From Inonotus obliquus (lineage: Eukaryota > Basidiomycota > Agaricomycetes > Hymenochaetales > Hymenochaetaceae): a DNA stretch of 64,000 nt. The notes under the pieces were generated by a model. That model had not been told where the DNA came from. It saw only the letters and a program-made list of their open reading frames with translations, and did no database searches. Positions 1 to 64,000 of this stretch are shown piece by piece (position 1 is the stretch's first letter; each line of letters starts with the position of its first letter). The position numbers were made by a program, and so were the translations under genes. The stretch spans positions 744,001 through 808,000 of the forward strand of contig JAJHTX010000010.1 of NCBI GenBank assembly GCA_032164295.1, given 5' to 3'.

Positions 1-1755
1 TCTAAAGACGCAGTTTTTGGTCATTCAATGAAGCAGAATGAAAATGAATGCGGGGCTGTGTTCATATGTATGCGTTTTTGCATGAAGATTAACACTTGAA
101 ACGATCGCGTCAGATGAATTGGTCCTCGTGTTCTCATTGGCATCGGATGAGGTGGTATGCTATCTTCTCATCGGCCTCAGACAAGTCGGCGTTCTGCGTG
201 TCCCAAGTTCCTCGGCTTCAGATGCCGGAGTACTTATCAGTACATCGTTAGACGAGAAAAGGCGGATAACGAACCTCGGACTAGTTTCGTTGTCTTCATA
301 TCCGATCCAGTTGGAGGGGTTGAATGAAATAGGCGCTTGATCCGGCCTGCTGAAGAGATGCAAACATTCCCCGCAATATTCTATGAACAGAAACTGCTCC
401 AAGAACACGCGGAAGAAGGTTCGTCGTTTTGACCCGAGAATCGGCTTGTTTATTGTCGGGACACATTGCGATCCGCAATCAAGGTTTCCTTGTCCTTGTC
501 CGATTTACAGCTCAGGCATCCGCGTTTCATAGCCAGCACGAGAGTCTCCTATGAGACACGAGACTTCGTGCATACGACGTTCGCTTCTTGAACTAGAACA
601 ACACAAGAATCGCCGGCACTCTTTCGCAACAACCAAAGCAGATACTTTCTGCGTAGACTTATGCAACGAGAAGAATCTTGAGCAAGATTGGGCATATAGA
701 ACGAACGCGCACAACACGTGCGCACGGCAATGGCCGTATCCTTAAGACTTATCGGGACCTGATATGTTAGGGACACATCTTTACGATGCCAATGCGATAC
801 CGTCGGTCGATGACGATGAAAAGAATGCAACTTGCAGCCGTCGATTATCTCCAATAATCGATGTTCATTTAGGCGTTGAAGTAGTTCCGACCGTGAAGAC
901 AAGATAAGGGTCGTCGATTCAGTTCGGGATTTACCAGGAAGAAATGGCAGTGTTCGTCGACTTGAATCTTCAGTTAAGCAATTTGTCATGCGAGGCCTAC
1001 CTTCATGACCGGCACTACCTCCAAATCATCATGGTTCAGATATACGACGAGCACTGAAGCTAGTGCAAGACTGCGTGGTGCAAAGATAGCTCATGTGAAT
1101 TAACAGACCCAGAGTTTGGCGCAAGCACACGTACCTCGACCACTTCGCTTGAACAAAATCACGATGTCTACTGACCACGCACAGTGGACAATAGCAGCCA
1201 CAAGCAGGAGAAGCACTAGTAGTGGTAAGATACAGCCGTAGAACACCCGGAAAAACTCAGACGCAAGGATGGATGTGATGGTGTTGTCCCAGCTGCAAAG
1301 GATTCCGAGTACTGGTTCAACTTAACTTGCCTAGGTCAAACTCATCTCGCATGCGAGTAGCGGATGGAATAAATCGTCATAGGAGAGGGACATAGGCGTG
1401 AGTCACATATTTTCGCCTGTAGTGTCATATCGTAGAGAGCAAAGAACAGTCAACAAGATAAAGTTGGGTGAAGCTTATGTCACCATGTCTGTCCTTTCCT
1501 TACATAAAATATCGTGCCGAACTCGGCAGCCGTCTGCTATTCATCCCGTCGTCGCAGTGTTTATTTGTTGTTAATCTATTCGAGCACCTGAGTATATCTT
1601 ACAGCTATACGATGCATTACTATTCAGGATCGAGTCGCTCTATACAGAATCGCAATTAAGCGCACATAGCAAAATAAGAAATCAAAGAAATGCGGTACAA
1701 AGATAAACAACAAACTATAACCGCACCTATGAGTCAGAAAAATCGCAAGACCGAG
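1..1755. other. Intergenic, no gene recognised
   Basis: Only short open frames are present on both strands, and none resembles a known family or can be joined by convincing introns. The right end is the 3' flank of the NLR gene on the minus strand. Confidence 0.5.
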
Positions 1756-4700
1756 TCAGCCCTTCTTCTTCGGGAAACCCTTGCACCAATCTTCACCAAC
1801 AGGCGAATTAGCGATATCCAACTTTGTCTGAAACTGACAATTAAGGATAGAGATCGTCCTAGGTGTCCAGAGGGTAGTTCGCAAGTCCTCCGGAATCCAT
1901 GTCAGCAATTCGCCCCCCGGGCCAAGAACCCATCCATCCTTGTTCAACCTCCATTCGGAGAGAACGCCGCGTTTGCTCATCTCGCGCGACACCAAGTCCG
2001 ATTTTGACGACACACGTTCTGCAGGACTTGTATGCGCTTCATGAAGCTCGCTGGAATCGTCGTCATCACTGGCTCTCCATATCCGTACCGTCTTGTCTTC
2101 GGAGACAGACACAAAATGTCTTCCGTCAGGCGAAAACGCAACTGATCGTATCAGACTAGCGTGTCCTTCAAAAGGTTCCGAGCGGAGTTGGCCAGTGACA
2201 GCATCCCAAATGCGAATCGTCTTGTCATCAGAGCCAGAGATGATACTCTTGCCGTCTGGTGAAAATGCAACAGAACGGACCCAGTCGGTGTGGCCTAATA
2301 GTGGACCCAGGATCAAGTTGCCCGTATGAGCATCCCAAACACGGATCGACTGATCGCTGGAACCAGATACAACGCACGTGCCGTCAGGCGAGAATGCGAC
2401 TGATTTAACCCCATCCTTGTGCGCTTCAATAGGACCCAGGACGAGCTGACCAGTGTTTGCGTCCCAGATGCGGACCGTCCCATCGTCCGATCCAGATACG
2501 ACATGTCCACCGTCTGGAGAGAACGCAACTGACAAAACCTTCACGGCTGGTCTCTTCGAAGGATTCATAAGCCGGTCCCTGACTGACAAAACTTTCCCAG
2601 AGTCTCCCATCAGGGGACCTAGGATAAGCTGGCCGCTGACTGCATCCCAAACACGTATTGTCGAATCGAAAGAACCAGAGACAATGCGTTTGCCGTCACG
2701 CGAAAACGCAACCGAGGTAACTTGGCCCGTGTGCCCCTGGAACGGTCCACAAACGGAATTGCCAGTTTCAGTATCCCAGACACGGATAGTCTCATCCTCA
2801 GACCCAGACACAATGCGTTGTCCGTCTTGCGAAACTGCGACCGACCAAACTACACCAGAATGTCCTTTGATGGGATTCGAAGCGAGTTTCCCGTGTTCGA
2901 TATCCCAGATATAGATGCTCCCATCGGCAGACCCGCAGATAATTCGTCTTCCATCTGGGTGGAACACCGCTGAAAGTATCAGGTTCGTGTGCCCCTTGAA
3001 CGAGCCGGAGTCGACCTTCCCAACCTCGGCATCCCATATGCGAATCGTTCCATCATAAGAGGCGGACACAACGCGCTTGCCATCCGGCGAGAACACGACT
3101 GACGTGATGCGGCCTAAATGTCCTTTAAATGGGCCCGAAACGAGGTTCCCGCTGTCAACGTCCCAGATGCAGACTGTCTTGTCCGTAGAGCCGGAAGCAA
3201 TGTACTTTCCGTCAGGCGAAAATGCAACTGACAAGACATGTTCACTATGTCCCTCGAGGCTCAAGAGTTGCTGACCACTATCTACATCCCACACGCATAT
3301 CGTCTTGTCACTAAAGCTGTAGACAACGCGTTTTCCATCGAGCGAAAATGCAACCGAGGTGACCCAGGTTCCGTGTCTCTTAAATACGCCCGAAACGAGC
3401 AGACCACTGTCAGCATTCCACGTACGGATTGTCCCGTCCCTGAATCCGGAGACGATATGTTTGCCATCAACAGAAAACGCGACTGACAAAACAAGTTCTG
3501 TGCGTCCCTCCAATGGCCCTAGGATCAGCTCGCCAGTGACTGCGTTCCAGATGCGGATAGTATCATCGAAGGAGCTAGACACAATGCGTCCCCCATCTGG
3601 TGAGAATGCGACCGCGTTGACACGGTTTTCATGCCCTACAAAAGGACCCGAGACGAGCTGTCCACTGGTCACATCCCAAACACGGATCATCTTACCAGAG
3701 GCAGACGCTACGCGCTTTCCGTCAGGCGAAAAAACCACTAAATGCACAGATCTGTCGCGCCCTCGAAGCGGAGCCGTGACGAGTTCCCCGCTATCCGCGT
3801 CCCAGATACGGATCGTACCGTCCTCAGAGCCCGAAGCAATGCGTTTGCCATCAGGTGAAACCGCTACCGACAGAACCCATTTATCGTGCCCTTCCAAGAC
3901 TTTCATACATGTCGCCGGTATCTTCCTTCCAATACGATTCACCCCCACAACTGGATGCGTTCTCGAGTAATGATCCGCGACGCGCGAATAGCCCTTCCAA
4001 AGGGATATGGCAGAAAGATAAATATGAGGAGTGCTTTGTGAAATCGGGCTTTCAAAGATCATGACGAGCCTATAAGCATCCCAAATGAACGATGAGATAT
4101 CCGTGTGGATCGACTACATTAAAGTAAGCAAACGTGAATATAACATGAAAAGAACTACTGACAGCGATCTTGATGCAAGCATCACGCAGAGCACCACCAG
4201 CAATGCGACTGAAGTACTTCTTTAGACTGATGACTTCAAGCCAGTACAGGAGATGGTTGTATACGAAAGTCTCGACCTGGCTGAGTACCCCTGCAGGTTC
4301 CGCCAGCTCGCAGAAATGGACAGACCAGAAACGACAGGCATAATCGAGATGCGGTGGGATCTTATCTCTCACTCGTTCCTCCAGTCCAGGGATGTCATCA
4401 TTGCGAACAAATGACGTTGGGATATCGCAAATATTAAATCGCAACTCGTTCTTCATCATGTCAAAGCACCGCTCAGCCATTCTCGCCTTCTGACTACATT
4501 CATCTATGCTCCAAGCTTTGCCCTCTGACCTCTCGGTCAGGTAGTCTGCAAAGGAAGTATGATGGAGGCGAATCGGCTTCCCGGTCTCCAGAAAAAGCAC
4601 AGAGGTCAATCGGCCCAGGACAGAGTCCACTGTGGTTTCATTCAGGCCAAGAAAGGCAGCAATGACACTACTAGACATTCCTTCCTTCGCAAAGAGGATA

Positions 4701-7006
4701 AGTCCCATGATTCTCGCGAATGAGTCTCTGCAATCATCCCTCGCCCATTGGATTCCGGACTGCTCCAGCACCGTCGAGTACAGACCATCAATACCAGCGC
4801 CAACTGACTGTACGTTTCCCAGAATATTCTCGAGCATATCCACCGGCTCAGCCGATTCGCGTATCATCCTGATCGCCGTAGACGCCCATACGAAAAGACC
4901 TCCCGCGGCGTCGGAGAGTATGCGGAAGATGTCATCCCATGTCCAGCCATCCGGGATCTGCTGATTGGTCGCATTCATCACTTCCGCGCTGATATAACGC
5001 GCGACATCGCCTTGACTATCCTCAGAGTGGCGGTCAAGCTTGATATGATATATATGACTGGCTGACATCAGTTCCTTCATAATGTCGTCTTCCGGCCTGC
5101 TGGTAACGAGAAGACGGATCTTCGGCGGAAGCCTCGCAAAGTCATTTTTCAGCAATTGTACCAACTCGTCTCGCTTCCCTCTCGGCCCACTCTCATCCAA
5201 CGCATCGAGAACGATAATCACAGGATCGTCTATGATGTCTGCAGCAGCGCGGAGTGGTTCCAATAACAACTTTTCGAACTGTCTTCTCAGCGAATCTCCG
5301 ATGTTATTCTTGTTGTTTTCGATGGCATCGACAATATACGGACGGATGTCATCGCGGAGAGATGCCAGTCGGTGAGCAATATTCTGTATGGCGGAGGTGT
5401 ACTCGTCCTTGCCACGTTCAAAGAACAAATAGGTCGCAGGGCAGAGCTCGTCGTCGCATATGTCCGAAATCGTTACCGCAATAGTACTCTTGCCTGATCC
5501 AGCAGCACCAGTGAGCCATACTACGTTCTTTTCCGCGGCCGAGAATAGTCTTGACCTGATCTGGTTTAAGTGTTCTTTGCGAGTACCATCAAGGCATCGA
5601 TGACGGGCAGACAAGTCGCTTCTCTCCAATAATGTTCGCAACAGTTCCGGTGATGCTGTTAAGAATTGCAGTTCAACCCGGTGCATAAGCTTTGTCATCT
5701 GTCGCATTAATACGCACATGTTTCATCTACTCCTCTAATAGTATTCGAGTCCATGGCTCTATCGAGCTCTGTACCAAGGTCAGCGAAACGAGACGTATAG
5801 TCTTCTATCCTCTGACTGTCCTGGATCTGCAAAATTCGACCTGGAAGGGGAATACGTTCGCTGCTTGAAGGTTATAGGAAATTGAATAGACGTACCAGAA
5901 AATTGGTGAGAGGCGTATTCCTGCACGAATCGAGAGCATTCGATAGTTGTACGAAGCAGTACCTTAATCCTTGGCTTGAGCTTCTCGGTTCCGTCCTTCA
6001 GTCTTCTCGCCCTTTTGATGAAAGTGAATGACTCCTTCATTTTTTCCACCAGTTTTTTTAGCTCCACGTCTGCCTTGAACTGATGCGAAATGACCTGTAA
6101 AAGAATGTCATCCGTGAAAGAATGCGCATAGCAAGAAGAGGCGTACTTTATACAAAACCTTGATCGCCCTCCACGACAATTTAAGCAGTGACTGGAGCTA
6201 TCGGGAGAGATAAGTCCACAAGAACGGCGGTCACAAGTAGAGAGACACGGACTTGTGTAACCTCATCAATAACTTCAACAATGTTATCCAGCGCGCAAAT
6301 AACAGTCCCGACTATACTTAAGGTGGACAGTGCTCCATTCGATGAAGTCTTAATCTGTTCAGCACTCCTCTCGGCTGATGCAACATGGATACTGGCCGCG
6401 TCGATCTGGTCGGACGCAGTCATCCTTTTGAAATGTAGATAAATAGCGCCAGCGGAATTCAGTTCGAATATCAACGGGGCTATTCCAGCGCATCAGCGAC
6501 AGTTTCCATGCCACACTGAAGGCGCACCGTCATCCTTATTAGAATCTTGGAGCAACCTTTCAGCGGTGATGTCAACCCCGCCTATGGTATGATCACCGAA
6601 AGTGAGACTCTTTCCTGATTGCTTAAGACGGATAGAGATTGCGGTAGATGGTTCCAATCGCGAACTGTAAAACGTTGAGCGATTGGCTCGGACTGGAGAA
6701 GAGATAAGTTGTATCTCACAGTGTAAACGTGGTGTTCCATCCGGGCACTCCCTCGGGGTCAATGTTACCCGTCTTATAGATAACTTCACCAATCTTTATC
6801 TGAACATGGTTTGGGGGACTGGTCGAGCTCGTCTGGAAGCCTGTAATACGGACGACTAGAGGAACGTGAGATAGCAGAGCAGGATAGCTCGAGAAGACGG
6901 CTAACCTTGGAGGGAATAGCCTGAGTACATTGACCCAGGCATGATGGGACAGAGTCAAGGACACTGGTGATGGGGAAGATGGAATCCTTCGCTTATATAG
7001 CGACAA
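1756..7006 (-). CDS. NACHT-WD40 STAND NTPase (fungal NLR-like receptor) with N-terminal C2-like region
   Basis: Multi-exon gene read right to left. The N-terminal exon (7006-6720) carries a C2-like strand region containing VQIKIGEVIYKTGNI. Two exons (about 6664-6181 and 6067-5900) encode helical linker sequence. The exon covering 5719-4163 has the NACHT core: Walker A GAAGSGKST, Walker B VIIVLDALDESG and the sensor-like VTSRPEDD. A 49-base intron at 4162-4114 joins it in frame to the last exon, which starts SIHTDISSFIWDAYRLV and carries 14 WD40 repeats, enough for two seven-bladed propellers. Such proteins are thought to sense non-self through the repeats and oligomerise through NACHT; that is family knowledge, not shown here. 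The repeats are highly similar to one another, as in fast-evolving NLR propellers. A 15-residue partial duplication sits between repeats 10 and 11. The link near 5715-5735 needs a 32-base intron or is a frameshift. The start codon is uncertain. Confidence 0.82.
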
Positions 7007-7690
7007 AGTACTTGTGCATCAAAGGATGATGCGCTGAACCAGTGGATAATGATAGATACATCAGTATACCAAATGAGTGCGAATGACCTGCGTAATTTGG
7101 AACATTCTTTGGCGGCATCGTCATGCTATATACAATCATCGTGCTCCCGGATCCAATCAATTGAGAGAATATTTATAGGATAGCTAAGGTAATCACCGAT
7201 AGCTCGCGCGTGTGATGATGGTCGGTTTCATGAGGAGGGCAACGGTCAAGTCATAGTCGTGCAGCGTAGGACGGCGGCATTTCAGATTACCCGCGCAACT
7301 GTTGGACCTGGGGCGGGGGCTCGGAGCCAAGGGGAAATACGGACCGCTACGTCTCTACTCAACTACCATGCTTCCCTCCACTCCAAACTCTGAATGAGTC
7401 TTCAAATTTCCGATGATGACATCCGGAAGGGTGGTAAAGAGCAAAACCTGTGAGCTTTTGTTTCAGCCCAGCAGATAAGTCAGCCAAGATAATCCGTGAC
7501 AGATCTCAGTGGATATAGCTTGTAATCTTGTTCAGGGACCATCGAGTCCGTAGAAATGATTTTGCTTTTAGTCGGCGAAAGTAGGGCGTTGAGACGCAAG
7601 ATAAATAATTGGTATTGGATCATGATAATTCGTAAGGTCGTAGCAAATAACAAACCGTAACGGGACTGAAATACTCCTCCGGTCAGGTGC
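7007..7690. other. Intergenic between NLR gene and PalI-like gene
   Basis: No gene recognised. The stretch holds the upstream region of the minus-strand NLR gene and the 3' flank of the minus-strand PalI-like gene. Confidence 0.5.
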
Positions 7691-8585
7691 CTACTTCTCG
7701 ACTTCTCTGGTTTCTTCTGCATTTCCATAGTCATCAATCCTACGAGATGAAAGCAGCCATGTTAGCTGGAACGAAAAGAGTCGCAGAACAAGTTATAAAC
7801 GTACCGAGTCCATAATCTCCTGCTAACACCACAACATCCGCATACAACCACACTCTGCAAAATTACGACCAACCACAGACAAACTGCAGCGACAAGGCTC
7901 ATCCACGGTGCATTCCCATACTCGACAATGAAATGGAACTCTGTCACGTCTCCAACCTTGTCCATAGCAACAGCAACAATCGCAATGTCCACTGCAGTAC
8001 TGACACTCGCAATTATCGCAGATGCTATCGACCATATTAGACTGAATATGGCGAATGCGTGAATGAAGGAGATGAGGGCAGGGAGGAGGGCAAGGACGGT
8101 CAGGGCTGCACAGATCGGGTGGAGGACGAGGATGAACGTAAGGCCTGTGAGAAGGATCTCAAGTAACTGGGCCTCTCCTGTTAACGCGAGGATCGACTCG
8201 TCCACTTCGTAGCCAAGACGTGGATGGGAACATACGCCATCGTTCGCAAATAGTGTCGGTTGATTTAGTACGCTGCATGAAGTTTCATTCAACCGTTGTA
8301 TTATTAATTCCTCGACACGTACCTCGTCGCGCAATAACCCCAAACACCAAATCTCAATTCCGTGGCAATACTAGTTGGTACAATAATATCCCTCGTCGCT
8401 GAAACTACGGCCAACAGATAAACTGGTTTGATGATCGGCAGCGAAAGGGCAACAAGTAATTGTAAAAGGAACGCAGCGAACAACAGGAGGACGGTGATGA
8501 TGATTAGAACATTGTATTTCCGTCGATGATGGCGGTGGACGCGTGTTTTCGTCGATTCTGCGAGGTACAGGCCGTAGGAGACCAT
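7691..8585 (-). CDS. SUR7/PalI family membrane protein
   Basis: Three exons (8585-8323, 8272-7805, 7739-7691) join in frame to a protein of about 259 residues. The introns are 50 and 65 bases with GTACGT donors. The N-terminus is cytoplasmic and basic (HRHHRRK), followed by a hydrophobic segment (LIIITVLLLFAAFLLQLLVA). Next comes a luminal stretch with RFGVWGYC, the signature seen in fungal PalI/SUR7 proteins. Three more membrane segments lie in the second half, giving four in total, and the tail is short and acidic (DDYGNAEETREVEK). Family members sit in the plasma membrane and act in eisosome/MCC organisation or in pH sensing (PalI/Rim9). Which role applies cannot be told from sequence. The ATG at 8585 was chosen because it directly precedes the conserved region; an in-frame ATG at 8687 would add 34 residues. 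Confidence 0.75.
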
Positions 8586-9020
8586 GGCGACCCCTGAGGG
8601 AACTGAGAAAGGGGAGGCAAGCCTCGGATACGTTGGAAGGACATGATGGAAGATGGAAGATATATTAGGAAAGCTTAGGGGTGGCAAAGCAATTTCCGTA
8701 TGTCCTTATTTAGCATGATCGCCGCTGCGGACCAGCTGGTAAAACCGATATGTTCGCATTGAAACTATACAGCAGGTCCATATTAATATCCCCCTTCTAT
8801 TTCCTTCAAATCTCTGCGCCATTCATAGACAGGCAGCAACGGCAGTGATCCATCTCTGAGAGCATCGCGGCCATCTTACACATATCTATTTGGAGTCTAG
8901 ACATTATGTCATTGTCATAGTCACGCGTTACTAATCCGACCGACGTTATAAGGTCACGGGAGTCACATCGGGCTGTCACTCTTTTGTTAAGATAAAGATA
9001 GGTTACTCTCAACTCAAAGT
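8586..9020. other. Divergent intergenic region (promoters of PalI-like and PXR1-like genes)
   Basis: The two flanking genes are transcribed away from each other, so both promoters must lie in these roughly 435 bases. No specific motif was recognised. Confidence 0.5.
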
Positions 9021-10631
9021 ATGGGTCTCGGGGGTCGTCGAGTCAAGCAGCGCATCGGCGCAGACCCTCGCAATCTCACTTGGGCAGATGGTGCGTTAAC
9101 CAGCTTGGCTATCCGCATTTTGTTTTGCTCAAACATAAACTCAAATGAAAACAGACGCTGCAAAGTTCGGACAATCATATCTCCAAAAACTCGGATGGGA
9201 TCCTTCAAAAGGTCTAGGCGTATCGGGTGACGGTCGAACCTCGCACCTTAAAGTCGCGCAAAAATTGAATTTGCTCGGTATCGGTGCTGGAAATGCGGGC
9301 GAAACGGGAGACAGTACGTTTGCGTGGAAGCAGAATAGGGAGTACGAAATGTTGTTGAAGAGGTTAAATGAGGGCGCGGCGGCGGACGAGCAAGGGAAGG
9401 ATGGCGAGGGTAGTGAGGATGAGAAGAACGAGACTAGGGAGGAGGAGGGAGAAGGGAAGAAAAGGAAGAAAAGAAGAAAGAGTGATGATGCTCAAATCGA
9501 GGTTGACGAGGACGATTCGAAGGAGAGAAAGAAAAGGAAGAAGGAGAAGAAAGGAAAGAAGGAGGAACTAGAGGCAGAAAAGCAGAAAAGCGGGGAAATG
9601 AAGCAAGAAAGTGGAGAAAAGGACGAAACCATGACCTGCAAGGTAGAGTCGACAGTGGTGGAAGCACCATCTTCATCTCCCATCATCCGAGCACCAACAC
9701 CACGACCTATGGCGTATGCATTTCATCGGTGTTCTTTCTCATCGCAGACCATTAACTACCTCTATCCAGTCATCGCGCGCGCTTCCTCCGTTCCAAGCAG
9801 CTCGCCTCTCAATCCTCAACCGCCGTTGCCGAAATACTCGGTATCCCTCCGACCTCAGTTTCCATTTCAAACTCTCCCGCCCCTTCGTCTGCATACGCGT
9901 CTTTAGGCGCCACGCCCTTCCCTCCCGATTCAGAAAGCCCAACCCCGGGCGCGACTCCATCCACTTCTACACCCATACCTGAGACAGATCAAGATATACG
10001 AACCTCGACTACAAGCGTAAATGACTACTTCAAGGAGAAACTAGCTGCTCGCGCTTTGGCCTTGGCGCGTGGTAAATCGAATGTCCCTACCAAAGCCTCT
10101 TCGTCCTCATCCGCCTTGGTACCATCTCCGAACTCAACTGATTCCCTTACCGCGGCGAATACCGAATTCGAGTCTGGACCAGAGAAAGACTTGGACGTGC
10201 CGCGGTCAGGTTTGGGTACAAGGACTATTTCTGGTCTCCCTGCCTCGGCCAAAGGCGACAATGGTGATGATGGCGGTGATGCGCCACGATATGGACTCGG
10301 TAATGGTACGAAGTTTGGAAATTTGATGGGTGGGTTTCTGAGCTCGAGCCGGAGTTTGGCTCCAACATTTGAACCAAACAATGGATCATGCGAGGCATCA
10401 TCGGAACTGTTACCACCGGATGCAGCCAGTACAGTCCGTGTCAGTGGTGACCGGTCGTCGAAGAGTAGCACGAACGGAGAGGTTTCGAGGGCAGAGAAGA
10501 AAGAGAAGAAAAAGGGAAAGAAGCGGAAGGATGCTGATGAGGTAGAAGTTATCGAAGTGGCGCCGAAGTCGACAGAAGAGAAGGATCTGAGAAAGAAAAA
10601 GAAACGAAAAGAGAGGAAAGAGAAAAGTTAA
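9021..10631 (+). CDS. PXR1: PXR1/PinX1-like G-patch protein (ribosome biogenesis, telomerase inhibitor family)
   Basis: Three exons (9021-9090, 9155-9713, 9770-10631) join in frame to about 496 residues. The N-terminus MGLGGRRVKQRIGADPRNL and the following G-patch (AAKFGQSYLQKLGWDPSKGLG...HLKVAQKLNLLGIG) are diagnostic of PXR1/PinX1. A long Lys/Glu-rich low-complexity stretch follows (exon 2, 9370-9620), then PRPMAHRARFLRSKQLA, which matches the conserved segment after the KKE region. NDYFKEKLAARALALARG lies near position 10025-10075, and the C-terminus is again Lys-rich (KKEKKKGKKRK), typical nucleolar targeting sequence. In yeast the protein acts in rRNA and snoRNA processing with the Prp43 helicase and can inhibit telomerase. 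The splice at 9713/9770 is supported because it restores the conserved MAHRARF motif. No lesion was seen. Confidence 0.9.
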
Positions 10632-11114
10632 TACGGCAAACTGCCGGGTCGCCATAGAGCTTTTCATCCTTCCGGAATTACTGTCATAGATATTTGCAAC
10701 ATCAATGTTTTCAATGTTTTGTAGATGGATGTGATATTTATCTGTTTATCAAACTCTGGGGATCATCGGTGTTTGCGTGATTGTATCTTCAATGCATCAT
10801 CGAGGATAATCATGCATTGTATATTCAATGTTGCATGTACAGCCTTCTTATCATAAGCAATTTACATACATAAGCGTCCTCGCGACGAGAGCGCAAATAC
10901 CGCATGAGGCCGGAAGAAATCTAGACCTTTCACATTCATTCCCTCCCCGTCCATGAAAAATATTACAAGGTGCTCGAAAAGCCCATACGAAAGGAACGAA
11001 AAGACTGCAGTAAAAATAGACGGATAAATACCTCCGTAGCCAAGTGAGCCGAGAGCTTACATGATTGAATTTGATGGGTAGAAAATCAAAAATAGCGGGC
11101 TCGCACGCACGCAC
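10632..11114. other. Intergenic between PXR1-like and TRK-like genes
   Basis: No gene recognised. The stretch holds the 3' flank of the PXR1-like gene and the promoter of the TRK-like gene. Confidence 0.5.
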
Positions 11115-14100
11115 ATGGTGCTCGGTTACGATACTTATAGCGATTTGCCTCCTTGTCGCCACGGTTATGCTTCCGCTTCCCCCCCTCTTTCATCTTCGTC
11201 TACATTGTCCCCTCCGTATATGAGTGAGAATCTGGTTCAGGAGGATAAGGCTCAGGCTAGAGATTGGTCAAAGCTATGGAATGATATCGTCAATAACCTC
11301 AATTTCTTCCGCCTTCATGTCCTCTTTTTGTACGTATCTTTCTTTGTTTCTTCATCGCTCTACCGGCTTCTTTCCTTTTCCTATCCATCGCTCGGGGCAT
11401 GATTCCAAGGAGTCAAAATGCTTCGTGCGAGTAACATTTTGGCCATTGACTAACGCTCGTCGACGCTGTCATGACTGACTACCTTTCGTCCTACCTGTAG
11501 CACGTTCACGCCCCTAATCTTTTCCGGTATTTTCTATGCCGCAAATGGCTCGACACACATCCCGTACATCGACGCGCTCTTCGTGTGTTTCAGCGCAGGA
11601 ACAGTCTGTGGACTCGCGACGATAGACTTGAGTTCACTCACGGGGTTCCAACAGGCGATTTTGTTCGTGCAGGCAGCTATTGGGAACCCTGTAAGTTTGT
11701 CACATCTTGAAGTCGTGTCTTGTGACACGCATGAAAGAATGCTGGCTGACAACCTATCTTGTAAATTCAAGGTGGTCGTCTCATGGGTGATGGTCTACAT
11801 CAGGAGGTGCGTATTCCAAACGTGGTCCACAAATCATCCCTTATGCCCTGCGTCACCCTCGCCTCTACCCCGATCTCCTCGCTAATGGCCATTCCCTCCC
11901 AACAGGCGTTTTTTCAACAAGAAACTTCAATACATCGTCGAAGCAGAGATCGAGAAACGCAAAGCACTCGCAGAACAAAGAGCAAGAGAACGCAAGGAAC
12001 AGGGCCAACCAGTAAAGGGAAACCTAATGCGACAATTTACTCGTGCGTTCACGTCCTATCCGACACGGCATAGTAGAGATGGAAAGAATGACAATGACTC
12101 CGGCGGACGTGATCAGCACGGACATAAGGTCGGCGAAAAACGTGGCAGCGTCTTGGTCCGGCCCGAAGACATCCGTCGGACCACCGTACAATTAAAGCGG
12201 GTGGACCCAAATGGAGTAATCCTCGACTCCATCCCGGAGATCGAAGCCGTAGGTCCAGAGTCGACTGTACCATCACAGAGTTCAACGCTTCGGAATGACG
12301 GAAACGGGTACGGACTGGCGCTGATTACTGAGGACGGCATACCGTTAAACTCGGACCCCGAGTCGGCACATACGCATACGCAAACGCATAACGCAAACGG
12401 TCATAATGTGACATTCCAAGATCAGCTATTGAGTGAGAACGGACATGATGGTGCTCGTGTTGACAGTCCAGGTGCTGCAAGTAGTTATAGATCATTGGCG
12501 GAGGTTATTCCTATTGTCCATGATGATCGAGGTGGGACGCGTTCAGAGTTCTCTACGAGTCCGTTGCAACTTACTGGGTATTCATAGCGTTTATTCCTCC
12601 TGGAGGTGCTCCCGTGAGACGACGCACAACCGTCTGGACCCGTTCACAAACACTGAGATACACCAATGATGGTAATCCAGTTCATGACCCTCTCCCAACA
12701 CCACTTCCGGCAACGAAGAATAGAGGTTACGGAGGTTTCCCATACCCAACGACGCTCCTATATCGATTGCTCAAAAAGAAGGCTGTACCTGGGATGCGAA
12801 GGGGTCTTGAAAGAACCAAGACGCTCCTCCCCGAACGAACTAGATCGATCATTGAGCGGGTCAGCACGCGACATTCTGAGAAAAATGACTTCGGAGCCAT
12901 GAACGCTATGAAATACTTTTCGGACTCGTTCAACGCGCTTATTGGGAGGAATTCAAAGTTTTATGATCTTACCGAGGATAACTTGGAAGAGTTGGGCGGA
13001 GTGGAGTATCGCGCCTTGAACGCGCTGCTTTGGATCATTGCCGTCGTGCGTATCACTCTCACCTCTATCACTACGCCGTGTTCATCCATCCCTGTCAATA
13101 GTACCACTTCATGGTCCACCTCATCTCATTTACTATAATCGCTCCTTACCTATCCTTATCACGCTGGGCACCCGTATTCTCACCACCAAACTTACACAAA
13201 ACGGTCTCCCCGGTCTGGTATAGCGCATTCCAAGCTGTGTCGGCGTACACGACGTTGGGGATGTCACTTGTTGATCAGTCAATGGTACCATTTCAAGAAG
13301 CATACCCCTTGATTTTCGTATGTACATTCTTGATCATGGCAGGAAATTTGGCATTTGTGAGTTTTGAAGCATTGGACCCCATTTCTATCCTTTGACTCAA
13401 CATAACGACCCGACTTAGCCGATCTTGTAAGTTTTTCTGACATTAGATTTTGAACCGAGCTCAGTTTTCCTGTCTGAATATGTAGTCTCCGATTCTTTAT
13501 GTGAGTTTCCTTTCATTTTCGAAGGCATTGCGTGCGCTCTGCTCATCCTGATGATCCGTAGTTGGTTTATAGCGAAACTTTCTCCAAGCAACAATCTCAG
13601 AGAGACACTAGGTTTCCTGCTGGACCATCCTCGTCGATGCTACATCTATCTCTTTCCTTCACACCAAACATGGCTCCTCTTGGGCGTCGTCCTCCTGCTC
13701 AAGTGCGTACTTCTTTCTTTGCATACTCTAACCATTTTGAATTATCACATTAATATTCTGACTTTCTCGCCTACGTTCTCAGCGGTATGGACTGGTTCTT
13801 CTTCCTAGTTCTTAACATCGGCATAGATGCATACGAAGCGATCCCTCTCGGTGTGCGGTTTGCGATCGGTGTATTACAGTCGACCTCCGCTAGGGGTGCA
13901 GGTTTTGCAACGATGTCAATCTCTGCACTGGCTCCTGCGTTGCAGTATGTCATTCCTCACCTCCGATTTCTATAAGAATGGTGAATTGATCAGATGCGGC
14001 TTGAAGGATATTGTTCGTGATTGTTATGTATCTCGGAGTCTGTACGTTGTCTTTTCCTTACATACTCCCCGAAGGACATTGATGCGAATTCTGATTTTTA

Positions 14101-14992
14101 GATCCTATCGCTCTAAGGTATGCTCCTCCCAGCTGATGTTACAGCTACTACCCAGGACTAATGCCGTATCCGCCTAATAAGTATCCAAGCAACGAATGTA
14201 TACGAAGAGAAGTCGCTAGGTGTCTTCGAGGATGAAGACGATGATGACGAAGCGGAGCCGAAGGTTGATGGAGATAAACCATCGTCTGTTGGGAGGTATA
14301 TTGCTTGGCATGCGAGGAGGCAACTTTCATTCGGTGCGTGTCCTCCGTTTATCCGTTAGACATACCTTCCGCGTTACTGAAGCCACGCTTCAATAGATAT
14401 GTGGTTCCTCGGCGTCGTGTTGTTCCTCCTCTGCATAATCGAACGAGGCAAGATCAGGAACTCTGATAACTTCGAATGGTTTACCATCTTCGCTCTCAGT
14501 ACGTACTACCCGCCCACATGGTTCGAATAAATAAACATAGAAAACGCATCTCATTTTTTCTTCAGTCTTCGAAATCATCTCTGCGTATTCCGGAGTAGGG
14601 ATGAGCATGGGTGTACCTTATGTAAGTACTAACCATCTATATATATTTTTCTTGTTTTTTTTTTCACCGTTAACGAACACGAAACGAAATAGGCAAATTT
14701 CTCATTCTGCGGAGCGTTCACCAAGCTCTCCAAATTAATTATAATCGTCGTCATGGTTCGAGGGAGACATCGAGGTCTTCCAGTTGCTATCGATCGTGCT
14801 GTCATGTTACCCTTTGAGTTCAAGAAATCTCAAAGCGTTATTGCTGCTGGTGCTGGTGCATACGGATATGTTCAGGGACAGGGTCAGGGTCAGGGTCGAG
14901 GACAGGGAGAAGGGGCCACGGATAACGACGATATTTCAGTGATTAATCGACTTCTTGATGAGAATGGGGAGTTTAGGAAGAAGAGGAAGTGA
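11115..14992 (+). CDS. TRK1: TRK-type high-affinity potassium transporter
   Basis: Plus-strand gene with about a dozen introns encoding a fungal Trk/Ktr-family K+ transporter of the plasma membrane. All four pore-loop filter regions are visible in order: VCGLATIDLSS near 11600, AYTTLGMSL near 13250, SARGAGFATMS near 13890 and SAYSGVGMSMG near 14590. The large hydrophilic loop typical of fungal Trk proteins lies between the first and second pore units (about 11930-12970), with coiled-coil-like KKLQYIVEAEIEKRKALAEQ at its start. The conserved segment AFPIFLRFFIWF is built from micro-exons of 8 bases (13419-13426) and 15 bases (13486-13500). The C-terminus ends in PFEFKKSQ followed by a GQ-rich tail. 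A frame change in the loop is best explained by an intron at 12531-12586. Start could be 11115 or the in-frame ATG at 11220; the latter starts MSENLVQEDKAQ. Confidence 0.9.
14871..14911 (+). repeat. Short GGGTCA/GGACAG tandem repeat inside the TRK1 C-terminus
   Basis: Imperfect six-base units (cagggt/cagggc-like) encode alternating Gly-Gln residues (GQGQGQGRGQGEG) in the cytoplasmic tail. Length variation here would be in frame. Confidence 0.7.
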
Positions 14993-15681
14993 TAGAGTTT
15001 TAGGGGTGGTGTGCGTTCGGACGAGTGGGTGGATATTCTTTTACAGATTTATTCTGCTTCTGGTTTATTATCTGGATGATGGAGGATGGATGATGGATGA
15101 TCTAAATTACTATGTTAGTTACTATGATATTGTTAGTTGGATCCTTGATGTATTATTGGATGCTTCGCTTTGTACTGATATTGTTTATTCCTGTTTTTCG
15201 TCTCGCTTTCCTACTTACGATAGACTCGATTACCGATTGCTCAGCTGTTTCATCTGATTGATTCCGCGTAGATTGTATATGTATGTAGATAGTGAATCGC
15301 TTACCGTGCGGGGAATTTAAGTCTAACTTCGCGAATTCGCGAAGACCACGTTTGGATTTACACAAGATTAGATGGTAAAAAAAGTTTTCCTGTGCGATCT
15401 TTCGCCAAAGGATGTGATCGACTACAAGATCGGCATCCAGTCACTCGATCCACGTTAGGGAACACAAGATCCATCTTGGGTATGCAATGTTACTGTTATA
15501 ATTGCCGACCTTTCAAAATCAACAAAACCAGTTTTTCCACGTTACTACTATCCTAGTCATACATCCATCCAAAACATGAAACACATTTCACTCAAAAAAC
15601 AATAATAGCACATGAATAAACCAGCGGATGAGAAATAACGCCCGCAAATTGGAACTTATATATTGGCCAGGTAACAGAGCT
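14993..15681. other. Intergenic, no gene recognised
   Basis: Convergent 3' flanks of the TRK1 gene (+) and the first Zn-cluster gene (-). Nothing specific seen. Confidence 0.5.
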
Positions 15682-17129
15682 CTACTTGTAGTTGAAAGAT
15701 GTAGGGATGCCACCTCCGACTTCGTCGCTCCACGCTGAGTACTCCACTAACTCAGAGGTGAATGTGCCGTCCATGTAGACCGGCACGAGTGGCATTTCTG
15801 GTTCATGATGACTAAATCCGAAGTCGAAATTAACCCACTGGTGAGCACTGCCGTTGTATTTGGTCGCTGGCTGCTCCCGCCCCTGGCCGCCGCTGTGGTC
15901 AGGCACGTTAGGAGGCTGAGAGAAACCCTCGCCGTCCGCCGTTATTTCAACCTACATTGGACATCCTTCAGCTGCTAATACATCAATCAACTTTTCTAGG
16001 AGGTGACGTACTGCGCCATTGACTTCTTGAACTATGCGCGACCGCTAAGGAAGAATGTCAATCTATGCAGCATGACAAATTCAGATGATGCCGTATGGAA
16101 CTTACAGAGGGTTCCCCGGAGTGACCCATATTTCCCCGATGAACGCCAACCTGGGTGGTAGCTTAGTCTAGACAAGATAGTACATAGAAGACATTGGTGC
16201 CTACCTGAATGCACCCCGCTCCCCGGGCTTGGCCTTCGTACCATTCGAAGTGTGCATTTGTGCAAGCAAGGATATTGGAGAGTCCGCGCTGTAACTGAAA
16301 AAACAATCGCGTGCTTCTCTATCAGGTGTTTGATACTTGGACAAAGCCGTTGAGCTACGAACCTCGGCTTGATGCTGTCGGCTCTGGGTTGTTCCTCCTC
16401 CGCGTACCACGACACCTGGGGAAGATGCTTGACCATTCGCACCATTACTGTTGATAGGAGTAGCACTGGGGAGATGAGCCTATAATGGAAGAGAAGGGTA
16501 AGGAGTTCATTCGAGGAACCACGCACAAAAAAAAATAACATACATCTACAACAGTGGTACCTGTCACCTCGGAGCCAGAATCGCGCGCTCTGCTACCGAG
16601 AGTCGCTGCATTCCCGCTTGGCTATGTAACAATGTCAGATTAAATTATTCTACAGAGGGGCAAGGCAAACTCACCGGTGTTGAAACGGCCGAACTAGCAG
16701 TTGTACTCTTTCCCGTGTTGCTCGTCGGGCTGAAGTAATGCAGTCAGACCGCGGGAATAAGGGTCAGATAAACACGGGCATGCATGCCTTTGGCCTGATT
16801 CCATAATAATAGAAAACTGCTAGAGTCAGTACAAACAGAGAGGAAACTCCGTAGTACATACACGTTCGGCGGCATCCATCCTCCCAAGTTTGCAGTCTCC
16901 AGGTTTCTTTCTTTCATTGCAACATCTCTCGCATGGTATTCCTCCACGGCACTACAAACAGCCGACCGGGTAATGGTGAGCTTTATGCAGCGAGAATTAT
17001 AGCACTGCTAAGCAAGGAACTTACACCCTTTCTGTGCTTCTGACAGACTGAACAAGGAGACAAGTTCTTGGCCTTAGCAGCCTCTGAGCGAGCATTTCGC
17101 GGGAGCGTATAGCTTTGATACTGGGACAT
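15682..17129 (-). CDS. Small Zn2Cys6-type protein, paralogue A
   Basis: Start ATG at 17129 gives MSQYQSYTLPRNARSEAAKAKN, followed by the first half of a zinc cluster (SPCSVCQKHRKG). An intron with donor GTAAGT and acceptor TTTGTAG lies inside the cluster. The next exon supplies CRGGIPCERCCNERKKPGDC, completing CX2CX6CX5CX2CX9C. Several more short exons follow (TSNTGKSTTASSAVSTP; AHFEWYEGQARGAGCIQ). The last exon ends VNFDFGFSHHEPEMPLV...SFNYK and stops at 15682. There is no fungal-specific transcription factor domain, so this is a short protein made of the cluster plus an acidic, low-complexity tail. DNA binding and transcriptional control are inferred from the cluster only. The zinc cluster and the intron inside it are shared with the two genes at 20.2-21.2 and 24.5-25.5 kb. 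Confidence 0.6.
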
Positions 17130-20100
17130 TGCGGCGCTGGCTCAGTGGTAGGCGGCGACTCTGGTCGTAAGGGTGACGGGATACCTGTTGGAGGAGCGAC
17201 ATTTTTATGGGCTGGAGCTGGAAGAAAGGCGAGAGCAAGTAGGGCATTCGGCTCGACTGCTATTTGTGTGCAGTATGCGGTTATGGATATCGGAGGCGAC
17301 ACACCTGAATGACATTGTCCAATGAATATTATCACAAACAACATGTCGACAAAGTACATTGTCTTCGGCCCCGACCCATTGTCGATGGAAAACGGCAGTT
17401 TCTTCATGCTTCTCCTGATCTGTTGTGCTTTAACGAAGGGGTCGTTGCGCGGCTTCATTTTGGATCTAATGTAACGTGAAGGTGACTCTTGGGAGTAACG
17501 CAATTCAGAGGCGACTACCAAAAACACGTATAGCCTCGACTCGTTATGGCCCCGAAAGCGGCATGTTAGACACACCCAGCCCGCGCGATTTCCACACGTA
17601 GTCCAGCATCGGAGACAAAGGGAGAGCCAGCGAGCGAAAGAAAGGAGATAAGGAGAGTGACACGAAATAAGCGCTGAACCATCACGGTCTTCGGAAAAAG
17701 AGAATCTTGTTCACTCCGCCCAAGCGCCCTTGTCTCCCGATCTCCCACCATTTATCACAGATCGTTGTGCTAACGCGTCCATCGCAAAGACCTTTGGAAG
17801 CTCATCTATGGAAGGGTGGGTTTACTCTTGTGGTCATTTCCACGCAAAATGCTGCTTTTCTCAACAATAAGAGAATTTGGATCCAGCGAGTTTCCACCAT
17901 CACTTGCGCGACACTACATCAGTACCTACGCCTTTTCAGTACAATATGATAGTCAAAGACCACGTTTTAGCCACACAAGGGTTACGAGCAAGTAGCCGCG
18001 AAAGTTCGAATCAGAGAGTAATGTGATGCACGGGTAGCCAGAGGTGCGTACCATAGTTTTGATTCCGTATCAAAGGAATAAATAGGTTTGAAAGAATAAG
18101 GTCGGGTCAGGAATCAAGCAAGTTTTGAGCGAAGCAGCTACGTACTAGCAGCTGAAACTCCAAGTGACGATAACCCACTTTCTCTCTCAAAACGCAAACG
18201 GGGTACACGGACTTCAGGAACAAGTTTGCGCTCGTGTCATTCAAGGATATACGAGATTCCGAGGGTAGTGATGGAGGGCCGGGAAGGCTCAAACCAAGTC
18301 TGACAAGCGCATGAGTCGTATACCAACCACACTCTGGTATCATCGCCTGAGCCGTGAGATGTTCTGCTGCTGACAAGATTCCATCTCTTTAGTAGGCTTG
18401 GAAGATCGTACAAGATTTCGTGCAAAGGTGCTGGCGCTGGAGACACTAATAGAGACAATATTAATCCTTGTATTTATGACCGTGAGGACGCATAACTAGG
18501 TTCGTCGTGCGTCATATCTGCTTCATATCTCCCGTTGATCTGATCCTTGTAGCTGATACGGGAAACTGGTATAGATAAAGCAGGACCGAGGTGGAAGTGG
18601 CTGTAAGAGAGCTGAACTTGAATTTCCGTGCCAGAATTTCGGCTCATTTGTTGCTCGGCAGGGCAGCTCGATTCTGTCCGATTGTCGTTGCTGTGCCGTC
18701 AGTGATCCTCGATTTTTCGTCACGCGTGCCACCTCGGCTCTCTACGAAGCAGAACAAACATTGGTTCCCGCAAGTTGTGGCCCTCAAAATATACCTTGAA
18801 GAGTCGTTTTTCCCCTCAAGTCGACTGTAGAGTCCTCCAAATCAGTTAGGTCTCAGAGTCGCCTCAATGAACGGGAGGTTGCCTCGACGAGAACTAGACC
18901 TTCGAGTTGACCATAATGGTCGACCAGCCACCCTGATGCTCGGAAGCTCTGCCTGAAGCTTGCGATACGATGTCGGTGCCCAAGAGTGAGTGTTGAAGCA
19001 ATGGAGAAGATTCAGTCGAAGGTGAGCTGATAGTGTGTCTTTCAAGTGCTTACCTTCAAGTCAGACTGACGTGCCATCGTTTCCAAGTTCTGCGTGGTCT
19101 CCCTCGACTATTCTATTCTTATTCAATTTCGAACCGTCGCGACCCTGAATCTATGCCATGGCACGAGCTCGAAATTCATGGTTATGGCCCTCTGAGTTAG
19201 AATCGACACTATGTTGCGTGGCATTTTTATGTACGTGCTTTTTTGCGAGGTCTCCGCCAAGGAACCACATCTAACATTATTTGGCCTCAAATCCTCTCCC
19301 TTCCAGTACTTCCTTCTTTGAAAAATAGGTCTCGAGAGACGTGAGCATGTGCGAAATGGCGTTTCACACTTCTGCACTCCCGAGATGGAACGGTCCAAGT
19401 AAACTAACACAATGGAGGGCGAATAAGAGTGCATATCCATATACCCTGATTCGATTTTTCCGCCAGTAAATATCCTCCCGGCTCAAAACTATTGCCAGCA
19501 GCAAGCACGGCATATGCTGAGGATCACCTCTCCGAGTCGTTTTTTATGCAGTCGCTGGTTTTGGTGGATAGGATCGACGTGATCGCCCAAATTATTGGCA
19601 TAACTTCACTTCAGTGCGCCTGAATCCATTTGTACGTTACCACAGGGGATCGAGTTCCATTATTTCAAGACGATTATCAAGGATTCAAAACTTGAATCAT
19701 TCCAGGGGGAGGAGCACTAGTACTGTTTCTGGTGTTATATCACCATCCTTAGGTGCGTAAATCCACGTCACTCATAATAATCATATACTCGTTACAGTAG
19801 GTAACGATATTTTCCTCAGGAACCATCATGATTGTATCAAACCAAGATTGTCATTGATCTCTACCCTAAACCCAAATTTTTTTATTTTTTTAGTATAGGC
19901 AGCATAACGCGTACTCATGCCAAACTGTATGACTTCTCAAGTTCATGAACCACTCAGCCTTGGTCAGGGCTGGAGGGAAACTTACGATCGGATGTCGCCG
20001 AGTACAAGTACATTTTCAGAACATCACACCAAGCATTGTGCAGGGGACAATCAATGTATGTACAAGGCTTAGCAAATCAAAGCAAGAACAAAGCGACGGC

Positions 20101-20236
20101 AAAGCAACACATCAAAGAAGGGACTCGGAAGGGGAGAGGCAAACTGAATCTTGGGCAAAGAAGCTAGCGTGATCGAGGTAGAAGAAAAACGACTACTCGA
20201 GGTCTCTATGTATCTAGTTGTGATTTAAAGAAATTT
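17130..20236. other. Long gene-poor stretch between Zn-cluster paralogues A and B
   Basis: About 3.1 kb with only short unsupported frames. It contains the promoter of paralogue A at its left end. No transposon ends or conserved motif recognised; decayed sequence is likely. Confidence 0.4.
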
Positions 20237-21175
20237 CTAATTCGCCTGGTCGAATTGTTGCGAAAGGTAGTTAAGGCCATTGTCGAGGAAGATCGAGTAA
20301 ATATCAAAAGGTAGATAATAAAAAGGCGTCACCGAATCATTTCTAATTTCCTCATTGAAGCCGCTATCCGGAATGAAGTGCATGTACCCAGTCATAGGCG
20401 GGATCGAGTAGTTGGAATTTGCTTCGCTGCTCGTGGGATGTGCCTGTTCATCACGTTGCTCAGATGACTTGGTCGGCGGAGAATGGGTTGCGGTGTTCGT
20501 TGCAACCTAGAACGTCCCTTCAGAGATCTGTGAATCAAGATCACCTTGTGAAACAACGCACCCAGTCATCGTTCGGTTGAGCAACGAATGAGAACTCGAA
20601 AGGAGTATCAGCGCACGTAAACTGATTTACTCGCACAGAAACGTCTTGTCGAAGAGGATGGGCGACATTCTGGATAACCGCACCTATCAGTTCTTCTCAA
20701 GACATTCGTATATGCAATACACATACTGAGACAGCGGCTCCGCTCATCGGATTTGCACTATCCCCGGCATTTGTAGTTTGTTCTGCGGTCCCGCTTGGGT
20801 GGAGTATTCAGTACGTAGGTCACCCGGGTGTGTAAAAGGAAGTCGTACCGTTGACATGGGGCCTTAGATGCGGCGGGGGAACGCTGCTGAATGGTTTGCC
20901 ATAAATCAACATCAACAACCGCAACAGGTCAGAAATGGCCTCGGGTACCAACCTTCCTCTTAGTGCCAGGAATGCACACTTTGTGTTTCTTCCGGCATCC
21001 GTCACAAGGTATTCCTCCGCTGCACTGCGAGCCAGACGAGAAATCTCTAAGCATCATGCCACCTATGTGAAAGGGGTAAAACAGCACCCACTCGTTTTTT
21101 ATCATGTTGGCAGTCCGCGCAAGGGCTACCATTTCTGTTCCTTGCGGCTAGAGAGCGATTATTCATGGGAGGCAT
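20237..21175 (-). CDS. Small Zn2Cys6-type protein, paralogue B
   Basis: Reads MPPMNNRSLAARNRNGSPC from ATG 21175; a second in-frame ATG lies three codons later. The zinc cluster is again split by an intron: CADCQHDKKR in exon 1 and QCSGGIPCDGCRKKHKVC in exon 2, giving CX2CX6-7CX5CX2CX6C. Further exons are short. The terminal exon reads from about position 20480 down to the TAG at 20237-20239 and ends YLSQQFDQAN, preceded by aromatic and acidic residues (FDIYSIFLDNGL) that could be an activation-type tail. The intron in the same place as in paralogues A and C indicates common descent. Function is unknown beyond probable DNA binding. Middle exon borders were not fully resolved. Confidence 0.55.
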
Positions 21176-24100
21176 AACTGTGACGTCGGAAGACTGGGGC
21201 GCCTTGATCGTGTATGGCGGCGACGGTGGTCAAGGAAATTGCAAGAGGATGGGATCCTCACAGAGGCTGGCCACACCGCAGGAACTTATACGGCAGGAAG
21301 CTGAGTTAAGAATGACACAAATGTGGTATTCGGCTAGACCTACCACATTGGTTTAGAGGACGGTTATGAACTGCAAAGGCGACTTACTGAGATATAACAC
21401 GGATTCATCTAATGTCCATCGCAGCTGACGTGAAGTAAGCCGATGGTCGAAGTTGGCAAGCTGCTCGTCACCTAACCATATATCCTCGACGAATTGAGGA
21501 TAGAACGTGGGCTCGGACCATGCGAATGACTCGTCTGTATATTGGTTCGTCGCTGCGCTGGTAAAAAAAAGAAGAACCAAAGACGGTAATGAAATTAAAA
21601 TCCCAGAGGCGGCTTCCAAAAGTGAGAATAGCCTCGTCTTGGTCTGGGCCCTGAGACCTAGTGATGACTCCGCTCGTTCATTCGCGCCCGCCGGAAACAA
21701 CCAGAGATCAGACATGTAGGGAAAAGCGAAAGAACGGATGAACGGACAGACGGGAGGTGATCGAGGGAGGAAGGTAAAAGGATGAGCGCTGGACAAGCTG
21801 CTTACGACAGCAAGACTCCCAGCCTGGAAGTTTGTTGACCGGTGCCACAAGCGCCTTCGGCCTCTGGAATGATCATCAACATTGAACACGACCATTGACC
21901 ATCGTGGGGGGATCTATCATCGCGAGGGTCTAAACAACTTAGAAGACGCCAGGAAGAGTCTAATCGTTCACCCCAGCACTGTTCAGTTGATTCCATCCAC
22001 CGAGAAAGTTGCAGAAAACAGAAAGCCCTTACGGACTTTGGCCGCATCTAATGCTGTATCATAAAAGAGAATCGTGCCATTTTGAAGGCTTACCATTCTA
22101 TCGACAGAGAATCGACTCCGTAATAGCTGATCAAGGACCTGGCTCCGGACTTCTACAACTCGATTCTTTGCGTCGGAACCACTGGAATATTCTCCGTGAC
22201 CGCCGTGGTTATCGCATTATTTCACTACACAATCCTGTGTCAGAGATAAGCTTTTCGCGAGGAAAGCCATTGGTACGTACCCGAAGCCTTCATTCTTCAG
22301 CAACAGAATAATAGTATTCTGCAGAACTAAGTCGAGGCAAGAATTTCGGCTAAAGAACAGTTGTCCAGCAACTGAAGCTCCTCGAAGAGCAATAATCCGG
22401 TTTTATTGTCTAGACTTGCTGTAGAGCACGAATGTACTATGTTGATCCAAGAAATCAGTATATTTATTGCAGACGCCACAAGGCCAGACGATCGCGAAGC
22501 CTTGGGTCGAGGAAGCTCTTGACATCGCAATTGCCCAATGCTCGCCAATGTGCAATGCGATACCGCGTTCTCTAGATCAGTACCCACGGGAGGCTTCAAG
22601 TTTCCCGTTGATGACCGGCCGCGACCTTCCTCCAGACTTTCCTAAGATCCTTGTACCAGACTCGAAGGTGCTGCCTGGACCACCAGATCGATTAGCAATA
22701 ATAGCCAAGCCATGGTATTTACTATAACCATTGTTGCCTTCATAAACAGGATCACCGTGAGTCGTCATCTGTTTCATTTCACCGTTAACCTTCTCCTGAT
22801 CAGTTATCCTCAGAGAAATTTCCTGTGGACGTAAATGTAAGGAATCAAAAAGTTTTGGTTGGTTGAGATGAAGGGTCGCTGCCGTGATTTTCCGTGCTGT
22901 GTTTGTACGTTATTTTTGCTGACCGATTCTGCTGCCGTTTTGATTCTGACCGATCTTGTTGCTGCGCAGTGATTCTCCATTGAAACATCCACGCCTCTCA
23001 CAGGCAAGCTCACCTTGCCCTGCGTTCAGCTTCCCACAGGAGTGAATTTCGACCTTCCAGACGTGCTGACGAAACACGCTGGCGCTAGGATGGACCTGGA
23101 TGGTTCCTCAAGAGGAGCCATATGAAACTACGCGGACGATAATGATGGCTGGTCGCCTAGGTGGTCATCATCTCTGCCCTGCACGCAACTCCTTTCCAGA
23201 GGCCGGCGTCTGATAATAGTGGGTGAATATGATGAAGACGCGGTTGGTTTTTTCTCGTGGTACGTGCATCTTGAATTTCTTATCGAAACAATCATATCTA
23301 ATCGACATCCCGTGTCCCTTTCGTTTCTCTTCGTCATCAGCAGAAAGGTGTTGAGTGCGCTGCGTGAAGGACGTTGTTTCTGTGGTCATGCGCACTCATA
23401 CATCCACTCCGACTGAAGTCTGAAGCCCCTCAGCCCCAGACAACTTTACCCATACTATGATCAGGTCCGAAAAGGACAGTACACGAGATCCACCTGGATC
23501 TCGGATGTTCATCTCGATTCTCGCTGGTGTTTTGAGATTCTCTTGAGACCGTGGAACGGACGGATGCATTGTACGGCTTACTCGGAGATACTTTCTACGA
23601 TGTCCGTTCTCTATTCTTCCCTTACGTTTGTTGATTTTCTGAGTTGAATGTAGCAGTGAAGCACGATTATTCGGCTCTGCCCGCTCATCGTAACCGAATA
23701 AATCAGCAATCGCACTAAAATCCCTCATCACTATGATGCTAACGCATCATGACTGATTCTCCCATGTCCGGCAGTCAGGCAGCCGATAACCAAGCTACAG
23801 TGTATCTCTGACTGCAGTTAAAGGCTGTCAAGGCTGCTCTGAATCGAAAAGCTCCAAGCCTACGCCGTTTGTAATGCTGCTGGAGATGTTGGTGGACGGA
23901 GAAAGGAGGTCACGGGTACCAAGTCGAATGACCTTACCTTATGATCAAACCATTATAGCCTGGCGAAAGTATGAAAGGCTAGAACTTGTCGAGAAAAGGG
24001 CTTTCATATTATATATATCAGTTGCCTTGTTTAGGACGACGTGTTCTATTTGCATGGAAGTGCATGTATTTTGCGTAATTGACGATTTGTCTTGCCTTCA

Positions 24101-24464
24101 TTCAATCTAATATCATACTATGGCTTTGGATTAGCTCGCGTCCGTACGGTATGGGCAGCTAGCGATGTTGCGTGATTCTGACAGACGGTGTCGCACTCAC
24201 ATTGTATCACATTGTATCGAGAAAAGTACAACATAACCCACTGCATGTGGAACATCAAGCAGGTGATCATTCGATGTCTAGTTGAAACCGAGCAGAAGAG
24301 TTTATCTACTAGCACTCGTAAGGAATACACTATGGACACGAGTTAAAGGGGTATATCAGAAGGAACTGTATTCCCAGTTTGTATTCCATGTTGTGTCGTA
24401 CAATCCGTTAATGTTATCGCTAAAACTCTTCTTAAGTGACGCTTGACTCATAGGAGGAATGTGC
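21176..24464. other. Gene-poor stretch between Zn-cluster paralogues B and C
   Basis: About 3.3 kb. A minus-strand open frame at 21353-21895 and several frames near 22.3-23.7 kb lack recognisable domains and convincing introns, so none is called. It could hold decayed sequence or divergent small genes. Confidence 0.4.
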
Positions 24465-25515
24465 TCACACTACAGCTCCGTTCTGACTCTCATAGCCTCC
24501 GTTGTACAGAAGGCCTGCGTTGTCTCCCATATAAGAGCCAGACGGGAACATCTGTGACTGATAACCCGGATCTACATAACCATCATTGGGATCCGGGAAT
24601 GATAACGGCTCAAATCCCACGTCTCCATGCATCGAAGCAACTGCCGGCGAATAGTCAAATCCCATGTCCCCGCTTGCGAATGGAGGCTGAACATCATAAT
24701 GCCCGGATACGCTGAACGGCTGGGGATAGCTTTCGTGCTGAATGGAGATTACTTAGTTAGATCCATGCTGCGCGATCACAGCACATTCATTACTTGTTGT
24801 ATTGTAGGGTTCGTGTCCATCATGGGCTGTCCCTGGAAAACGGAAGAGTCTTGCTGAGGGGCTGGGTGATCTTGACGAACATCCAAGAACGCGTCGAGTT
24901 CTTCGAAAAATGCAACTTCTTCAGGTGACAAACACGTCACCATATTGGGGTCCGGGTTCACGGAAGTGGTAGAGGTTAGCGAGTTCTGAGGCAAAAGAGT
25001 AAGATTTACGATTGAAATCAAGCCTAAATCAACGTACTCCTGCAATATCTGAGCCGGTCAGAGGGAGGCCAGATGGATCCGCCCTCGTTTCGGAACGAGC
25101 CAGGTTGATGCGATCGTTTGGTCTCCGACGCTGTCAGATAGGAATGATGCACGAGTGTGTCAGTTGTCGGTACTAGTCGGTAGAAAGCCTCGCTTCCAGT
25201 GCTAACCTGCCGGAATTCGTTGCTTCCACGAATGCACTCTCCGGGAAGTCCTTTAGAAGCCCGGTCAACGCAGAAATTACATGGTGTTTCGCCGCTGCAC
25301 TGTCGACCAGGCACAAGTCCCTCTTAGTTTCCGATTTTTTCACGAAGAAACAAGTGGGTGCTTACCTTCTTTCTCATATGCTTACATATTGTACAAGGGT
25401 TGGAAACCCTGTGTCTTGCAGCTTTCGATCGAGTACTCGGACTCGGACTACTGTCGCTTTGACTAGGGGCACCATGTATGGACCGTTCATACATAGTTGA
25501 CGAAGAAAGCAACAT
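24465..25515 (-). CDS. Small Zn2Cys6-type protein, paralogue C
   Basis: Exon 1 (from 25515, or from the in-frame ATG at 25494) has a Ser/Pro-rich leader and then SKAARHRVSNPCTICKHMRKK. After an intron, CSGETPCNFCVDRASKGLPGEC completes the cluster, with a longer last spacing (CX2CX6CX5CX2CX11C) than paralogues A and B. Later exons encode Pro/Ser-rich and acidic sequence: PEEVAFFEELDAFLDVRQ near 24900, and a final exon rich in Tyr, Gly, Asp and Pro ending SQNGAVV at 24465. There is no other domain. The splice within the zinc cluster matches paralogues A and B. Probable nuclear DNA-binding protein by family; targets unknown. Confidence 0.6.
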
Positions 25516-26990
25516 CGAGTTGTAATGACCAGAGAATTTTTGGCCGGAACGTCGTCATGTTTTATAAAGATTGGGGACGAGGCGACCGACTATTGCAGAC
25601 TCGGCTGAGTCTGCCGTACGATGAACTTGGAAATGGTTCACTCTGACGAGCGGAAGTATTGGGGAGATACACCCATCTAAAGCCTCATGAGAACCATGAT
25701 CCGAATCTGAAGCCTACTTCCTTTGAGGGTGGTTGGACGCGTTGACAACCATAGTAGGATTCTTCGTTTGAGTCAGAGACCAGGCGAAGTATGTTTTTGT
25801 ATGTCTCCTAAACGGCTGGCGAGTCACGCCTGAGAGAGGCGAATCGATCTATTGATGCGCATACCAAAACATATATCGCCTCCTGGTTGCCAAAGAACCA
25901 GAGACATGATCATCTTCCGACCGACCGATAGCTCGCGATACGTGTTACCGAGATAACCAGAACTGGATGGTTGAACGTCATGAGCGAAGGCGATACGAAA
26001 AAGGTCCATCTTGATGTTACGGCAGTGGAAATTTTAGTGACGCCGTCCGCTCGAAGGCACTCATTCACCAAATCGCTTCGAGAGTTACATGCGTTTCAGC
26101 CGAGTCCACCGCCACAATCTTCAAGTACCAGACCGAAAACGCATTAACAGAAGGATAGGTCAATCTACCGGATACAGCATGGATGAACTTCCAGTCAGCA
26201 AAATCCTGGGCAGGTGCAATTTTTCTGATCGGCGACAAAGTACTCATCCTTGGCTCGAAGCATCATTTCGCTACCAAGTTCACACAAGGTTATGGTGGTA
26301 GGATTGGATTGTCGATACAAGGAACAGCTATTGCAACCGCTCTTTGGAACGATGCTGATTCCTGAAACGTTAAATGAGATCGTGCGCACCAGAAACTTCC
26401 CTTTATTCGCAGACCAACTGATTCATCTCTGCCCCGCATTGAGAACAAGAGCGCTACAAATGTTCTATGGACACCAAGCGGAGGCTTTGACGATAATCAG
26501 CATCAATCAGACTAACTGTTTGTACTGACAGAGCACGAATAACTTACGGCATCTTCGTAAAGGCGACGACTGGAGAAAGTGACGTAAGTAGCTCCAGTCG
26601 TATAATCTGATGCTATACAGTCTGCAGGCAGGTCCCAAGCAACACAGGTCGAACGGCTGCAAGTTCAACGGAGTCGAGCGCAGAAATCAACCAGGATTTG
26701 TTACGAAGATTTTGTGTACCGCCGATGATGGACCTATGGATGCACAACAGGTAACTGATTAGCCGCTTTTATAAGGAGAGTCCTCGCGCATTGTCCTAAA
26801 TGTCTTCTGCCCACCACCGTTAGGATCCTCCAATTGATCATGAAACTAATATGCCCAGCGCACGATAGAGAAGATTGTGGTCATGGTCGAAAGCGGTTAA
26901 TCTGTGCATCAGAAATTCTCGGCAATTTTGTTGGTTCGCTCCGCTCCCACGGCGGGCAAAATAGAATATCAGAGGGTGCGGTATTTAAAA
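25516..26990. other. Intergenic with a possible gene relic at 26.07-26.36 kb
   Basis: The plus strand has TATIFKYQTENALTEG (around 26106-26154) and, after a frame change, WMNFQSAKSWAGAIFLIGD...TKFTQGYGG...QGTAIATALWNDADS (about 26175-26364). The composition and GYGG / WND pattern look like real beta-rich protein, but stops and frame changes separate the pieces and no family was recognised. Confidence 0.3.
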
Positions 26991-26995
26991 CCAGT

Positions 26996-27165
26996 GATTA
27001 CGATCCCGGCGAAGCCGGGATCTCTAAATCCGAGACTGGTGTTTACGTCCCCGGCTTCGCCGGGAACTCTAAATCCAAGACTGCATGTTTACGTCCCCAG
27101 CTTCGCTGGGAACTCTAAATCCAAGTCTTTGTGATTACATTTCTAGCTGTACTGGGAATTATATA
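26996..27165 (-). repeat. Tandem 45-46 bp hairpin repeats at the Helitron 3' end
   Basis: Units start at 26996, 27041, 27087 and (decayed) 27133. Each has a GTTTACG/GATTACG head, a GC-rich stem (for example CCCGGCTTCGCCGGG) and a CTCTAAATCC tail. Helitron 3' ends normally have one hairpin; here there are three good copies and a fourth worn one. Confidence 0.8.
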
Positions 27166-27242
27166 TGTTAGACTTAAACTCTCAACTTTACAGCAGTTTT
27201 GTATAATTATTTTTATTAAGAAAAAAACATCAATACTGAAAT

Positions 27243-27616
27243 TTACACTAAGGCTTCCATATATACAATATTGTTAGTAACATTTTGTTGTCCATCTGAG
27301 CGCAGCTCCTCTGGAAACAAAATCTTAACTTTAGATACTGAAGTGCATCTAGATAATGCAACATAAAGCTGTCCATGAGAAAAGCATGGATTTCTAAGAT
27401 CAATTCCAACATTTTGTACAGACTGTCCTTATGCTTTATTGATAGTCATTGCAAAAGCTAAACGTACTGAAAATTGGAAACGTTCCATCTGGAATCCCAG
27501 ATGCTTTTCTGAAGGATGAAATTTAATTCTTGGAATGATATGAATTTTACCTCTTTTTTCTCCAGTAATAAGGCACACTTTAAGCTGAGTGTGTGTTGAG
27601 TCTAGAAGAATGCATT
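27243..27616 (-). pseudogene. Helitron PIF1-like helicase, C-terminal fragment
   Basis: Minus-strand frame with the conserved end of Helitron helicases: RFQFSVRLAFAMTINKA, then an in-frame TAA at 27429-27431 where a Gln codon is expected before GQS. It continues [24 protein letters not shown]...[10 protein letters not shown] and stops at 27243. The next upstream codons (LRNLNIEDGLCNGTQC) lie 6.2 kb away at 33834-33882 because the LTR retrotransposon landed between them. The TAA is consistent with a C-to-T change in CAA. Enzymes of this kind unwind DNA during rolling-circle transposition; this copy is broken three ways: nonsense codon, insertion and missing N-terminus. Confidence 0.8.
27612..27616. 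other. Target site duplication (left) of the Ty3 element
   Basis: gcatt precedes the 5' LTR and is repeated at 33834-33838 directly after the 3' LTR. Confidence 0.9.
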
Positions 27617-28058
27617 TGTTAGGACTTGAACTTTCCCTTTTCTTTCGCTTACTTAATTCTTCATTGGTCATATTCCTTTTTCCGTTCATGCTTACTCATT
27701 CTTATTATTCATCTTGCTTAGTCGCTCTTTACCGGAACGTTCCGTAATATTCTATTCCCACCCTTACTAATATTCTTCTTAGAGTAAATACCTTCCCACG
27801 TCTGGTGTGTATATAAGTAGATAGTCTGACTTACTTGTACCCCGTCTCACTATTCTTCTTACCACCACCATCCCTTAGGTATTTACTCATTGTTTGTACT
27901 AACTTAAATATATCTTCTTACCACCACCATCCCTTAGCCTGCGTGATCGTCTCCGTCGCTGTACAAGTCTTCGACGTTTGAGGCAGCGTACCCTAAGCTC
28001 TGGTGTGAGAGACCCCGACTCCGTTCGAGTACCCCCGAACCCGTCGTTTCGCACAACA
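27617..28058 (+). repeat. 5' LTR of the chromovirus
   Basis: Begins tgttaggacttgaac and ends cgcacaaca. A TATA-like tgtatataagtag lies near 27810. It also holds a pair of short direct repeats (attcttcttaccaccaccat and a second copy). Confidence 0.95.
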
Positions 28059-28474
28059 TAATAGTGAGACCTACGTACCAGGACCGTTCAGCGACCTCTG
28101 AGTTTCCCAGTCCTTGCTGTTCCCTCCTGTGGTCTCCCGTTGACGTTGAGTAACTCCCAACGAACACGAGTTTTCACCAACCCGGTTTTTACCGAGACAA
28201 CAACAACCGGCCCGGAGACTGTTAAAGTTTCCGTGTATTCCCGATCAGTCACAACCCTTTACCCAAAGTCACCGTGGCGCTTATCGTTACCATCTGGTGC
28301 CGAGGGAACGTCATCTACACCAAGGAGTTCCCACACGTTCATAGTGCCCCGGGGTTCTCTATTGTTTTCCCTGCCTGGATCTTCCGCGTTGTCATAAGGC
28401 TTACGGACGGATTGCCGAACAACCTGCGTCAGCGCCTAGATCCCTTACCTGTACCCCCTCCTCGTCGTTAAACG
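28059..28474 (+). other. Leader between the 5' LTR and gag
   Basis: Untranslated leader of the retrotransposon. No tRNA-complementary primer site was identified with confidence. Confidence 0.6.
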
Positions 28475-29788
28475 TTGTCGAGAACTCATCGCCGACGTGC
28501 TTTAATACTAGACGCCGTGGAGAGAGACGTAGACGAGTTATTTGTTCAGACTCAGCCTACGTCGCCTCCGTCCCCTACTCCAACGTCAAGGAGCGACTCA
28601 GACGTATCATCTCTAGAGACTCCTGTATTACGAATGTCCGGAGGACAAGGACAACAACCAATACCACCTCCAGTTCCTCCCCGAGCACCAAGTCCACTGA
28701 TGGCGCAAGGGTTCAATCAGACTCAGATGCAGCAGTTCGCGCAGATGTTTGCGGCTGCTCTAGGACAAGTACAACAACCGCCAGCACCGCCTGCCCCATC
28801 CCCCAAGACTCGTGCGAAGGAACCAAGCGAGTTCAATGGCAGCGACTACAAGGACTTCAAGCGCGAATATACCCTGTGCTTTGAGTCGGACCCCAGGTCG
28901 TTCCCAACAGGCAAGAGCAAGATACTCTTTGTCTTGTCTTACATGAAAGGCGGAGCTGCTGGAACGTGGGCGCAGAACTACGTAGATGCGAACCAAGCGG
29001 CAGGTATCCCGGACACCTGGGCAGCCTTTCAAACGGCTCTAGACAAGTCGTTTGACGATCCAAACAAGAAAGAGAAGGCGATGGCGGAACTTCGACGCCT
29101 AACTCAAGGGAAGAAGACCGCAGACGAGTTCTTCGTCGAGTTCGACATCAGACGTCAGGCAGCTGGTCTTACAGATGCACTGCACAACGACATCCTCATC
29201 GACCGATTGAAGTGGGCGTTGAACCTCGAGGTCGTCAAGGGAGTCATGCGCTCAGCCACCGTCCCTACCACCTATGATGGCTGGAAGGCGAAGGCTATTG
29301 ACGTGGACAGAATCGAACAACAGCTTCGTCAAGTAACGGCGACAAGGTCAGGCCCTCCACGCACAAACTGGCCAACCCAGACACAGACCAAGAACCCGCC
29401 TCAAGTCCAGCAAGCTCTGCAACCTCAGCAGCATCGGCCACAGGTACCTCCCCCTCAGCGCGATCATCAAGGAGTAGGGGCAGGAGTCCATCCAGGAGCC
29501 GGAATCCCAATGGACATCGACAGGGCCAGAAGAAGTTACAAATGCTGGACCTGTGGATCGCCGTCGCATCTCATGGCTAGTTGTCCAAGTAAGGGGCAGA
29601 TAGTACGAGAGGTGATTAGGGCATGGGACCCGGAGACCCGCAGGGCCTTTGCAGACGCACTAGGAGAGCTGAAGGAACGTGACTTCCAAGCGGTCGACGG
29701 AGGACCCGAGGAGCTGCGAGCTACACAAGTAGAGGGGTTGATGGATGAAGAAAGGGGAGAGGAGGATTTTGTCAAGGACCAGGAGTAG
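28475..29788 (+). CDS. gag: Gag-like polyprotein of the chromovirus
   Basis: A 437-residue ORF. The N-terminus is Pro/Ser-rich and disordered. The middle carries the retrotransposon gag core (EFNGSDYKDFKREYTLCF...AAGTWAQNYVD...LRRLTQGKKTADEFFVEFD), which forms the capsid-like shell. Near the C-terminus is one CCHC zinc knuckle, CWTCGSPSHLMASC, the nucleic-acid binding motif. The TAG at 29786-29788 ends it. The pol frame is open from 29749 in the -1 frame, so the two overlap by 40 bases. A run of four T at 29767-29770 is a possible slip point for -1 frameshifting; that is inference. No disruption was seen. Confidence 0.92.
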   Translation: MSRTHRRRALILDAVERDVDELFVQTQPTSPPSPTPTSRSDSDVSSLETPVLRMSGGQGQQPIPPPVPPRAPSPLMAQGFNQTQMQQFAQMFAAALGQVQQPPAPPAPSPKTRAKEPSEFNGSDYKDFKREYTLCFESDPRSFPTGKSKILFVLSYMKGGAAGTWAQNYVDANQAAGIPDTWAAFQTALDKSFDDPNKKEKAMAELRRLTQGKKTADEFFVEFDIRRQAAGLTDALHNDILIDRLKWALNLEVVKGVMRSATVPTTYDGWKAKAIDVDRIEQQLRQVTATRSGPPRTNWPTQTQTKNPPQVQQALQPQQHRPQVPPPQRDHQGVGAGVHPGAGIPMDIDRARRSYKCWTCGSPSHLMASCPSKGQIVREVIRAWDPETRRAFADALGELKERDFQAVDGGPEELRATQVEGLMDEERGEEDFVKDQE

Positions 29789-32700
29789 TCGTCGGGACAA
29801 CTGGTCGACTTTCACAAGATTTCGTTTTGTCGCGCGTATTCCATGACTCATCGTCTGTATACTACCTTAGAGATTTGAAACACGATGACGCTGCACCTTA
29901 TTACGAAATCTTGACCGACGTGATACCAACAGGAGAAGAGGAGGGGCTTACAGAGGATGATGTTGAGGCCTTTGAAGAAGCTTACTTCCGAGCACACCCA
30001 CGGTTTATACGAGGATCCAATGGGCGCCAGTTGGAGATACAAGTGATCCTCTGTACTGTCGACCTACCGAGATATACAGGAGACTTCTTGGAAAAGGCCC
30101 GAGCCCTGGTTGACTCTGGATGTACAGGATCGTGTATTGATGTGGACTTCGTACTCAAGCACGATATACCCCGAACTCGCTACATACGACCTATGATGGT
30201 GTTTAATGCTGATGGAACTCTCAATGAAGGAGGAATGATGACGCATTATGTCGAGTTGGAGATGGTTTTTGGACAATACATTGAATCCATCCGTTTAGCT
30301 GTCACCCGTCTGGCTCACTGCGATGTCTTCCTGGGACATGACTGGCTCACGAAGCATAACCCGGAGATAGACTGGACTACAGGGAAGATCGAGTTCACGC
30401 GATGTCCTACAGGTTGCCGACAAGATCCAAATCCTGAAGCAACGACAATAGTGCATAATCGTGCTATCAAGTCGAATCGAGACTGGCCGATATACCTCAA
30501 CGATTTTGAAGACGTGTTTAGTGAAGAAAGCTTCGAGAACCTTCCTGAACATCGCGTCTGGGATCATGCAATCGATCTGAAACCGGACTTCAAACCTAAC
30601 GACTGCAAGGTCTATCCCCTCAACCCAAAGGAGCAGGAAGTATTGAAAGGCTTTATCGAGGAGAACTTGGCATCAGGACGAATCCGAGAGTCAAAGTCAC
30701 CCATGGCGTCGCCTTTCTTTTTCATCAAGAAGGAAGACAGCTCACTTCGAGCAATCCAAGACTACCGGAAGCTCAACGAGAGAACAGTTAAGAACAAATA
30801 CCCTCTCCCGCTCATTCAGGAACTGGTAGACAAGGTCAAGGATGCAAAGATCTTCACCAAGCTAGACGTACGTTGGGGATACTACAACATACGTATTAGA
30901 GAAGGGGATGAGTGGAAAGCGGCTTTCAGGACAAACCTGGGGTTATTCGAACCAACGGTCATGTTCTTCGGTTTAACTAACGCCCCAGCTACCTTCCAAG
31001 GATTCATGAACGACATCTTCAGGGATTTGATACATGAGGGCAAGATCATCGTTTACCTCGACGACATACTCATCTTCTCCTCCCATATCGACGAACATCG
31101 CCAGCTAGTACGAGAGGTATTCCAGAGACTTCGCGATAACCGCCTGTTCCTGAAGCCGCAGAAGTGTGAATTCGAGGTGGACCAAGTCAAATACCTAGGA
31201 CACGTCATAGGTCAAGGAGAGCTTAAGGTGGACCTGAAGAAGAGTGAGGCAGTTCGGGACTGGCCAGTGCCGAGAAATGTGACGGAATTGCAGAAGGTGC
31301 TGGGTTTTGGGAACTGGTTACGACATTTTGTCAAGGACTATAGTCAAATCGTTAAACCTCTGACGTCTCTGACCGGTAAAGCTGAATGGAGATGGGGAAG
31401 GGAACAACAAGAGGCATTTGAAGGATTAAAGGAGCGCTTATGTAGCCCGCCCGTATTAGCGATACCAAACCACGATCAGCCATATCGAGTAGAAGCCGAT
31501 TCGTCAAACTATGCGACAGGCGCAGTCCTACTACAGCAACAGGAGGATGGAAAATGGAAACCAGTAGCATATCGATCGTCTGCACTTAACGACGCTGAAA
31601 GGAACTACGAGATATACGACAAAGAGATGCTGGCAATCGTTGAAGCACTTCGTGACTGGCGACAATATCTCCTGGGTGCTAAACACCGCTTCGAGGTCTG
31701 GTCAGACCACCTGAACCTCATGTATTTCAAGGAAGCGCACAAGCTTAACTATCGTCAAGCACGCTGGAGAACTGAACTGGCGGAATTCGACTTTGTACTG
31801 GTACACAAGCCTGGGACGTCAATGGGAAAGGCTGATTTACTATCACAGCGGGCAGGGTTCGATGAGGGCAAAGAAGACAACAAGGACATCGTCTTTATCA
31901 AGGATGAGTGGCTAGTTCGAGCCCTTACTGGAGATCTGACGGCATTGCGAGAGAAGATCAGGGAAGCACAAGAAAGCTTGGAGAAGGAGAAGATACCGAA
32001 GGGGGCAATGGAGAAAGGTGGTCTTCTACAGAAGGATGGAAGGATCTTTGTGCCAGATGAAATGCGAGACAAGGTCTTTCAGGTCTGTCATGACTCGCCG
32101 TGGGCAGGGCATCCGGGTTCGTCAAAAACGGTGGAACTGGTCAGGCGTGATTTCTGGTGGCCAACAATGTTTGCAGACGTCAGGAATTACGTGCGAGGAT
32201 GTGACAAGTGCCAACGGACAAAGGCAGTCAGAACAGCGAAACGACGAGTCCTACATCCGAACGAGATACCTGAGGCGCCTTGGCAAGTGGTTACGGTGGA
32301 CCTGATAGGTGAACTACCCGAGTCGAGCGGACATAATGCAATCTGCGTTATAGTTGATCGGTTCAGTAAACAGATGCATGCAATCCCGACAACTACGAAG
32401 TTAACTTCAGAAGGGATGGCAAGAATCTATCGGGATCATGTCTTCAGACTTCATGGGTTACCGCGAAAGATCATCCATGATCGAGGAACGCAATTCGAGG
32501 CAAAAATGATGAAGGAACTGTACAAGTTACTACACATTCAGGGAAATCCCTCGACTGCGTATCACCCTCAAACGGATGGACAGACAGAGCGAGTCAATCA
32601 AGAACTGGAACAATACCTCCGCCTATACGTCAACCACAGGCAATCGGATTGGGTAGACTGGCTTCCTCTTGCAGAATTCGCGTACAACAATAGGGAACAC

Positions 32701-33348
32701 TCAGCGACCAAACTCTCCCCGTTCTTTGTCAACACAGGCATGCATCCAACCGGCTTCACAGACGTTGTGACATCATCTTCCAACTTCTCTGCAGAAGATT
32801 TCGCTAAACACATCAAAGAAGTACACGAGATAGCTCAAAAGAATCTCAAACAAGCGGCGGAAGACATGAAGAGGTTTCATGACAGACATGCAGGAGCATC
32901 AGTGGAATACAAGCGGGGCGATAAGGTTTTCTTAGACGGGCGCAATATCAAGACCACCAGACCGACAAGTAAACTTGAGGACAAGTGGTTTGGACCATAC
33001 GAGGTTATTGAAAAGGTGGGAGCGAGTGCCTACCGCCTCAAACTTCCCCGTTCATGGAAGAAGATACATCCGGTATTCAACGAGATGTTACTTAAACCAG
33101 CAGTCGAACCAGTTTTCGAGTCTCAGAGACACCCGCCGCCTAAACCTCCACTGATTGTCGATGATGAAGAAGAGTATGAAGTCGAAGAGATACTGGACTC
33201 GCGCATCCATCGGCGAAAGCTCCAATTCTTGGTTAAATGGCAAGGATACAAGGACCCGACGTGGCAGCCTGAGGAAGACCTGACGAACGCAGAGGAGGTA
33301 ATCGAGGAGTTTTACGAGAAACATCCCAAAGCACCACGAAAGCCGTAG
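29749..33348 (+). CDS. pol: Pol polyprotein of the chromovirus (protease, RT, RNase H, integrase, chromodomain)
   Basis: Open from 29749 with no ATG near its beginning, so it is probably made as a Gag-Pol fusion by -1 frameshifting. Counting from 29827, the protease LVDSGCTGSC lies near residue 93. Reverse transcriptase has YLDDILIFSS near residue 408, and RNase H begins around VEADSSNYATGAVLLQQ. Integrase has its HHCC finger (HPGSSKTVEL...CDKCQRTK) near 755-800 and the D,D,E core (VDLIGELP, IHDRGTQF, TDGQTERVNQELEQYL). A chromodomain closes the protein (YEVEEILDSRIHRRKLQFLV, then KWQGYKDPTWQPEEDL). Chromodomains of this type direct integration to marked chromatin. All catalytic residues are present. 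Confidence 0.95.
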   Translation, partial: RKGRGGFCQGPGVVVGTTGRLSQDFVLSRVFHDSSSVYYLRDLKHDDAAPYYEILTDVIPTGEEEGLTEDDVEAFEEAYFRAHPRFIRGSNGRQLEIQVILCTVDLPRYTGDFLEKARALVDSGCTGSCIDVDFVLKHDIPRTRYIRPMMVFNADGTLNEGGMMTHYVELEMVFGQYIESIRLAVTRLAHCDVFLGHDWLTKHNPEIDWTTGKIEFTRCPTGCRQDPNPEATTIVHNRAIKSNRDWPIYLNDFEDVFSEESFENLPEHRVWDHAIDLKPDFKPNDCKVYPLNPKEQEVLKGFIEENLASGRIRESKSPMASPFFFIKKEDSSLRAIQDYRKLNERTVKNKYPLPLIQELVDKVKDAKIFTKLDVRWGYYNIRIREGDEWKAAFRTNLGLFEPTVMFFGLTNAPATFQGFMNDIFRDLIHEGKIIVYLDDILIFSSHIDEHRQLVREVFQRLRDNRLFLKPQKCEFEVDQVKYLGHVIGQGELKVDLKKSEAVRDWPVPRNVTELQKVLGFGNWLRHFVKDYSQIVKPLTSLTGKAEWRWGREQQEAFEGLKERLCSPPVLAIPNHDQPYRVEADSSNYATGAVLLQQQEDGKWKPVAYRSSALNDAERNYEIYDKEMLAIVEALRDWRQYLLGAKHRFEVWSDHLNLMYFKEAHKLNYRQARWRTELAEFDFVLVHKPGTSMGKADLLSQRAGFDEGKEDNKDIVFIKDEWLVRALTGDLTALREKIREAQESLEKEKIPKGAMEKGGLLQKDGRIFVPDEMRDKVFQVCHDSPWAGHPGSSKTVELVRRDFWWPTMFADVRNYVRGCDKCQRTKAVRTAKRRVLHPNEIPEAPWQVVTVDLIGELPESSGHNAICVIVDRFSKQMHAIPTTTKLTSEGMARIYRDHVFRLHGLPRKIIHDRGTQFEAKMMKELYKLLHIQGNPSTAYHPQTDGQTERVNQELEQYLRLYVNHRQSDWVDWLPLAEFAYNNREHSATKLSPFFVNTGMHPTGFTDVVTSSSNFSAEDFAKHIKEVHEIAQKNLKQAAEDMKRFHDRHAGASVEYKRGDKVFLDGRNIKTTRPTSKLEDKWFGPYEVIEKVGASAYRLKLPRSWKKIHPVFNEMLLKPAVEPVFESQRHPPPKPPLIVDDEEEYEVEEILDSRIHRRKLQFLVKWQGYKDPTWQPEEDLTNAEEVIEEFYEKHPKAPRKP

Positions 33349-33391
33349 AATCAACCTTGATCGGGACGATCAAGCCTTAAAGGGGGGGTAA

Positions 33392-33833
33392 TGTTAGGAC
33401 TTGAACTTTCCCTTTTCTTTCGCTTACTTAATTCTTCATTGGTCATATTCCTTTTTCCGTTCATGCTTACTCATTCTTATTATTCATCTTGCTTAGTCGC
33501 TCTTTACCGGAACGTTCCGTAATATTCTATTCCCACCCTTACTAATATTCTTCTTAGAGTAAATACCTTCCCACGTCTGGTGTGTATATAAGTAGATAGT
33601 CTGACTTACTTGTACCCCGTCTCACTATTCTTCTTACCACCACCATCCCTTAGGTATTTACTCATTGTTTGTACTAACTTAAATATATCTTCTTACCACC
33701 ACCATCCCTTAGCCTGCGTGATCGTCTCCGTCGCTGTACAAGTCTTCGACGTTTGAGGCAGCGTACCCTAAGCTCTGGTGTGAGAGACCCCGACTCCGTT
33801 CGAGTACCCCCGAACCCGTCGTTTCGCATAACA
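33392..33833 (+). repeat. 3' LTR of the chromovirus
   Basis: 442 bp, the same length as the 5' LTR and almost identical to it. It is preceded by the polypurine tract and followed by the duplicated target gcatt (33834-33838). Confidence 0.95.
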
Positions 33834-33882
33834 GCATTGAGTTCCATTACAGAGACCATCTTCTATATTTAAATTTCTTAAG
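33834..33882 (-). pseudogene. Upstream piece of the split Helitron helicase
   Basis: On the minus strand this encodes LRNLNIEDGLCNGTQC, the motif just before the segment at 27616. It ends abruptly at the TGTTAG border of the palindromic element. Confidence 0.75.
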
Positions 33883-34370
33883 TGTTAGAAAACGCTCGCC
33901 CTAAGGGACTATACAGTAACCACAATAGGACGGTCTCAGTGTTACGGATTCGGCGATGCTTTTCTAAGAGTTTCCGGAGCCTACTTGGTTTTCACAAGCA
34001 GGGCAGATTCCCAAGTATAATAAGCGTTGCCTCGGACGTTTTCGTTTAACTGATCAAGTCGGGCCTCAACCTCGTTGACAGGCTAGTAGGACAAATACCC
34101 AGCTAAACACAGGTAGGTTGCCGTTCGCAAGCTTCTCTAGTCGGTGGACGACTAATCAATCGTTCCACGCCGTAGAGTAAGAGAGGTTAAGCAGATTAGG
34201 TGGTCTTCAGATTGGAAGCTAGATGCCTAAGAGGACTCGATGTACAAGACGATCGAAAGAAAGATGGGGAGCTACGGTCTAAGTCTACAACTATTTATAC
34301 CTTTTCCTTATGTTGTGGACGGACCACTTCCTACGCTCCGTAGTTCCTACTCTCGATCTGATTCGTTATT

Positions 34371-34664
34371 CTAGCTTCCAAACTCGTCTGGTAATTCCAT
34401 TGTTCTGCTGCGGATTGACTCATCGACTGCGTCCTGTGCAAGGCGATGACTCGGCGTTGACTCATCTTGACTTGAACTGAATTGAAACCTATGCTCGGGG
34501 TCGGCCTTGTGCTGCGCCCTGTGCATAGAGTGAGTCAGTGAGTGAGTCATTGAATGCGTGTTCGTATGCCATTGGTTTTGCATGGCTGCGCCGTAGTTAA
34601 AGTTCGCTTGTCCGCAGTTGCTCGTGCATTTAAGGAATTCCGTCGGGGTTCCGTTGTATAGCAT
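34371..34664 (-). CDS. Overlapping downstream ORF, left arm of palindrome
   Basis: A 97-codon frame overlapping the last 35 bases of the 258-codon ORF in the +1 frame. It contains MTHSLTHSMH from short tgactcac repeats, a Gln/Ser-rich stretch, and ends MELPDEFGS. It may be a frameshift extension of the main ORF or non-coding. The right-arm copy differs by two residues among those compared. Confidence 0.35.
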   Translation of the reverse strand: MLYNGTPTEFLKCTSNCGQANFNYGAAMQNQWHTNTHSMTHSLTHSMHRAQHKADPEHRFQFSSSQDESTPSHRLAQDAVDESIRSRTMELPDEFGS

Positions 34665-35406
34665 CTGGGGCTATGAAGGCTGTGATTTGCTTGTCGCCTC
34701 GGGACTCTTGTTCGGGGCCGTCAAGTGTGATTCGACATCGGATATCATCGTGGGGAAACCAAGGTGGTTTAACGTATGTGCCTATGGTGATGAGTAGCCG
34801 TACACTTCGTCGAGTATCGTTCGAAGGTATTCTCCAGCCTAGGTATAGGTCTCCTTGTAGTCGAATAGCTTTGCAGTATGCCCATAGTTCCCTGAGTGTG
34901 TTTGCAACCCATGCCGCTGTTATTGGTGAGCGGCGGTTCGTAACATAGTCTGCACTGATCTCCACGAATGTGCTTGGGCACTCGAGTGCTAATATGTCGT
35001 GGATTCCTACTATTGTCCAGTGCGTCTTTGGTTGCATGCCTATTGCCGTATCCATTGCTATTGTTGACCTCGTGCGATTTCGAACGACCTCCGGGGGATT
35101 GTGGTATTCTCGATAAGCTGTTGCTCGTTCGCTGGACACATGATATGTTAACATGCCCGTTGCCTCCCGTAGTATTATCTTGTGTAGGTCTTCGATGATC
35201 TGTCGCACTCTTCTGCATTTATAGCAAGCCGTTAGAGGTTGCTGTACTTGCTGCATCGTTTGCGAAGGTTTAGTGTGATCGTCGGGATTAGCGTTGCTAG
35301 CCGATGCTTCTTGATCGTCGGCTTCGGATTGTATTAACCGTGCGTGTTCTTCGCTTCTCACTGTCGATCCTGATCGTCTCCGGCCAGTGAAATTAACCGG
35401 TCCCAT
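34630..35406 (-). CDS. Unrecognised 258-residue protein, left arm of palindrome
   Basis: Starts MGPVNFTGRRRSGSTVRSEE at 35406 and reads outward. The first 60 residues are polar and probably disordered. Then comes a possible metal-binding CYKCRR, a helix ending in HKIILREATG, and a mixed alpha/beta region with HWTIVGIHD, FVEISADYVTN, ITAAWVANTLRELW and YLGWRIPS. No known family was recognised. It differs from the right-arm copy at three residues (I/L, L/P and W/R), while surrounding non-coding sequence has indels, so the ORF looks better preserved than its flanks. A protein at 60707-61477 appears distantly related. Function is unknown. Confidence 0.55.
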   Translation of the reverse strand: MGPVNFTGRRRSGSTVRSEEHARLIQSEADDQEASASNANPDDHTKPSQTMQQVQQPLTACYKCRRVRQIIEDLHKIILREATGMLTYHVSSERATAYREYHNPPEVVRNRTRSTIAMDTAIGMQPKTHWTIVGIHDILALECPSTFVEISADYVTNRRSPITAAWVANTLRELWAYCKAIRLQGDLYLGWRIPSNDTRRSVRLLITIGTYVKPPWFPHDDIRCRITLDGPEQESRGDKQITAFIAPDAIQRNPDGIP

Positions 35407-35466
35407 CCGGGGTAGTTTCGATCGGCGTTCCTAATTGAATCAAAATTTCAGCACAATCCTTTCACT

Positions 35467-35684
35467 CTCTCTTTGTTTTAGCTCTTGACCATCAACTGCT
35501 ATCATCTCTTACTCTTATTGTGACTGTCACACTATTCAATGACCTCAAATAACTCACCTCCCCACAATATTATTAACTTGAACTCTCCACCTGTTACTCC
35601 AAGTAGACACAGAACAAGAATCAGACAAGATTATCATTATGAATTAGAACAAAGCAGTCCTAATAGACATAGAAGACGTACTCC
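35467..35684 (+). other. Central spacer of the palindrome, with a short open start
   Basis: Unique sequence between the two arms. From ATG 35539 a 54-codon frame (MTSNNSPPHNIIN, then an Arg-rich stretch RHRTRIRQDY) runs into the right arm and stops at 35701. It resembles the 5' end of a gene whose remainder is absent. Confidence 0.4.
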
Positions 35685-35744
35685 AGTGAAAGGATTGTGC
35701 TGAAATTTTGATTCGATTAGGAACGTCGATCGAAACTACCCCGG

Positions 35745-36521
35745 ATGGGACCGGTTAATTTCACTGGCCGGAGACGATCAGGATCGACAGTGAGAAGCGA
35801 AGAACACGCACGGTTAATACAATCCGAAGCCGACGATCAAGAAGCATCGGCTAGCAACGCTAATCCCGACGATCACACTAAACCTTCGCAAACGATGCAG
35901 CAAGTACAGCAACCTCTAACGGCTTGCTATAAATGCAGAAGAGTGCGACAGATCATCGAAGACCTACACAAGATAATACTACGGGAGGCAACGGGCATGT
36001 TGACATATCATGTGTCCAGCGAACGAGCAACAGCTTATCGAGAATACCACAATCCCCCGGAGGTCGTTCGAAATCGCACGAGGTCAACAATAGCAATGGA
36101 TACGGCAATAGGCATGCAACCAAAGACGCACTGGACAATAGTAGGAATCCACGACATAATAGCACTCGAGTGCCCAAGCACATTCGTGGAGATCAGTGCA
36201 GACTATGTTACGAACCGCCGCTCACTGATAACAGCGGCATGGGTTGCAAACACACTCAGGGAACTATGGGCATATTGCAAAGCTATTCGACTACAAGGAG
36301 ACCTATACCTAGGCTGGAGAATACCTTCGAACGATACTCGACGAAGTGTACGGCTACTCATCACCATAGGCACATACGTTAAACCACCTTGGTTTCCCCA
36401 CGATGATATCCGATGTCGAATCACACTTGACGGCCCCGAACAAGAGTCCCGAGGCGACAAGCAAATCACAGCCTTCATAGCCCCAGATGCTATACAATGG
36501 AACCCCGACGGAATTCCTTAA
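35745..36521 (+). CDS. Unrecognised 258-residue protein, right arm of palindrome
   Basis: Mirror copy of the left-arm ORF, read outward on the plus strand from ATG 35745 to TAA at 36519-36521. It has the same CYKCRR motif and core. The two genes diverge from a shared centre of about 340 bases, so they would share a promoter region. Downstream the frame shifted by +1 stays open to 36780. A TATAAATA motif lies 330 bases past the stop, inside the outer arm, as it would in an LTR. No domain assignment. Confidence 0.55.
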   Translation: MGPVNFTGRRRSGSTVRSEEHARLIQSEADDQEASASNANPDDHTKPSQTMQQVQQPLTACYKCRRVRQIIEDLHKIILREATGMLTYHVSSERATAYREYHNPPEVVRNRTRSTIAMDTAIGMQPKTHWTIVGIHDIIALECPSTFVEISADYVTNRRSLITAAWVANTLRELWAYCKAIRLQGDLYLGWRIPSNDTRRSVRLLITIGTYVKPPWFPHDDIRCRITLDGPEQESRGDKQITAFIAPDAIQWNPDGIP

Positions 36522-36780
36522 ATGCACGAGCAACTGCGGACAAGCGAACTTTAACTACGGCGCAGCCATGCAAGACCAATGGCATACGAACACGCATTCA
36601 ATGACTCACTCACTGACTCACTCTATGCACAGGGCGCAGCACAAGGCCGACCCCGAGCATAGGTTTCAATTCAGTTCAAGTCAAGATGAGTCAACGCCGA
36701 GTCATCGCCTTGCACAGGGCGCAGTCGATGAGTCAATCCGCAGCAGAACAATGGAATTACCAGACGAGTTTGGAAGCTAG
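36487..36780 (+). CDS. Overlapping downstream ORF, right arm of palindrome
   Basis: Mirror copy of the left-arm 97-codon frame, +1 relative to the main ORF and overlapping it by 35 bases. The main frame ends at CCT TAA A, where a one-base slip would continue into CTT AAA. Coding status unproven. Confidence 0.35.
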   Translation: MLYNGTPTEFLKCTSNCGQANFNYGAAMQDQWHTNTHSMTHSLTHSMHRAQHKADPEHRFQFSSSQDESTPSHRLAQGAVDESIRSRTMELPDEFGS

Positions 36781-37252
36781 AATAACGAATCAGATCGAGA
36801 GTAGGAACTACGGAGCGTAGGAAGTGGTCCGTCCACAACATAAGGAAAAGGTATAAATAGTTGTAGACTTAGACCGTAGCTCCCCATCTTTCTTTCGATC
36901 GTCTTGTACATCGAGTCCTCTTAGGCATCTAGCTTCCAATCTGAAGACCACCTAATCTGCTTAACCTCTCTTACTCTACGGCGTGGAACGATTGATTAGT
37001 CGTCCACCAACTAGGGAAGCTTACGAACGGCAGTCGATACTGTCCTACTAGTCTGTCAACGAGGTTGAGGCCCGACTTGATCAGTTAAACGAAAACGTCC
37101 GAGGCAACGCTTAGATACTTGGGAATCTGCCCTGCTTGTGAAAACCGAGTAGGCTCCGGAAACTCTTAGAAAAGCATCGCCGAACCCGTAACACTGGTCT
37201 CAGTCCTACTGTGGTTACTGTATAGTCCCTTTAGGGCGAGCGTTTTCTAACA

Positions 37253-37761
37253 GAGAGGAATGAGGGGGGGATTTTATAGACAGTGAATAACATGCAAAGG
37301 TAAAGAGGAGCATAGAGAGATGGAAGGGGGCAAAGTAGGTGCTTAGGCCTGGGTGAGCATTGCACCGACTTTGCAGATCATAATTACTATATTTGGTAAG
37401 AGAAAAAGCGCAACAAAAGGCAAAGAGTAGTATTTATTATATTATATAAATATAGTAATTACAGAAGAAAAGTAAAATAATAATACATTTAATATTTACA
37501 GAATTTTCCAGAATTTCACAGGGAGGGAGGGAGGGGAGGGGGAGGGGAGGGGAGGGGAAGGGGGTGGTTGGCATGGGTGAGCCTCATGTGAGACGTGACA
37601 AAATTTGCAAGAAGATTGCAGATCAACTTACCATATGAAGCTTAGGGTGCGGAAATTGAAAGTCCGAGTTTTAGTCATTGTGGCTGTGTCAAAATCGTCG
37701 TTTTCTAGTTCATATTAAGATTATTTTTTTGCCGAAATTTTAAATATCGGCAAGCATATCA
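37253..37761. other. Non-coding, low-complexity flank with G-rich tract
   Basis: AT-rich and G-rich simple sequence. The strand-asymmetric G tract at 37521-37571 is listed separately. No gene recognised. Confidence 0.5.
37521..37571 (+). repeat. G-rich tract, G-quadruplex candidate
   Basis: More than ten runs of three to five G separated by single A (or short) spacers on the plus strand. Confidence 0.8.
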
Positions 37762-37817
37762 GCACGTGATTTATATTTATAATACCGGCGGGATTGATAT
37801 ACTTACCGATATTTAAA
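37762..37817 (+). repeat. Direct repeat copy 1 (empty site)
   Basis: Uninterrupted copy of a roughly 56-bp sequence starting gcacgtgatttata and ending cttaccgatatttaa. Copy 2 (37917-38832) contains two transposon insertions at defined points. Confidence 0.7.
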
Positions 37818-37930
37818 GTAGATGTTTAGACTATCTTTCAGGAAGATATGCATAAAAACAGATGGGAATTTAAAATATCAACCCAATCGATATCCATATC
37901 GATATAAAAAATATGGGCACGTGGTTTATA

Positions 37931-38600
37931 CAGGAAAATACCGGTCCTTTAAACAGTACCGTTCCTTTAAACACCATGACTTTTCTCACTCAATTCTTCA
38001 CTTATCAGCTCAGAAAAATTCACGTACTCAAGGACAGTATGTATCACTGAGTCTGCAAATTTACAAGAAATTTGAGCAAGCTGTTGAGTCTAGAGAAACT
38101 ATACAGTGTTGATATTTGATGAAATTCACAGACCTGAGTCGAAACCAATTCCTCCTGCAATTTCCCCTGTTATTTAACTGTATAGATAATGTGATACTTT
38201 AAAACTATGCTACATATTCTACTTTCACTCCAAGTTTCAGGGAGAAATTGCATCTCAATCAATTAATATTGTAAGAAAATCTCAAGAGTGTGATAGTCAA
38301 AATGATCGGCGTGCTGACAAAATAGGATATCTCGGCGACTCATTAGAACCGGAGTGTAATTGATATTAGCGTGACACTACGTCACAAGGTGTTCAAAGGA
38401 GTCGTTTTCCGTGACAGAGGCCCTTGTTTCTTCCCAGGTCCATATCTATTTTTCTAGCACACCTTCCGGCTTAGAAAAAAATCAGCATGTGTCTCCTATA
38501 GTATGCTCCATGAACATGTATTTTAATTTTTGAGAAGTTGTGTGTGGAAAGACCTGGGGGCAGATTTGTAATTGGTGTTTAAAGGAACGGTATTTTCCTG
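37931..38600. mobile_element. 670-bp non-autonomous DNA transposon with TA target duplication
   Basis: Terminal inverted repeats caggaaaataccg...cggtattttcctg. The left repeat has an internal partial duplication of ccgttcctttaaac. It is flanked by TA on both sides, and alignment with the uninterrupted direct repeat shows that removing the element plus one TA restores equal length. No transposase is encoded; the 96-codon frame across the left border is not convincing. TA target choice suggests Tc1/mariner-like mobilisation. Confidence 0.7.
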
Positions 38601-38632
38601 TATAAATAATATCGGCAAGGTCGATATGCTTA

Positions 38633-38817
38633 GGCCCCGCTCGGCTGCACCTGTTAGCTAACTTTTTGGCGTATGGGAAAGTTGCTAAGCGAGGTTAGCT
38701 AACAGGAAGTGACAAAAAGCGTGACGCGATGGATCGCATTGCCTGCAAAAGAGCCCTGTGACAGCCTGTGACAAGTCAGTTAACCCCGTTAGCTAACAGG
38801 TGCAGCCGAGCGGGGCC
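38633..38817. mobile_element. 185-bp MITE, PIF/Harbinger-like
   Basis: Perfect terminal inverted repeats of 30 bases (GGCCCCGCTCGGCTGCACCT, continuing GTTAGCTAAC) and a TTA duplication at 38630-38632 and 38818-38820. The TTA duplication and GGCC-rich ends fit PIF/Harbinger MITEs. The empty site in the other direct repeat copy (cttaccg) confirms the TTA. Confidence 0.85.
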
Positions 38818-38832
38818 TTACTGATATTTAAA

Positions 38833-40459
38833 ATAATTGCGAGAAAAATTCTTTAAATTTAATGCCCGCTGATATCCTATTTTGCCCGCCGTGTCCGTAC
38901 GCGTGTTGGCACGTCACGCTTTCGATTTTGGCCGATCGCTGTTGTTGTTGGGATGGTGATTCTCGGATTCTCCCTCATGCCAAGCGGCGGCCTCACACCG
39001 TGAGTGTGAGTAACAGAACAACTACTCGTTCTCTTACACCGACAAACAGGACCTATGAAGACATCTTTCTGTAGCGGTCTGCCGTGGGTCTTTCCGTATC
39101 GCCAGACCCAAGACCTTCAGGCTGACTCGGGATAGGAGCGGATGCCAGCAGCGAGAACTAGAGACTGTTTTCAGTTTTAACCTACGTGACGCGTTGGGTT
39201 TGAGAATCGCAAGGCTTGTGCTTGGGACTTGATGCGAATTCAGAGGTCGAGTGAGAGTGTGATGATGATGTCGTAAGTGGATTAGCAAGCCTTAAATGTT
39301 ATTATATAACTTTTCTGCTTGAAAGAGGCAGCTAATAAAACTTGAGAAGGAACCGTATCCTTGTATTGCTCTTACCCCAGCCCAGCAAGGGACTGCGCCT
39401 TGATACGAATTGATAAGCCTCGCTACAATCATCGATCAAGTCTGTTGACCATCACTCAAAAAGATTCTTATCTTGCCGGTGGCGTTCTCAAACTGCGAAT
39501 CGTCCAAGTAATGCAGTAAAGGTGCAGGACAGACATGTCGAACGCCGGTCTCGCTTGGGCAAGGACGATGCTTCTCATAGAGTGGTCCTCTATGGCAGAG
39601 GTTTTCCACTCCACCATCTTGCGGAAGTTGGACATCAGTTCCGGCGATTGTACTCCCCCTTGGGTATCTAGTTTCCAAATTCTGTGCAAATATTGGTGAG
39701 TGATAGTCAATTTCTTGTAGCAATATTGACCCACATTTTAGTTCTCCAACCGTGCCATCATGTTTGTCGATTGTATGGAATCTGTATGTACATACTATAA
39801 ACCGAAAACGCGTATAATCCCCCTCTGCTCATTCTCAATCCTTCCGTATCATTCGATTCGCCCTGAACCGCAACACGATCTGGGAAAGGTCAATTCATCT
39901 GAAGATGCTTCCAATGCAATCCATTCGGGATGCGTCGCCTGGGAGTTGGCCCCTTGTCTCTTCGGTATGTCCAGTTTGTACTCATCCCGCACACAAGCAG
40001 CTTGATATATGATATCTGACTCTATCGTTTCCCAATCTTACTGTGCTCTAAGACGACCCAAGCGCATAAGACCGAGTTGATGCTTTAATCGAAGAAGACG
40101 ACGTGTTCATCGCTACTGGTCACGAGCATCGATCCGGCGCCCGATAGTCCAATGAGCGAGGACGTATGAATAGACATCCTAGATGTATTTCTGGACCAAG
40201 CAGAGTGTCAGCCTATTTAATCCCACCGAGCGCCGTTCTTCACCCCAAACCATGCATGTTCGACAGGAATATATATTCCTTATTCGAATGCGTCTTCGTC
40301 TCCTGGCACGGTTCTATCCAAGGACGCGCCACGACCAATTTACACGGCAACAATTTTGAAGCCCTCGGGACATTTCATAACGGTGAAGAATGCCAGAAAT
40401 TCCGTCTTACGTGAACTCGTGCAAGTATCCTGCCACTAAGACTCTCTTTGACCACCACC
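38833..40459. other. Intergenic, no gene recognised
   Basis: Minus-strand frames at 39436-39734 (two frames covering SPELMSNFRKMVEWKTSAIE) look like a shifted coding fragment but no family was recognised. The right end is the promoter of the first MFS gene. Confidence 0.4.
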
Positions 40460-43049
40460 ATGGCTACGCCCCCAAACGCTAGTAGTGCCCTGGCGACACG
40501 AACATCAAAGACCGAGAAAGACTTGGAAAGCACCCAGGGATCTCGGGCTTCAGACGAGAAGCAGACTACATAGTATTGTCAGTACAGGTGACGTCGTGCC
40601 TGCAAACAGCCGCGTTGCTGCAGAAAGACAGCTCTTGCGCAAGCTGGATATGAGGTTCCTGCCGACCATTTTCCTCATCTTTCTCATGAACCACATTGAT
40701 GTGAGTCTTCGAGAGCATATCGATGCATTTGTGACCAAATGAGGTACTTTTACAGAGAACCGCTATTGCGACAGCTCGGCTCAAAGGTCTTGAGCAGGAT
40801 CTCGGATTGACTGGTGGGTATGCCAATGTGCTATTAATGCGGCCGCTATACCCATATTTTGGTCTAGACATACAGTACGATACGGCTGTCGCAATCCTCT
40901 ATGCTTCCTATTGTTCTTGTCAGATACCATCTAACATGGTAATGTGGTTTCCAAAACTGCTTGAAGCATTCTAACTGTCTTATAACCAGTTACTGAACCG
41001 TTTCTCGAGGTATAGTGTCAGTTATGTTGCGGGAGTCTCTCTAACCTTGTTGACAGGCCATCGAAGTATGTTGGATTGTGCGTCATCGCTTGGGGGATTA
41101 CCAGCGCTTTGACTGGAGTAAGCTGATATCAATTCTCCAAGCCAAGGACGTCAACTTACCTGGAACTCAGATTACCCACGATTACTCCGGGATGTTGGCA
41201 TGTCAGGTATTCCTTGGTGTTCCTGAAGTATGTTCGCAACAGGAGCTACCTAGGCAACTTAAGCTAACTCTTTGAAAGGCTGCCTTTTACCCCGGAGCGA
41301 TGTATCTTCTCTCACGATGGTATACACGTAAAGTAAGTACTTCACCTAAGAATGGCGTCTACTTTCTGTCACTGATGCGTGCGCCCTTGTCGATTCTAGG
41401 AGCTAGCATTTCCGGCTTCGTTATTCTTTTCCGGCTCCTTGTTCTCAACCGCTTTCGGTAGTGTAAGTTTTCATCCGACTGTAGATTCGTGTCAGTCTGA
41501 CCAATGTCGCGCATGTTAGCTTATGGCAGCTGGAATACTCTCTAATATGGAGGGAAAACGAGGAATCAGGGGATGGAGATGGTGAGCATGATACATAGCT
41601 ACCTCTAGAAACATCGAATAATCGACAATCGAAGGCTTTTCTTCATCGAGGTTCTTCCTTCATGTCATTGTGTCTCGTACCTTCTTCTCAGTAATGCACT
41701 TTACAGGGTGCGCTGACAGTCACAGTCGGCATTATAGCTTTGTGAGTAGATTAGCGGATTAACTCGGGTCAGAATCAGTAATGGCTGCTTTAGTGGTCTC
41801 TTCCTGATCTCGTGAGTGGATCACACATCGGTCTCGAAGGTAATTCTCAATTGAGAAGCCACGCAACACAAGATGGGCATCGGTGGAAGAACGTCAGTTG
41901 GCCCAGGCTCGACTAGCAGAAGATGCCGGAGAGGCGGATGAAGACCTCGCGGATAATTCGTAAGAAATCTCGAGTTGTGACAAGTCCGTAGACTAACGTA
42001 GCTTTCGTTTCTCCAGGACGTGGCAAGGTCTTAAAATGGCTCTGAAGGACGTCCGCGTTTTGATCTTTGCTGCAATGGGATTGAGCTTGCTTTTTGGATT
42101 GTCCTTCGCTAGCTTTTTCCCGACGTAAAGCGCGTTCTGCTGGTTCTACGAACTGAATTGACATGACATGCAGATTGACAGCGACTCTGGGATTTAACAC
42201 CACTATCACTTTGCTGCTTGCCGCGTGCGTATCTTGATTTGAAAACAAGGTCATTTCCAGTCGCTGATCATCCGTCAGTCCTCCGTGGATCTGGGCAGCC
42301 CTCGTCTGCTGTGTTAACTCGTTGCATGCTGGTATCTATAAATTTGTATTGACTTGAAAGTACCCGGCTCAACTTTCACAGATAAAACTGGAGAACGATT
42401 TTATCATCTAAGTCTTCCATTATGGGGAGTGATCTTAGGCTATATTATCGCTCTTTCTACATCTTCAACCAGCGGCCGATACTTCTCCCTATTCCTGATG
42501 GCAAGCGGATATGCTGGTGAGCTCGTACAAGTGCCATGCATTAGACTTGAATGACTTCAACTCAATCAGGTTTCTCGCTTGTCCTTGTTTGGGTATCGAA
42601 CACGGTGACTCGACCGCCTGCTAAACGTGACGCGTCCATCGGCCTTGTCAATGGCATTGGGAACATAGGTAATCTGTGAGCATCTATAATAATGCCCTTC
42701 CTGGGATCATCTCTCACAAGCGTAAAGGATCGGTTCATACACATGGAAGGCCGAATGGGGACCACAATACCACCAGTCTATGGAGATAGGTATAGCGGCA
42801 TTAGTACTCGCCATCTTCCTTGCCTTCGATGAGTTATGTTCAGATTTTCAAGACCCTGAAAACTGAAGTAAGGCACTTTCCTTAGTCATACGATGCATCT
42901 TAATACGCGAGAACAGGGATCTTGATACTGACGAACTTGGAGCCTTGAAGGACGCGAACCGAAAGCGTGTTAAAGACGCCGCCTGTCTGGAGAGTAATAC
43001 TATGGATAAGGCTGTGGAAAGGAAGAAGGGATTCAGGTACCTTTATTGA
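40460..43049 (+). CDS. MFS transporter, anion:cation symporter (Dal5/TNA1-like) type, copy 1, probable frameshift
   Basis: About a dozen exons encode a 12-TM major facilitator of the allantoate/nicotinate permease type. Visible landmarks are RKLDMRFLPTIFLIFLMNHI (TM1), RTAIATARLKGLEQDLGLT, QYDTAVAILYASYCSCQIPS, a 20-base micro-exon LLNRFSR (40990-41009), YVGLCVIAWGITSALTG, AAFYPGAMYLLSRWYTRK, the loop EERQLAQARLAEDAGEADED, WQGLKMALKDVRVLIFAAM, RYFSLFLMASGYAG and the tail KGFRYLY. The ATG at 40460 opens a reading frame that stops 37 codons later, while TM1 is in the +1 frame; one extra base near 40570 would explain this. The rest appears intact. The substrate cannot be told. It forms a tandem pair with the gene at 44.35 kb, with the same exon pattern. 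Confidence 0.75.
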
Positions 43050-44352
43050 TATTATTAGTCTTGCGTTTTTAAGAAATAGGAAAAGGGCAGTTCTGTTGGC
43101 GACGCCTCTTCTAGTAATATCTGAGCAGGGTGGTAGCTGTACCGGTACCGATATGGAAAGCAGTCACGAGCAGTTTGTATCGTATCGTTCTTGTGGCGCT
43201 CAATTATAAGCTCCGACTGAACGCGGAAAGCAGACGCGATTGTTTCACGTGCTGCCATCCGATTAAAAGTTTCAGCCCAGATCAATATTAATGCCGTTCA
43301 CTCATCATGTTTCGCGTCCCGCGCTTCAAGGTCTCCTGCGCACTCTGAGTTCTGTCATGAGAAACAAATTTCATCTCACGCCGTAATGTAAAGAGCCTCG
43401 TCCAGGGCGAGCAAATACGTTCTTGTCCAGACTCTCTGTCATCTGATCCCCGCCTCTGTCTTCGAGAATACTAGCTAGGGACACACGCTCTTGATTCTGG
43501 AGCGACGTATATGGTCCCCTCCACAGCTTTATACTCAGACTCGGGCACTTTCCTCACTATGTATGTGCTCCCGGATACTCCTTCACAAAGCCACGCCATA
43601 GTTGGGAGATGACGCAACGAACGATCACTGAAACAGATCATCAGTGGAATCCAAAAGGACATCTATACTCATTGAGCGATCGCACGTCCCCTTTCCTTCC
43701 ACAGTGATTCCATTCCGACGGGACTCGGTGACGGCTAAGAATAGTGTCTACGGAGAATGAAAGGTCGTGGTCCACAACCAATGAGATGTTGTACAAGTAC
43801 GCGCATGGTTGACCAAGGTACAGTTTGGTGATTGAGTGCCTTGGTATCGCTATTCAGAAAATAAAGTTTCGCATTTAGGCGATCGTCACAACGGCGACTT
43901 CAGCGATGTCCCATTCTAGTGAACCTGAACTCCTGTGCGTGCACAATGGTGATATCCCATGCATGGTCGTGATGCTCTGTATCCCCGTTGCTGTGATGCT
44001 AGTGTATATGGTTGCACCCTTTTGCTTGACCAATCGACCCTCTTTCAGGAGGGACTCGTTTGGTAGAGGACACTGCCTAGCCTCGCGTCGTGCGTTGTTT
44101 TCCTTTGCACTTCCCGTAATCTAATACAGTCCTTGTTCACCAAGTGCTTCTGGAGAATGAATTCCTAGCTGAATTGGTACCTACCTCCTGAAATCGCTTT
44201 CTTGAGCATGCAATTCCCAAGAAACACCATCTGTCCAATATCTGCACCCGCAGACGTTTGGAAGCATCTGACGGGATAAAAATGAGCCTGAGACTCGACC
44301 GGATATTAGTATATATTGGATTGCCATCTTTGTACCCGTTCGTCCTACCATC
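43050..44352. other. Intergenic between the two MFS genes
   Basis: No supported gene. Promoter of the second MFS copy is expected within the last few hundred bases. Confidence 0.5.
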
Positions 44353-46880
44353 ATGGATGCCCAGGGGGATCTCGACTTGCTGCCTGCATTGCGAGCTGCT
44401 CCCAAGGCTGACAAGGATACTGACTCTTCTTCCGTGTCTATTGAGAAGGGAGAGGCTCCGGCTCATGACTCAACCTCTAAGGAGGGCATTCTTGCTGAAC
44501 GGCGCCTCTTGCGCAAGCTCGATATGCGATTCATGCCGACTATCTTTCTCATTTATATCATGAATTACATTGATGTAAGCTAAGATATCACTCGTAGATC
44601 GCTAATACTTATCATCTTCTAGAGGACTGCTATCACAGCCGCCCGGCTGAAAGGCCTTGAACATGACTTGGGCTTAACAGGTATCTCCTCTGTGTATTCA
44701 GTGTCGTTCAAGCCATAACTATTGGCCCAGACACGCAGTATGATACTGCGATCGCGATTTTGTACGCCTCCTACTGTACATTCCAGCTTCCGTCAAATAT
44801 GGTGAGTGGGCTACCTCTCATCTATCCACGGAACCTCATCACACCATCAAATAGATTATAAATCAAGTCTCAAGGTGCGAAAGGTGAAATCACTCGTAAT
44901 GCTTACTGACGATTACTTTTCAAAAGACCATCTTTGTACACGGGTTTATGTGTCATGGCCTGGGGGCTCACGAGTGCAATGACCGGTGTAAGTCCTTTCA
45001 TGCATTTTATCAAGTGTTACGATCTAACATGAGTTAGATCACTCATAACTCTGCTGGAGTTCTTGCTTGTCGCTTTTTCATCGGCTTTCCCGAGGTACGC
45101 AAGTGTCCAAAAGTGAAAGGAAAGCTGTTGATGTGCTGTTTAGGCGGCATTTTATCCGGGAATGCTATACTTGTCATCCCGTTGGTATACTCGGAAGGAA
45201 CTCGCCCTCCGAGGTGCTATTTTATACTCTGGGTCAATCATCTCAAATGCATTCGGAAGTGTGCGTGACTACCCGGTTGATTTTACGTATACCCTGACAG
45301 TGCTTTATTTTTAGCTGATGGCAGCTGGTATTCTTTCCACGATGGAAGGAAAGCGGGGTATCAGAGGATGGAGGTGGTAAGTGATCGAAGTAAGCGATTG
45401 GATTGGGGTCACTTATCATTGATCAAGGCTGTTCTTCATCGAGGTGCGTTTCAATGATAATTACGTCTCATACCATAAGCTGGAAGTTTCCACCATTATA
45501 GGGAGCAATCACGATCACAGTTGGGATCTTATCAATGTATGCACTCACAATCATAACTATGTTTTATAGTTACTCATGTGGGACCATAGGTGGTCACTAC
45601 CGGATTATGTGAGTATCGCGTTTTCCGATAATGCTAGTCGTGTAAATGGATGGTCAGCCACACAATACGAGGTGGATGTCACCTGCGGAGCGACGACTTG
45701 CACAAGCACGGCTAGCAGCAGATACTGGAGAAGCAGATAAAGATCTTGCTGACGATTCGTTAGTGGTAACCCGCTTCTTAATTCTCCAATCTGAGACAAG
45801 ATTACTTTGACTAGGATGTGGCAAGGGTTGAAGATGGCGGTTAAGGACATCAAAGTCTTTATATTCGCTGCGATGCAAGTCTGCACGTTGCTCGGACTTT
45901 CCTATACAAACTTCTTTCCAACGTGAGTTACGTTTTGACCTCGTTCAAGATCGTAGAATCGCTGACGCTTACGTATTAGGCTGACATCTACACTCGGATT
46001 TAATACTACAATCACTCTTCTCCTTGCTGCGTACGCAATCATTTAGCACGAGAATTATCTGCAATGGTCCTCACAGTATTCTAGACCTCCATGGATATGG
46101 GCTGCTATCAATGCTTGGATTAGCGCATATCATGCCGGTACGTTCTCGCGCAGTCAATATCGAAATAACCACCTTAGTTTCTCACAGACAAGACCGGGGA
46201 GCGGTTCTTCCACTTCTCGTACACGCTGTGGGGCAGCATCATAGGTTACATAATCGCAATATCAACTTCTTCCATCGGTGGTCGCTATTTTTCTCTGTTT
46301 CTGATGACGAGTGGCCATACTGGTTAGTTGTGTTGTTAACAAGTCAATGCTAGGGGAGTCACCTCTGATCACTCATTAGCATTCGCGCTCACACTCGTCT
46401 GGGTGTCGAATACTTTCACACGTCCTCCTGCAAAACGAGCTGCTGCTATAGGTATTGTCAATGGAATAGGGAATTTGGGTAATCTGTAAGTTATTCCTTG
46501 ACCATTCAACACGGAAAGAAACTTGATCTTGGAATATTTCAGAATCGGATCATACGCATGGAGAGCGGAATGGGGACCATCGTACCATCGTTCGATGACA
46601 ATCGGCATTGCAGCTTGTAGCTCCGCCACATTCCTAGCTTTAGGTAATAAAAAAACACACTCCTTCTTCCTTGAGAAAAATACATCCGAGTTCACTGACT
46701 GAGTAATGCTTTCTAGTAATGCGTTGTATCCTGAAGTACGAGAATAAGAAACTCGATGAAGACGAACTTGGTGGACTCAAGGATGCTAATCAAAAGCGTG
46801 TCGAAGACGCTGCGAGGTTGGAAGGTATTACTCTGGAGGAAGCGATGGAGAATAAGAAAGGATTTAGGTATCTCTACTAG
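44353..46880 (+). CDS. MFS transporter, anion:cation symporter (Dal5/TNA1-like) type, copy 2
   Basis: Start MDAQGDLDLLPALRAAPKAD; the first exon is in one frame through RKLDMRFMPTIFLIYIMNYI, unlike copy 1. Then follow RTAITAARLKGLEHDLGLT, QYDTAIAILYASYCTFQLPS, the 20-base micro-exon IINQVSR, LYTGLCVMAWGLTSAMTG, AGVLACRFFIGFPE, MAAGILSTMEGKRGIRGWRW, the charged central loop (ERRLAQARLAADTGEADKD), WQGLKMAVKDIKVFIFAAM and the C-terminal KGFRYLY ending at 46880. It is a plasma-membrane proton-coupled carrier of organic anions or vitamins by family; the actual substrate is unknown. No lesion was seen. It is the likely functional member of the pair. Confidence 0.82.
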
Positions 46881-48728
46881 TATAGTATTGAGGGAAATTT
46901 CTTCGCTTGATTTGACTTTTATTTCACTGCTTTTGACTGAACGTTGTATGAAACCACCTTGTCTTTGTACGATCAACTCGTGGCCGAAATACATAGTTTT
47001 AAGAAAGGAAAATTAGTTATTCGCAACCCAATCGAGGCGAGATCGGCATCCGGCATCCGGCATCTGACATCCAATCTCAGCTCGAATTCGCGTGTAAAAT
47101 CTCTATGAAAGCACAGCCAACAGCATTTAGCGACAGCCACTCTATTCGTTGATTATCGAACCAGATCAGGGCAAAAACGAAAATACAATTTCCCACGTAG
47201 TCCATAGACCCAGCCCCAATCTGTTACTGCAGTTGTGATTCAAGCTCTGAAAACAACATTGTGCGCGCCAGGATAACGTGATCTACTCCTTCACCTTTCC
47301 GATCAACGTTATCACTATACATCACACAAGTACGCCCTTCCTATTGTTAGCGCTTGGTTATATGATTGAAAACCCGGAGAACAAGTATAATCACGTTTCA
47401 TGGCCACCAGTTACAATTTTAGAACGTCATCTTTAGTTACATAGGGTCCCGAGGCCATCAAAGTGCACAGACTTCGAATGTTTAAGATGGTTATTGTACT
47501 ATTTGTAGCTGGCGCTTTTCCAGAAACAAGTGCTCGTGACTATGCCAACCGGTTAAGTCTTGACGTCCTTGTATCCCCGGAAGTCTCGGTGGTTAGAAAA
47601 AGTAACTCTGTCGCAGTACATCATGAAAATCAGAATTTGCATCGGAAACGATGGAGAGATAGTCCAGACTTTGCATTATTTTGTACCCCGGATATACCGG
47701 AAATCATTCAACACAACAGCGAGATGAGGGTGGGTTGGTGTATGATGATGCTGCTGAGAAAGTATGATCCAGTTAAAGTGCACGCAGGAAAGACAGAAAG
47801 CGACAGATCGATTGATTTGGATAGTAGAGCTATGCTTGGCAGCATATCTTCCCCCGCGCCTCACCGAGGCTCCAATTAGCTACCCGGTCCCCTGGAAACT
47901 GCGTACACGTCAAAGAGAGGCAGATGAGGGCTGTAGTATTAAAAGTTCAGGAAATGAGGTGACACCCATCCACCCAAAGGGTTACGCTAATTCTGCTGGC
48001 ATTCCTCCTGTTATGCAGGGAGTGGGAACCGCAAGATACCTTCAGCTACACGATGTACGAGAGTTTGATCGTATCGTTGCGATGCACCAGGCAACCAAAT
48101 CAGGGCCAGATGTCTCCGATACCCAGAAGAAAGGCCCATGATGACATAGTTCATAATGAACTGCCGTTGATCCGCACACAGGAATCGCTGAAGAGAAGGG
48201 GAAGAACAAGTACTGATAGTGGCAGAGCAGGTGCCAGAATCTCTGATATCAGAATCACGTTGCAGATGCCGCTAAGAGATTTATGAGATTTTACCATAGT
48301 TAGATGAAGGGGCACTTGTCTTTTCGGTCAGATTCTTTGATTTCATTTCACGTCGTGGAGGGCATGAGTACCCAGGCCAAAAGAATTGGCCGACAGGACA
48401 AGGGAGTGCTCCGAATATGCTTACGGCGGCAGTTTGGTCGTAACTCCCGCAGTGGAGACGAAATACACGAGTTGAGAATTGATGCCTAGTCGGAAGGTAG
48501 TTGGACGTGCTATCAACTGCGTCAGCGCCGTGATGAGACAAGAGCCGTTCTCACGAGCCGATCAAAAATTCGCGTGGTTGAAGAGCAGAGCATTGTCCCC
48601 AAGATCTCCATGAGATGTGAACTCGACATGTGCTTGGATCAATTTTCGCACACAACTCGGTATCGGTGGTGGGGGTGCTTCTTGCGAGTAATTTTTCAGC
48701 GGTGATAAACCGAACTGGCTAGATGAAC
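46881..48728. other. Intergenic, no convincing gene
   Basis: A 138-codon plus-strand frame at 47463-47879 begins with a hydrophobic stretch (MFKMVIVLFVAGAFPETSA) that could mimic a signal peptide, but nothing else supports it. Confidence 0.4.
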
Positions 48729-48730
48729 TA

Positions 48731-49109
48731 CTGTATACGTCTGTACGGGTGCAACCAGACGGGGTGCGTTACAGCAACGAAATGGCCAACCAAGGCAGAG
48801 TTGCGCGTTACACGTCCTGTTCTAGGCAACCAGGCAACAACGGGACACGCATCAATACGGAACCGTTACTGTAAAATTACGATATAATTTTTACTTTCTG
48901 CCGTATTACTATTAGACTTGGCTTTGCTGTAAGGGGAAGGTCAACTTACCTATTTTGGACAAATAGCTTTCGTTTTTGGTGCTTTTCTAAGTTTTTTAGT
49001 AATATATACCCTGTAACGCGGCAACCTGGACCCCGCGTTACACGTTACACCAAGCAACCCAACCAAGGCAGCGTTACCGTTACAGTTGCACCCGTACAGA
49101 CGTATACAG
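48731..49109. mobile_element. 379-bp MITE with 25-bp perfect terminal inverted repeats
   Basis: Ends CTGTATACGTCTGTACGGGT (continuing GCAAC) and its exact complement at 49085-49109, flanked by TA on each side (48729-48730 and 49110-49111). The subterminal regions are also partly inverted and rich in gcgttac / ggcaacc motifs. No coding capacity. The TA duplication suggests Tc1/mariner-type mobilisation. Confidence 0.85.
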
Positions 49110-49111
49110 TA

Positions 49112-49838
49112 GACCCCATGAGCCATGACGTTGTCGGATCAGCGAATAGGCTCTGGATAGCTCGTAGAAGGAAGTGGAAGCGCGGGATACAAACGGACAT
49201 AGACCGTTGTCATGGTAAGAGTGGAAGAAGTGTCCTCACAAATGTGCGACCATCCATGGGGATTCAGGACCCCGGAATATGCCGCAATGGGATTGATGAT
49301 AATATAACGTATCATGGCACTGTGAGGTTGATTCTGGGAGATTAGGTTGGTTTCTGTCATGTTGATATACAGTACTGAGTACTGTCCACAAGTCTGCACA
49401 AGAAAGATGAGATTCCGAAATGAAGAAATAATCAATGTTATTTCTCAGAAGAGTGCAAGGGGTCCTGCGCCTAAGGCGGACATCAGCTCGCGCCCACCCT
49501 GGTTCTTCTATCCCATCGTAGCATTCGAATTCCCCACGCCTTATTACCTTCCCTCAGGGCACGCCTTCACATAGTACTTAACATCGTCGGCATGAGCTCT
49601 TTTCCTCCCTTTGCACCCCTCTCTGCTCCTCAGGCGGTTCCCTACCAACTCGGACTCAGTCCTCCGAGCTCATACCCTTCGTTCTACTGTCGTTCGTTTC
49701 CTTTACGGCTGGTCCTCCTCCGAAGAATAGAAAATCTCCGGGGTTTTGTGAATTTGATTTTCTATTTGATTTCGTCAAGGTTCCAGCGCTTTATTTAGTA
49801 TCCTCTAAATCCCAACCGCCAAATCGCATTTTGGTATC
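49112..49838. other. Intergenic, promoter region of the membrane protein gene
   Basis: CT-rich stretches from 49590 to 49700, as common upstream of basidiomycete genes. No gene recognised. Confidence 0.45.
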
Positions 49839-52058
49839 ATGGATCCGTTCACCAAGTACTCCAGGAGAACATGGATATGGACAAAGACAATGGTATGAAT
49901 ACATTGTATGACAGTTCGTCGAGGCTCACTCCAGTACTTTTCTTGCCCAGTTCTTCCGTATCACAATAACTAAAGTCACCACCTGCTTCTTCTTATTTTC
50001 CTTTCTGTTTTGTTTCGCCCATGGCATCGTACAATCTGTGCTCTTCTCATTTGACAATGATGCGCACTTGCGTGCTGCGAGTATCCTTGACGAGGCACAA
50101 GTCCCCCGAGATCAAGTTGCTTGGCTTCAGAGTAGAAAAGATGATGACTTTGTCCTGAAACTCTGCAAGCGAGTCCCTTTGACAAGCGACCGAATAGACG
50201 AGTGCGAACTCATCTTTCAGAGCGGAGTTGAGTCAATTGAAGTTCCTCCGGGGTTTCGGAAACGTAATGTAAGGTCAACTCTCCTCGGGAGCGACGATTT
50301 CATTCAATTTTCTCAAAACACAGGATCAAGGTCACCTCGAACGAGATGTTCACTCAGTACAGAACTCGTTCGGCATAACCGGAGTCCAATTCTCCGCCAA
50401 CGAGATCGAGGGTGGGGCACAGGTGTTCTTGAATGCGACTTGCACCAGGGTTCTCATCTATGTCGACCAAGTGTATGCTTTCTATTTCACACTTACGAGA
50501 ACGCACTTGGCCGACCTGATACTCGAATAGGCTAAAGAACTCGAAGCGCGAGGAGCTTGCGTTGATTGGTTCCGAGTTCTGGTTACTCGGTATCTCAGTC
50601 TTTGCCGTGAGTACCGGTTTCGTGTGATCGCGCCTTTCATCTGTCTGACGGTAGTTCCAGATCATGTACGATTCGATCCCTCATCTGTAAGCGCGTGATA
50701 ATACAGTAATTGATTAGCATGGCTCAAGAAATTTCTTGGTCACTGTTACAGGTTAGCGGGGTTCCTCATGCGCGTACTTTCGACTGGTTGGTCCGCATAT
50801 GCGATCTGGCGGACGCTCGACATTCGCAGACGCTTTGAAACGCTTGTCACCAATGGTCCTTGTGGTGTCGACTTGTTCCCCAACTATACCAACCACCGGA
50901 TCGACGTACAGATTGCTGATCTTGTCATGAATTTCGCTGCACTCTTGGTGTCATGCTACCTCGTTTGGGAGCTCGTTAAGGTTTGGATCTTGTCTAGATC
51001 ACTCCCATTCGAGACCTATCTGAGAGTATATGGCTTCGTAGACGTATGCGACCTGCATGTTCACGAGGCTGGGTGCACCACCACACATTCTCAAGTTCTA
51101 TAAGGTGAGACACTTCACCTTTTATTTCTCTTTCACGTTAGATGAGCGCTGACCTATCTTCAGTATTTCCTGGGCGTCTTCATCTGTCTGCAGATGTCGG
51201 TGTACCTACTGGTTACTTCGATGTCCCTTTGGATCGATCAGCTTATCAATGGACCACTCGTGAACATATCATCCCATAACACCGCGTACATAATCGGTTT
51301 CACCATAGCCAATGTTGTGAGTTCATACCAGTTCAATTGATTTTGTGCTTGAAGTTGATAATACTATTTGATACTCCAAGCTGCTGGTTCCGTGGATCGC
51401 GTTGGTGAGCGAGAAACTCTTCCGGACACCTTCGTTGGTCTGACTTCGCTCACTTTCACAGGGCTGGTTCTCCGTGCGTAAAGAGATGCGACGGACGATG
51501 ATCGCTTTTCTTCTGGTTGGCTTGTTCTACATGGGTGGTTGGGGCATCATGTACTACTCACTGGTGTTCCGCTGGACTTGGATCTCATGGCCATTCTTCG
51601 CGACTCTGGCCGTCGCTGCCATGATTGTCCAGCTCGCGAGCATTATCCTCGGCGTTATCTGCAGGATGAACTTCCATCATGGGTTAGCGCAGTATTGTAC
51701 GTCCTCTCTTCTTGTTCTTTTTCTTTGCTTCTGCTTCTGCTTCGCAACTTCCATACCATTTTATTCTTTTTCGATTTTCAAGAAATCTGGAAAAAGGATG
51801 ACTGACGTTTTTCAAATATTATTCTTCTATGCTATCCACCGACCGGATAATACAGTCTACGCCAATAACCTACTCACGCGATCCGACTTCGAGCCGGAAG
51901 TTTTCCCGCACGACCCCGAGCGTAATCTCGAGAAGAAAGAACAGCAAGTCAGCTTCACGGTCGTTAGCATTCCTCTGAGTCCAGGTGGAGAAACGCAATC
52001 TGACGCTTCAAGTATTGACGAGAGGGAGTCGGTTTCAAAGGTGAAATTTTACATATGA
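49839..52058 (+). CDS. Multi-pass membrane protein of unknown function
   Basis: Start MDPFTKYSRRTWIWTKTM, then an intron, then FFRITITKVTTCFFLFSFLF (first hydrophobic segment). A polar extracellular-type domain follows (about 50020-50660) with FDNDAHLRAASILDEAQVPR, LCKRVPLTSDRIDECELIFQ and NATCTRVLIYVDQ. Further membrane segments follow: RVLSTGWSAYAIW; DVQIADLVMNFAALLVSCYL; FLGVFICLQMSVYLLVTS; IAFLLVGLFYMGGWGIMYYS; FFATLAVAAMIVQLASIILG. The tail is cytoplasmic and acidic, with EPEVFPHDPERNLEKKEQQ, ending at 52058. The layout is a soluble domain after one helix and then about six helices. I recognise it only as a hypothetical-protein type, not a named family. At least seven introns; the last exon border is uncertain. 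Confidence 0.65.
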
Positions 52059-52480
52059 AATATGATTTGCTTGTAGAACAAGCTCGGACATGAAAAATGG
52101 GTTTATTTCGTTACTTTCTGGTGTTAGTCGTGTTCTTTCTTCCTTCAACTTGAGGATTGTACTTTTTGCTTTGTGATTAGTTTCGTAACTCGTCTGCGAG
52201 GATGGACCGTGTCTTATCCACTGATGTCGTACTCAATCGTACAGCAATGCAAGAGCAAGAGGTAATGCGAAAATGCGAATATCTTATGTATGTACAATGG
52301 AGACACAGTTTGTATTCGGACTTTAGATATGGGCTCCGACCTAGTGCTAGTGTACCAAAATAAGAAAAAGACGATCTGCGGCTGAGAATATCGGCACGAT
52401 AAATATTCTTCTCGGCAGGTGTCGATCATCATCGCCCTGCATGGTGTGGCTCTCATGATAAGACAATTCGGATACTGGCG
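52059..52480. other. Intergenic
   Basis: 3' flank of the membrane protein gene and the unrecognised left border of the NLR ruin. No gene recognised. Confidence 0.45.
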
Positions 52481-52740
52481 AACTCCTCTCAGGACCATTC
52501 GAGGGGCACACTTAAATGCATTTTCTCCCGACGAGAAGTATGTTGTGTCTGGTTCCTATAACAAGACAATACGGGTCTGGCAGATCAGGGACGATGGGGA
52601 CTCGACAGTACTGCTCGTAGAAAAGCTCTAGAGTAGTTCAGAATGCGCCTTGGCAGCGCCTAACCTGATTACGCGTAAGATGGACAAGCGACGCATAATT
52701 TCAGACTGGAAGTTGGATGAGGACAGTCTCCGTCCGCTGC
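52481..52740 (+). pseudogene. Remnant of an NLR C-terminus (last WD40 repeat and tail)
   Basis: FSPDEKYVVSGSYNKTIRVW corresponds to the final WD40 repeat of the NLR at 1.76 kb, and KRRIISDWKLDEDS to its post-repeat tail (KRGVLSEWRLNKDG). Between them is an in-frame TAG at 52629-52631. The frame then runs straight on into the N-terminal domain of a second copy. Confidence 0.7.
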
Positions 52741-54226
52741 ATTCCATCCCATCCGACCTTCTTCTAGTCGTAAAACTTGATGGCACTGCGAGACGACCAA
52801 CCAATGCTCCAATCTATGTCCAAATCAAAATAGATAAGAACCTCCACAAGACGGGACACATCGATGACGAAGGAAAGCCCTCCTGGGCCAATACTTTCAC
52901 TTTGTGAGCTCTACTTGCTATTCGATCCAGCGATTGCTGACTGTAGTACAGCTCGAACTTGGACACCGACGCTAGCTCCAACATTCGCCTGAAGCAACGT
53001 AGAAAGGGCACTCGTGATCGTCTAGTCAAGTCAGTTGATGCCAGTGCTCAGGAATTGCTGGACAAGGACGATGGTATGGCTCTAGTTCAGTACTAAAATT
53101 CGTCTCATGTTCTTCGTTAGTGCGACTGAACCTCGATCCTGCGACGGCCGGTGCCGTCCATATTCGACTCAAGACAGTGGATGCCTTCGAGCGGGCCGAA
53201 GCAGAATTGGCGAACGCCGAACAGAGCGCAGGACAGATTAGAACATCAAGAGCAGAGTTTACTGTGGGCACGATTGGGTCGATTATCAATGCTTTAGATG
53301 GATTTGTCACAGCCGTTGATGCGGTTGCAGAGGTATTTTATCTTACCACCTCCTGCCGACGATCTTGCGGCTTTCATCAATCAACAGTTGCACTCATTGT
53401 TTGATGTGTCGTGGAAGGCAACCTCGGCGCTGTACAACGCACGTTCTATTTTCTTTATATATCGCTGCCTTTGACTGAAACTTCTGCAGCTCGTCTCCCG
53501 TCAGTTCAAAACCGATGTTCAGCTCCGCGAAATGGTCAGAACGATGTCAGAGGCATGTAACTTCTCGGAGAAGGCAAAGAAAATGAAAGACAGGACGGAG
53601 GAGCTGAATGTCATAATCAAGGAGTTGCTAAACGAGGCTGTGGATTGTTGTAGATTTGTGCAGAAGTATGCCTCGCGCAGTTTTATTGGTACGTTGTCTC
53701 TTGGTTCGTATCCGGATAGCCAATCAACCGTTCTTCAAGGTCGAATGGCTCGCCAGGGGACTCAGACGATAGAAGACTGCACGGGTCGTTTCAATGATCT
53801 TAGGGAAAGGCTGGACAAAGTCATTACTTTGACTATTGCAAAGGGAGTGGATGCCATCGAAGCGTGTCTTGCTGAACTACATCATTCAACAGACTCGCGG
53901 AAAGTGTTGGAAGCGTTGATTGACCTCAGCAGAATGGACGCAACAGTATCTGGAATATCCAAACGTGCTCGATGCCTCGATGGTACTCGGAAGGAGTATC
54001 TGGACGACATTAGCACTAAACTGTTATCAGACGAGAAGTGCAATACTGTCTGGCTGACCGGCGCTGCTGGCTCTGGGAACTTGTACGACTGCTGACGGAC
54101 GATTTAGGATACCTTCCGTCCAAGGTTCGCGTACTGTTCACTAGTCGGCCGGAGACCGATATCATAAAAAAAAGCAGTGAAAGGCCCAAGTGCAAGGTTT
54201 TTTGACTTCAGCTATAATCGTAAGTA
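52741..54226 (+). pseudogene. Truncated NLR: C2-like and helical regions, NACHT core deleted
   Basis: The order matches the intact NLR: C2-like region (YVQIKIDKNLHKTGHIDDEG), an intron at the same place, helical exons (RLKTVDAFERAEAELANAEQ; CRFVQKYASRSFIG), then LDGTRKEYLDDISTKLLSDE and VWLTGAAGSG. After Walker A glycine-serine-glycine (54075-54077) the sequence jumps to a segment matching the intact protein's DELVQLL...LLVTSRPEDDI, out of frame. About 100 residues, including the Walker A Lys/Ser and all of Walker B, are missing. Coding similarity ends near 54180. Confidence 0.78.
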
Positions 54227-54623
54227 GCTATATCATATTCTTATGCACTGTATTGACTGAGAAAATGGTGTTTTGGTTTATTTTTAGCCTCTAAGGGCAT
54301 GATACATGTAAAAAAACCACATGTGATTTCCTGAATCTCAGATTTCTGGTCTTGTGCTGTAATACTCCTCCCAATTGAAGAAGAAATCTGTCACATCCTC
54401 CTCGTTGCCGGCTACATCCTCCTTCTTGTTGCCTGCTGCATCTGCATCAGGAAAAACCCAAATCCCGGAAAACCTTAGAAGTATCTAGAATAGATGGGAT
54501 CGGCGGAATGCTGCCAGAATAGACTTGGAATATAGTTGATTCTCCGCGGAATGTCATCAGAACAGATTGATCGATTTAGATAAATTTGGAATATATTAGG
54601 TCACGTGGAATTTACAGAAGACG
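54227..54623. other. AT-rich stretch between NLR remnant and Plavaka
   Basis: Contains short direct repeats (tcggcggaatg... / ccgcggaatgtcatcaga...) and may hold the right end of the Plavaka element. No terminal inverted repeat was identified. Confidence 0.4.
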
Positions 54624-57600
54624 CTAATATGAATTAAAGTGTGTGCTTCGATCTTTGAAGTCATTGAGGAAGAAAGTGTCGCACTGCTCCAGTACATTAC
54701 TGCTGGTCCATTCCTGAGGAGCGACCCTTCCGAATTGTGGTATAAGGTGTGCACTACGGTATAGATCCGCAATGGGTATTATAGCATACTCCCTGTTTCC
54801 ATCCAAAGCGATCGAGCGAGATACTTTGTACATCCTAAAATTGCTGTCAGGCTGAGGCGCGAACTTTGTAAACCATTCCACATATGCCAGTCTTGTGGGC
54901 ACATGCCCACGTAGGTGCTCATCGTCCATAAATAATTGCTGAAGCCCCCTTTCGTTAAGCGAAAAGATAACCTGCACCTGCGCAACATGAAAAGCTGTGT
55001 ATTTGATTAGCCAGCTGCTTGTCAGTCAGATCATCGACTCACATTGAATCGTGGAGCCTTCGCGAATGCGTACAAGTACTGTGTCGAAGCGCGCCGGAAC
55101 AGTTCTCCCTTGTTTATCAAACCTTGCCGGTCTTGCATGAACGGAATCCACCACGGCCTCGTCCTCGGAATTCATGTTGCGAAACTTGACTCGCTCGAAC
55201 ACATGGACTGAACAGACGATGATAAGTTCGTCCTCTGCGGCCTGCGCAACGTGATTAGGTCGCATGTCAGGCTCTCGCATGCTGACGGCGAAGCGAGCGA
55301 GAGCCTGCTCGAAGTGCTTTGCTCCGTGGTTTTCCTTCAACGTATCAATGTTGCAAGACCCCTTTGGCAACTTTGCAGTCGAGATTTCAAGGTCAGGACA
55401 TATTTCAGGAGAGCGCCAAGGAGGCACATAGGCAGTGGGAAATGCCTGCCACTTGATGCTTTTCTTCAGGTCGAAGACCTTCTCTTTCCGTTCCAGCCAA
55501 CGAGTCATTTGGATTACTTCATCCTTTTTGTTCGTTGCTGCATAAGCATCCTTCGCAAGGTTGATGTGCAGGCGTTCCGTAAATTGTGTGTTGTAATTGT
55601 CCGTCGTTCCTCAAGACATAATGCTCTGCACATAGTGTACCAAGCAATGCATCTTGATGAAATTGAAGTCTTTTCACACCCCTTTGTCAATGAATACTTG
55701 TTTGTTATCGTGAAAGCGGTGTAAGGCGTCGCTCAAAATGTTGAGTGTCTCCCCAGTGTGAATAGGGTACTGCGCAATGTAAACAAAATCTAGCATCGCA
55801 CGCGTCGCACGAACGAGTTGCGCTGTTTTCTGCCTGGTGGACAACCGGAAGTCGACGAGTAAACCCAAAAGAAACTGACAGATTTGGCTATGTTCCGTGC
55901 CGCTCACTCTGGACAGAACAGACAGGCCCATGTGAAAGACACGTATGCTATGATTCGGTGGTATGCGCCTGCAGCGCGCATCCAGTTCTCTGGGTCCGAT
56001 CATGTCAGTTAGCCATTGAATGAGGTGCTTCACGACGCCCTGATGTAGTTGATGAAGGATGTCTGGGGTGATCGTGTCGTAAATGTTGCAGTATGGTAAA
56101 TCAATCCAGAAAGGATGTTGGATCGGTTTGATGCGGTTCACTTTGCACACTTGACCAAACTTCGATGGATCGGCTGAGTCGAGGATATCCATTATATCCA
56201 GTACCTCGTCGAAGTCACGATCATTGTAAACTTCCTCCCAATCCTCGCCGAGCTGGTCGTTCGGACATTCGCACCTTGGACAATCACCTGTGGTTATTCC
56301 GCACATCTGGACCTGCTCCTGGTAATCGATAGCAATCGCGGATAGTATTGTATGGCAGCGGCACTTGCGGCCATTCCCGTCTCTCATGAATGTCCCAGGT
56401 CCCCCAACGTCATTCATGCCGCGAAACATGAATCACAGACATGCGTGTACCAGGTTGAGTAGCATGCGGCGGCGTGCTGATTTGTTAGAAATGTGCTGCA
56501 GCCGGTTCGTTGGAAGGTAAGCCAGTAGCACCTGTGCATGTCGAGATGGCTTCTTGCGGACGTCCTTCGGAATATTGCCGATGGTCAAGTACACCGGGTA
56601 TGCCGTTTTATTTCGGAAAAGGGTGACCTGTGTCTTATCCAATGATATAATGATCGGTACCACCGTACCGCCCGGCCGTCTTCGCTCAATTTCCTTCTGG
56701 ATCGTCGAACTGTAAGTGATAATGTCTGAAAATAATGTAATTAAACGCACTTGCGTGTCCCACCACCATTGACCTGTGTGCATCTCATGGTATACTCGAA
56801 TGCTCCTCTCTCTATCAGCATAGTGCCGCTCCGGTTGCAGAATAAGTTGCGATGCAAACTCCGGTGCTCCAAAAAGCGCCCTTACGCACTCCATGGCATC
56901 ACGACTATATAACTCAACGGATGAGTCCTCCACGCCATCCTCGTCGCACACTAGTATTTCGTGTCGTCGAAACAAAGGACGTCTTGAAGGAATTTGCTTG
57001 TCAATCACGGAGTTCAGCTCCCGTGCTGTCCGAAAAGACAACCCCAGAGCTTCTACTACCTGTCCTTGGTTCAGTATCTCTGTTTACAATATTAGAAATA
57101 CTAGAATACAACTCACTCCTTCGATTCTCAACAATTCATCCAAAGCATTCGACCCCGGGCCTTGAGTTTTTGCCCAACAAGCTAACTCCCAGTCTATTTT
57201 CGACTCAAACGGTGCATAACGACCCACGCCACCACATCTTGCATGCAGGTCCTGTGAGAAGCGCACGTAACCCGCCTGTCCATTCTCTGTATGGTTTCCT
57301 TCGTCATCGTACGATTTACCTGCTTTAGCTCTGCGCATGACGTCGTTGAAGCGCACGATGACTACAGGACAGTATTGCAACCGTCTTTCCGCGGCACGTC
57401 GTTGCACAACTACCTCACGTACTCTCTCCTCCTCCGTGTCACCATCGGACTGTTCTTCATCCGTCCCTCCTTCATTCTCATCGGCAATTGGAGGACCATG
57501 CAATTCGCCGCTATCGATATGCATGACATTACCGTCTGCGGCCTCTGTGTCGATGTCCATCATGTTGTATTCGTCCCCGTACTGATCTGCATTAAGTGCG

Positions 57601-57779
57601 TCCGGTCGTTGTCCGTTGGCTTGGGTAGTTCGACGATGCGCCTCCTGAAGAGCTTGCTGAACGCATGGCAACTCCATTCGACACGGAGAGAATTGAGGGC
57701 TTTCGCGTTGATGACGAAGGATGTCACCAAACCGCCGGCCGCAGCCATGACAAACTCGATGTGCTAAAGTATTTGGCAT
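54624..57779 (-). pseudogene. Plavaka-type (CACTA-like) transposase, inactivated
   Basis: Reads right to left. It begins with MPNTLAHRVCHGCGRRFGD, a C2H2-like finger, and an acidic spacer. Next comes the conserved YAPFESKIDWELACWAK. After a 55-base intron follow LSFRTARELNSVIDKQIPSR, GQWWWDTQ, IISLDKTQVTLFRNKTAYPV and GNIPKDVRKKPSRHAQ. After the first stop come TGDCPRCECPNDQLG, DILHQLHQGVVKHLIQWL and SNVLEQCDTFFLNDFKDR near the end. In-frame TGA codons interrupt it at 56433-56435 and twice between about 55675 and 55605. In at least one case the expected residue is Arg (GV-R-DF), fitting CGA to TGA. It belongs to the DDE transposases widespread in Agaricomycetes; this copy cannot make a full enzyme. 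Confidence 0.85.
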
Positions 57780-58660
57780 GCTCTCGTGTTCTCTTTGAGC
57801 TCGGTCGTGGGCGTGGTTAGTATACCTGCATCGATCGTTAGCTCCGCAATAATATATTCTGTTGCAACACTCACAAAGTGCACAAATTGCGTTCCTTGCG
57901 CTTTTTTCTCCGTATTAGGAATTCCTCTCTCATTTCGCTGTCTCCCTGAGGCCTCGTTCAAGGAGGGACGATATATTCTCCAAGGGATAGCTGCCATATT
58001 CGTTAACAGCAGCTGCATGCGTTCAAGTATTGAACTTGAACGTATTTGCGTTAGACTGCCCAAGAAACCAATGTTACAGAATAAAGCAATACGCACGTTA
58101 TTTACCCCCGACACCATGTTCCGTACAGCACCAAGTAACTGCACCGGTTGCAATTCATCGCCCAGAGACATAAGTGACCATCGAATACAGATTCGTATAG
58201 TTTCGTTCCTCAACTTTGTCCACTCGAGGAGATTACAGGTTATCCATTTGCATTTGCAAGAGACTCCGACCTCGATCAACTTCGATCTCGTTTGTTGTAC
58301 GAGTGTTCGGTTTTGTCTGCAAAGTAGCGCTGCAGGAACTGTAACATCCATGATATGTAATGTTAGCTGTTTGTCGGACAAGCACGCATGGCTTGCGACT
58401 CACTGTCTCTTTGCATCCTCCCTCGTGCTCGGTATTTCTTTGTGTTCCTGCAATCGCCGCAACTGCTGGACGTATCGTTCATGTATTTACGGAATGTCAC
58501 CGGTTCACGACTACGCGACACGGTGAAAGCTCTCTCCGACAACTTTGGGTGCAACGACGGCAACGAGAGAAGCAGGGCTTTACTCTTTTCGTCGACCTTC
58601 GACAAACCTAATGAACGCATAACGAACTTATGGAGCATCGCTCACCATCTCTTGCCAGTT
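57780..58660 (-). other. Coding-like segment with intron signals, not resolved
   Basis: On the minus strand three good intron patterns occur: GTGAGTCGC...CAGCTAAC...TTACAG, GTGCGT...GTCTAACGC...CAAG and GTGAGTG...GAGCTAACG...GCAG. Between them are open stretches such as HERYVQQLRRLQEHKEIPST and EASGRQRNERGIPNTEKKAQ. This suggests a minus-strand gene or gene remnant upstream of the Plavaka transposase, but no family was recognised and the reading frame was not closed. Confidence 0.3.
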
Positions 58661-59443
58661 CGGACCATTTACAGTCGGGCGACTTCACCCTCACTTCTGG
58701 GTCTGGCGCGCATGTCTGTCGTGTATGTATCAATTATTTCTTTTTTTTTCGAACATTTTTCGCGCTTACACTACTTCTCGCTGTGTTCATTGCTAGATAC
58801 ACTACAAAAAAAATCTATTTGTAACTTCCCCTCCGCTGCATCGCACTTAGCGATGATGAGCGGAGGAGACAAGAAGGAAACCGTGTCCAAGTGTCGATCA
58901 CGGGACTTCGTTCACGTCGATCGTGGGAACCAAGAGCCTTTTCCATCGCGCGTCTATGACATGACATGTCATGTTCCCCTGACGCGTGATGAATAAGGCT
59001 TACCTTTCCCACAGTCAACGTGAATGAATCCCCGTGACCGTGCCTGTGGAACGCCTTTCCCTCTTGTCCTCTCCGCTCATCACCAATATCGTCGGTCCGC
59101 AGCGAACGGGCCCCAAGGTGAGTAACTCGATTCTTGTGGGCAGATCGTGAAGCTGACATACCTCTGATGTATCTGTCTATCAAGCTTTCGGCCGTAATTA
59201 GTCGTGTAGTGTAGCCGTACAGTAGACGATCGTTCTGTAGCGATAACACGCACTTTAAAACGTGAACAAAAAATATAATTGCACAAACTACGTACCGCTC
59301 CTGTAAGACGAAAAATAAGTACATTGTATACTTCTGCTGAGCCGAACATATCAAAAAGAGAAAACGAGACAAAACATCAAAAAGAATGAGCTCAGTACGC
59401 CCAGTTAACATTGCCGACATACCAATTCGACTCACATAGCATA
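58661..59443. other. No gene resolved
   Basis: Open frames on both strands overlap, none recognised. A plus-strand ATG at 59031 followed by a GTGAGT donor could be a first exon of the coding-like segment to the right. Confidence 0.3.
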
Positions 59444-59878
59444 CAGAGCACGTCCGCAACTACGGCATCGGCATTGAGGTATCTCGATCTCGCCGCTCAG
59501 GAAGTCGACGATACGGAGGACGAACTCGAGCGCTTTTCCGACGAAGGTGAGTGCATGATTGCAGTACATTCTTTCAATCTATATACTGACTTACTGGGGT
59601 AGATTTCGACTTTCTCGACGACACACAGCCCGCGAGTGCAGTTACTCGCGGTCCCCAGGCAGCTCCGGTGGAAATCCCACGCGATGAACACGAACATGTG
59701 GAGACGATAGTCGCCGGCATCAAGGAACGAGCACGGAAGCGGCAGCGCACTGGCACGGGCCCGTACGACGACCAGCATGCACTTGGAGATCAGTCAGGGA
59801 GCATGCGGCATGTCTTCCCTACGGGAGTTGAAGTGGACGACTCTGCGCATGTCATGTACATGATACGGGTGAGCCGTC
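59444..59878 (+). CDS. Partial hypothetical protein, acidic then Lys/Arg-rich
   Basis: Two exons joined by an intron with GTGAGT donor (59548) and TAG acceptor (59602): STSATTASALRYLDLAAQEV with acidic DDTEDELERFSDE, then DFDFLDDTQPASAVTRGPQ, a helix with IVAGIKERARKRQRTGTG, and DDSAHVMYMIR before another GTGAGC donor. The RYLDL...acidic start resembles N-termini of Agaricomycete transposon-associated or Spt5-like proteins, but this is only an impression. Start and end are unknown. Confidence 0.35.
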
Positions 59879-60706
59879 CAGTTATCTGCACGGAATCTGT
59901 AGCGACTAACCACTTGTACTCGCATCATGCTTGTGTCCACCTCTTTGACTTGGAAGACACAAGATCCAGTGACGGAAGCCGGCCACGCGAAACAAAACTT
60001 TGCGTCCCATTGTGCCGCTTTGCATTTCCCATGGCTACTTGACCGCTTCTACGTCTTGTTTATCTCCGTGGAGGGTTCGTTGATTCTTGATCGACGGACC
60101 AATCTGGCTAATTCCTCGGTTTGAGGGGTTAATCCAAATTCTACAATACTGGTTATGGAATTGCTAATCACCTTAGTGGACTGTGTAGCTGATCCGATCT
60201 GAAACAACTAGCAACTAACTAATATTGCAGTTGAACCTGATACTATAATCGTACAGTAGTAAGTCGGCGTGCAGACGCGATTGTTATACTGATTGTTATT
60301 CACGATAAGGGAATACCGGGAATCGCACTACGTTGTGAGTAGCTCGTACCGTGCAGACAATAGGGAGAACAATCTAGTTGCAATCCGTATTTTTAGCTTT
60401 ACTTCGATTTCACACAATCGGTTTAGTTCAGCCGCGTCGCTACTGGTAATCTACTGGCTCGCAAGTAATTGATGTTACGATTTAACTTAGGGACTTATGG
60501 TAGGGTCCCTCGACTTGGATTAAACTGCTAGGTCGGCTCTACGATGGCCTCCTTATATACTAATTTACATGTGTGACGTTACTACCTTGTTACTTACTGT
60601 TTATGGTATTTATCTGTTTCTTCCTCTATGATACCTGGTCCGTGCTTTCTCTTTACCTCCTTCCTCATTTCATTACCTCTGTGTTACTAGCCTCTCTTTG
60701 ATTAGT
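59879..60706. other. Non-coding or decayed, 3' flank of the ORF at 60.7 kb
   Basis: On the minus strand a TATA-like GTATATAAGG lies near 60558, about 150 bases past the stop of the next ORF, a layout similar to that in the palindrome arms. Terminal TGTTAG was searched for and not found. Confidence 0.35.
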
Positions 60707-61477
60707 TTAGTGCAGTGGGCGGTACCATCTTGTAGATAGGTTTGATTCTCGTATAGGTAACGGCACTTGATCTAATTCAGCTATTCTAGGTAATTGCTGA
60801 GTCATCTGTCCTTGTATTTCGGGTCTCGTTGGTATCGGTAGGATCGGTCGTGGTACAGTCAGCCAGTTTCGAATAGTTTGCACTCGTGTATATCCTGGCG
60901 TTGTCCTGGCGCGTTGTAGGGTTATCCCTTGTACTCCTTGTAGGTGTATTACTCCGCCGTACTGTTCTACCTTTATTTCCATTATGGTATATCCATATGG
61001 TAATCCTCGACTTATGTAATTCATTATCCAATGCCCCCAAGCATATGCAGTTCTCTCATTCGTTCCGGCTTGGTCTCGCTTGTAGGCAATGTCAACATCT
61101 ACTATAGCTGCGTCGCATCGTTCGTGTCTTCCTTCCTGTGCTACGTTTCGTATTCCGATCATCATTACAAAGTGTCCGGCGTCGTAGGATAATACTCGTA
61201 TCTCCCTTTCATAAGCCTTTTGCATTTGTTGGTTAGGGTCGTAGGTTAGTTCTACAAATCGACGTCGTATCATTATGTCGGCTTGTCCGTTCATTATGTC
61301 TCCGTACGTGATCTCTCTGATTAATTCTCGCATTAGTCCTCCAGCTAGTTCTTTAGCTGGGCGGCACGTGTTGCAACATCGTAGTATATTGCTTCGCGGT
61401 GTCGGGGGAACGATGGGCTGTTCTAGTACTTGTATTACTGCCGCTAACCGCTCTTGTATCCAACGTAGGACGCTCAT
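60707..61477 (-). CDS. Unrecognised 256-residue protein, possible distant relative of the palindrome ORF
   Basis: A single open frame starting MSVLRWIQERLAAVIQVLEQ. Points shared in order with the 258-residue palindrome protein are: CNTCR (CYKCR there); LMRELIREIT (LHKIILREAT); HFVMMIGIRN (HWTIVGIHD); AAIVDVDIAYKRD (FVEISADYVTNR); TAYAWGHWIMNYI (ITAAWVANTLREL). Length and layout agree, including a TATA-like box downstream of the stop. Identity is low, so homology is inference from pattern order. On the minus strand, TGTTAGAAAGG lies at about 61522, just upstream of the start codon, recalling the TGTTAGAAAA end of the palindrome. Function unknown. Confidence 0.45.
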   Translation of the reverse strand: MSVLRWIQERLAAVIQVLEQPIVPPTPRSNILRCCNTCRPAKELAGGLMRELIREITYGDIMNGQADIMIRRRFVELTYDPNQQMQKAYEREIRVLSYDAGHFVMMIGIRNVAQEGRHERCDAAIVDVDIAYKRDQAGTNERTAYAWGHWIMNYISRGLPYGYTIMEIKVEQYGGVIHLQGVQGITLQRARTTPGYTRVQTIRNWLTVPRPILPIPTRPEIQGQMTQQLPRIAELDQVPLPIRESNLSTRWYRPLH

Positions 61478-61639
61478 AGTTATTGGCTTATTAATGATGG
61501 ATAATACTACCTTTCTAACAATAAGGAGAACTTTGATCGTCGTCTGTTCAACCGCAAGCGAAACAAACGTGAAAACAAAACGGTCGTAACCGACTGTGCC
61601 AAAAGAAAATTAGCCCGGTGAAGAGAACTACGTGCAGCT

Positions 61640-61866
61640 GAGCTCGGTATCAAGCTCGGTATCAAGCCCGGTATCCCATTCTACGCTTACCCCATGCTAC
61701 GGTACAGTCCCATCTACACCTTCCAGTATCCACCAGCACACCCAGAGAAACCGTCAGTCCCATTTCTCGAAGTACCGAACGCCGAGAGTACCGGTACCGA
61801 GCGCCAAGAAACCCGGTACCGAGAATACCAAGAGTACCGAGTGCCGAGAAACCCGGTACCGAGACA
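61640..61866. repeat. GGTACCG-type repeat cluster
   Basis: Three tandem copies of a 12-base unit (atcaagctcggt and variants, 61640-61675), then a 40-base-spaced direct repeat of gagaaacccggtaccgaga (61803-61823 and 61843-61863) among many gtaccg words. Confidence 0.7.
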
Positions 61867-62293
61867 AATTGACAATTCGACATGCTCTCATAACATGGAT
61901 TGGACATCTCCCTCTCTGGTATTCATTCCTGATGGTTGGACTATGCATGCCGGTTCTTTGGGAAAGCTCAGGGTCAGTATCTGTTAAGGTTTTCAGGTCC
62001 GGTACCACCAGGAACGTGTCGGTATCAATCAGCAGGGGTGCAGATCTCTCGTCCTGAGGACTTTTCATCCAGGGATACTATATGCTACGTTTTCATTGGT
62101 ATCTTGTCCTCCCTAACCCTTTCTTGTTGTCCTCCTGATGGCGCTGCAATGTTCACTTTCCTTGTTACATTTTTCTTCAGACTTTTCTCTGTTTTGATCT
62201 TTCTTTCTACTTTCTCCTTTTGGAATTATGAGCTAACTACGGTACAGTAGTATAAATATCTCCTCCTGTACGTAGTAGCTCTCCAGGTAATCT

Positions 62294-62431
62294 TAGGAGC
62301 TAGCCTCTAGCGTGAGGGCTCAGGTTTCCTCACCCCCTTCTCAGTCTCATCTCAGCTTCGTCTCAAGTTCTGTCCCAGTTTCGTCTCAAGTGAACCTCAG
62401 GAGTTAGCCTCCCGTGCGAGGGCTCAGGTTT
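62294..62431 (+). repeat. 34-bp direct repeat pair flanking TCGTCTCAAGT units
   Basis: Taggagctagcctctagcgt...gctcaggttt (62294-62327) recurs as caggagttagcctcccgtgc...gctcaggttt (62398-62431). Between them, tcgtctcaagt occurs twice. Confidence 0.7.
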
Positions 62432-62519
62432 GCTTCCCAGTCCAGTCGACACCTTCATCTACCAGTCTCCCTCATTCTGTTTCTCGCTATACCACCCCGT
62501 GCTAGCTGTTTCCTTGCAA

Positions 62520-62700
62520 TACCGACCTGTACCGACGTTTTTCCCACAGTACCGACATTTTGTTATTCTTCGTATTTTGCACATCCACCTTTCGTTTCTG
62601 TACTGAGCTTTTGTTCTACAACATTTCTGCACATACCGATCCCGTTCGTTCAAGTACCGACCTGTACCGACGTTTTTCCCATGGTACCGACCCTCTCGAT
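62520..62700 (+). repeat. Repeated accgacctgtaccgacgttt units
   Basis: The phrase accgacctgtaccgacgttt followed by ttccca and a gtaccgac word occurs at about 62521 and again at about 62656. Confidence 0.7.
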
Positions 62701-62965
62701 TCCAGACAAGAACACATTCCCCCCGACATCTAGCTGATCCAGCACCCCTTTCTACCATTCCTTTGGCTCTCTTTACATCCCCCTTCTACAGACAACAAGT
62801 ACCGTAAGCGTACTGGATAAGTACTGCCTCATTTGGCCCTCCCCGTATTCTTATACCATACACCCCTCGACCGGTACCTCCGGTACCGGCCGCGATCTTG
62901 CACATTTACCGGGTCTGTTTTTCTTTTGACTGAGTACTTGGTCGCTCATTGCTGACATTGATTAG

Positions 62966-64000
62966 ATTGAGAGTGACGATGAAGAACTTCGATATGGCCA
63001 GAGTAGCGATGAGGGCTTCAGCGAAGCCGTTTCATCTCCAGAGTCTGGGAACAGCTCTGAGGAATCCAAGGGGAACGATGTACGTTGATGACTATCACGC
63101 AGTGAGTTTATTAACTGTTAATTTCTCAGGATATCGTTGAGAGTAGCTCTTCCGGCTCTGAGTACGAGTACGAGACTGTGGACTCGACCAAAGGTACAAT
63201 TCCCTCAAAACGGAATAAGCGAACAATAAGAAAACTGAGACAAGAAGTGAGGCTTCATTGCATTCAATAGGACTTTCTAACTTTCGGCAGAGTAGGAAGT
63301 TATTGTACAGGAAACTACTGAAGATAAATCCGGCGCGAGGCCGTATGCTGCACGTACGCAATATGTTGAGAAAGTGACAGGAAGTTGTAACGGCACAGAG
63401 GACCTACAGACAGCCGGCCCTCTTTCTTTCAACGACATGCAACCCACCGTCCTGGGACCCGAAGAAACGATAGGGATAGTCAACCCTAAGAAACCAAGAC
63501 TTGGGGCGCAACCTCAAGCGATCCAGAGCGTCGTCGCGGAGGTGTGGGAAGCGCTTGGGCACTACATATTGCAGTATGGCCTCCTCATGAAGGCCGAGGA
63601 TTGGAGCATAGCCATTAGCAACCTTGCTGTTGCCGCAGCTCGTAATCATGGCGAGCACAACTTGGCCATTGCGCTTCAGTGTATTCAAAGCGAATACTTT
63701 CAAGCCTTCTACAGGCTGGTGAGTGGGAGCCACTTACTATGTTCATTGCTAATCGATTGCATGAAGGCCTCGGAACGTATAAGCACCATACGAGGGACGA
63801 TGAAAGATGCCATCAGACCCGCCTTGCGTGAGTATAACCTCCCCGGTGATCGCACATCGGCAAGACGCGATGTTACTGCTCTTACGGCTAGTCGAACATA
63901 TATTTATGTTGATCCGGCCAAGGTTAGTGTCCGAATATTATTCAGTAGTGTGGCATTGATGTGTTTCTTACCAGCCTAGGCGGAACGAAGCTTACAAGCA
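62966..64000 (+). CDS. DUF6532-like protein, partial (runs off the window)
   Basis: Internal exons of a plus-strand gene. The first visible exon (62966-63079) is acidic and Ser-rich (ESDDEELRYGQSSDEGFSEA). The second (63130-63195) continues DIVESSSSGSEYEYE. A long exon follows with KPRLGAQPQAIQSVVAEVWE, a helical stretch, then IRGTMKDAIRPALREYNLPG and YIYVDPAK before a GTTAGT donor. The order (helical region, RGTMK, Tyr-Asn-Leu, YIYVDP) fits the DUF6532 domain abundant in Agaricomycetes, often near transposons; its function is unknown. The upstream exon(s) with the start codon were not found and the 3' end lies beyond 64000. Confidence 0.5.

Follow-up and report, generated by a model that had tools for sequence, protein, structure and literature searches.

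A palindrome of solo LTRs in Inonotus obliquus and a probable gene in the U3 region of a self-priming chromodomain retrotransposon

The main finding of this analysis is a protein, judged from its pattern of substitutions to be selected, that is encoded in the U3 region of the LTRs of a self-priming fungal chromovirus; at least one more LTR family built in a like manner is present in the same genome. The coding frame is carried by both arms of a palindrome in a 64,000-nucleotide stretch of Inonotus obliquus DNA (GenBank contig JAJHTX010000010.1, positions 744,001 to 808,000), referred to below as the window. The palindrome is real, ordinary in kind and not a new type of transposon. Taken as a whole, the explanation that two solo LTRs carrying a selected U3 gene were inserted here and then recombined is very probably correct. 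The coordinates of the features are collected in Table 1.

Structure of the palindrome

The inverted arms at positions 34119-35466 and 35685-37032 share 1348 nt at 99% identity, and shorter blocks extend outward to 33883 and 37252. Both have LTR-form termini (TG...CA) at each end, namely TGTTAG and TGAAAGG. A preliminary description of this DNA had reported two mirrored arms of about 1.57 kb, outer flanks TTAAG and GAGAG, and a duplicated 258-codon ORF that points outward in both arms and differs at three residues. All of these are present as described. The centre, which was given there as 218 bp, measures 222 bp with the arm borders taken from other copies.

A 301-bp query spanning the centre found a full match only at its own place; the 80 other matches corresponded to LTR ends within the query. 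At the DNA level the centre has one full-length place among the 40 scored of 187 candidates, and one place was found for its 49-aa frame. The idea that the centre belongs to a repeat or gene family was rejected on these counts.

Table 1. Positions of the described features in the window
Feature	Positions	Strand	Remarks
Left arm, assigned as solo LTR, 1582 bp	33883-35464	-	Sense TGAAAGG...CTAACA on the - strand; from comparison with other copies
Right arm, assigned as solo LTR, 1566 bp	35687-37252	+	Same family, other U5 subtype
Centre, 222 bp, probably inverted	35465-35686	none	No other full-length match in the genome
258-aa U3 ORF, left LTR	34630-35406	-	Starts at LTR position 59
258-aa U3 ORF, right LTR	35745-36521	+	
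TATAAATA, right LTR	36852-36859	+	
TATAAATA, left LTR	34292-34299	-	
Predicted R start and self-primer ATCTTTCTTTCGATCG, right LTR	36886-36901	+	Complementary to the PBS of full copies
Identical self-primer sequence ATCTTTCTTTCGATCG, left LTR	34250-34265	-	
GAGAG beside the right arm	37253-37257	+	Partner CTCTC (+ strand) at 35465-35469, adjoining the left arm
Solo LTR-like repeat of the second family, 1464 bp, with U3 ORF	60057-61520	-	
256-aa U3 ORF, second family	60707-61477	-	Repeat position 44-814 including the stop; TATATAA at 962

The arm as LTR of a chromodomain Ty3/Gypsy element

The window's own genome (36.07 Mb in 30 contigs) was searched with one arm as the query. At least 42 matches were obtained when 40 of 201 candidates were scored: the window, 39 others that match at least 1555 of the 1568 query bases with 97-98% identity, and two partial ones. 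With the centre lacking another full-length match, it is the arm that is repeated across the genome, and the palindrome as a whole does not form a unit. In the fetched stretches the arm is repeated in the same orientation about 12.39 kb apart on contigs C12, C13 and C6, and 12.35 kb apart on C3. The region between the C13 copies contains, in this order, gag with a CCHC knuckle, protease, RT, RNaseH and integrase, then, in the frame following pol, SH3_Tf2-1 and a chromodomain (PF00385, E 1.3e-11, above the cut-off). Direct LTRs with TG...CA ends, 5-bp target site duplications (TSDs) and this gene order are those of Ty3/Gypsy elements, and a chromodomain placed after integrase is that of chromoviruses. 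The search for single-arm copies proposed in the preliminary description was also productive: solitary arms flanked by a 5-bp duplication of their own exist, and an exact duplication of this length flanks 12 of the 14 solo-like LTRs with readable flanks.

TT followed by CGATCGAAAGAAAGAT stands directly after the 5′ LTR, and CGATCGAAAGAAAGAT is a 16/16 complement of ATCTTTCTTTCGATCG, which starts 34 bp past the first base of TATAAATA in the LTR. This junction was found in six fetched loci (five distinct places), one base beside the LTR being changed in the C8 copy, and the polypurine tract GGAGGGGGGCGAG adjoins the 3′ LTR in 17 loci (13 places). The PBS can thus pair with the 5′ end of the element's own transcript, the start of which is predicted from the TATA box only. 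Exactly this 16-bp helix closes a branched loop in the predicted fold of the leader, the total energy of which is not unusual (z -1.05). The "TATA-bearing outer segment" of the preliminary description is present and can now be identified as the LTR core promoter plus R-U5.

Self-priming, in which the PBS pairs with the start of the element's own RNA, is the arrangement that the available text of PMC4600332 and PMC10085805 gives for Tf1, Tj1 and the Tf1/sushi group. The element resembles these chromoviruses, as characterized there, in having PR-RT-RNaseH-IN, SH3_Tf2-1, a chromodomain, a 5-bp TSD and a self-complementary PBS; the likeness is one of domains, TSD and PBS complement. Unlike them, it has a 1.58-kb LTR with a putative U3 gene, an open frame that precedes gag, two orphan ORFs downstream of pol and a spacing of about 12.4 kb between LTRs. 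The orphan ORFs, of 338 and 254 aa, are located between pol and the 3′ LTR. The frame before gag is open over 265-301 codons in 17 copies, with a stop in one and a much longer frame in one. The best match to pol has 72% identity, and the nearest named pol matches, from Sanghuangporus, are 61-66% identical, which suggests a basidiomycete host.

Overall, the element is a high-copy chromodomain Ty3/Gypsy retrotransposon of about 12.4 kb that produces 5-bp target duplications and has a predicted self-primer of the Tf1 type, and the arms are almost certainly two of its solo LTRs. The earlier candidate of a head-to-head dimer of LTR-type elements came close to this. The suggestion of an unfamiliar transposon type falls, the arm having been found as LTR of a gag-pol element, an outcome that the preliminary description itself had named as counting against it.

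The inverted arms, the mirrored ends and the lack of pol inside would also be expected of a DNA transposon whose terminal inverted repeats, 1.57 kb long, each carried a novel gene, which was the other candidate put forward. We regard its probability as negligible. Solitary arms with a TSD of their own exist, as do arms that serve as direct LTRs of a gag-pol element; among the 40 scored of 187 candidates the centre was matched in full only at its own place; and the divergence of the arms is too great for two ends of a young unit. Other palindromes with the same ends had been considered worth seeking; the two other closest head-to-head pairs, C6:651820/652989 and C3:2773327/2774498 (centres of 279 and 281 bp), each proved, as read by eye, to be a double insertion in which both 5-bp duplications are intact. 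No palindrome moving as a unit with one TSD was seen among these. The C3 pair is located in an LTR of the second family described below. Pol III targeting as a cause of head-to-head pairs was rejected: ARAGORN found no tRNA in nine loci or the window (with bacterial settings, under which intron-bearing tRNAs could be missed), and there was no Rfam match in seven loci or the window.

Origin of the palindrome

The LTR pairs of five full copies have 0, 0, 1, 1 and 2 site differences of about 1580, one pair having 6 gap columns in addition. Between the arms there are 28 substitutions over 1564 sites and 20 gap columns. When set against the 0-2 differences of true pairs, this distance indicates separate insertions; the arms were accordingly rejected as the two LTRs of one element or as a hairpin product. 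Palindromes are a recognised hazard in assembly, and one arm might have been read back onto itself as a fold-back. Against this stand the same differences, the two U5 subtypes of the arms and the unique centre that separates them, which make an artefact of this kind extremely unlikely. The indels between the arms that had been reported in their outer part are located in U5 and correspond to the two U5 subtypes of the family.

The LTR alignment comprised 39 of 49 LTR pieces from the fetched loci, each of at least 1400 bases; the ten below this length were left out. Within LTR positions 1-1340 each arm has the other as its nearest among the 39 copies (13 differences; next 19 and 24), with 24 of the 741 pairs closer than they are, and the two share four private alleles absent from the other 37 copies. 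More private alleles are found in two pairs only (13 and 8), each being the two LTRs flanking one internal region. Over positions 1201-1464, in contrast, the arms are only the 331st closest of the 741 pairs, and their U5 subtypes are different. These observations taken together indicate that the U3 parts of the arms were homogenised with each other, for which conversion or crossover in U3 is the best explanation. The preliminary description had offered constraint or conversion on the coding part as alternatives. Both appear to have acted: the ORF is constrained throughout the family, as described below, and conversion or crossover extended beyond it, over most of U3.

In LTR sense the flanks are GAGAG-LTR-CTTAA for the left arm and TCCAG-LTR-GAGAG for the right. 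Flipping the centre puts GAGAG back on both sides of the right LTR and does not restore the other duplication. A comparable event was found on C6, where the LTR at C6:102678 and the full element at C6:80576-94544 have flanks GGTAT/GGTGT against GGTGT/GGTAT. This reciprocal swap of TSDs, together with the halves of the target LTR, which are now inverted and apart, demonstrates that recombination between inverted LTRs flips intervening DNA in this genome. On balance we think it probable that the 222-bp centre was inverted. Against this, the second half of the signature is absent (CTTAA versus TCCAG), so that one LTR needs a further event. GAGAG/CTCTC is also simple sequence; if bases were uniform, an exact 5-bp match would turn up in one of four comparisons with a probability of about 0.004, and in such DNA with a higher one.

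Alternatively, there may have been two solo LTRs and no inversion, the TSDs being lost through separate recombinations with other copies or small deletions and GAGAG/CTCTC being due to chance. The flip accounts for only one of the two duplications, and recombination between dispersed copies is expected given so many LTRs. However, all but two of the 14 solo-like LTRs with readable flanks have an exact TSD, and the sole other exception belongs to the C6 inversion with its reciprocally swapped TSDs; moreover, the private alleles common to the arms show that these did recombine with each other. We consider the account without inversion somewhat unlikely.

The palindrome is best explained as follows. 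Two insertions of the same element took place in head-to-head orientation, some 220 bp from each other, and each copy lost its internal region, presumably by LTR-LTR recombination. The inverted LTRs then recombined, homogenising their U3 parts, as the common private alleles show. The centre was probably inverted as well, which would leave one target duplication split between the arms.

The U3 ORF

The 258-aa ORF occupies LTR positions 59-835 and lies wholly in U3, a layout like that of MMTV sag, with R predicted at about 1200. The LTR promoter is therefore downstream of the ORF, and a transcript from the 5′ LTR would include only the copy in the 3′ LTR. In an intact element the repeated ORF, a probable accessory gene in U3, would be read from the 3′ LTR, either as the terminal part of the genomic RNA or by way of an RNA that is subgenomic or spliced.

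We found 147 full-length genome matches to the 258-aa ORF, 115 of them without a stop. Among the 32 stop-bearing copies 30 have TGA only, one has TGA and TAG, and one TAG only; this predominance of TGA would fit decay at CpG. The internal 338-aa ORF was found in 18 places (one partial) and the 254-aa ORF also in 18. The comparison of 147 LTR-ORF copies with 18 internal regions indicates that the majority of the LTRs are solo.

Selection on the ORF was assessed in 34 copies (five partner copies of the 39 were excluded), with 30.3% synonymous changes expected from the mutation spectrum of the remaining LTR sequence. The N/S ratio was 0.49 of neutral (69 nonsynonymous or stop-changing versus 61 synonymous sites, p 7.8e-5), and 0.42 for alleles common to at least two copies (p 0.0021). 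The other sense frames gave 1.10 (+2) and 1.45 (+3), and the three frames of the non-ORF part of the LTR 1.01, 1.13 and 0.90. The reverse frames of the ORF gave 1.16, 0.64 (p 0.014) and 1.58 (p 0.03); the latter two values mean that the p-values of the test are approximate. In controls from the same element, each with the ORF's own mutation spectrum and with few, partly overlapping copies, the ratio was 0.11 for the 338-aa ORF, 0.13 for the chromodomain frame, 0.17 for pol, 0.28 for gag and 0.31 for the 254-aa ORF. By the ratios of 0.11 and 0.31 both orphan ORFs after pol are also selected, as far as substitution patterns can tell.

The frame could in principle be open by chance or recency, with regulatory DNA as the source of constraint. 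The copies are young (median pairwise divergence 0.0252) and the search for homologues of the protein was empty, as would suit such an explanation. However, the synonymous excess is in the coding frame and absent from the other two sense frames and the non-coding part, and in two further families an ORF of comparable size and location is retained although their proteins are only 47% identical, the differences being distributed 104/68/148 by codon position. That the ORF is not a gene is therefore improbable; from the sequences in hand, it appears highly probable that it is a selected gene. Selection in the replicating lineage would keep the 258-aa protein.

The 258-, 338- and 254-aa proteins have no match above the curated cut-off in Pfam/NCBIfam, and matches in PHROGs were weak (best E 0.03). 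In Pfam the 258-aa protein had no hit even at E of 1 or below. No homologue of its ORF was found among 238 candidates, and none was confirmed in 20 viral-contig stretches; the 338-aa ORF had none among 630 candidates. One viral-contig match to the latter (29%; short ORF, one common motif, phage-like neighbour ORFs) was judged by eye to be due to chance. The LTR ORF has no similarity to gag or to the 338-aa ORF, and an origin from either was rejected. The structure model of the 258-aa protein has a mean pLDDT of 37.8 and is unusable. From its place and a CxxC motif, the protein could conceivably be a small factor that binds nucleic acid and has an accessory or regulatory role for the element, an assignment that we consider doubtful.

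Further LTR families with U3 ORFs

The second-family ORF of the window lies in an open frame at 60707-61609 (- strand). The repeat has LTR ends, and similar borders, within about 10 bases, were found in at least 39 matches elsewhere in the genome when 40 of 115 candidates were scored; the copy in the window is without matching 5-bp flanks. Its protein has 125 genome matches. By hand count, 63 of these have 73-100% identity over at least 256 residues, and 12 pairs among the 63 are 9810-9878 bp apart on one strand, as expected of LTR pairs. A further group of matches, mostly at 41-49% identity, includes one pair 9955 bp apart (also by hand count) and constitutes a third family; the 47% identity to the second family given above is that of one member, L056. 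Judged by borders and spacing, the second repeat is probably a retrotransposon LTR family, as is probably the third.

Comparison of the first U3 ORF with these families by hhalign gave a score of 27.7 over 26 residues, versus at most 21.5 in 60 shuffles. Pairwise z values were -0.5 to 1.65; gag and chromodomain controls reached 1.78 and 1.87. Kinship of the first-family ORF to the other two is suggested by a CxxCR stretch only, and homology is unproven. A profile of the second and third families found nothing in PDB below E 0.69, and none of 28 viral-contig stretches was confirmed. U3-encoded accessory proteins might nevertheless be an old trait common to a group of fungal chromoviruses, derived from one CxxC-bearing ancestor and too diverged for pairwise detection. 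With the gene kept in every solo LTR there would then be over a hundred open copies in the genome, which may act in trans (copy-number control or anti-silencing). We offer this as a tentative idea, more likely wrong than right.

Precedents and significance

LTRs are ordinarily non-coding. The available text of PMC4667437 states this for retroviruses, with MMTV sag as an exception: a gene in U3 that is retained in solo LTRs and is under purifying selection. The sag gene is the one clear precedent for a U3-encoded gene that we found. The fungal element is similar to sag, as portrayed there, in having its putative gene in U3, kept in solo LTRs and apparently under purifying selection; it differs in host, element class and protein. 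The Pfam search at E of 1 or below gave no sign of kinship to sag, and nothing suggests a common origin or a superantigen role. Additional ORFs of plant and bdelloid rotifer LTR retrotransposons are placed between pol and the 3′ LTR or elsewhere internally in the accessible portions of PMC7264820 and PMC5408684. The 338-aa and 254-aa ORFs conform to the first of these locations; the fungal element, unlike those, has one extra ORF inside the LTR. Among the matches listed in open-access literature, and in the accessible portions of PMC3248453, PMC7264820, PMC2864245 and PMC5408684, there was no LTR retrotransposon whose LTR contains a complete ORF.

The palindrome presents inverted solo LTRs that homogenise each other, and the C6 case inverted LTRs that flip the DNA between them. 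A selected U3 gene in high-copy fungal retrotransposons, with at least one more LTR family of this genome built alike, would mean that solo LTRs can be gene copies and that treating LTRs as purely regulatory DNA can miss proteins. The element provides a fungal system in which the role of LTR-borne genes can be tested.

Head-to-head LTR pairs and neighbouring elements

Analysis of neighbouring LTR-ORF pairs of the first family, the chromodomain Ty3/Gypsy element whose solo LTRs form the palindrome, revealed that the three closest pairs in this Inonotus obliquus genome are all arranged head to head. Their centres measure 222, 279 and 281 bp (contigs C10, C6 and C3, respectively; n=3), and two of the three pairs represent independent insertions. 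An inversion between LTRs was also located on C6 (Table). The palindrome itself begins 49 bp to the right of the end of another Ty3/Gypsy chromodomain element.

For the second-family repeat in the window, comparison of the 5-bp flanks gave no match (CGTCT versus ATAAG). Two further sets of frames were found in the window, which look like a Plavaka/KDZ-type DNA transposase and a NACHT/WD40-repeat gene.

Table. Features in the window, on contig C6 and in other stretches (L-numbers) read from the same genome
Feature	Location	Strand	Details
NACHT/WD40-like frames	window 1756-5722	-	
Ty3/Gypsy chromodomain element	window 27617-33833		442-bp LTRs; 5-bp target duplication GCATT on each side
DNA transposase-like open frames	window 55674-57914	-	
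Second-family solo LTR-like repeat	window 60057-61520	-	own U3 ORF inside
LTR-LTR inversion	C6:80576-104260 (L039-L041)		target duplications reciprocally swapped; target LTR split
Open frame preceding gag	L034:6884-7681		265-301 codons across 17 copies
TATA-like stretches	L035:4380-4387, L035:5821-5828		~85 bp upstream of 338- and 254-aa ORFs

Additional features of the first-family element

The pre-gag open frame was found in 17 copies of the element; in the C13 copy it lacks an ATG. Inspection by eye suggests that its product is coiled-coil-like. The TATA-like stretches are perhaps internal promoters.
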